From: an uncultured Bacteroidota bacterium
Lineage (GTDB): Bacteria; Bacteroidota; Bacteroidia; Bacteroidales; UBA12077
Direction of reading: 5' to 3'
Assembly (NCBI GenBank): GCA_913055635.1
Contig: CAJXLK010000043.1
Span: forward strand, 1 to 32,968
DNA: 32,968 nt
The stretch's first letter is position 1, and each line of letters begins with the position of its first letter. The translations under genes were made by a program, and so were the position numbers. This document shows, piece by piece, positions 1 to 32,968 of this stretch. Under the pieces are notes generated by a model, which did not search any database, was not told where the DNA came from, and worked only from the letters and a program-made list of their open reading frames with translations.

Positions 1-1361
1 TCCAGGCGCTTGAAATCGACGTTGGTCTGGAACCACTGGCCAAACGACTGCATGATGTTGCGCCCGTCATAACCGGTCCCGTAACGGCCAATGGTCCGGT
101 TGCTGACGTAATTGGCGTTGGCCTTTACGTTAAGATTATCCGAGAAATTGTAAGACCCGTTGAAGCTAACGTTATGCTTGGTGATGTTGCTCTTGGGAAT
201 AATCCCCTGCTGGGCAACATTGGTATAAGACATCCTAAAAGAACCCTCTTCGTTGCCGCCGCTGAAAGAAATGTTGTTTTCAGCCCGGGGAGAGGGACGG
301 AAGAAATAATCGATGCCATGCTCGGGGGCTTTCCATGGGCGGGTCTCCAGATAATTGGGATCGGACGGATAAAGCGCGTCCCAATGGATCACTTGCAGGC
401 TCGGGTCAAAAGCTGAACCCAGGGAAGCATCGTCCATGGTTTTGACGATTTTTTCAGTTTCTCCGTCGCCATCTATGTCGAAATCAAAGAAACTGCTGCC
501 ACTATAAGCGGCTCCGTATTGATACTGGTGATTGGGATAGGTTTTGTCATTGACCGTGCTTACCGTATAACTGGAGTTGACTGTAACACCAATTTCGCCT
601 TCCTTAGCACCTTCACCGCTCTTGGTGGTAATCAGAACAACACCACGGGCAGCACGCGAGCCGTAAAGGGCGGTTGCTGCTGCACCTTTCAGGATGGAGA
701 TGTCCTTGATGTCTTCCGGGTTGATGTCGGCTGCGGCATTGCCATAATCATAACCGGCACCTCCGGTCTTCTGGGTGGATGTGTTTACGTTGCTGTTGTC
801 AATGGGCACCCCGTCAACAACAAACAATGGCTGGTTGTTGCCGGTCATTGATGTGTATCCGCGTACGATCATGTTGACCGAGCCGCCCATCGTATTGGAT
901 TGCTTGATGTTCACACCAGCAACCTTACCCGAGAGGCTGTTCAGCGGATTGTCCTGTTTGCTCTTGGCCAGATCATCACCGCCTACCTCGGATACCGAGT
1001 AGCCCAGGGATTTCTTTTCCCTTGAAACGCCCAGGGCGGTTACCACAACCTCTTCCATCTCCTGAACGGTGGGCTGCATTTGAACATCAATCGTGGTACG
1101 ACCCTGAATGGCCACCTCTTTGGTCTGCATCCCTACAAAACTGTAAACCAGTGTTTGTGCATCGGATGGGACTTCAAGGGTGTAATTGCCATCCATGTCA
1201 GTGGTGGTACCAATGGTGGACTGTCCCTTGACCACAATCGATACCCCGGGGATGGGATCACCACTCTCAGCATTGGTGACCTTTCCCGTAATCTGCATCT
1301 GTGCTGATGCCGTAAACCCGACAAACAGCAAGAATGTAAGCAAAAAGCTTAATTTTCTCAT
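1..1361 (-). CDS. SusC/RagA-family TonB-linked outer membrane protein, N-terminal part (partial)
   Basis: This is the N-terminal 453 residues of a SusC-like TonB-dependent transporter; the rest lies beyond the left edge. Such proteins import glycans, peptides or other polymers across the outer membrane with a SusD lipoprotein. The reading frame shows a signal peptide (MRKLSFLLTFLLFVGFTASA), a carboxypeptidase-like beta-sandwich (ITGKVTNAESGDPIPGVSI ... GNYTL ... FVGMQTKEV), the TonB-box region (MEEVVVTALGVSREKKSLGY), and a plug domain with LFVVDGVPIDN and ILKGAAATALYGSRAARGVV. All of these are diagnostic of SusC/RagA. An ATG two codons upstream (1367) is in frame; 1361 gives the cleaner signal peptide. 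The upstream region has a striking palindrome (1545-1573). No SusD gene is visible because it would lie past the left edge. The substrate cannot be inferred. Confidence 0.95.
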   Translation of the reverse strand, partial: MRKLSFLLTFLLFVGFTASAQMQITGKVTNAESGDPIPGVSIVVKGQSTIGTTTDMDGNYTLEVPSDAQTLVYSFVGMQTKEVAIQGRTTIDVQMQPTVQEMEEVVVTALGVSREKKSLGYSVSEVGGDDLAKSKQDNPLNSLSGKVAGVNIKQSNTMGGSVNMIVRGYTSMTGNNQPLFVVDGVPIDNSNVNTSTQKTGGAGYDYGNAAADINPEDIKDISILKGAAATALYGSRAARGVVLITTKSGEGAKEGEIGVTVNSSYTVSTVNDKTYPNHQYQYGAAYSGSSFFDFDIDGDGETEKIVKTMDDASLGSAFDPSLQVIHWDALYPSDPNYLETRPWKAPEHGIDYFFRPSPRAENNISFSGGNEEGSFRMSYTNVAQQGIIPKSNITKHNVSFNGSYNFSDNLNVKANANYVSNRTIGRYGTGYDGRNIMQSFGQWFQTNVDFKRL

Positions 1362-1525
1362 AGACATAAATTTTAGGTTTAGGGTTAATAGAAGTCGCCT
1401 TCTGATCGCTAATGTAAAAACATAAAATAATTCATGCAAACATATGAGGAAAATCATTTTCCTTCGAAATTCTTTGCCATTGCAGAGGTGTGGTTAAACC
1501 CCAATAAGCATCGCAATTAACGGCA

Positions 1526-1573
1526 GTGTAAATTTTTTTTACACCTCTTATTTATAACGGTTATAAATAAGAG
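1526..1573. promoter_or_regulatory. Two adjacent inverted repeats upstream of the susC-like gene
   Basis: The first is GTGTAAA-N5-TTTACAC (1526-1544). It is followed directly by a perfect 14-bp inverted repeat with a 1-nt centre, CTCTTATTTATAAC/G/GTTATAAATAAGAG (1545-1573). The position, about 185 bp before the susC-like start, suits an operator or a structured leader. A binding protein cannot be named. Confidence 0.5.
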
Positions 1574-1748
1574 TGAAGTTTGATTACTGGCGCAACCCCT
1601 TAGAATTACCCTTTTAAATTGCTGATTATCAAACTAATGTCATGGACAATAAAATATCCCGGCTCAAACAAAAGAAATCCGGATCCATACCGATATTCTT
1701 GATGCAATTGTTTCAATCAGTAACCAAAGCCGTTAAAAATAACATGTG

Positions 1749-1810
1749 AAACCCGCATGCAAGGACTTACACAACAAGGACATGGTTATATGCGGGTTCC
1801 ATAATGATTG
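1749..1810 (+). repeat. Dispersed intergenic hairpin repeat, copy 1
   Basis: The stem is AACCCGCAT (1750-1758) with ATGCGGGTT (1790-1798), and the loop contains GGACTTACACAACAA. The tail is CCATAATGA. The same core, in the same order, occurs inverted at 4128-4189 and more loosely at 27567-27622. It is therefore a repeat family rather than a chance hairpin. Confidence 0.7.
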
Positions 1811-2099
1811 ACCACATAATGTCGGTTTTAAGATTCAGATCATATTGACTTACAAACTGTTAATTAAGTTATATCCGTATGAAACCCTCATGCACCGACT
1901 GACAAACCACAGCCTCCATTCCTTTACCGGGATGCAAATCGGTCGGTGAAGCAATCCAGTGCCTCGGCCAGCCGTATCCATCCGAGCAACCCATCTTGTA
2001 AATGAGCGCTGCTGATTTTAGCTTCGAGGCTAAAAATGCGGTTATGAAAAATACAGCCAATCTTTTCTGCACAGGGGCGATACATATCTAGTCGATAAA

Positions 2100-2193
2100 A
2101 TAACGGGACAAGGGGATAATAAAGTGGGAAAAGGGGATAATATAACGGGACAAGGGGATAAAATAACGGGACAAGGGGATAATAAAACGGGAT
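2100..2193. repeat. 21-bp tandem repeat, four units plus a partial fifth
   Basis: The unit is approximately ATAACGGGACAAGGGGATAA(T/A). Full copies are at 2100-2120, 2121-2141 (the most diverged), 2142-2162 and 2163-2183, with a truncated unit at 2184-2193. Because 21 is a multiple of three, the reverse strand reads as a periodic Tyr-Pro-Leu-Val-Pro-Leu peptide, but no protein-like sequence flanks it. There are no spacers, so it is not a CRISPR array. Confidence 0.85.
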
Positions 2194-2234
2194 GAAACCT
2201 TTATTAAAAGGCTCATCCCGCAATTATAGCAATG

Positions 2235-2292
2235 GGACCCGCAAACAGTGAGATACAAAAAAGGATCTTTTTGAGCATGCGGGTTTAATAAC
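2235..2292 (+). repeat. Probable degenerate copy of the hairpin repeat
   Basis: ACCCGCA near 2238 can pair with TGCGGGT near 2279-2285. The tail TTTAATAACGA resembles the tail of copy 1 (TTCCATAATGA). The loop is not conserved, so membership is tentative. Confidence 0.3.
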
Positions 2293-2336
2293 GAGGCGTG
2301 TTATAAAGATTATACTACCAAGACGTGCCAGGGGCC

Positions 2337-4031
2337 TTACATCTTCTCCTCGACTTTTTTCAAAATTTCCTGCTCTTTCTGCTCAGCCTGTTGCTCGATT
2401 TGTTTTCCCTTCTGGACGATTTGATCGACAAAATCCTGATCTTCAAGGTCAGCAGCATTGATGCGCACATTCATAAAAGCGCCCTTCACAGCAGAACGAA
2501 CGGCACAAGCCCCGACTCCGGCGTCGGTCACCGAGTTGGGATTGCCCTGTTCCACCATGGCTTCAATCACCTCAAAAGCTTCATAAGCCTTTTCCATGAT
2601 CCGGTAAGGTACCATGATGGCATTGCGCGTGGCATCCTGGATGGCCTGATGCCGGGCTGCCTTTTCCTGGTCGTTGGATTTGGGAAGTTTAAAGGCGGCC
2701 ATGATTTTGTTGAAAGCCTGGGTATCCTCATCCACCAGTTTCTTAAGCTCATCCTGCAGGGCGATGCCTTGATCGGCCCAATCGGAAAATTCTTTCCAGC
2801 GATGATCCCAGCCGCGTTTGTGAGAAGAAAGATTGGCCACCATAGTTGCCAGGGCCGCCCCCAGTGATCCCATATAGGCCGAAACGCTTCCACCACCCGG
2901 TGCCGGTGACTCGGAAGCGGTTTCATCCGAAAAATCGGAAACGCTCATATGATTAAGTTTCTTCTGCTCACCGCGCTTTTTGGCCATCTTATACTCAATG
3001 ATCTTTTCATCGGGCTGAAATTCATACAGATCGTCCAGGCCCAGCGACCTGACAGCAATCTTAATCAGTTCTTTTTCAGGTATACCCGTCGAACGGTTCT
3101 GTTTGCGCAGGAAATATTTTCCCGCCTCCAGCATCCCTTTCAGGGGAATCAGCCCGACGAGTTCAGAGCCGGTCACCCTCAAACCACGGGCTTCTGCACG
3201 CTTACAGGCCTCATCAAAAGCCACGTGTACCGGTGTCACACTGATATCGGTCAGGTTCAGTGAGAGTTGGGCGATGCCGTACTCCTCAATGTACCAGCCA
3301 ATGCCTTTGACCTTTTTCAGGCTTCCGGGGGTGTAGACCTTTTCGCCGTTCTCGTCCAGTATCGGCTTGCCGGTGAGTTTGCCGCCTTCGCGCTTAACCC
3401 GGCCTTTCTCACGGATGTCGAAAGCCACTGAATTGGCCCGGCGGGTGGAGGTGGTGTTCAGGTTGATGTTATAGGCCACCAGGAAATCGCGGGCCCCTAC
3501 TGCGGTGGCTCCTGACTGTTGGTTGAACCGGGCGGGACCAAAATCGGGCTTCCATTGGGGATCGGCCAGCTTATCTTTTAAACCTTCATATTCTCCCTTG
3601 CGCACCTGGGCCAGATTCTGTCTCTTTTCTTCGTAGGCGGCATGCTCATAGCAGTAAACCGGAATCTCCAGCTCTTCGCCGACGCGCTTAGCCAGTCGGC
3701 GGGCATATTCTACGGCATCCTTCATCTCCAAACCCGAAACCGGTACCAGCGGACACACATCAGTGGCACCGAAACGGGGATGCGCCCCCGAATGTTTACG
3801 CATATCAATCAACTCTGATGCCTTTTTGACCGCACGAAAAGCCGCTTCCAGGACTTCTTCCGGCGTACCGACAAAGGTCACCACCGTCCGGTTGGTGGCC
3901 TGTCCCGGGTCTACGTCCAACAGGTCAACCCCTTCAACGGCCTCTACCTGATCAGTGATTTGTTTGATGATATCCATGTCTTTGCCCTCACTGAAATTGG
4001 GCACGCATTCCAGTATTTGTTGTTCTGCCAT
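2337..4031 (-). CDS. ftcD: Bifunctional glutamate formiminotransferase / formiminotetrahydrofolate cyclodeaminase
   Basis: This cytoplasmic enzyme takes the formimino group from N-formiminoglutamate, the last histidine-degradation intermediate, onto tetrahydrofolate, then deaminates it to 5,10-methenyl-THF. The 564-residue protein starts MAEQQILECVPNFSEGKD, the classic formiminotransferase N-terminus (CVPNFSEG), followed by GVDLLDVDPGQATNRTVVTF and HSGAHPRFGATDVCPLVP. The C-terminal cyclodeaminase domain (from about residue 365) carries SESPAPGGGSVSAYMGSLGA. Both activities are fused, as is usual for Bacteroidota. The stop lies beside the repeat-rich region. The next gene upstream in the same direction is hutI (4196-5446), which makes N-formiminoglutamate, so the two genes serve consecutive steps. 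The 164-bp gap with a repeat copy between them leaves co-transcription open. Confidence 0.95.
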   Translation of the reverse strand: MAEQQILECVPNFSEGKDMDIIKQITDQVEAVEGVDLLDVDPGQATNRTVVTFVGTPEEVLEAAFRAVKKASELIDMRKHSGAHPRFGATDVCPLVPVSGLEMKDAVEYARRLAKRVGEELEIPVYCYEHAAYEEKRQNLAQVRKGEYEGLKDKLADPQWKPDFGPARFNQQSGATAVGARDFLVAYNINLNTTSTRRANSVAFDIREKGRVKREGGKLTGKPILDENGEKVYTPGSLKKVKGIGWYIEEYGIAQLSLNLTDISVTPVHVAFDEACKRAEARGLRVTGSELVGLIPLKGMLEAGKYFLRKQNRSTGIPEKELIKIAVRSLGLDDLYEFQPDEKIIEYKMAKKRGEQKKLNHMSVSDFSDETASESPAPGGGSVSAYMGSLGAALATMVANLSSHKRGWDHRWKEFSDWADQGIALQDELKKLVDEDTQAFNKIMAAFKLPKSNDQEKAARHQAIQDATRNAIMVPYRIMEKAYEAFEVIEAMVEQGNPNSVTDAGVGACAVRSAVKGAFMNVRINAADLEDQDFVDQIVQKGKQIEQQAEQKEQEILKKVEEKM

Positions 4032-4127
4032 AGCTCTATCTTTTTTGGGTTTATTTGATTTGGGTAAAGACTGCTAATAATTATAGATCAGTATTGCCTT
4101 GCACATTCCTCCATTATTCCGGAATGC

Positions 4128-4189
4128 TCATTATAGATCCCGCATCTTTGAGACATTTCGTTGTTGTGTAAGTCCATGCATGAGGGATG
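4128..4189 (-). repeat. Dispersed intergenic hairpin repeat, copy 2 (inverted)
   Basis: Read on the minus strand it shares CATGCA-GGACTTACACAACAA with the copy at 1749-1810 (one mismatch). After a 3-nt length difference it continues with ATGCGGG-TC-ATAATGA. The left stem arm has one mismatch (CCCTCAT). It sits between hutI and ftcD, only 6 bp beyond the hutI stop, so it may act as a structured 3' end or processing site. Confidence 0.7.
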
Positions 4190-4195
4190 CATTGT

Positions 4196-5446
4196 CTAAA
4201 GGGGATAATCCTGCCATTGTCCGTTCAGCATGATCTGGTCGATCAGATAGCTGCCATAGGCATACGGCATAAATTGGTACGAAGGAATGGGTTTGGTCAC
4301 GAAAATATTGGCCGTTTTGCCTTGGGTGATGGTTCCCAGGTGCTTCTCCTCGCCCATGGCATAGGCGCCATTGCTGGTGGCGGCATGGATGACTTCCTCG
4401 GGCAACATTTTGAGCTTGATGGTTCCCAGCGACATGATCAGTTTCATGTTGCCGGAAGGGGAAGAGCCCGGGTTGTAATCGGAAGCCAGGGCCAGGGGCA
4501 GGCCGGCCTGCATCATTTTGCGTACCGGAGGATCGACCAGTCCCAGGAAAAAGGCGGCTCCGGGAAGAATGGTGGGCATGGTCTGTGACGCCAGCAAGGC
4601 CTGAATCTCCTCTTCCCCGGTATATTCCAGGTGATCGACCGATAGGGCCTGATGGCTCACCCCGGCCTGGATGCCGCCCGAATAATCCAGCTCATTGGCA
4701 TGGAGCTTTGCCCGCAAGCCGTACTTCGCCGCAGCATTCAGAATGCGATCGGTTTGCTGGACGGTGAAAAATCCCCGGTCACAAAAAACATCCACATAAT
4801 CAGCCAGATTCTGGCGACCCACCTCCGGTATCATCTCATTGACCACCAAATCGACATACTTGTCGGGATCCTCTTTGTATTCAGCCGGAATGGAATGAGC
4901 CCCCAGAAAAGTGGATTTGATCGTGATGGGGGTGGTCTCCTTCAATCTTCGAATGACCCGCAGCATCTTGATTTCATCTTCCACGGTAAGCCCGTAACCG
5001 CTTTTTATCTCCACGGCACCCGTGCCCAAAGCAATGATCTCATTGACCCGGGCCAGCGATTGGTGGTAAAGATCATCCTCCGGGGTTTGGTGCAGGCGCT
5101 TGGCGGAATTCAGTATACCTCCCCCCCGACGGGCAATCTCCTGGTAGGAAAGCCCGCGGATTTTATCGCCATATTCAATCTCTCGGCTGCCGGCATACAC
5201 CAAATGGGTATGGGAATCACAAAAGGAAGGAAAAACCATCCGCCCGGAAGCATCCACCTGCTCAGCAGGGGCATCTTCCCCGGTTAACTCGTCCATCCGC
5301 CCATAATCGGCAATCTTGCCGTCACTCACCCGTAAATAAGCATCGTCCAGGGTCTTTAACTGCGACATGGCCGCTCCGGCCACCCATTTATCGGGGCGAT
5401 CAGCTATGTTCACCAGCGACTTGATGTTCTTAATCAAAATATCCAT
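4196..5446 (-). CDS. hutI: Imidazolonepropionase
   Basis: It hydrolyses 4-imidazolone-5-propanoate to N-formiminoglutamate in histidine degradation. It belongs to the metal-dependent amidohydrolases. Visible motifs are the metal-binding CDSHTHLVYAGSRE, the substrate-loop region SYQEIARRGGGILNSAKRLH, EIKSGYGL, LGAHSIP, KLHANELDYSGG, SVDHLEYTGEE, LPGAAFFLGL and LASDYNPGSSPSGNM. From the start chosen here the protein is 416 residues, the normal family length. The frame is open to 5695, but the ATG at 5446 has a GGGGAG ribosome-binding site about 6 nt upstream and begins MDILIKNIKSLVN as in homologues. The upstream extension would run into the divergent gene at 5535. hutH and hutU are not in the window. 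Confidence 0.95.
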   Translation of the reverse strand: MDILIKNIKSLVNIADRPDKWVAGAAMSQLKTLDDAYLRVSDGKIADYGRMDELTGEDAPAEQVDASGRMVFPSFCDSHTHLVYAGSREIEYGDKIRGLSYQEIARRGGGILNSAKRLHQTPEDDLYHQSLARVNEIIALGTGAVEIKSGYGLTVEDEIKMLRVIRRLKETTPITIKSTFLGAHSIPAEYKEDPDKYVDLVVNEMIPEVGRQNLADYVDVFCDRGFFTVQQTDRILNAAAKYGLRAKLHANELDYSGGIQAGVSHQALSVDHLEYTGEEEIQALLASQTMPTILPGAAFFLGLVDPPVRKMMQAGLPLALASDYNPGSSPSGNMKLIMSLGTIKLKMLPEEVIHAATSNGAYAMGEEKHLGTITQGKTANIFVTKPIPSYQFMPYAYGSYLIDQIMLNGQWQDYPL

Positions 5447-5473
5447 GGATACTCCCCTTTTTAAGATTTGATA

Positions 5474-5504
5474 CGAAAATACAAAATTCCTACATTTAAC
5501 CCAA
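5474..5504 (-). promoter_or_regulatory. Predicted Bacteroidota-type promoter for hutI
   Basis: On the minus strand, TTG (5502-5504) and TATTTTCG (5474-5481) are separated by 20 nt. This matches the Bacteroidota -33 TTG / -7 TAnnTTTG arrangement at 7 of 8 positions of the -7 box. It lies 28 nt before the hutI start. Confidence 0.4.
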
Positions 5505-5534
5505 TCATTATCCAACCCACTGATATAGGCGACC

Positions 5535-6908
5535 ATGTTCAACAACCTGAAAAAATCACTCAACCGGCCGGGGCGCCCGTTATACCTATGGGCATTGCTG
5601 CTTTTCATGGGAATGCCATCGCCTCTTTTGGCCCAAAGCGACACCACCGGGCAAGAAACCAAAAAAGGCTGGACGTTTGGAGCCTTGCCGGCCATCGCCT
5701 ACGACTCCGACCGCGGATTCAAATACGGGGGGCTGGTCAACTTCTTCAACTACGGCGATGGAAGCACCTATCCCGATTACCTGCACTCCATCTATCTTGA
5801 ATGGTCAAGAACCACCAAAGGCAGTGGCATCAACCAACTGCAGTTTGACACCGAACGCCTCTGCCCCGCTATACCTGTGCGCCTTACGGTGGATGTGAGC
5901 TATATGATCGAAAAATCCCTGGACTTCTACGGATTCAATGGCTTCCAAAGCGCTTACCACCGCGGTTTTGAGAAAGAAGGCCATCCCGATTACATCTCCA
6001 GGATGTTTTACCGCTACGAACGCAACCTGTTCCATTTCTCGGCCATTTTCCAGGACCATTTTAAGGACAGCCCCTTCAAGTGGCTGATCGGGATGGACCT
6101 TTACCACCACCGGCTCGGACCCTTCGATTTTGACCGCTACAACAAAGACAGCGACGACCCACTCAAAGATACCCTTACCCTGTTCGAACAATACACCGAC
6201 TGGGGGCTGATCCCCGAAAAAGAGGCCGACGGGGGCCTGGTCAACTATTTGCGCATGGGGATGGTCTACGACACGCGCGACCAGAAAGCCAACCCCATGG
6301 AGGGGATATGGTCGGAGTTGCTGTTCTCAGCAGCACCAGGCTTTTTAGGCAACAGGGAAAACCAATTTGCCAAACTATCGGCCATTCACAGGCAGTATTT
6401 TACCCTGATCCCCCGCGACTTAAACCTTGCCGTGCGCCTGGGCTACCAGGGTACAGTGGCCGGTAGAGCCCCCTTCTACATGCAAAGTTACCTGATCAGC
6501 TCCTATATGGAAAGTGTGAATGTGGAAGGCCTGGGTGGTAAAAAATCGCTGCGGGGCATCCTGCGCAACCGCATCCTGGGCGATGACATCATCTATGCCA
6601 ACTTCGAGTTGCGTTGGAAATTCTGGCGGGTGAACCTGTTCAATCAACAGCTTTACCTTGCCCTCAGCGGCTTCTGGGATAGCGGTACCGTCATCGATCC
6701 CATACCCCTGCCCGCAAATGAAATACCGGAAGCGGTCAACCCCAACCGATATTTCTCGCGTAAAAACGACGGCCTGCACCATAGCGTGGGAGCAGGCCTG
6801 CATATTGCACTAAACAGAAATTTTATAGTGGCCGTCGACTATGGAAGGGCCATGAATCAAAACGACGGCCGCGATGGTATATATATTGGCATGAATTTTC
6901 TTTATTAA
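5535..6908 (+). CDS. BamA/TamA (Omp85) family outer-membrane beta-barrel protein
   Basis: The 457-residue protein has a basic N-terminus and hydrophobic signal segment (LYLWALLLFMGMPSPLLA, then QSDTTG). The remainder is rich in alternating aromatic/polar strands typical of an outer-membrane barrel. Strands resembling the surface-antigen (D15) domain are visible, such as GMVYDTRDQKANPMEGIW, followed by LRGILRNRILGDDIIYANFELRW and a last strand ending GIYIGMNFLY with a C-terminal aromatic residue. No POTRA repeats precede the barrel, so it is probably a short Omp85 relative rather than the essential BamA. It is divergent from hutI with 88 bp between the starts, and convergent with the LytTR gene. 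Its substrate or client is unknown. Confidence 0.75.
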   Translation: MFNNLKKSLNRPGRPLYLWALLLFMGMPSPLLAQSDTTGQETKKGWTFGALPAIAYDSDRGFKYGGLVNFFNYGDGSTYPDYLHSIYLEWSRTTKGSGINQLQFDTERLCPAIPVRLTVDVSYMIEKSLDFYGFNGFQSAYHRGFEKEGHPDYISRMFYRYERNLFHFSAIFQDHFKDSPFKWLIGMDLYHHRLGPFDFDRYNKDSDDPLKDTLTLFEQYTDWGLIPEKEADGGLVNYLRMGMVYDTRDQKANPMEGIWSELLFSAAPGFLGNRENQFAKLSAIHRQYFTLIPRDLNLAVRLGYQGTVAGRAPFYMQSYLISSYMESVNVEGLGGKKSLRGILRNRILGDDIIYANFELRWKFWRVNLFNQQLYLALSGFWDSGTVIDPIPLPANEIPEAVNPNRYFSRKNDGLHHSVGAGLHIALNRNFIVAVDYGRAMNQNDGRDGIYIGMNFLY

Positions 6909-6976
6909 CCCCTGCCCGGCTCAAAAAACCTCCGTACTGTGATCGGGTCCGCCAGGCTTAGGTGCTGCAGTTTTCC

Positions 6977-7309
6977 TTATAGAGAAGCTGCCTGGCCTAC
7001 TTTTCTGAGCAGGGCCAACTTCCGGATCGGATTGATGTGGAATGTCTTCTGGTTGCTTAAAAGAACCTGGTCTGAAAATACAGCCTCCAGGTGCTCCAGG
7101 TTAATCATCTCCCGGCTGCTGACATTAAAGAAGGTATTGTCATCGAGGAAATGTTGCAATTCACTCAGTTTTTCCTTCATCAAATAGTGATTGCCGTCGC
7201 TTAACTCAATCAGGGTGCCAACAAGATATTGCTTACAATAAATAATCTTGTCTTTTTCAATCTTTTTCTTTCCCTGAGCAGATGATATGGTGATGGTATC
7301 TTTTTTCAT
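6977..7309 (-). CDS. Small stand-alone LytTR DNA-binding domain protein
   Basis: The protein is 110 residues. Residues about 15-105 match the LytTR fold: KDKIIYCKQYLVGTLIELSDG, LMKEKLSELQHFL, then FFNVSSREMINLEHLEAVF, where most LytTR proteins have F-R-V-H-R-S-x-L-V-N. The end KTFHINPIRKLALLRKV fits the last strand and helix. LytTR proteins usually carry a receiver domain; none is present here, so the input would come from a partner. The gene lies 38 nt downstream of the kinase-like gene 7348-8055 on the same strand and probably shares its transcript. Targets may be the peptide/CHAT cluster, but no direct repeat typical of LytTR sites was identified. Confidence 0.75.
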   Translation of the reverse strand: MKKDTITISSAQGKKKIEKDKIIYCKQYLVGTLIELSDGNHYLMKEKLSELQHFLDDNTFFNVSSREMINLEHLEAVFSDQVLLSNQKTFHINPIRKLALLRKVGQAASL

Positions 7310-7347
7310 AGCTGTCGGTTTTAAATAAGGTTAAGGAATGGGGGCTG

Positions 7348-8055
7348 TTACCAGGCCTGGCACTCACCAGGAATGACGATGGTATAGACCACTTCATGCG
7401 AATCGCTCCGGTGGGTAACACGACCCTGTATCAAGTCAAGTAGCTTATTTACGGCTTTCCAGGAAAAATAATCATAATCATTCTGATCTGCATCCCGTTG
7501 CTCATTCTTTTCCTCGAGTTCATTGCTGCGGATGCCCCGAATTTCAATGGCAATCCGGTTATCTTTATTCGTTTCATATTCAATCGTTACCAAACCCTCG
7601 TTGATGTATGAGCGCGCCAGTTCGATGACATTGCTGATCACCCGCTCAACTACATACTCATCAGAATATACCGTCGTTGCCTGGTTGTTATTCATCAGGT
7701 AAAGATCGATGTATTGATCCTGCTCAATGCGGCCTTTATAGGCTTCGGTGACATCAGCCAACAAACGGTTGATGTTCACTTTGGCCGGTTTCACATGGAT
7801 ACAGCCCGATTCGACTTCAGACAGGTCAATCATGTTCTGAAAATACTGGAGAATTTGGTAGCCACTGTCCATGATGCGTTCAGCAAATTCCTGCGTCCGC
7901 TCAGCAGAAACATCCCCGCTCATGAGCAATTTGGAAAATCCAATTACTGAGTTCAAAGGGGTTCTGACCCGATGGGAAACAAGGGCAAGGAAACGTTCCT
8001 CGGCATCCTGTTCTTTCTCCTTGTTATTCAATTGGTATCTCTGACGGTATAGCAT
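7348..8055 (-). CDS. Cytoplasmic histidine kinase-like protein with degenerate ATPase domain
   Basis: The 235-residue protein has a HisKA dimerisation domain with a good H-box (FLALVSHRVRTPLNSVIGFS, His28) preceded by a charged helix. The region that should be the HATPase domain keeps a recognisable N-box (VVERVISNVIELARSYI), but the glycine-rich G1 and G2 boxes (DxGxG, GxGLGL) are absent, replaced by EIRGIRSNELEEKNEQRDAD. ATP binding is therefore doubtful. It could act as a phosphotransfer or scaffold protein, as Spo0B does, or be regulatory. It has no transmembrane segment or sensor domain. It lies 73 nt after the TPR protein gene and 38 nt before the LytTR gene, in one run of minus-strand genes. 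Confidence 0.75.
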   Translation of the reverse strand: MLYRQRYQLNNKEKEQDAEERFLALVSHRVRTPLNSVIGFSKLLMSGDVSAERTQEFAERIMDSGYQILQYFQNMIDLSEVESGCIHVKPAKVNINRLLADVTEAYKGRIEQDQYIDLYLMNNNQATTVYSDEYVVERVISNVIELARSYINEGLVTIEYETNKDNRIAIEIRGIRSNELEEKNEQRDADQNDYDYFSWKAVNKLLDLIQGRVTHRSDSHEVVYTIVIPGECQAW

Positions 8056-8128
8056 AGTTCACATGGTTTGCTGGTGCTGATGAGCCTGTGGGCTAATGGG
8101 GTTAGGAAACGAGACTCCTGCACCGGAT

Positions 8129-8881
8129 TTACTTTTGTTCTATTCTGTCCAGCTTGCCCTTTACTTCATTGGCTTGCTCCCGGTAATAATCGCTTTCGGC
8201 TGCCAGGGTGCTGAGCATATTGCGGGCTTGTTCCATATTGCCCAGTCGGATATGGCACATCGACATGTACCAGCGGGCCTGGTCCAAATAAAGGTTGTCG
8301 CGGTCTTCCACCACATCCTCAAAGGATTGATTGGCTTTTTGGTACTTCTGAACTTCCATGTAGCTGATGCCTGAATAGAGACTGGCTGCTACATCATCCC
8401 GCTTTTGAAGTACTCGCTGGAAAAGGTGCAGTGCCTGGTCATAATCCTGCTCCTTGTACTTTTCCATGGCATGGGTCAGCAGGTTGTTGATCTCATGGCT
8501 CCCCGAACGGTCGGTGATGGTCACCGAATAAGGCTCATAATACTTGTGAAAGATCTCCTCCTTGGTCGGTGCATTGTTGACATGAGCGGCATAATAACCC
8601 AGGCTGCTCAGGCTAAGCACAAGTGCACCTATAAGGGCACCTTTCACTGCTTTGCGCTTGAACCAAACCACAGGACGGGATTCTTTCTCCCGGATCATAT
8701 CCTGCACCTGATCCTTAAATTCGCTCAGATCATCATCCATCAGGGCCGCCTCAATGTCTTTTCTCAGGTGATATTCATCAGCAAGCTCCCGGTCCCGATG
8801 AAGGGCGGTCTCAAATTCCCGGGTCTCTACATCACTCAGATCACCCTGAATATAGGCTTCAATGTTCTCATATGCATTCAT
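8129..8881 (-). CDS. Membrane-anchored TPR protein, anti-sigma-like
   Basis: The 250-residue protein has an N-terminal cytoplasmic part (YIQGDLSDVETREFETALHR, DEYHLRKDIEAAL) resembling the N-termini of Bacteroidota anti-sigma factors, though without a zinc-binding motif. One membrane helix (around residues 80-100, GALIGALVLSLSSLGYYAAH) follows, then an extracytoplasmic domain with three or so TPR units (ALHLFQRVLQKRDDVAASLY, KANQSFEDVV, ARWYMSMCHIRLGNMEQARN). It is paralogous to the protein at 12733-13470: both have an (I/L)F..YY..Y segment after the helix and DQA.WY.....I..G....A near the end. An in-frame GTG two codons upstream (8887) is possible, but the ATG is preferred. No sigma gene is adjacent here, in contrast to the paralogue. 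Confidence 0.7.
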   Translation of the reverse strand: MNAYENIEAYIQGDLSDVETREFETALHRDRELADEYHLRKDIEAALMDDDLSEFKDQVQDMIREKESRPVVWFKRKAVKGALIGALVLSLSSLGYYAAHVNNAPTKEEIFHKYYEPYSVTITDRSGSHEINNLLTHAMEKYKEQDYDQALHLFQRVLQKRDDVAASLYSGISYMEVQKYQKANQSFEDVVEDRDNLYLDQARWYMSMCHIRLGNMEQARNMLSTLAAESDYYREQANEVKGKLDRIEQK

Positions 8882-8952
8882 GGTCACTGATTTTTGGGGT
8901 TGATAAATTGATGTTTGTATACAATCGCTTCATCGTTAAAAGATTCATGATT

Positions 8953-9048
8953 ATTAGTTGAATCCGTCGTCCTGGCGGTCGGCGGTGCTGCCTTTCGTTT
9001 TTTCATCATCGTCATCTTCCTTGCCGCCACGGATTTCAAACATTTGGG
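8953..9048 (-). repeat. 96-bp direct repeat, copy A (3' half of peptide gene A)
   Basis: It is identical to 9198-9293 except for one base (9029 versus 9274), which gives a synonymous Arg codon change. It encodes the shared C-terminus of the two double-glycine-leader peptides. Confidence 0.95.
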
Positions 9049-9127
9049 CACTGGTCAGCCGGCTCTGGCTGAAGCGTTCGAAGAAATGGTCCTGTTGTTG
9101 GTTCATGTTTGTTACTTGGGTATACAT
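8954..9127 (-). CDS. Small double-glycine-leader peptide A (57 aa)
   Basis: The peptide starts MYTQVTNMNQQQDHFFERF and has a leader ending RLTSAQMFEIRGG, followed by an acidic 22-residue core beginning KEDDDDEKTKG and ending DRQDDGFN. Leaders of the form L(S/T)xxxMxxIxGG are typical of Bacteroidota natural-product/bacteriocin-type precursors cleaved after GG during export. That this is such a precursor is inference from the motif. The core has no Cys and few hydrophobic residues, so it is more likely a signal or protease substrate than a classical bacteriocin. It lies 72 nt before the TPR membrane protein gene and just after its near-identical sister gene. The 96-bp duplication with conserved reading frame supports it being real. 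Confidence 0.75.
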   Translation of the reverse strand: MYTQVTNMNQQQDHFFERFSQSRLTSAQMFEIRGGKEDDDDEKTKGSTADRQDDGFN

Positions 9128-9197
9128 GGCTGTTGGTTTTTTGGGGTTGGCAATGGGTTATTGGTTTGTTAATGGTTTGAAATTTCTGTAGTTGTTC

Positions 9198-9293
9198 ATT
9201 AGTTGAATCCGTCGTCCTGGCGGTCGGCGGTGCTGCCTTTCGTTTTTTCATCATCGTCATCTTCCTTGCCGCCGCGGATTTCAAACATTTGGG
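9198..9293 (-). repeat. 96-bp direct repeat, copy B (3' half of peptide gene B)
   Basis: This is the partner of 8953-9048, with 95 of 96 bases identical. Sequences outside the repeat, which encode the leaders, are unrelated at DNA level. The core was therefore either duplicated or homogenised by gene conversion. Confidence 0.95.
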
Positions 9294-9402
9294 AGTGGTT
9301 CAGGCTGCAGGTTGCAAAGTGTTGCAAAAGGTTGCTGCTGGTGTCGTTGGGTGATAATGGATTGTTGCGTTTCATGGCTTTGAAATTTTTGAATTTATAC
9401 AT
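9199..9402 (-). CDS. Small double-glycine-leader peptide B (67 aa, or 58 aa from an internal Met)
   Basis: It ends with exactly the same residues as peptide A, from QMFEIRGG to DRQDDGFN, but has a different leader (MKRNNPLSPNDTSSNLLQHF, then ATCSLNHSQMFEIRGG). The first ATG is at 9402; an internal ATG at 9375 would give a leader of length closer to peptide A. Neither has a strong Shine-Dalgarno sequence. It would be the first gene of a minus-strand run B, A, TPR protein, kinase-like, LytTR (9402 to 6977). The TPR-CHAT protease gene starts divergently 524 bp away. No C39-peptidase ABC exporter is in the window. Confidence 0.75.
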   Translation of the reverse strand: MYKFKNFKAMKRNNPLSPNDTSSNLLQHFATCSLNHSQMFEIRGGKEDDDDEKTKGSTADRQDDGFN

Positions 9403-9607
9403 TTAATGATTTGATTTTCAATACAATATTTACATTTAAACAAACCTTCTATATTTTTTTATTTATTGATATACAGTACCTTAAAACTGGCATTTAATCA
9501 CCTAAATGCTTATTTCTTATGCCTTTTCTTTCGTTTTAGCCATTCGGCCTTTTATGATTTGTCCTTAAGCTTTTCCGGAAACTTTTTTTGTGAAGAACCT
9601 TTTACTG

Positions 9608-9685
9608 ACATATCCCATCCGAAGCCAAAAGGTAACCCCTTTTACCCGGAAAAAATCCTCCATTTTTCCATAAAAACCTCATTAT
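9608..9685 (+). repeat. Imperfect direct repeat upstream of TPR-CHAT gene, copy 1
   Basis: It begins ACATATCCCATCC and continues AAAAGGTAACCCC-TTTT. It matches 9781-9857 at a spacing of 173 bp, with the first 36 bases nearly identical and the remainder a looser A/T-rich match. This may be a regulatory site or the remnant of a duplicated promoter region. Confidence 0.7.
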
Positions 9686-9780
9686 CAATTCCTAAATACA
9701 GCTTTTTATGAAAAAACCAAAAGGAAGATGTGGATGTAAAGAACAACTTACTCAATGCTTCCTTGAACATGTTTTCATAT

Positions 9781-9857
9781 ACATATCCCATCCAAAGGCA
9801 AAAGGTAACCCCCTTTTGGAAAAAAAATTTTCATTTTTTTTATAATACCCTTATTTT
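9781..9857 (+). repeat. Imperfect direct repeat upstream of TPR-CHAT gene, copy 2
   Basis: Second copy of the 9608 repeat. It ends about 25 bp before the predicted -33 element of the TPR-CHAT promoter, a position suited to an activator or a sigma-factor-related element. Confidence 0.7.
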
Positions 9858-9879
9858 CAGCACAAAAAAATTTTAAAAA

Positions 9880-9910
9880 TTGGCATTTGCAGCAGATTTT
9901 ATTATTTTTG
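9880..9910 (+). promoter_or_regulatory. Predicted Bacteroidota promoter for the TPR-CHAT gene
   Basis: TTG at 9880-9882, a 20-nt spacer, then TATTTTTG at 9903-9910, an exact TAnnTTTG -7 box. The start codon follows at 9927, so the untranslated leader would be only about 10 nt. Confidence 0.5.
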
Positions 9911-9926
9911 AGGCAAAACAGCATCT

Positions 9927-12749
9927 ATGGCCATAAGGGCTTTAACAGCATACGTCTTCCTCATCGTCCTGCTCCTCAGCTTTCCAGGCACTTCTGTTGC
10001 CGGTATTGCTCATAAAAGCCCCGGCCAGGATACCTTAGTGCTCCAAGCGGATTCAATCGGGCAACTCAAGCAAAGGGGGATCCGCCAGGCAAGGCAGGGA
10101 AAACTGGAGCAAGCCCGTAAAACGTTCTTGCGGGAGCTGGCTTTGAAAAAGAAGCACTTTGCATCAGAAGCTCCGGAAATCGGCCATACCTATGTCAATC
10201 TGGGAGTAGTCTGCAAAATGCAGGGCAAGATGGATAAGGCCCTGGCTTATTACAACAAAGCCGACAGCATCTATTCCGGCCATCCAAGGGTCAGTGAAAG
10301 GAAAACGGCCACCAATTACCAGAACATGGCCAACATCTATTCCCTGCAAAAAGACTATGAGAAGGCTAAAAATTATTACCAACGGGCCCTGTCACTTTTC
10401 AAAAAGGATTCTATCAATAACCTTGACCGGTTGGGGATGGTGCATAATAACCTGGGCATCATGCTTAAAGAACAGGGGGAATTTAAACCAGCCACAAAAA
10501 ATTTTAAAAAAAGCCTCCAATTAAAAAATGAGACCAGTTCAACCTCTCTTGCAGGAACATATGGAAATTTGGGCAATGTATATTACAAAAGAAATCAACT
10601 AGCCCTTGCAGAGCGATATTTAAAGAAATCCATGGAACTGGACCTTCAGCATCATGGCAAAAAAAGTACGCCGGTGGCCCTGGATTACATGAATTATGGC
10701 CTTTTAAAATTAAAGAAAAAAGAATATGGGGCTTCCCGGGGCTACCTTCAGAAAGCCCTGGAGATCATCCTTCAAAAACGGGGGAAGTTTCACCCCGAAG
10801 CCTCCCGGTGCTATGAAAACCTTGGGGCATTGGCCGATACGAAAGGTAAACTTAAACAATCCGTTAAGCTTTATCAAAAAGCCCTTTTATCGCTGTCCAA
10901 TAATTTCCAGGACACCTCCATTTATGCCAATCCGCAAACGGCCAATGTCATTTCGAAAACACAGTTCCTGCGCATATTAAAAAAGAAGGCCTCCCTGCTC
11001 AGGAGATTGGAAAAACACCCCGATAAAAACCTCAGGGTAGCCCTGGCCAGCTACCAAAAAGCCCTGGAAGTGATCAGGGAGTTGCGCACGGGCTATCAAA
11101 ACCAGGAGAGCAAGCTGCTGATGGCGGCCAATGAGCGGGAAACATCGCTCAACGCCCTCTATACAGCCATAAAGCTTTACCGCCGCACCGGCCGGCAGCA
11201 GTACCTGCGGGAAGCCTTCCGCTATGCCGAAGCCGGAAAAGCCGCCGTACTGCATGAATCCATGCAAACCAGCCAGGCCCTTCAGTTGGGCAACATCCCT
11301 GACAGCTTGCGCCGGAAAGAAAAGAAACTAAAAAAACACATATGGACTTATGAAGAGTTGATCTTCGAAGAACGCAAAAGAAAAGATCCCAACAGGAAAA
11401 AGATCAACTACTGGAACGAAGAAATGTTCCGGCTTCAAAAGGAATATGAAAGCCTGGTCCAAAAATTTGAAAAAAAGTATCCCCGCTATTATGCCCTTAA
11501 ATACAACAAGAAGGCCATCACCCTGAAAGAAGTCCAACAGCAGGTACAACCCGATGAAATCCTTGTTGAATATGTATTGGGAAGAGACAGCCTGCATGCT
11601 TTCACCATTGAATCCAACCAGGCAGCCCTACAGAGCATGGCCGTTGATTCCACCCTGCCCCGGCAAATCCTTGAAATGCGCCAGTTTCTCTCAAACCGAA
11701 ACTTTTCCCAACACAACCGCCAGGATTTTCAACACTACCAGGAGCTTTCCCATCGTCTTTATAACCGGCTGATCGAACCCCTGGATCTTGTTCCGGATAA
11801 AAAACTTACCATCATCCCCGATGAAGTCCTGGCCTATTTGCCCTTTGAAATCCTGGTCACCCGCAAGCAATCGTTTGATGGCATCAATTACCAGGACCTG
11901 GCCTACATGATCCGCAAACGTCAAATCGGCTATTCCTACTCAGCCAAAGTACTTTTTAATCAGCCAAAGGAAAAAGAGCGCCATGGAACGAAGCTGGCGG
12001 CATTTGCCCCGACCTACAAAAACATCGAGCAGGTAAGCGATTTCAACTCCCCAACCCGCCAGCAATACCGTGAAAAATTGTATCCGCTGAAGGGCATCAA
12101 GAAAGAAGCCCGGCGCATCACGAAAATCATCCAGGGAGATGTCTATTCGGGGAAGGAAGCCACCGAAACCCGCTTCAAAGACACCTCCGGGCAATATGAT
12201 ATATTGCATCTGGCCATGCATACCCTGGTCAACGACCAAAACCCGATGTACTCCAAAATGGCCTTTACCCAGCAGGAAAACCCTAATGAAGATGGTTTTC
12301 TCAATACCTATGAAATATACAACCTGAATCTGGACAGCCGGATGGCTGTATTAAGTTCCTGCAATACAGGAACCGGCAAGCTCAAGAAAGGAGAAGGGGT
12401 GATCAGTTTGGCCCGTGGATTTAAATACGCCGGTTGTCCTTCCATTGTCATGACCATGTGGCCGGTCGAGGACAATTCCAGCATCCGGCTGATGGAATAC
12501 TTTTACCAGGCCATTGCCAAAGGCCAGAGCAAAGACGAAGCCCTGCGTTCCGCCAAGCTGAAATTCCTCCGCAATTCTGATCCCCTGCATGCCCATCCCT
12601 ATTTCTGGGCAGGTTACATTCTCATTGGCGATCAGTCAGCCCTTTATTCACCAAGTTGGGTATGGTGGTCCCTTGCAGGAGGGATACTGTTGATCCTGTT
12701 AATTGCGGCCGTTATTTTCAGGCGCCGGCGCATCAATCGATCTGTTTGA
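9927..12749 (+). CDS. Secreted, membrane-anchored TPR-CHAT caspase-like protease
   Basis: The 940-residue protein has an N-terminal signal segment (ALTAYVFLIVLLLSFPGTSV), then about seven tetratricopeptide repeats at roughly residues 50-320 (TYVNLGVVCKMQGKMDKALA, NYQNMANIYSLQKDYEKAKN, NNLGIMLKEQGEF). A helical linker follows, then a C-terminal CHAT domain at about 560-890. Its catalytic dyad is visible: His765 in LHLAMHTLVND and Cys812 in LSSCNTGTGKLKKGEG, followed by ARGFKYAGCPSIVMTMWPVE. A C-terminal helix (SLAGGILLILLIAAVIF) and a basic RRRRINR tail would anchor it in the inner membrane with the protease in the periplasm. CHAT domains are caspase relatives. Its 3' end overlaps the convergent anti-sigma-like gene by 17 bp. 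Neighbouring peptides, membrane TPR proteins and sigma factor are possible substrates or regulators, but that is inference. Confidence 0.9.
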   Translation: MAIRALTAYVFLIVLLLSFPGTSVAGIAHKSPGQDTLVLQADSIGQLKQRGIRQARQGKLEQARKTFLRELALKKKHFASEAPEIGHTYVNLGVVCKMQGKMDKALAYYNKADSIYSGHPRVSERKTATNYQNMANIYSLQKDYEKAKNYYQRALSLFKKDSINNLDRLGMVHNNLGIMLKEQGEFKPATKNFKKSLQLKNETSSTSLAGTYGNLGNVYYKRNQLALAERYLKKSMELDLQHHGKKSTPVALDYMNYGLLKLKKKEYGASRGYLQKALEIILQKRGKFHPEASRCYENLGALADTKGKLKQSVKLYQKALLSLSNNFQDTSIYANPQTANVISKTQFLRILKKKASLLRRLEKHPDKNLRVALASYQKALEVIRELRTGYQNQESKLLMAANERETSLNALYTAIKLYRRTGRQQYLREAFRYAEAGKAAVLHESMQTSQALQLGNIPDSLRRKEKKLKKHIWTYEELIFEERKRKDPNRKKINYWNEEMFRLQKEYESLVQKFEKKYPRYYALKYNKKAITLKEVQQQVQPDEILVEYVLGRDSLHAFTIESNQAALQSMAVDSTLPRQILEMRQFLSNRNFSQHNRQDFQHYQELSHRLYNRLIEPLDLVPDKKLTIIPDEVLAYLPFEILVTRKQSFDGINYQDLAYMIRKRQIGYSYSAKVLFNQPKEKERHGTKLAAFAPTYKNIEQVSDFNSPTRQQYREKLYPLKGIKKEARRITKIIQGDVYSGKEATETRFKDTSGQYDILHLAMHTLVNDQNPMYSKMAFTQQENPNEDGFLNTYEIYNLNLDSRMAVLSSCNTGTGKLKKGEGVISLARGFKYAGCPSIVMTMWPVEDNSSIRLMEYFYQAIAKGQSKDEALRSAKLKFLRNSDPLHAHPYFWAGYILIGDQSALYSPSWVWWSLAGGILLILLIAAVIFRRRRINRSV

Positions 12750-13470
12750 TCAGCCCTCTTGCCCTGGCGGTTGGCCACATGCGCTTTTCAATCATCCAAT
12801 CCAGCCGGTCTTTGGCCCGATCCCTGTGCCCGGCTTTGATCAAGGCCAAAGCAGAATACCAGCTGGCCTGATCACGAAGGAGCGGATCATTTGAGGAGGC
12901 CACCCAATTAAAGCAACCCAGGGCCTGAAGTGGCCTGTCCATCTCCAATCGGGTCAGCCCCAGGTAAAACCACCCCACCTGGTTGGAGGCATTTTCCCCT
13001 ACCGCAAGGCTGAAGTGCTTTGAAGCAGCATCCCATTTTCCCGCTTCATAATAAGAGAAAGCCCGGTGCAATGGGGTGGGGTCCTCCCCTCCCGAACGAA
13101 CAGATGCCAATGCCGGGTAGGATGTATAATACCGACTGAACAGATCGCTCCCTTCCATCGGTGGGCGGACCATATATACCATGGTGCCGAAGATCAGCAG
13201 AAAGGCCATCCCGGCAACCATCGCCACCCTTCTCCAGGAAGGGTCCCAAATGCCGGAACCGTCTGCAGCCCGGCGGTCAAGGACTTCGCTGATCTGCCTG
13301 CGAAGAGACATCACATCATCATCCCGCAGGGCTTCAGCCATTTCACCGGATAAATCAATCCCTTCCCCCCATACCGGGGCATCACCTGCCTGACTTGCCC
13401 CGGACAATTGCCCCCGGCAATCCAAATCTTCTAAATATCGCCAATTGCGCTCATTCTTATTTTCTTCCAT
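12733..13470 (-). CDS. Membrane-anchored TPR protein, putative anti-sigma factor
   Basis: The 245-residue protein has a cytoplasmic N-terminus of about 95 residues, one membrane helix (VAMVAGMAFLLIFGTMVYMV) and a periplasmic TPR domain (LHRAFSYYEAGKWDAASKHF, GWFYLGLTRLEMDRPLQALG, DQASWYSALALIKAGHRDRA). It is paralogous to the protein at 8129-8881. Its start overlaps the 3' end of the sigma-factor gene by 14 bp, and GAGG lies 7 nt before the ATG at 13470, implying translational coupling; an upstream Met at 13494 is less likely. The pairing of an ECF sigma with a single-pass partner supports an anti-sigma role, although no zinc-binding anti-sigma motif is present. Confidence 0.75.
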   Translation of the reverse strand: MEENKNERNWRYLEDLDCRGQLSGASQAGDAPVWGEGIDLSGEMAEALRDDDVMSLRRQISEVLDRRAADGSGIWDPSWRRVAMVAGMAFLLIFGTMVYMVRPPMEGSDLFSRYYTSYPALASVRSGGEDPTPLHRAFSYYEAGKWDAASKHFSLAVGENASNQVGWFYLGLTRLEMDRPLQALGCFNWVASSNDPLLRDQASWYSALALIKAGHRDRAKDRLDWMIEKRMWPTARARGLIKQID

Positions 13471-14035
13471 GATAATCCTCAAACCTTTGATCATTTTTAA
13501 TCGACTGCACCAGGCGCTCCTTGCATTTATACTTTTTCTTTTTGGCCGCCTTCTCGCTTTTATGTCCCATCATCCGGGCAATATCCTTCAACGGATATTT
13601 GTTCAGAAACAGCTTCAGCAATTTTTGACACTCCCGACCCAACCGGCGAAAATGATCCTGGTATATCCGGTACTTCTGCTGCTGCTCAAATTCGCGGATT
13701 ATACCCGCATCCGCCGCCTGCTCCAGGTAGTGATATTCCATCAGGTTGTTGATCTCCGTTTTGCGATTGCGCAACTCCCGCATCCAGATGTTCCAGCAGA
13801 CCGAAAAAAAATAGGAAGTAAAAGTGGTGGTCAATTCGAATGAACCATTTCGGATCTTCTTATAGGTCAGTATAATGGCTTCCTGCAAGACATCCCTGGC
13901 ATCCGCCTGATTTCCGTTATTCTTGGAAACCATCTCGTAGATCATACCAAAATACATATCATACAGGTAATTCAGGATTTTATTGTCTTTCACCCGAATA
14001 CCCTGTATGATTTCAAGGTCATTATATTGTCTCAA
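13457..14035 (-). CDS. ECF-type RNA polymerase sigma-70 factor
   Basis: The 192-residue protein shows sigma region 2 (YLYDMYFGMIYEMV, then QADARDVLQEAIILTYKKI with the DxxQE signature, TSYFFSVCWNIWMRELR) and sigma region 4 (LGRECQKLLKLFLNKYPLKD, IARMMGHKSEKAAKKKKYKC), ending in a basic helix. It lacks regions 1 and 3, so it belongs to the ECF group. It is translationally coupled to the putative anti-sigma gene downstream. The nearby TPR-CHAT gene is convergent, and its promoter looks like the housekeeping type, so regulation of that gene by this sigma factor is not shown by sequence. Confidence 0.9.
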   Translation of the reverse strand: MRQYNDLEIIQGIRVKDNKILNYLYDMYFGMIYEMVSKNNGNQADARDVLQEAIILTYKKIRNGSFELTTTFTSYFFSVCWNIWMRELRNRKTEINNLMEYHYLEQAADAGIIREFEQQQKYRIYQDHFRRLGRECQKLLKLFLNKYPLKDIARMMGHKSEKAAKKKKYKCKERLVQSIKNDQRFEDYHGRK

Positions 14036-14155
14036 ATCGAAATGGTTTTTCCGAATGCAGTAGCATAAATAAAAGAAAATTTTTGAAACGGCAAAATATC
14101 AGCACCATAAGCTGATATCAGGGTCACATTGGGTAAGAAATAAGGAGGCTGACAA

Positions 14156-15088
14156 TCAATATATTAACTGTTCAATCTCTTCTTTATCACGTTTCAGTTG
14201 ATTTTGAAGGGCTTCGGAATGATCCAGCCGAAGCTCCTGGCGCATTCTCTTATGAAACTGAATGGTAACAACCTGTCCCCGAAGTTCGGTTTGGTGATCA
14301 TGTTCAAACAAATGCACCTCCACGCTGATCTTATTGCGATCGGCAAACTGTTTAATATTAAGCATGCCTTTATACTTGCATTCGCCAAAAAGCAGGCTGA
14401 TGGCATAGACCCCTTCAGGAGGAATCAATTTGACCTGCTCTTCGATCTCCACTTCATAGGTGGGAAATCCGGCATCGCGGCACAAGGGGTGTCCGTCATG
14501 GAGGGGACCCATCAGGATATAAAAGTGGTCGAGATAAGCATTGGCCCGTTGTATTCTTCCTTCATGCAGGGCCTTTCGGATGGTAGTAGAACTGACCGTT
14601 TCATTTTCCACATCCTGCTCAGGAATCTCTTCCACTTCAAAACGATGGGTTTTGGCCAGCTCGTATAGATAATCATAGTCGCCCTGGCGGTTGTGGCCGA
14701 AATGGTGGTTGAAACCCACGACAATGCGACGGGCGTCTAACTTGTTGACCAGGATCTGCTCAACAAAATCGTGTGAGCTCATTCGGGAAAAGGCCAGGGT
14801 AAAACGAATGATCACCAGGTGATCCAGGCCGGTATCGCGCAGGAGTTCAGTCTTTTCCCGCTGGGTGCTGATCAGCTTCAGAGACTTGCCGGCTGTTTCA
14901 GGGTAGAGCACCTTCCTGGGATGCGGGTGAAAGGTGATTAAAACCGTCTCTCCCCCAATCTCATCGGCTATATTTCGCAACCGGTTCAGGATGGTCTTAT
15001 GGCCCACGTGTACCCCGTCAAAAGAACCGGTAGTAACCACAGGCTTTTTGATTTGGCCCAGTTCATCTAAATCTCGGTGTATCTTCAT
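14156..15088 (-). CDS. ribF: Bifunctional riboflavin kinase / FAD synthetase with a divergent kinase domain
   Basis: RibF phosphorylates riboflavin to FMN and adenylates FMN to FAD. In this 310-residue protein the N-terminal nucleotidyltransferase is canonical: VTTGSFDGVHVGHK, LITFHPHPRKVL, VVGFNHHFG and VSSTTIRKALHEG. The C-terminal kinase domain is recognisable (YILMGPLHDGHPLCRDAGFP, VYAISLLFGECKYKGMLNIK, SVEVHLFEH) but atypical: the usual GFPTAN is GFPTYE, and the IGxRPTF segment is IKQFADR. FAD synthetase activity is likely; kinase activity is less certain. The hydrogenase operon downstream of its promoter region uses FMN in HydB, but nothing shows co-regulation. It is separated from rex by palindromic repeats. 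Confidence 0.88.
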   Translation of the reverse strand: MKIHRDLDELGQIKKPVVTTGSFDGVHVGHKTILNRLRNIADEIGGETVLITFHPHPRKVLYPETAGKSLKLISTQREKTELLRDTGLDHLVIIRFTLAFSRMSSHDFVEQILVNKLDARRIVVGFNHHFGHNRQGDYDYLYELAKTHRFEVEEIPEQDVENETVSSTTIRKALHEGRIQRANAYLDHFYILMGPLHDGHPLCRDAGFPTYEVEIEEQVKLIPPEGVYAISLLFGECKYKGMLNIKQFADRNKISVEVHLFEHDHQTELRGQVVTIQFHKRMRQELRLDHSEALQNQLKRDKEEIEQLIY

Positions 15089-15154
15089 ATCCTTTCCCTA
15101 TTCAGCTGGTCAGGCCTCAAAGGTAAACAATATTTTTTTCCTGCAACAATTTCG

Positions 15155-15246
15155 ACCCCGTTTGACCCCGCTTAGCGGGGTTGAAACGTGCCCCAGCAAA
15201 ACCAGAGGGGCTAGGTCTCCTTTTTTGACCCCCGCTAAGCGGGGTC
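15155..15246. repeat. Pair of GC-rich palindromes between ribF and rex
   Basis: CCCCGCTTAGCGGGG (15166-15180) and CCCCGCTAAGCGGGG (15230-15244) face each other about 50 bp apart, each extended by flanking A/T or GA/TC bases. The same units occur at 19506-19564. They form very stable 7-bp stems with a 1-nt centre. They may be REP-like elements or may act as RNA 3'-end stabilisers after rex. Confidence 0.75.
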
Positions 15247-15272
15247 TATTTAAGCGGGATTCCTTAAGGGAG

Positions 15273-15911
15273 CTATTGAACCTTTTTGGTCGAATACTGC
15301 TTGACATAATAAGCCACCTTTTCCAGAGAGGTGGTCATGTCGTAATTCTCAATGATGATGTCCGAGGATACATTCACCGGTACAGAAGTATAATTGAGGA
15401 TGCCTTTGATGCCGGCCACCACCATCGCCTCGGCCACCTTGGAGGCATGTTCAGGAGGTACAGTAAGAATTCCAAGCGATATATTCTTTTCAGAGATGAT
15501 CTGCTGCAAATCATTCATCGAATAGCACTTCACCCCGGAAATAACCCGGTTAACCTTCTCGGGGTCTGTATCAAAAGCAGCCACTATTTGCAATTTGGAG
15601 CGTTTCCCCTTAAAAAAAGCCGTAATGGCGCGTCCAAGATTTCCAATTCCGACCACAGCCGCATTCAACCCTTGTTCGGAATCAAGGATCTCTCCAATCA
15701 ACTCCACCAGGGCCCTTACATCATAGCCTTTTTTCAGGGTGGTGGAATACCCGATCAGCATCAGGTCGCGGCGCACCTGGACGGCGGTGATGTTGTGCAG
15801 ATTGGCCAGTTCATGGGAATAGATGTACTCCTTACCCCGGTCCAGGCAATTCAGCAACGTGCGCCTGTAAACACTTAATCTTTCAATGGTCTTTTCCGGT
15901 AGACTTTTCAT
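15273..15911 (-). CDS. rex: Redox-sensing transcriptional repressor Rex
   Basis: Rex is a dimeric repressor that leaves DNA when NADH rises relative to NAD+. The 212-residue protein has an N-terminal winged helix (KTIERLSVYRRTLLNCLDRG, SHELANLHNITAVQVRRDLM, LIGYSTTLKKGYDV) and a Rossmann NAD(H)-binding domain (NAAVVGIGNLGRAITAF, AFDTDPEKVNR, GILTVPPEHASKVAEAMVVA, ILNYTSVPVNV). Length and motif order match the family. Its start overlaps the stop of the receiver-kinase gene by 4 bp (ATGA), so it is the last gene of the hydrogenase operon. A near-consensus Rex site lies in the promoter region of that operon (23864-23881), implying NADH-controlled autoregulation of the NAD-linked hydrogenase. Confidence 0.96.
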   Translation of the reverse strand: MKSLPEKTIERLSVYRRTLLNCLDRGKEYIYSHELANLHNITAVQVRRDLMLIGYSTTLKKGYDVRALVELIGEILDSEQGLNAAVVGIGNLGRAITAFFKGKRSKLQIVAAFDTDPEKVNRVISGVKCYSMNDLQQIISEKNISLGILTVPPEHASKVAEAMVVAGIKGILNYTSVPVNVSSDIIIENYDMTTSLEKVAYYVKQYSTKKVQ

Positions 15912-17062
15912 GATGATGTCGTTTCTGCGTTATACTCTTCTTTGGTGGGCAAGAAAACGGTAAAGGTACTGCCTTTTTCAGGTTCACTCTTCACCTGTAT
16001 GTCTCCCCCGTATAGGTCAATTACTTGTTTGACAATGGATAGGCCCAAACCGCTTCCGGTGATATTTTTGGTTTTTTCATTCTTGATGCGAACAAACTCT
16101 TTAAATAAACGGGCTGTCTCTTCCTGGTTCATTCCAATGCCGGTATCGCTCACCCGGATGCGCGCCCCTTCGCGAGTCCCTTCAAGGTGAATATCCACCC
16201 GGCCCCCTTCATAGTTGTATTTGACAGCATTGGAGACCAGGTTGTTCATGACAATCTCCATGTCATTGGGATCGCTATAAAGGCTAACCGGCTGGTCGGG
16301 TTCATGAAAACGTATATCCAATTCCTTTTGTATGGCATAGGGATTGACCGATTCAATGGCGCTTCGGGCAATATCCGCCAGATTCACCTGCTCATACTGT
16401 TTGTCTTTCTCGTCAGACTGGATCTTGGTTAAATCCAACAAATCCATGATCAGGGTCCGCATCCCCTTAATGCGTTGCAAAGAACGCTCTACAACCTGTT
16501 GATAATCCGATAATTGCTCCCCGGCCTGCCGCTCCTGCATCATCCGCAAATACCCTTCTACCGCATTCAACGGCGATTTTAACTCGTGAGAAAGGACCGA
16601 AAGAAACTGAAACCGCACCTCTTTGCCTTCCTTATTCAGCCGCTTGGTCATCGAGCGAAGGAAAATGTTCTTGGTTACATTCTCCATGGCCGATTTCAAC
16701 TCCTGAGGGGTGAAAGGTTTGGGAATAAAATCATAGGCCCCCTGATCAGTGGCCTTGACAGCCAGCTCCAGGGATGCATACGAGGTGATGATCATGACAA
16801 TGATATCGCGGTTGTTTTTGTTGATGTAATCCAGCACCTCGGTTCCCTGGATACCGGGAAGTTTGTTGTCAAGCAACACGATATCCGGGGGGCTTTGCTT
16901 GATGAAATCCAGGGCTTCTTCCCCGGTAAAAGATTCATAAACCTGAAAGCCCCGGTCTTCATCCATAAAAGGATAACTGACGGTAAAATTTTTTAAAATC
17001 CGCTTTACCCCTGAACAAATACCAGGTTCATCATCCACCACAAGTACATTGAGGTTTTTCAT
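15908..17062 (-). CDS. Receiver-histidine kinase hybrid (REC-HisKA-HATPase)
   Basis: The 384-residue cytoplasmic protein has an N-terminal receiver domain (NVLVVDDEPGICSGVKRIL, phospho-acceptor Asp in DIVLLDNKLPG, VMIITSYAS, FIPKPFTPQEL), then HisKA (LSVLSHELKSPLNAVEGY) and a full HATPase domain (MNNLVSNAVKYN, VSDTGIGMNQEE, GSGLGLSIVKQVIDLYGG). It has no DNA-binding domain. It starts 5 nt after the lone receiver gene and overlaps rex by 4 bp, so it is part of the hydrogenase operon. It is probably a relay component that receives phosphate from the hydrogenase-domain kinase or senses it through the receiver domain; the direction of flow is inference. Confidence 0.92.
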   Translation of the reverse strand: MKNLNVLVVDDEPGICSGVKRILKNFTVSYPFMDEDRGFQVYESFTGEEALDFIKQSPPDIVLLDNKLPGIQGTEVLDYINKNNRDIIVMIITSYASLELAVKATDQGAYDFIPKPFTPQELKSAMENVTKNIFLRSMTKRLNKEGKEVRFQFLSVLSHELKSPLNAVEGYLRMMQERQAGEQLSDYQQVVERSLQRIKGMRTLIMDLLDLTKIQSDEKDKQYEQVNLADIARSAIESVNPYAIQKELDIRFHEPDQPVSLYSDPNDMEIVMNNLVSNAVKYNYEGGRVDIHLEGTREGARIRVSDTGIGMNQEETARLFKEFVRIKNEKTKNITGSGLGLSIVKQVIDLYGGDIQVKSEPEKGSTFTVFLPTKEEYNAETTSS

Positions 17063-17067
17063 AGGGC

Positions 17068-17460
17068 TTACCTGTTCAATAACTTATTAATCTCTTTTAC
17101 CATCTGCTCTTTGCGAATGCCTTTCTCGAGGTACAGATCAGCCTTGATCCATTTTTGCTCCTGCTCGCTGTTCAAACTGAAAGAGACCCCGGTTTCAGAT
17201 GCAACAGCCGTGGCAATGATGATGGGAACATCCGGATATTGCCGGCGGGTTTTATAACTGAGGATGAACCCACTGTCTTCGGTTTCCATCATCAAATCGT
17301 ATATGGCCAGATCCGGCCTGGTGGATTGCAAAACCTCCTCGGCTTGCTTTTGACTTTCAGCGGTAACTACCCTGAAACCCGATTGTTCAAGGTAAAAACG
17401 CATCTGGAACAAGTAATCCACATCGTCGTCGGTCAGCAAAATGGTCGTTGTCTCGCTCAT
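17068..17460 (-). CDS. Single-domain response regulator (REC only)
   Basis: The 130-residue protein consists of one receiver domain: acidic pocket TDDDVDYLFQM, phospho-acceptor Asp in LAIYDLMMETEDSG, the Thr switch in IIIATAVASETG and the Lys in LYLEKGIRKEQM. All key residues are present. There is no output domain. It begins 5 nt downstream of the hydrogenase-domain kinase (17466-19469) and ends 5 nt before the receiver-kinase gene, so it likely passes phosphate between these two. Confidence 0.92.
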   Translation of the reverse strand: MSETTTILLTDDDVDYLFQMRFYLEQSGFRVVTAESQKQAEEVLQSTRPDLAIYDLMMETEDSGFILSYKTRRQYPDVPIIIATAVASETGVSFSLNSEQEQKWIKADLYLEKGIRKEQMVKEINKLLNR

Positions 17461-17465
17461 AAATA

Positions 17466-19469
17466 TTATTTTTCGGGTTGATTGGGTATGGATATGGTAA
17501 ATTTAGTCCCCGTCGGGCCTTTATTGGGATCATCATTTGAATCGAGGGATATTTTGCCCTGATGCATCTTGACAATGCCATAGGCCGTGGCCAGGCCTAA
17601 ACCCGTGCCTTTGCCTATGCCCTTGGTCGTATAAAAAGGCTCAAATATCTTATCCTGGTCCTCCTGTTTGATGCCCTTTCCGGTATCGGCAATGGTGAAT
17701 ACCACGTTCCCGTTTTCCTCCCTGATTCGGATATCGAGGGTACCCCCCTCGGGCATGGCATCGATGCCATTTTTGATCAGGTTGGTGAAGATCTGGGTCA
17801 GTTGTTCCTGGTCAAGATAGGCCTTGCCCTGGCTAAGGCCATCGGCATCAATGTTGACTGTGATGTTTTCGGGTACAATCAGGGCATCGAAACTCTGCTC
17901 CACCAGTTTCACCGGGTCGACCTCACTACGGGTCACCTGATTCTTGCGGGCAAAGTTAAGCAATCCCCCCACAATTTTTTTACAGCGGTTGGTTTGTTCC
18001 ACAATCAATTTCAGATCGCCGTGCAAGTCGGAATCTTTGGGGACCTCCTCCAGCAAGATGTTGGCATACATGATCACCACCCCCAGGGGATTATTCAGCT
18101 CATGGGCGATGCCTGCCGACAACTGACCCATGCTGGCCATTTTTTCGGTCTGCTTCAGGGTTTCCTGCATTGAAACCAACTTCTCATTGGAAACAGCCAA
18201 CTCTTTGACCGAATTGTGTAATTTTTCGATGGTATAAGGCAGGCACATCTCGTTTTCAGCCAATCCTTTCACAATGGCAATGGCGTGCTCTTCACAGGTA
18301 TCATAACCACAAGCTCCGCAATTCAGGTGGTCTTTGGGTTCATATTTGCCCATTGAGCGCAAGACTTTATCAATCTCTTCCCGGGAAGGCGATGAGATGC
18401 GTTTATCATTGGACTGAAAATCAACACTCAGGTCCAGGTCCTGATAGGCTTCAATATTTTTCTTCCAGGCGGCCTTATCAAAGTTTTCGATTTTATGTTG
18501 TACATAGTTATGCACCAAAACCCGGCGGCTGTATTGACGTCGTTGCTTTTTGGAGGTACCCGGGCCCATGATGCATCCCTCACAGCAGAGCAACTCCAGA
18601 TGCCGGGAGTTGATCTGGCCCCGCTCAAATTCCTTGATGGCTTCCTGAAAATCGTTCCTTCCTTCGGCCACAATGATGCTTCCATCAAAGACATCGTCCT
18701 TGATGCCGGCCGTTTGAAGCAACCCACGGCTCACCGGGAAGATGGCCCCTCTCCCACTCACCGGCGGATCAAAAGGGGTGGGCTCCACCTGATCGGAACG
18801 CACTTGCTGTTGTTCAAACATCTCGCGCAGCTCCATGAAGGTGATCATTTCATCCACCTCGTCGCTCTCGGCCTTTTTGGCAATGCAGGGACCGATAAAA
18901 ACCAGGTTGATGTGGGAACCATATTTCTTCTTCATCACCCGGCTCATAGCAACCATAGGAGAGGCAACAGGGGCCAGATTTTCGACCAGGTTGGGGTGAT
19001 ATTGCGCCACATAAGCAGCGATAGCGGGACAGTCAGAAGAGATGAACCGCCTGTCTCCGTTTTGCCGGATGAGTTCGTTGTATCGTTTGGCCACCAGATC
19101 GGCCCCGAAGGATACTTCTGATACCACGTCAAATCCAAGGCCCCGGATCATACCAACGAACAGCTGATGGTTGGGTATATCGGAAAATTCGGCCGGGAAG
19201 CTGGGGGCCACAATGGCCACGTTTTTGCGCTCACGCTGCTCCAACATCTGATAAACCGCCCCTTTGGTGTCCAAATAGACCTTGGCCCCCTGGCTGCATA
19301 CCTTGATACAGTTGCCACAGGCCACACAGCGGTCTTTGATCACCTCGGCCTGGCCATTGACAATCTTAATGGCTTTGGCCGGGCACTCCCGGACACAGGT
19401 ATAACACACCCGGCACTTGTTGCGGATGGTATAGATCAGGTCCCTTTCCTTGTTCGATCGTCTTTCCAT
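17466..19469 (-). CDS. [FeFe]-hydrogenase-like domain histidine kinase (H2/redox sensor kinase)
   Basis: The 667-residue protein joins iron-sulfur sensing to a kinase. Two [4Fe-4S] ferredoxin motifs come first (Cys19/22/25/29 and Cys48/51/54/58). A hydrogenase large-subunit domain (about 80-330) carries Cys147 in SSDCPA (L1), Cys195 and Lys198 in GPCIAKKAE (L2), and Cys295 and Cys299 in CCEGCIMGPG (L3). All four H-cluster-type ligands are present, but the catalytic L1 cysteine is Asp146. A further four-Cys cluster follows (CGACGYDTC, then Cys409). The C-terminal part is HisKA (GIAHELNNPLG, His456) and HATPase (TNLIKNGIDAMPEGG, IADTGKGI, GTGLGLATAYG). It resembles the sensory (HydS/HsfB-like) hydrogenase relatives found with NAD-linked hydrogenases. 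It is followed at 5 nt by a receiver gene. Confidence 0.93.
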   Translation of the reverse strand: MERRSNKERDLIYTIRNKCRVCYTCVRECPAKAIKIVNGQAEVIKDRCVACGNCIKVCSQGAKVYLDTKGAVYQMLEQRERKNVAIVAPSFPAEFSDIPNHQLFVGMIRGLGFDVVSEVSFGADLVAKRYNELIRQNGDRRFISSDCPAIAAYVAQYHPNLVENLAPVASPMVAMSRVMKKKYGSHINLVFIGPCIAKKAESDEVDEMITFMELREMFEQQQVRSDQVEPTPFDPPVSGRGAIFPVSRGLLQTAGIKDDVFDGSIIVAEGRNDFQEAIKEFERGQINSRHLELLCCEGCIMGPGTSKKQRRQYSRRVLVHNYVQHKIENFDKAAWKKNIEAYQDLDLSVDFQSNDKRISSPSREEIDKVLRSMGKYEPKDHLNCGACGYDTCEEHAIAIVKGLAENEMCLPYTIEKLHNSVKELAVSNEKLVSMQETLKQTEKMASMGQLSAGIAHELNNPLGVVIMYANILLEEVPKDSDLHGDLKLIVEQTNRCKKIVGGLLNFARKNQVTRSEVDPVKLVEQSFDALIVPENITVNIDADGLSQGKAYLDQEQLTQIFTNLIKNGIDAMPEGGTLDIRIREENGNVVFTIADTGKGIKQEDQDKIFEPFYTTKGIGKGTGLGLATAYGIVKMHQGKISLDSNDDPNKGPTGTKFTISIPNQPEK

Positions 19470-19503
19470 GGTTCATGCGCTTGTGAGTGTTCCCGCTTTT
19501 TTT

Positions 19504-19565
19504 GACCCCGCTTAGCGGGGTCCGCTAAGCGGGGATGTATTTGTTCCGACCCCGCTAAGCGGGGG
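19504..19565. repeat. Cluster of CCCCGCT-AGCGGGG palindromes between hydA and the sensor kinase
   Basis: CCCCGCTTAGCGGGG at 19506-19520 is followed at once by TCCGCTAAGCGGGG (19521-19534), and another palindrome CCCCGCTAAGCGGGG lies at 19550-19564. These are the same units as at 15155-15246. Inside the operon they could form mRNA hairpins that set differing levels of hydrogenase and sensor. Confidence 0.75.
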
Positions 19566-19577
19566 TGTAAATTTCAA

Positions 19578-21302
19578 TCAAAGCAACACATCCCGCGGGG
19601 TGAAGCGGGTATGTAAAATTCTCCGGGCTTGTTCGCCATTCGATTCACCCAGGTAACGGCGGTAGAATTCCACCACCTCTTGGCTGTGATGGACAAACCG
19701 GGTAGCCAGATGGTCATCATTCTGATGAATGGCTTTCATGCGGCTGCGCAGGGTTTTGGGAGCGCTGTAAAACGGATGTCCCCCGCCATTTATACAACCT
19801 CCCGGGCATGCCATCACTTCCAGGTAATGATAAAGGCTTTTATCCTCCTGGAGATCGGCCATGATCTCGCGGACTTTTTCCAGGGGGCTCATCGCCGCCA
19901 GGCTCAGGTTATGTTCGCCCAATCTGATATGGGTTGATTTGGTGTTTTTGGTGCCCCTCATCCTGCTAATTTTGGGATTCCGCAGGTCTTTTCCACTAAT
20001 CTGATGGTGGAGGGTACGCAAGACGGCTTCCGTGGTTCCGCCCAGAGCTGCAGTAAGCCTGGCAGCGGAAGCGTCCCGGTGAAAGGGGGCATCGGCCTCG
20101 AGGGGCTCGATGGCATGCATATCGACCCCGAACAACTTGATCAGCCGGGCCAACTCGCGGGTGGTCATCACCGCATCGATATCAGAGATGCCCCGTTGGG
20201 TCATCTCCTGGCGCTGGGCTTCAAATTTCTTGGCCGGACAGGGGACAACAGCCACCGAGAAAATATCATTCTGGCCCCGATCGCTGCTTTCCAGGCAAAA
20301 CTGTTTGATGATGCTGCCGGCAATTTGCTCGGGCGACTTAACCGTAGACAAATGGGGCAACAAATCGGGATAAGCCTGCTCCATCTCCTTGACCCAGGCC
20401 GGGCAGGCACTGGTGATCATCGGCAGATGCTCTGTCTTGTCGAGGCGATCGGCCAGTTCAGCTGCTTCCTCCATCACAAAAAGCTCAGCAGCGAAGGTGC
20501 CATCATAGACCTGGTCAAAGCCAATCTTTTTCAAAGCACTGTTGATCAGACCACTTAGATCTTTCCCGGGTTTCAGCCCAAATTCCTCGGCCAGGGAAAC
20601 CACCACCGAGGGGGAATAATGCACCACGGTGGTCACATCCTGGCGGCTCACAGCCTGCTGAATGGCCTCCAGGTAGGATTTATCGTGCAAAGCACCGGTA
20701 GGGCATACCATGATGCACTGGCCGCACTGGATGCAGTTGGAAAAATTCAGGTCCTTAGCCATTGCTGCTTTCACGGCTGTTGTATTGCCGCGACCGGTAA
20801 AATCAAGGGTGGATACGGCCTCGGTCTCCTCGCAAACCCGCACACAGCGGCTGCACAACACACATTTGGAAGGGTCGTAAACAATGCCCGGACTCGAGAG
20901 GTCGAGATTGGAGCTGTTCTTGCGCCCCGATATGCGCCGCTCACGAATATTGAGCTCCTCGGCCAGCCGCTGTAGTTCACAATGGCCATTGCGTGCACAA
21001 TACAGACAGTCATCCGGATGATTGCTGAGCAGCAGCTCGACAATCATCTTGCGGGCCTCTATCACCCGCGGCGAATGGGTGTGTATCTTCATCCACTCCT
21101 CCACCGGATAGGAACAGGCAGGCACCAACCGGTCCATGCCCTCGACCTCTACCACACATAAACGACAGGCACCGGTGGGGGTAAAATCCTCCAGCCGGCA
21201 CAGGGTAGGTATCTGAATGCCGTGTTCGCGGAGCGCCTCCAGGATGGTTTCGCCTTTGCGGGCCCCGATGGTATGGTTGTTCACTTCTATCTCGATCTGC
21301 AT
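19578..21302 (-). CDS. hydA: NAD-linked [FeFe] hydrogenase catalytic subunit HydA with Cys-to-Ala change in L1
   Basis: The 574-residue protein has the domain order of a group A multimeric [FeFe] hydrogenase. First is a [2Fe-2S] domain (Cys35, Cys46, Cys49, Cys63), then a His-Cys [4Fe-4S] cluster (HPDDCLYCARNGHCELQ), then two [4Fe-4S] clusters (CVLCSRCVRVC and CIQCGQCIMVC), and the H-cluster domain from about 225. The H-cluster motifs are TSACPAW (Ala299, Cys300), PCPAKKFE (Cys355, Lys358) and EVMACPGGCINGGG (Cys499, Cys503). All four cluster ligands and the proton-path residues Glu279, Glu282, Arg286 and Ser319 are present, but the normal TSCCP cysteine at 299 is Ala. The codon is GCC, so a single-base error cannot explain it. 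In the HydABC complex this subunit would reduce protons or oxidise H2; turnover may be low. Confidence 0.95.
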   Translation of the reverse strand: MQIEIEVNNHTIGARKGETILEALREHGIQIPTLCRLEDFTPTGACRLCVVEVEGMDRLVPACSYPVEEWMKIHTHSPRVIEARKMIVELLLSNHPDDCLYCARNGHCELQRLAEELNIRERRISGRKNSSNLDLSSPGIVYDPSKCVLCSRCVRVCEETEAVSTLDFTGRGNTTAVKAAMAKDLNFSNCIQCGQCIMVCPTGALHDKSYLEAIQQAVSRQDVTTVVHYSPSVVVSLAEEFGLKPGKDLSGLINSALKKIGFDQVYDGTFAAELFVMEEAAELADRLDKTEHLPMITSACPAWVKEMEQAYPDLLPHLSTVKSPEQIAGSIIKQFCLESSDRGQNDIFSVAVVPCPAKKFEAQRQEMTQRGISDIDAVMTTRELARLIKLFGVDMHAIEPLEADAPFHRDASAARLTAALGGTTEAVLRTLHHQISGKDLRNPKISRMRGTKNTKSTHIRLGEHNLSLAAMSPLEKVREIMADLQEDKSLYHYLEVMACPGGCINGGGHPFYSAPKTLRSRMKAIHQNDDHLATRFVHHSQEVVEFYRRYLGESNGEQARRILHTRFTPRDVLL

Positions 21303-21360
21303 GGTTTTGCTTTATGGTGATGAACCCGGCCAACCGGACGGACCGGCCCCCGGGCGTATG

Positions 21361-23313
21361 CTATTTGCTGATGACCGCGCCGAATTTGCAAACATCATAA
21401 CATATCCCACAACTGATGCATTTCTCCTGAACAATAAAATGGGCATGCTTGGCACTGCCCACAATGGCACCAGTAGGACATTTTTCGGCACAAATGGTGC
21501 AGCCGGTACAAAGGTCCACATCAATATAAAAGGTTCGTAGCTTTTGACACACCCCTGCCCGGCATTTGCGTTCAAAGATGTGCTCCTCGTATTCCTGCCG
21601 GAACCACCGGATGCTGGAGAGCACAGGATTAGCGGCTCTTTGGCCCAACCCGCAGAGGGAAGTATCATGCACGACCTGGGCCAGTTTTTCCAGGTTGATC
21701 ACCCCTTTGAAACGCTGCAAGGTGGCACGGCTATCCTCTTGGTGGGGTTGCTGGGTGATGTTGTCGAGGATTTCATACATCCTGCGGATGCCTTCACGGC
21801 AGGGTATGCATTTTCCGCAACTCTCCTGCTGAAGAAAATACATGTAATACTTGACCGTGTCCAGGATGCAGGTATGTTCATCCATGACCACCAGCCCCCC
21901 GGACCCCAGGGCACCTCCCAGCTCGCTGATTTCCTCATAGTCGATGCGGGTATCCAGGTGGTTGTAGGTGAGCATACCCCCGGCCGGCCCCCCGACAAGC
22001 ACTCCCTTAATCTGCTGATTATCGGGTATACCCCCGCCAATCTTATAGACCACCTCACGCAAGGGCAGCCCCATGGGAACTTCCACTAGACCTGACCGTT
22101 CAATTTTCCCGGCCAGGGAAAATATCTTGGTGCCGGCGCTTTTCTCCGTGCCGATCCGGCTATACCAACCCGGGCCATGCTGAAGGATCACCGGCACATT
22201 CAACAGGGTCTCCACATTGTTGACCACGGTAGGATGCCCCAAAAATCCGCGGCGGGAAGGATAAGGCGGCTTGGGCCTGGGCATCCCGCGTTTGCCCTCG
22301 AGGCTGGCAATCAAGGCCGTCTCCTCGCCACAAACATAAGCTCCGGCCCCCTGATGAAGCTGGAGGTTAAGGTTAAACCCGCTTTCATAGATGTCATGGC
22401 CCAGGATGCCATAGGATTTGGCCTGTTCAATGGCTCCCTGCAAGCGGCTGCAGGCCAACTCGTACTCACCTTCCACAAAAATATAGGCCTTCTGGGCCCC
22501 CACGGCATAGGCCGATATGGCCACCGATTCAATCACACTATGGGGGTCGCTCTCCATGATCATTCGCTCCATAAAAGCCCCGGGGTCGCTCTCCCCGGCA
22601 TTGCAAACCAAATAACGCTGTTCGGCCGATGAACTCAGGGTATTCTTCCACTTTTTGCCGGTGGGGTAACCTTCTCCGCCCCGTCCCCTCAAGCCACTGG
22701 AATCAATCATATCGCAGACCTCTTCCGGGGTATAATTGCGTATGGCTTTCAGGAAATTATGATACCCCCCGTGGGCAATATATTCTTCGATCGAATCGGG
22801 ATCAATCACCCCACAATTGCCCAGGATCACACGTTGCTGCCCCTCAAAAAAAGGGAGTTCATCAATGCACGGGACATTTTCCCAGGGTTCATGGAGGTCG
22901 TTGGGATGCTGACAGAGGACATGCTCCGGGGGAACAAAATTATTAAAGACGGCATCCAGGATGTCATTGACTTTTTCCGGGGAAACCTGCCTGAAGGTCA
23001 GCCGGGTTTTGCCGGGCAGCTGAACGTCCATCAGCGGCTCTTCGGTCCCCAGGCCCAGGGATCCATTGGCTATCAGGGTGGCTTCAATGTCGCGTTCGCT
23101 CAGGTATTTCTCAATGGCCTGTCGGGTTTCACGGGAACCGGCAATCATCCCGGCAGTGGTACTGGAAAGGGCTATGACCGGATGCTTCACCTTATGGCGG
23201 CGAAGCCGGTCAAGGGCTTCCTTGGACTGGCTGGCGGGTGAACGATTGGAAGCATCGCTGAGCAGTTCAATCAACTCCTGTTGCAGGCCTTTTTGGGCAT
23301 CTTGTTCCTCCAT
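21361..23313 (-). CDS. hydB: NAD-linked hydrogenase flavoprotein subunit HydB (NuoF-like)
   Basis: This subunit would exchange electrons between NAD(H) and the hydrogenase through FMN and iron-sulfur clusters. The 650-residue protein has an N-terminal thioredoxin-like domain (about 1-125), then the NuoF core with the FMN/NADH motifs GLRGRGGEGYPTGKKW and GAGAYVCGEETALIASLEG, and a [4Fe-4S] site (ESCGKCIPCREG, plus Cys554). Two C-terminal ferredoxin clusters follow (CTGCTICAEKC at 602-612 and CISCGICYDVC at 632-642). The length and order match HydB of trimeric hydrogenases. The odd feature is the N-terminal domain, where the four [2Fe-2S] cysteines are missing: IALSSTTAGMIAGS and ANGSLGLGTEEP occupy the usual cysteine positions. 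It lies 21 nt after hydC and 58 nt before hydA. Confidence 0.95.
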   Translation of the reverse strand: MEEQDAQKGLQQELIELLSDASNRSPASQSKEALDRLRRHKVKHPVIALSSTTAGMIAGSRETRQAIEKYLSERDIEATLIANGSLGLGTEEPLMDVQLPGKTRLTFRQVSPEKVNDILDAVFNNFVPPEHVLCQHPNDLHEPWENVPCIDELPFFEGQQRVILGNCGVIDPDSIEEYIAHGGYHNFLKAIRNYTPEEVCDMIDSSGLRGRGGEGYPTGKKWKNTLSSSAEQRYLVCNAGESDPGAFMERMIMESDPHSVIESVAISAYAVGAQKAYIFVEGEYELACSRLQGAIEQAKSYGILGHDIYESGFNLNLQLHQGAGAYVCGEETALIASLEGKRGMPRPKPPYPSRRGFLGHPTVVNNVETLLNVPVILQHGPGWYSRIGTEKSAGTKIFSLAGKIERSGLVEVPMGLPLREVVYKIGGGIPDNQQIKGVLVGGPAGGMLTYNHLDTRIDYEEISELGGALGSGGLVVMDEHTCILDTVKYYMYFLQQESCGKCIPCREGIRRMYEILDNITQQPHQEDSRATLQRFKGVINLEKLAQVVHDTSLCGLGQRAANPVLSSIRWFRQEYEEHIFERKCRAGVCQKLRTFYIDVDLCTGCTICAEKCPTGAIVGSAKHAHFIVQEKCISCGICYDVCKFGAVISK

Positions 23314-23334
23314 GAATGGCGCTTAAATTTTGTT

Positions 23335-23796
23335 CTATGGCTGGGTTTCCAAATAAGAAGCCAGGATTTCCTCCAACCGGTCATCCGTAACCTGGGTAAA
23401 GTAAGTGTCATTGACGGCCATCACGGGTCCCAGCCCGCAGGCACCCATACAGGAAACCACCTCAAAGCTGAACTGGCCGTTTGAAGAAGTCTGGCCCGGG
23501 TCTACATTCAATGTTTCGCTCACCTTCTTAATCAAATCACCAGCCCGATGTATCTGACAGCTGGTTCCACGGCACAAACGAATGTGATAGCGGCCCAGGG
23601 GATAAAAACGGAACCGGTTGTAAAAAGTGGCCAGGCTATAAATTTTACTGGCCGGCAAACTCAGATAGCGGCCCACCTGTTTGACCGCCTCTTCCGTTAG
23701 GTACCCCTGTTCACGTTGAATATCCTGTAAAATGGGAATTAAATTTTCCCGTTCTACAAATGGGTAGCGTTCCAATATCCGGGCAATCTGTTCCAT
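23335..23796 (-). CDS. hydC: NAD-linked hydrogenase [2Fe-2S] subunit HydC (NuoE-like)
   Basis: The 153-residue protein is the small thioredoxin-fold [2Fe-2S] subunit. Its N-terminal helical part (LIPILQDIQREQGYLTEEAV, then LPASKIYSLATFYNRFRFYP) is followed by the ligand pairs Cys-x4-Cys in LCRGTSCQIHRA and Cys-x3-Cys in VSCMGACGLGPVM. The length matches NuoE/HydC. It is the first gene of the minus-strand hydrogenase operon and faces the divergent ferredoxin-sensor-phosphatase operon across 245 bp containing a putative Rex operator. Confidence 0.95.
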   Translation of the reverse strand: MEQIARILERYPFVERENLIPILQDIQREQGYLTEEAVKQVGRYLSLPASKIYSLATFYNRFRFYPLGRYHIRLCRGTSCQIHRAGDLIKKVSETLNVDPGQTSSNGQFSFEVVSCMGACGLGPVMAVNDTYFTQVTDDRLEEILASYLETQP

Positions 23797-23845
23797 GGTT
23801 GCGCTGATTAGATGAGGCTCAACCCTTTGGTAAAAAGGGCCAGGA

Positions 23846-23853
23846 CAAAAATA
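23846..23853 (-). promoter_or_regulatory. Predicted -7 box of the hydCBA operon promoter
   Basis: On the minus strand this reads TATTTTTG, an exact TAnnTTTG. A good -33 TTG at 20-nt spacing is not present. The Rex-like site at 23864-23881 lies in the region between -7 and -33, where bound repressor would block polymerase. Confidence 0.4.
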
Positions 23854-23863
23854 ATAAATTATA

Positions 23864-23881
23864 TTGTTATTTCATAAACAA
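23864..23881. promoter_or_regulatory. Putative Rex operator
   Basis: TTGTTATTTCATAAACAA matches the widely found Rex motif TTGTTAA-N4-TTAACAA at all but one base of each half-site. It lies between the divergent hydCBA...rex and ferredoxin-sensor-phosphatase operons, and rex is the last gene of the former. Confidence 0.6.
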
Positions 23882-23883
23882 TG

Positions 23884-23904
23884 TTATAATTTTAACAATT
23901 ATAA
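23884..23904. promoter_or_regulatory. Second AT-rich inverted repeat in the hyd divergent promoter region
   Basis: TTATAATT (23884-23891) and AATTATAA (23897-23904) are perfect 8-bp arms around TTAAC. A Rex-like half-site (TTAACAA, 23892-23898) overlaps. It could be a second regulator site or only AT-rich promoter DNA. Confidence 0.35.
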
Positions 23905-23913
23905 AATATTTGC

Positions 23914-23921
23914 TATTTTTG
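23914..23921 (+). promoter_or_regulatory. Predicted -7 box of the ferredoxin-sensor-phosphatase operon
   Basis: TATTTTTG is an exact TAnnTTTG. It would give a leader of roughly 110 nt before 24042; that leader has several G/C runs (GGGCGAAACCCCC, AACCCGGC, GAGCCGGGAG) that may fold, but it matches no riboswitch class I recognise. Confidence 0.4.
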
Positions 23922-24041
23922 CTTCCCGGCAAAAAAAATATCCAGGGCGAAACCCCCGAAGGAACCCGGCAATTTGAACCGAATCTAAATAACAGGGGGG
24001 CGAGCCGGGAGTTGATCGAGAATGCCTATTTTTAAGCAACC

Positions 24042-24308
24042 ATGAATCACCGCGCCAACAATAAAAAAGAGTTGATCATCTGCCTGGGCAGTGCTTGCTT
24101 TTCCAGGGGCAATAAGAATGCGGTGCAGGTCATCAAAGACTACATTAAAGAACACCAGTTGGAGGAGAAGGTTTATTTCCACGGGTGTCATTGCATGGAG
24201 CGATGTGAAAACGGGCCGGTTTTGAAATTTGAAGACAAAGTCTACACCCAGGTCACCTCCGAGCGGCTGATCTATGTTTTGGATGAAATTTTTCACAAGT
24301 ATTTTTAA
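24042..24308 (+). CDS. Thioredoxin-like [2Fe-2S] ferredoxin
   Basis: The 88-residue protein matches the C-terminal, cluster-binding half of NuoE/HydC. LIICLGSACFSRGNKNAVQV carries the first Cys pair and VYFHGCHCMERCENGPVLKF the second, with an extra Cys; VYTQVTSERLIYVLDEIF resembles the HydC end (TQVTDDRLEEIL). It lacks the N-terminal helical domain. Small proteins of this type accompany sensory hydrogenase genes and may pass electrons to the hydrogenase-like sensor encoded 6 nt downstream. Confidence 0.88.
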   Translation: MNHRANNKKELIICLGSACFSRGNKNAVQVIKDYIKEHQLEEKVYFHGCHCMERCENGPVLKFEDKVYTQVTSERLIYVLDEIFHKYF

Positions 24309-24314
24309 CCCGTC

Positions 24315-26351
24315 ATGTCATTAGTTGAGATTATACCGGAGAAGTGTGATTTAAGTTATTCCTGTGTCAGAGAATGCCCGGTAAATGCCATTGAAGTAAA
24401 AGTCAACCAGGATTATGCCCGGGTGATCCCTGAGCGGTGTATTGGATGCGGGCACTGCATCGATGTGTGCCCCCAGCATGCCATTGTTTACAGGGATTCC
24501 AAACAAACCACCCGTGAATTGCTCCAAAGCGAAACCACCACCGTTGCCATTGTGGCCCCCAGTATCTCGGGGGAATTCGATGACATTGAAGATTACCGCA
24601 AATTCGTCCAGATGATTCGCGAACTGGGCTTTGACCATGTCAACGAAGTCAGCTTTGGCGCCGATTTGATCGCCCTGAAATACAGAGAACTGTTCGATAA
24701 CTTCAAAGGCAAATATTACATCACCTCCAACTGTCATGCCGTGGTCAGCCATGTGCAGAAATATCACCCGGAGTTGATCAACAACCTGGCCCCGCTGGTT
24801 TCCCCCACCATTGCCACGGCAAAAGTGGTTCGGAAAAAATACGGGGATCCCCTCCATGTGGTTTATATTGGCCCCTGCATTGACACCAAAGAGGAAGTGG
24901 GCCTTTATGAGGGGGAAAACAGGATTGATGCGGTGATCACCTTTGTCGAGCTGCGTGAACTGTTTGATGAATTCAACATCCAGGAGAGCAAGGTGGAATT
25001 TTCCGATTTTGATCCGCCCATCGGTTATAAGGGTTCACTTTTTCCCATCAGCAACGGGCTTTTCCAGGCGGCCGGCATCGACGAAGATCTTCTCACCAGC
25101 AGTGTAATCAATGGTTCGGGCAAAACCAACACCCTCAATGCGGTGCGTCAATTCGAAGAGGGCATCACCCAAATCAAGCATCACTTCAACCTTTTCTTTT
25201 GCGAAGGTTGCCTGATGGGCCCGGGCACTTCCCCGGGGGGCAAAAAATACAACCGCCGCTCCAAAGTCATCGACTATGCCAACAAGCGGCTGAAGCATTT
25301 TGATAAAGCCCGGTGGGAAAAAGAAATTGCCCGGTACCTTGAGCTGGATTTTTCACGGCATTTCCAAAACGATGACCAGCGGATTGAAACGCCCTCGGAG
25401 GAAAAGATCCAGGAAGTACTCAAAGCCATTGGCAAGGAAGACGCCGATGACAACCTGGGATGCAGCGCCTGCGGCTATGACAGCTGCCGGGATTTTGCCA
25501 TTGCTGTCAGCAAAGGCCTTGCCAAAACCGAGATGTGCCTCAGCTATACCCTGCGCAACCGCCATGAATACATCAAGGCACTGCGCACGACCAATGAAAA
25601 GCTGGCCCAAACCCAGAAAGCCCTGAAGGAATCCGAACAGAAAGCCCGTAAGGAAAAACAATCCGCCAAAGAAGCTTCCGAGACCATCAACGCCATGCTC
25701 CAAAAATTGCCTTCGGCCGTGGTGATCATCGATCAAAACCTGAAAATCATTCAATCCAATAAAACCTTCATTGATTACCTGGGCGATGAGGCGGCTTCGA
25801 TCAGTGAAGTCATTCCCGGGCTGGTAGGTGCTGACTTAAAATCACTCCTCCCCCACAACATCTATACCCTGTTTTCTCACGTATTGAACAACCAACAGAA
25901 CATTGTCAACCGGGATATCCGCCTCGAGGAAAAGTTGCTGAACCTTTCGATTTTCACCATCAAAAAAGGCAAAATCGTAGGGGCCGTCTTCCGCGATATG
26001 TATGCCCCGGAAATCCGAAAAGAGCAGGTGATCAAACGGGTCAGTGAGGTGATTGACAAAAACCTGGAAATGGTCCAAAAAATTGGTTATCTGCTGGGTG
26101 AAGGGGCTTCCGAAACTGAAAAAATGCTCAATTCCATCATTGAATTTTATCAGTCGGGCCAGCAGGATCAAACACCACCGATGGGCAGCGACCACCCGGA
26201 TCCGGGGCACGATAAGAACCCGCAGGACGGCAAGAAACCGGATGACACCGCCCCGGAGGATGACAACAAACCCAATGACAAGGGGCCGGATGACAAGGGG
26301 CCGGATACCCAAAACAACCCGGATGACCATCAGAACCATCCCGACCAATGA
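24315..26351 (+). CDS. Hydrogenase-like sensor with PAS domain (HydS-type) and disordered acidic tail
   Basis: The 678-residue protein has two N-terminal ferredoxin motifs, the first lacking one Cys (C11-D-L-Ser14-Y-S-C17-V-R-E-C21), the second complete (CIGCGHCIDVC). A hydrogenase-like domain has TSNC140 (L1), GPC188 with Lys192 shifted by one (L2), and FFCEGC with Cys296 and Cys299 (L3), so the usual Cys-x3-Cys spacing is altered. A four-Cys domain follows (CSACGYDSC, then Cys408), a coiled coil (about 415-455), and a PAS domain (about 456-565, LPSAVVIIDQNLKIIQSNKT). The last 60 residues are a Pro/Asp/Lys-rich, probably unstructured tail. There is no kinase domain; output probably goes through the phosphatase, whose gene overlaps by 4 bp. 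This arrangement resembles group C sensory hydrogenases. Confidence 0.9.
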   Translation: MSLVEIIPEKCDLSYSCVRECPVNAIEVKVNQDYARVIPERCIGCGHCIDVCPQHAIVYRDSKQTTRELLQSETTTVAIVAPSISGEFDDIEDYRKFVQMIRELGFDHVNEVSFGADLIALKYRELFDNFKGKYYITSNCHAVVSHVQKYHPELINNLAPLVSPTIATAKVVRKKYGDPLHVVYIGPCIDTKEEVGLYEGENRIDAVITFVELRELFDEFNIQESKVEFSDFDPPIGYKGSLFPISNGLFQAAGIDEDLLTSSVINGSGKTNTLNAVRQFEEGITQIKHHFNLFFCEGCLMGPGTSPGGKKYNRRSKVIDYANKRLKHFDKARWEKEIARYLELDFSRHFQNDDQRIETPSEEKIQEVLKAIGKEDADDNLGCSACGYDSCRDFAIAVSKGLAKTEMCLSYTLRNRHEYIKALRTTNEKLAQTQKALKESEQKARKEKQSAKEASETINAMLQKLPSAVVIIDQNLKIIQSNKTFIDYLGDEAASISEVIPGLVGADLKSLLPHNIYTLFSHVLNNQQNIVNRDIRLEEKLLNLSIFTIKKGKIVGAVFRDMYAPEIRKEQVIKRVSEVIDKNLEMVQKIGYLLGEGASETEKMLNSIIEFYQSGQQDQTPPMGSDHPDPGHDKNPQDGKKPDDTAPEDDNKPNDKGPDDKGPDTQNNPDDHQNHPDQ

Positions 26352-27532
26352 ACAGCGATTTCCACATAGAGGTAGATCTCCAGCAGAAAAGCCATGAGGG
26401 AGAGCGCATCTGCGGGGATGTGTTCCTGTCGGAAAAGTACAAGGAAGAAAACCGCCTGATCATCGTCCTCTCCGACGGCCTCGGGCACGGGGTTAAGGCC
26501 AACGTGCTGGCCACCCTGACGGCGACGATGGCCAAAAATTTCACCAAGGAGCATAAAGATGTCCACACCATTGCCGAGATCATCATGAACACCCTGCCGG
26601 TGGACAAGCAAAGGAAAATCAGCTATGCCACTTTCACCATCCTGGACATCAGTTACAATGGCGAAGCCACCATACTCGAGTTTGACAATCCCCGGGCCCT
26701 GATCCTGCGTGGCGACAAGATCTATGAACCTGAATGGGAATCGATTGTACTGGAGAGCGAAGAGAACAAAGGCAAAGAATTAAAAAGCTGCCGGTTTCAG
26801 TTTCAAAAGGAAGACCGCATCGTTGTCTGTTCCGACGGGGTGGTTCAATCAGGGCTGGGAACCGAGCAATATCCTTTTGGCTGGGGTCAGGAGAACTTCC
26901 AGGATTTTACCAAAAGGCTGGTCCATAACACCCCCGCTATATCGGCCAACAAACTGGCTCAGAAAGTCGTCAACATGGCCTACCGCAACGATCAATACTT
27001 TGCCAAAGACGATACCAGTTGCGCAGCCGTTTATTTTCGCGAACCCCGGCGTCTTTTAATAACCACCGGGCCTCCCTATGATCAGGACAACGACGCTGAA
27101 CTGGCCCGCAAAGTCAAAGAATTTGACGGAAAAAAGATCATATCCGGGGCCACCACCGGCGATATCATCGCCCGCGAGCTCGACCGGGAAATCGAAGACA
27201 GCTTTGAATTTGAAGATCCCGACCTGCCTCCCGTTTCTTATATGGAAGGGATTGACCTGGTCACCGAAGGCATTCTGACCCTAAGCAAAGTGGCCGACAT
27301 CCTTCATAAATTTGACAAAAACTACCTGCTCAAAAAAGGCCCGGCCGATCAGATCATTCGTTTGCTCAAAGACAGCGACGAGATCCACTTTCTGATCGGA
27401 ACCCGCATCAATGAAGCCCACCAGGATCCCAACCTCCCGGTTGAGCTGGAGATCAGACGCACCGTGGTCAAGCGCATCGCCAAAACCCTGGAAGAAAAAT
27501 TCCTCAAGGAAGTCACCCTCCAATATATTTAG
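26348..27532 (+). CDS. SpoIIE-family PP2C serine phosphatase
   Basis: The 394-residue protein has a PP2C/SpoIIE phosphatase domain (about 1-230), with metal-binding aspartates in ICGDVF, LIIVLSDGLGHG, VVCSDGVVQSG and AKDDTSCAAVYF. The C-terminal 160 residues (YDQDNDAELARKVKEFDGKK, GATTGDIIARELDRE) match no domain I can name with confidence. Its start overlaps the sensor stop as ATGA. Pairing of a hydrogenase-like PAS protein with such a phosphatase suggests that a redox or H2 signal is turned into dephosphorylation of a target, perhaps an anti-anti-sigma (STAS) protein, none of which is in the window. Sixty bases of the gene (27416-27475) recur in the pseudogene region at 32468-32527. Confidence 0.9.
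   Translation: MNSDFHIEVDLQQKSHEGERICGDVFLSEKYKEENRLIIVLSDGLGHGVKANVLATLTATMAKNFTKEHKDVHTIAEIIMNTLPVDKQRKISYATFTILDISYNGEATILEFDNPRALILRGDKIYEPEWESIVLESEENKGKELKSCRFQFQKEDRIVVCSDGVVQSGLGTEQYPFGWGQENFQDFTKRLVHNTPAISANKLAQKVVNMAYRNDQYFAKDDTSCAAVYFREPRRLLITTGPPYDQDNDAELARKVKEFDGKKIISGATTGDIIARELDREIEDSFEFEDPDLPPVSYMEGIDLVTEGILTLSKVADILHKFDKNYLLKKGPADQIIRLLKDSDEIHFLIGTRINEAHQDPNLPVELEIRRTVVKRIAKTLEEKFLKEVTLQYI
27416..27475 (+). repeat. 60-bp segment duplicated at 32468-32527 (source copy in PP2C gene)
   Basis: It encodes the residues HQDPNLPVELEIRR and neighbours. The copy at 32468-32527 differs at one base (T to G). The sequence is in frame and intact here, so this is the likely source. Confidence 0.95.
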
Positions 27533-27566
27533 TTTCCGGAGTCCGATCGGTTCATCCTTCCCAAAA

Positions 27567-27622
27567 AAACCACATGGATGGACCTGTACCACAAAGCTAT
27601 GAATAAAGCATGTGGGTTCCAT
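27567..27622 (+). repeat. Dispersed intergenic hairpin repeat, diverged copy
   Basis: The ends AAACCACATG and CATGTGGGTTCCAT pair with one bulge. The interior GGACCTGTACCACAAAG follows the pattern GGACTTACACAACAAGG of the copy at 1749-1810. The compensated change of stem bases (CGCAT/ATGCG to ACATG/CATGT) suggests that the hairpin itself is conserved. Confidence 0.5.
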
Positions 27623-27774
27623 CGCGAGGGAGATTCGATAAGAATTACCAGTGGTGCATTGCCATCGCGATTTATAACACTTTAACAGGTCTTTATCCAA
27701 ATGAACGATTATGCGATGCATAGGAAAGCCTGCAACAGATAAGGCTTATTCACTGATGTTATAAGTCAAGATAA

Positions 27775-27806
27775 AGAAGGAGGATGCATGCTGCCATCCT
27801 CCTTCT
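27775..27806. terminator. Strong hairpin, probable bidirectional 3' end structure
   Basis: AGAAGGAGGATG and CATCCTCCTTCT are perfect 12-bp arms around an 8-nt loop, between convergent genes. There is no run of T on either side, so it is either a factor-assisted terminator or an mRNA-stabilising hairpin. Confidence 0.6.
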
Positions 27807-27931
27807 GATGGAATCAAACCATAAAGATTAAACCCTTCTGCCTGGGATGATCAACCCGATTGGCAGATCGCCATCTTATCTGTTTAGCATGGTCAATCCA
27901 TTATCTTTCACCGCTCAGAAGAAAAAATCAC

Positions 27932-30900
27932 CTATCGGATCACCTTGATTTTCCGGGTCACATTGGACCGGCCATTGCTAAAGACGACAAAATAGAGTCC
28001 TTCAGCCAGGTTGGCCACATCATAGCGCAGCAGATGATTGCCCTTAAACGGGCGGTTATCGAAGGGGGTGGGCATCTTCTGGCCCATCACATTGAACATG
28101 GCCACGGTAACAGGCAGCTGGGCGTCATTTGCTATTTCAATGATCAGTTCGCTGGAGGCCGGATTGGGATAAACCTGCATGCGGGTCAAATCGCCAAGCT
28201 GATTGCCGATACCGGAGGGCGGTTCATATTCAGGGAGACCAACCAGGTCACCCCCGGCAGCCAGGGCGGCGAACAAGCCAAAAGCCGGGCCGTCGCTGTT
28301 GTTGGCAGGCTCCAAAAAGCCGGAGGCCAGTGCCACCAGGGCTGAATCCCCGAGGCCCAGGTTACTGAGGTTGGCCTCAAACTGGGCAACCGTGGTCGAA
28401 CCCGATTCGTCCTGAACATCCAACACGTAATTGTCGGTAGCAAGCTCAAGGTAATCGCCTGAAAAAGCACCGTAGGCGAGGTTATCGACCAGGGTACCGG
28501 CGGGTTGACTCGACTCATAGATGTCGACGACGGGGGCATCGGTAGCACCATGATAAACCAGCACATCGGTGTTGCCACCCTGCGAAGCCATGGTACGTGC
28601 ACCCTGGAAGACATCAATATCAAAGGGTTGAATCGGGTCGTAACCACTACTGGAGATCAGACCGGAGGCAATCAGCACATATTTTTCATCGGGCAAAAGC
28701 TGATAGTCAAACTTGGCCAGGGCATCCACTGTATCACTGCTGCTGGAAGGCTGGATGGAGACATCCAGATGGGTTCCGGCGGTTAACCCTACAAAGGGAG
28801 AAGCCGTGCGGAAAGCAAAATCATCCAGCAGGGGTTCATCGTTAAGCCATACATCTACTTCAGAGGCAGCAGCATCGGCAGCGTTGTGGATCACCTGGAC
28901 CATAGCCTGGGAGACTTCACTGGCCGGCAATTCAACCATTTCACCACCGGAAGGCAAAGCGGCATACAGGCCAAATGCAGGGCCATCACTGTTGGAGGCC
29001 GGATCCAGGAAACCGGAGGCGGCCACCACCAGGGCGGAATCGGCAAGGCCCAGGGTCTCCAGTGGGGCTCCAAATTGAGCCACTGCTTCGGATCCCAATT
29101 CATTTTGCACCTGGAGTTGATAATCGCTGGTGGTCAGGTTCAAATATTCCCCGAGGAAAGCACCGTAACTCAGGTTGTTTGCCAGGGTAAGCTGTTCGAA
29201 AGGCTCGGTAACATCTACGGTGGGGGCATCGGTTGAGCCATGAAAGACCATCACATCGGTATTGCCTGACTCAGAGGCTTCCATTTGTCCCATTTCATTG
29301 ACATAGATATCGAAAGGCTCAAGCGGGTCATAACCGGAAGCACTCACAATGCCATTGGCCACCCAAATGTAGTGCTTGCCGGCGGCCAAACTGTAGGCTT
29401 TACGCCACAGCCCTCCGCTGGTGTCGGTGCTGTTCATGGGCTGAATGGTGATGTCAAATTCCACACCGGCTGTCAAATCCACGTAGGGTGTGGCGTTGCG
29501 GAAAGCAAAATCATCCTGCAGCACCTGGTCATTGTACCACACATCCACCGTGTCGGCGGCCAGGTCGGCAGAGTTGTGAATCACCTGGGCCCTGGCCGTT
29601 GAGATGGCCTCACCGGGCAACTCTACCATTTGACCACCAGCGGGCAGTGCGGCATACAGGCCAAAGGCCGGCCCGTCATTGTTGTTGGCCGGCGTCAAAA
29701 AGCCGGAGGCGACCACCACCAAGGCCGAATCTTCCAGGCCCAGGTTCTCCAGCGGGGCGCTGAACTGAGCTACCGCCGATCTGCCGGTGGTATCCTGCAC
29801 CTGCAAACTGTAATCGGCTGTGGAAAGTCCCAGGTACGCGTCGGTGAATTGTTCATATCCCAAATTATCAACCAGACGCAGCAGGGCATTGGGCTCCATC
29901 ACATCCACGGCCGGGGCATCGGTGGAACCATGAAAGACCAGCACATCCGTTTCCCCTGATTCAGAGGCCATTTTTTGGCCCATCTCATAACCACTGAAAC
30001 CAAATTCCCGGAATGGGTCATAGCCGGAAGAGATCAAGCCATTGGCAATGACCACGTATTTGCCGTCTCCGGCTACCACCACCGATTCTTTATAAAGAGC
30101 GCCAGTGGTATCGGTGCTGGTTTGAGGCTGGAGCGAAACGTCAAAAAGGATACCTGCAGGGACCTCTACAAAAGATGAAGCATTGCGGAAGGCAAAGTCA
30201 TCGATCAGCATCTGGTCATTGTAGTAAAGGTCGACGGTATCGGCCGCATGATCGGGGGCATTGTGGATCAGCTGAACCTCAGCGGTGGCCGCATTTTCTG
30301 TCTCCAGCCCGATCAAATGGCCTCCGGAAGGCAGGGCCGCGTATAACCCAAATTCAGGGCCATCGCTGTTGCTGGAGGGATCCAAAAAGCCAGAGGCGAC
30401 CACCACCAGGGCCGAATCTTCCAGCCCCAGGGCCTCCAGTGGGGCGGCATATTGAGCCACCAACGAGCGCCCGGTGGAATCCTGGACCTGAAGGCTGTAA
30501 TCGGCCGTCTCCAAATTCAGATATCCTTCGCTAAAGGAACCATAACTCAAATCATCGGAAAGCCGCTCGGGGAGATAGGGCTCGATGATGTCGACCGTGG
30601 GGGCATCCGTCGCCCCATGAAAACCCAATATATCGGTATTGCCGGATTCCTCCGATTCAATCTGGCCGGCATCATATACATAAGAAGCAAACGCCCTTGC
30701 CGGATCATAGCCGGAAGGACTCACAATGCCATTGGCGATGATCACGTATTTCTTTCCGGCAGCTGCAATGGCTGTTTCCTTGTACAGCGCCCCAACCGTA
30801 TCGGTGGATGTTTTAGGCTGTATGGAAATGTCAAATAAAACCCCGGCGGTCATATCTACATAGGGGGTCGCTGTACGGAAGGCGAAATCATCGGCCAGCA

Positions 30901-31735
30901 ACTGATCGTTGTACCACACATCCACCGTATCGGCGGCCAGGTCAGCTGAATTGTGAATAATCTGGGCCCTGGCCTTAGCCACTTCCTCGGTCGGCAACTC
31001 TACCATCTTACCCCCGGAAGGCAGGGCTGCATAGAGGCCAAAGGCCGGGCCGTCGCTGTTATTGGCCGGATTCAGGAATCCGGAAGCGACCAGCACCAAA
31101 GCCGAATCCTGCAAACCCAGGGTTTCCAGGGGAGAACTGTATTGAGCTACCACGCTGCGACCCGTGGTATCCTGTACCTGCAGGCTATAATCGCGGGTGG
31201 TAAAACCGGTATAATCATCAGTAAATGAACCATAAGCGAAATTATCCGCATAGTGGAGCAAAAGAGCGGGTTCTACCACATCTACCGGCGGGGCATCGGT
31301 CGAGCCATGGAAACCCAATATATCGGTAGTGCCGGATGCGTCAGCCTTTAGACGGCCACCTTCGAAGATATAAAGGTCAAAGGGCTCAGCCGGGCTGTAG
31401 CCTGAGCCACTGACGATGCCACTGGCCACAACCACGTAAGTCTCATTCTCGGTGAACGTTACCCCGGCATTGTAAAGGGTATCATCCACACTGGTGCTGG
31501 TTTGGGGAGCAACGCCCACATTTACAGCAACACCCGCGGGGGCATCAATAAAGGGAGTCGCCTGGCGGAAGGGAAAATCATCCAGCAGCAAACTCCCATC
31601 CAGATAGACATCCACACTGTCGGCAGCAGCATCTGCAGAATTGTGGATGATCTGTACACGTGCTGTCTGTGCGTACATCAAGCTCGTACCCAACAAAACA
31701 GCCAACAAGAAAAGGGTAAAAGTTTTAACTCTCAT
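27932..31735 (-). CDS. Large secreted five-repeat DUF4397 protein with T9SS C-terminal sorting domain
   Basis: The 1267-residue protein starts with a signal peptide (MRVKTFTLFLLAVLLGTSLM, then YAQ). Five tandem repeats of about 235 residues follow. Each begins with a motif such as VQIIHNSADAAADSVDVYLD, continues through DDFAFR-A-P-V and a YVVVASGIV strand, has a mid-repeat ILGFHGSTDAP-VDV motif, and closes with DSALVVVASGFL...GPAFGLYAALPSGG. HNS-D-VDVY is the signature of DUF4397. The C-terminal 80 residues (MQVYPNPASSELIIEI, MFNVMGQKM, GLYFVVFSNGRSNVTRKIKV) are a type A T9SS sorting domain, so it is exported and attached to the cell surface. An upstream in-frame start (31780) exists, but 31735 gives the better signal peptide. 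Its function is unknown; adhesion or surface layering is possible. Confidence 0.92.
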   Translation of the reverse strand: MRVKTFTLFLLAVLLGTSLMYAQTARVQIIHNSADAAADSVDVYLDGSLLLDDFPFRQATPFIDAPAGVAVNVGVAPQTSTSVDDTLYNAGVTFTENETYVVVASGIVSGSGYSPAEPFDLYIFEGGRLKADASGTTDILGFHGSTDAPPVDVVEPALLLHYADNFAYGSFTDDYTGFTTRDYSLQVQDTTGRSVVAQYSSPLETLGLQDSALVLVASGFLNPANNSDGPAFGLYAALPSGGKMVELPTEEVAKARAQIIHNSADLAADTVDVWYNDQLLADDFAFRTATPYVDMTAGVLFDISIQPKTSTDTVGALYKETAIAAAGKKYVIIANGIVSPSGYDPARAFASYVYDAGQIESEESGNTDILGFHGATDAPTVDIIEPYLPERLSDDLSYGSFSEGYLNLETADYSLQVQDSTGRSLVAQYAAPLEALGLEDSALVVVASGFLDPSSNSDGPEFGLYAALPSGGHLIGLETENAATAEVQLIHNAPDHAADTVDLYYNDQMLIDDFAFRNASSFVEVPAGILFDVSLQPQTSTDTTGALYKESVVVAGDGKYVVIANGLISSGYDPFREFGFSGYEMGQKMASESGETDVLVFHGSTDAPAVDVMEPNALLRLVDNLGYEQFTDAYLGLSTADYSLQVQDTTGRSAVAQFSAPLENLGLEDSALVVVASGFLTPANNNDGPAFGLYAALPAGGQMVELPGEAISTARAQVIHNSADLAADTVDVWYNDQVLQDDFAFRNATPYVDLTAGVEFDITIQPMNSTDTSGGLWRKAYSLAAGKHYIWVANGIVSASGYDPLEPFDIYVNEMGQMEASESGNTDVMVFHGSTDAPTVDVTEPFEQLTLANNLSYGAFLGEYLNLTTSDYQLQVQNELGSEAVAQFGAPLETLGLADSALVVAASGFLDPASNSDGPAFGLYAALPSGGEMVELPASEVSQAMVQVIHNAADAAASEVDVWLNDEPLLDDFAFRTASPFVGLTAGTHLDVSIQPSSSSDTVDALAKFDYQLLPDEKYVLIASGLISSSGYDPIQPFDIDVFQGARTMASQGGNTDVLVYHGATDAPVVDIYESSQPAGTLVDNLAYGAFSGDYLELATDNYVLDVQDESGSTTVAQFEANLSNLGLGDSALVALASGFLEPANNSDGPAFGLFAALAAGGDLVGLPEYEPPSGIGNQLGDLTRMQVYPNPASSELIIEIANDAQLPVTVAMFNVMGQKMPTPFDNRPFKGNHLLRYDVANLAEGLYFVVFSNGRSNVTRKIKVIR

Positions 31736-32240
31736 AACAACGGATTTTGTTAAAGGAATTTTTAATAGAAAACATCCCATCCATCCATCAAAAAAAGATT
31801 TGCCCGACGTGACGCACCTGATAACAAATTAACAGGTGCCATCAGGCGATAGATTGAAGGCATTCAAAAAAGAAAGGGTAAGGAGATGGTAAAAAGAGCC
31901 ATTAAAAACCTACTCACACAAATTCCCCGAACAACGGGGAACAACACAATCAGACGCCAGTGGTCCGGAGAGAGGTAAAGGGGCCTTCAAGCAATGTCAT
32001 CATAAGCTTAAAGGCCTGACAACACCCCACAAGTGGCAGATCAAGGATACCACTAAACCTGAGGGCAACTCCTTATCGCGTTGCCGCGCGTAAAACTCAT
32101 GAATTGACGCTAAAGGGAAATGTATGTTCAAATGTACAAAAAAATTTCATAGGCCCCTGAATAAAAATACACTATATTGTTTTTTTTCTTTCAAAATATA
32201 TTCCTGGCTACCGTTCATACCTACCGGTCAGACGCAAAGC
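31736..32240. other. Intergenic region upstream of the DUF4397 gene
   Basis: No coding sequence is supported. It contains a small hairpin (31923-31941, TTCCCCG/AACAA/CGGGGAA). The minus strand between about 31900 and 32100 is G/C-richer than its surroundings and could form several stems, but no known riboswitch or structured RNA was recognised. Confidence 0.5.
31923..31941. repeat. Small perfect hairpin
   Basis: TTCCCCG (31923-31929) and CGGGGAA (31935-31941) pair perfectly around AACAA. It lies about 190 bp upstream of the DUF4397 start in its orientation, possibly part of a leader. Confidence 0.5.
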
Positions 32241-32470
32241 ATTTACAGGATTAAAGAAAATGCCGACCGCGTATTGGATTTGAAGGGGAAGTCGGTTTAT
32301 CCGGGCTTCATTGATGTCCATTGCCATTGTTACAGTTATTCGATGAATTTGCGCCAGGGGGATTTGACCTCGGTAGCAGATGCCGGTTTGGACTACCCGG
32401 CCATTCGACTGATGGATTCCCGGCAGCAAGCCGGTTCTTTAAAGATGCAAACCTATGTGATGGGCTCGCC
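32241..32470 (+). pseudogene. Fragment of a YtcJ-like amidohydrolase gene
   Basis: The frame reads YRIKENADRVLDLKGKS, then VYPGFIDVHCHCYSYSMNLR, an amidohydrolase N-terminal segment with the first metal-binding HxH. It then jumps to TSVADAGLDYPAIRLMDSRQ and AGSLKMQTYVMGSP, which in YtcJ-type proteins lie well past the middle. The true start, a large internal part and the C-terminal half are missing, so this is a multiply deleted relic. At its 3' end it is joined out of frame to a 60-bp piece of the PP2C gene. Confidence 0.7.
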
Positions 32471-32527
32471 CACCAGGATCCCAACCTCCCGGTTGAGCTG
32501 GAGATCAGACGCACCGGGGTCAAGCGC
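32468..32527 (+). repeat. 60-bp copy of the PP2C gene inserted at the amidohydrolase relic
   Basis: 59 of 60 bases equal 27416-27475, in the same orientation about 5 kb away. The 5' junction is a stretch common to both parents (GCCCACC). The donor reading frame is not in phase with the amidohydrolase frame. Confidence 0.9.
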
Positions 32528-32596
32528 TTTATACCTTCACCTTATTTCCCCTTCCACTTCCAACAGCCACCTGTTTACCTTCAATCATCCACCAAT

Positions 32597-32968
32597 TTAC
32601 ATCTTAAACGGGATCTTCAGACTGAAAACGATGTTCCTTCCCATATTGTGGTACTGCAAAGGCTTCAGCGTGGAGAGGTGGTGGATGTAGACCTCGTCCA
32701 TCAGGTTGTCCACCGAAATGCCAAGCTGCAACCTGCGCCCGGCTATCTCCATCTCGCCCCCCAGGGTAAGATCAACAAGAAAATAATCAGCTGTCGAAGT
32801 CTCAAAGCGTGAGGGCCGATCCTGTTCAAAGGCATAGGTGGTCTCAATACCAGTATAGACGGTTCTGAAAAAAGCCCATGGACCGCCTTCGAAGCGCACC
32901 CCTGCCTGCAATTTATCCTGCGGGATGAACGGCAGGTTGGCACCATCCTGTTGCTCCCCTATGGTTTT
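32597..32968 (-). CDS. TonB-dependent receptor, C-terminal part (partial)
   Basis: The last 123 residues of an outer-membrane receptor barrel; the rest lies beyond the right edge. Visible are LPFIPQDKLQAGVRFEGG, the DYFLVDLTLGGEMEIAGRRL strand, the typical ISVDNLMDEVYIHHLS segment before the last strands, and the closing strand GRNIVFSLKIPFKM. In TonB-dependent receptors N-L-x-D-x-x-Y and a final aromatic-rich strand are usual. The frame is open to the window edge. The ligand is unknown. Confidence 0.85.
   Translation of the reverse strand, partial: KTIGEQQDGANLPFIPQDKLQAGVRFEGGPWAFFRTVYTGIETTYAFEQDRPSRFETSTADYFLVDLTLGGEMEIAGRRLQLGISVDNLMDEVYIHHLSTLKPLQYHNMGRNIVFSLKIPFKM

Follow-up and report, generated by a model that had tools for sequence, protein, structure and literature searches.

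Csx29 of the type III-E CRISPR systems cleaves Csx30, an inhibitor of CASP-sigma, and that set brings together a TPR-CHAT protease, an anti-sigma factor and an ECF sigma factor (PMC10028731), as the locus described here does with a putative anti-sigma factor. Unlike the present system, Craspase is triggered by RNA through Cas7-11, and neither Cas7-11 nor any other Cas family was matched by Pfam in the 25 open reading frames scanned here; the CHAT protein of our locus further differs from Craspase in its signal-like N-terminus and membrane anchor, and its partner is a peptide with a double-glycine (GG) leader. To our knowledge, the triggers of CHAT proteases other than Craspase are mostly unknown. 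DegS is triggered by peptides, its input being misfolded outer-membrane proteins. The DegS/RseA/RpoE pathway (PMC10028731) resembles our proposal in that an envelope protease frees an ECF sigma factor by a cut in a membrane anti-sigma factor; in the proposal a caspase-like CHAT fold would replace DegS, and a dedicated GG peptide would replace misfolded outer-membrane proteins. CHAT proteins also occur in the genetic context of the ECF54 sigma group, for which regulation by proteolysis has been proposed; in the accessible sections of that work the sigma factor lacks an anti-sigma factor, and no exported peptide is named (PMC8999054).

The ComC/ComAB and BlpC pheromone systems have a GG leader, a short core and a C39 exporter in common with our system. 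ComD is the receptor kinase of ComC-type pheromone systems; here CHAT, TPR and sigma proteins take the place of such a kinase, the host belongs to the Bacteroidota and the cores are mostly acidic. The TIGR04149 and grasp-with-spasm GG peptides of Bacteroidota have a similar leader end, but the cores in our set are almost without Cys and the peptides of our locus fall below the family cut-off. RRNPP receptors, which are cytoplasmic TPR regulators, most of them with an HTH, share the TPR fold alone with the model of our CHAT protein (RapI, Z 23.9). The parts each have known relatives (GG peptides with C39 exporters, TPR-CHAT proteins, protease-freed sigma factors), and their combination was not found in the literature searched. 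That search, which had preprints and most subscription journals outside it, returned no description of a CHAT-linked GG peptide and no example of peptide signalling of this type in Bacteroidota.

The window, meaning the whole stretch of 32,968 nucleotides analysed, holds two such peptide genes between a divergent TPR-CHAT gene (9927-12749, plus strand) and a gene for a TPR protein (8129-8887, minus strand). The features of this locus are as follows.

6977..7309, minus strand: LytTR DNA-binding protein, no receiver match
7348..8055, minus strand: soluble histidine-kinase-like protein with HisKA, no HATPase match (Pfam)
8129..8887, minus strand: second TPR protein, lying downstream of the peptide genes, with anti-sigma-like relatives
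8954..9127, minus strand: GG-leader peptide gene 2, 57 aa, with the same 22-residue core as gene 1
8954..9022, minus strand: core of peptide 2 past GG, 22 codons and stop
9199..9402, minus strand: GG-leader peptide gene 1, 67 aa, Met10 a possible true start
9199..9267, minus strand: core of peptide 1 past GG, 22 codons and stop, 69/69 nt identical to the peptide 2 core
9626..9639, minus strand: promoter-like element GGGGTTACCTTTTG, proximal copy, upstream of the peptide genes, with a -10-like GGGATA downstream
9799..9812, minus strand: promoter-like element GGGGTTACCTTTTG, distal copy, second copy of the same element
9927..12749, plus strand: TPR-CHAT protease-like protein, Pfam CHAT 2.2e-61, N-terminal signal-like segment and C-terminal membrane anchor
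12733..13494, minus strand: TPR membrane protein, putative anti-sigma factor, directly after the sigma gene
13457..14035, minus strand: ECF-type sigma factor, Sigma70_r2 25.8 bits against 24, TIGR02937 54 against 42.9

The HisKA protein without HATPase and the LytTR protein without receiver beside it form an odd signalling pair seen at loci of both the window's genus and its sister genus. Elsewhere in the window, positions 15273-27532 hold a large [FeFe]-hydrogenase-like cluster with an Fe-hydrogenase domain fused to HisKA/HATPase, a CoA-binding/DNA-binding protein which we take to be Rex-like, response regulator domains, a SpoIIE-type phosphatase, and NADH-dehydrogenase-like and [2Fe-2S] subunits. 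A formiminotransferase-cyclodeaminase and an amidohydrolase at 2337-5695 are suggestive of histidine degradation, and 27932-31780 encodes a protein of 1282 aa that has DUF4397 in eight stretches and ends in a sorting tail for type IX secretion.

The two small adjacent minus-strand reading frames of 57 and 67 aa described in the original prediction are both present as stated, and their common C-terminal part is QMFEIRGG followed by KEDDDDEKTKGSTADRQDDGFN. They belong to a DNA repeat of 116 nt with 91% identity, the copies lying 245 nt apart; the cores and stop codons agree at 69/69 nt and the aligned leaders at 72/102 nt. Counting back from the stop, 94 of 95 bases match before a second mismatch is reached, and the 95 of 96 reported earlier is reproduced when the base after the stop is included. 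The sole difference is, as claimed, synonymous, and it falls in the leader end common to both twins. Leaders cut by C39-type peptidases are expected to carry hydrophobic residues at -4, -7 and -12, and both peptides have this spacing (L-x4-M-x2-I-x-GG); the GG-type leader assigned to them is supported, and a plausible C39 exporter is encoded in the same genome. The start codons are uncertain: most relatives start with MK, and translation of the 67-mer may therefore truly begin at its Met10. Neither peptide reached a curated family above cut-off in Pfam or NCBIfam: the 57-mer scored 18.3 bits against TIGR04194 (cut-off 33), and the 67-mer gave no match in the NCBIfam scan for peptides of the TIGR04149/grasp-with-spasm type.

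With the TPR protein at 8129-8887 as query, the locus was recovered from other members of the window's genus and from the sister genus. Two genomes of the same genus, G001 and G002, carry two peptides each at the equivalent position, with cores identical within each genome, and the contigs of two others (G003, G004) stop short of this position. In the sister genus a peptide occupies the equivalent position in 15/18 fetched regions, with two in G005; the peptide-less regions (L050, L056, L065) are cut, and end at or near the gap or are without it. The GG is invariant in an alignment of 22 such peptides. Their recurrence at this place makes the window pair more than a chance find.

These twins bear directly on the original suggestion that the shared core reflects either constraint or recent conversion. 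The twin cores of G001 and G002 are the same protein within each genome and differ from the window's and from one another. Across the core and the last Gly of GG, the twins of these two genomes together differ at 11 codons, all synonymous, with 0 amino-acid changes, and their stop codons differ as well; if about 1/4 of random changes are synonymous (our own estimate), 11/11 would arise by chance at about 10^-7. It follows that both copies are translated and both cores kept alike, while between species the cores change. That the two frames are simply the product of a recent duplication or conversion, the core in common having no special role, agrees with the window pair taken alone, whose cores have 0 differences, but it is at odds with the synonymous divergence in the sister species, which points to older copies kept identical in protein; we regard it as very improbable, and it was already disfavoured. 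Constraint is thus the part of the suggestion that stands, and conversion applies at most to the window pair. These codon comparisons show the core to be constrained at the protein level. Twins or multiples with core parts in common are also present in G197, G093, G266 and G168; twin identity is not a rule, since the two cores of G005 differ and those of G093 differ in their first half.

Of the 71 unique cores, 53 begin with D or E, 63 have a net negative and 3 a net positive charge, and one contains Cys; the median length of all 74 cores is 17. A profile of the peptides, with at most 16 candidates scored per genome, matched at least 30 of 393 genomes from the order, one of them that of the window. 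From the matches outside both genera, less one already in the profile, 29 regions were fetched. A CHAT domain is present in 23 of these and a partial CHAT protein in L115; L108 has sigma and TPR genes beside the contig end, and in four (L125, L128, L130, L131) no CHAT was found. The peptide of L113 adjoins the TPR gene and not the CHAT gene. At the level of the class, a profile of 50 peptides matched 7/394 genomes besides the window's. In the 3-kb neighbourhoods taken there, a C39 exporter adjoins the peptide of L254, the cores of L255, L256, L259 and L261 contain Cys and are of other GG kinds, the L253 core is without Cys, and no GG reading frame was obtained from L257 and L258. A CHAT domain was matched in 0/8 of these loci, the pieces being perhaps too short to reach one; in this sample, therefore, peptides linked to CHAT seem for the most part restricted to the order of the window. 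Viral contigs searched with the second TPR protein gave no match. In four sister-genus loci (L048, L050, L047, L052), other GG-leader peptides, with Cys in the core, occur within a few kb of the CHAT cassette and are perhaps, at a guess, a second cargo of the same exporter.

To place the peptides in their genomic setting, we counted them beside CHAT genes, after dropping CHAT genes with <500 bp upstream, fragments <600 aa and near-identical copies. Under a strict pattern, a GG peptide lies within 1.2 kb upstream of 47/87 distinct CHAT genes, on the divergent strand in 43 of the 47, as compared with 0-1/87 for shuffled upstreams and 8/322 for the upstreams of other genes. A widened pattern places a divergent GG peptide at 59/87, a count that is partly fitted because the pattern was extended after viewing loci missed by the first. 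By source, the strict count is 1/1 for the window, 15/17 for relatives found through the TPR protein, 14/47 for named genomes found in the same way and 17/22 for loci found by the peptide profile, a biased source which contributes 22 of the 87 CHAT genes. Homologues of the leader pattern near TPR-CHAT genes, proposed earlier as a check, are thus found with the GG conserved.

Named genomes, scanned with an alignment of the TPR protein, yielded 80 loci. The nearest are from metagenome-assembled genomes (MAGs) named Bacteroidales or Bacteroidetes, followed by Carboxylicivirga and Saccharicrinis and, more distantly, Flavobacteriales, Cytophagales and Saprospiraceae. Loci of Carboxylicivirga and Saccharicrinis carry a GG peptide of a different sub-type (with ends such as KVKI or KIKF) that the strict pattern misses, and in the Flavobacteriales and Cytophagales loci seen, sigma, TPR and CHAT genes are present and a recognisable peptide was not found. 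The most compact arrangement is that of L104 and L110, where sigma, TPR, CHAT, peptide, C39 and HlyD genes are contiguous with gaps of at most 217 bp in which no reading frame reaches 30 aa; in L120 the genes follow in this order too, with an extra 179-aa reading frame (8307-8846), of unknown kind, between peptide and exporter. The Bacteroidales MAG Cfx3-06 has 23 peptide matches, two of them interrupted by stops, and nine TPR-CHAT loci on eight contigs (L175, L186, L188, L192, L196, L198, L204, L207 and L211), each with at least one short GG peptide. Gene order across these genomes shows that the peptide belongs to a conserved sigma/TPR/CHAT cassette, often with an exporter, a membership that the earlier reading had missed.

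The statement that no C39 exporter is nearby holds for the window's reading frames scanned, but the genome encodes two elsewhere: a search for a C39-peptidase transporter, suggested at the outset, found Pfam Peptidase_C39 in proteins on contigs C19 and C38. The C19 exporter is 73-75% identical to sister-genus exporters that lie beside peptides, falls in the same tree group and adjoins a gene of HlyD size (440 aa); no GG reading frame was found beside it. An exporter of this type occurs in 5/5 genomes of the genus, where it is not linked to the peptide locus, and an exporter lies beside the peptides in 9/18 sister-genus regions, 4 of the 9 without one being short contigs. The orthology and tree grouping of the C19 protein therefore make it most likely that the cognate exporter is present and unlinked, and we infer that it would carry the window peptide. 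The choice is not certain, because the C38 exporter, which has its own GG reading frame nearby, groups with the Carboxylicivirga cassette exporters (45-48% identity). Across the set, a C39 exporter lies within 8 kb of 27/59 peptide-bearing CHAT genes as against 2/28 peptide-less ones (Fisher p 0.0002).

A GG leader and a C39 exporter are also what would be expected if the peptides were bacteriocin-like or RiPP precursors, with the sigma and CHAT genes serving regulation or immunity. Leader matches among the 50 peptides scanned lend this some weight: NCBIfam gave TIGR04149 (5), ComC (2) and one each of bacteriocin_sig, BLP_Lacticasei, grasp_w_spasm_A and lant_SP_1948, and Pfam gave ComC (3, best 2.1e-7) and Bacteroid_pep (1). 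The cores themselves fit poorly, 63 of the 71 unique ones being net negative and one having Cys; the gaps of L104 and L110 leave no room for a modifying enzyme, and the window peptides exceed no family cut-off. We judge a bacteriocin or RiPP role unlikely, and set aside both the bacteriocin reading, on core charge, Cys content and lack of a family match, and the graspetide reading, on the missing space for an enzyme and the sub-threshold scores. The earlier view that the peptide is not a typical bacteriocin and may be a signal is supported.

The predicted partner of the peptide, the TPR-CHAT protein, has its catalytic His-Cys at H761/H765 and C812, and these residues are conserved in 85, 86 and 86 of 89 CHAT proteins, respectively. 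A hydrophobic segment is present at the C-terminus in 84 of the 89, at the N-terminus in 64 and at both in 60, a pattern that would be expected if the protein sits in the periplasm, anchored to the membrane. Csx29 of Craspase is the best structural match (Foldseek E 3.8e-15; Z 29.4 over 609 residues at 7.4 A) to the AlphaFold2 model, whose mean pLDDT is 88. Close behind come two matches to single parts of the model, separase (Z 26.5) and LGN-type TPR domains (Z 26.3); Csx29 leads because it covers both parts. Foldseek also returns DdvA, a transmembrane anti-sigma factor (structures 8rot and 8rw5), presumably, as a guess, through its helical repeats. A cytoplasmic RRNPP-type signal was set aside, given the predicted membrane anchor and the absence of any Pfam HTH match in the window CHAT protein. 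Matching of charge between core and TPR region was likewise rejected, the two being uncorrelated (rho 0.008, n=59).

The association with CHAT genes would also be expected if the core were a substrate or inhibitor of the protease, either trimmed by it or blocking its active site, and the acidic start of the core (D or E first in 53/71 unique cores) could then be a recognition site. Such a role does not by itself account for the exporter and the promoter motif described below, and the cores vary widely among clades whereas the CHAT catalytic residues are conserved; we hold it to be a minor though real possibility.

The sigma gene is followed within 300 bp by a TPR gene in 76/84 distinct cases, 52 of them overlapping, and a sigma gene with a close or overlapping partner behind it is the usual layout of a sigma/anti-sigma pair. 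One transmembrane segment is predicted in 61/68 proteins of the TPR2 type and 52/79 of the TPR1 type; in the window it is present in the protein at 12733-13494 and not, at the threshold used, in that at 8129-8887. The NCBIfam anti-sigma model NF052375 matches 9/47 TPR proteins, and the window protein at 12733-13494 has no match to the NCBIfam anti-sigma models. Its N-terminus is poorly modelled in the predicted structure, and when that model was compared with known structures, only TPR-type and designed helical proteins were returned, none at E <=0.001, which speaks neither for nor against an anti-sigma fold. The protein at 12733-13494 looks like a putative anti-sigma factor of the adjacent sigma factor.

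Upstream of the peptide genes, a direct repeat (9591-9643 and 9764-9816) holds GGGGTTACCTTTTG followed by the GGGATA element. Peptide starts of the sister genus have GGGGTCACCTTTT...GGAATAAATAGGTGA, or a variant close to it, about 70-90 bp upstream, with L060 as an exception. Of 35 collected sites, 21 have the downstream element at position 25 and 7 at 23-24, and in the other 7 it was not recognised; a promoter motif of fixed spacing precedes the peptide genes of the window's family. GGTYACC is found upstream of 18/59 first peptides, of which 14 belong to that family, as against 0/59 for the reversed motif and 1/28 for the peptide-less CHAT genes. The window's genome has three exact copies of the 14-mer, two at the peptide locus and a third on contig C21 (L213), which has a similar downstream element and precedes a gene whose product has a borderline type IX sorting tail. 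With at most one mismatch this genome has 8 motif sites versus 2 reversed; eight sister-genus genomes have 0-4 exact 13-mer sites each, and 11 genomes together have 20 motif sites versus 5 reversed. Given how often the reversed pattern occurs (5 vs 20; 2 vs 8), any one site may be a chance match. The other motif copies precede a mixed set of genes (metallophosphatase, C10 peptidase, SpoIIAA-like, FtsX permease, DUF4154), two of which have no family. The element resembles an ECF promoter, and the sigma factor of the locus may be the one that reads it.

We propose, with about even confidence, that the exported peptide sets a periplasmic switch of CHAT protease, anti-sigma factor and sigma factor. 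The window twins would be precursors of one exported peptide; the unlinked C39-peptidase ABC exporter and its HlyD partner would cut after GG and move the 22-residue acidic core out of the cytoplasm. The core, read in the periplasm or on return from outside, would bind the TPR repeats and, as ligand, set the state of the membrane-anchored periplasmic TPR-CHAT protease, which when active would cut the TPR anti-sigma protein or license its cutting. Removal of the anti-sigma factor would leave the ECF sigma factor free to start transcription at promoters of the form GGGGTYACC-TTTT...GGAATAAATA, that of the peptide gene included, and by this autoinduction the switch would probably be self-reinforcing. 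Several findings weigh against this model: the motif precedes only 18/59 first peptides and also stands before unrelated-looking genes, the protein at 12733-13494 has no anti-sigma match, the charges of core and TPR region are uncorrelated, and linkage of the exporter to the peptides is missing in the window's genus and in 9/18 sister-genus regions.

In its widest form, the proposal is that a widespread and undescribed system of peptide communication or self-recognition exists in Bacteroidales, in which a lineage-private exported peptide switches the periplasmic TPR-CHAT protease and frees an ECF sigma factor for the production of more peptide; this we put forward tentatively, as somewhat the less probable outcome. 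In some lineages the system would have multiplied, as in Cfx3-06. The peptide may serve the population as a signal or its own cell as a private sensor of the envelope; recognition or private signalling would, as a guess, agree with cores that are specific to a lineage and with the 23 peptide matches in Cfx3-06. With an exported peptide as its genetically fixed partner, a CHAT protease would gain a defined trigger and target. Experiments are possible because Carboxylicivirga strains kept as isolates carry a version of the cassette and, if the proposal is true, peptide signalling in Bacteroidota becomes directly testable.
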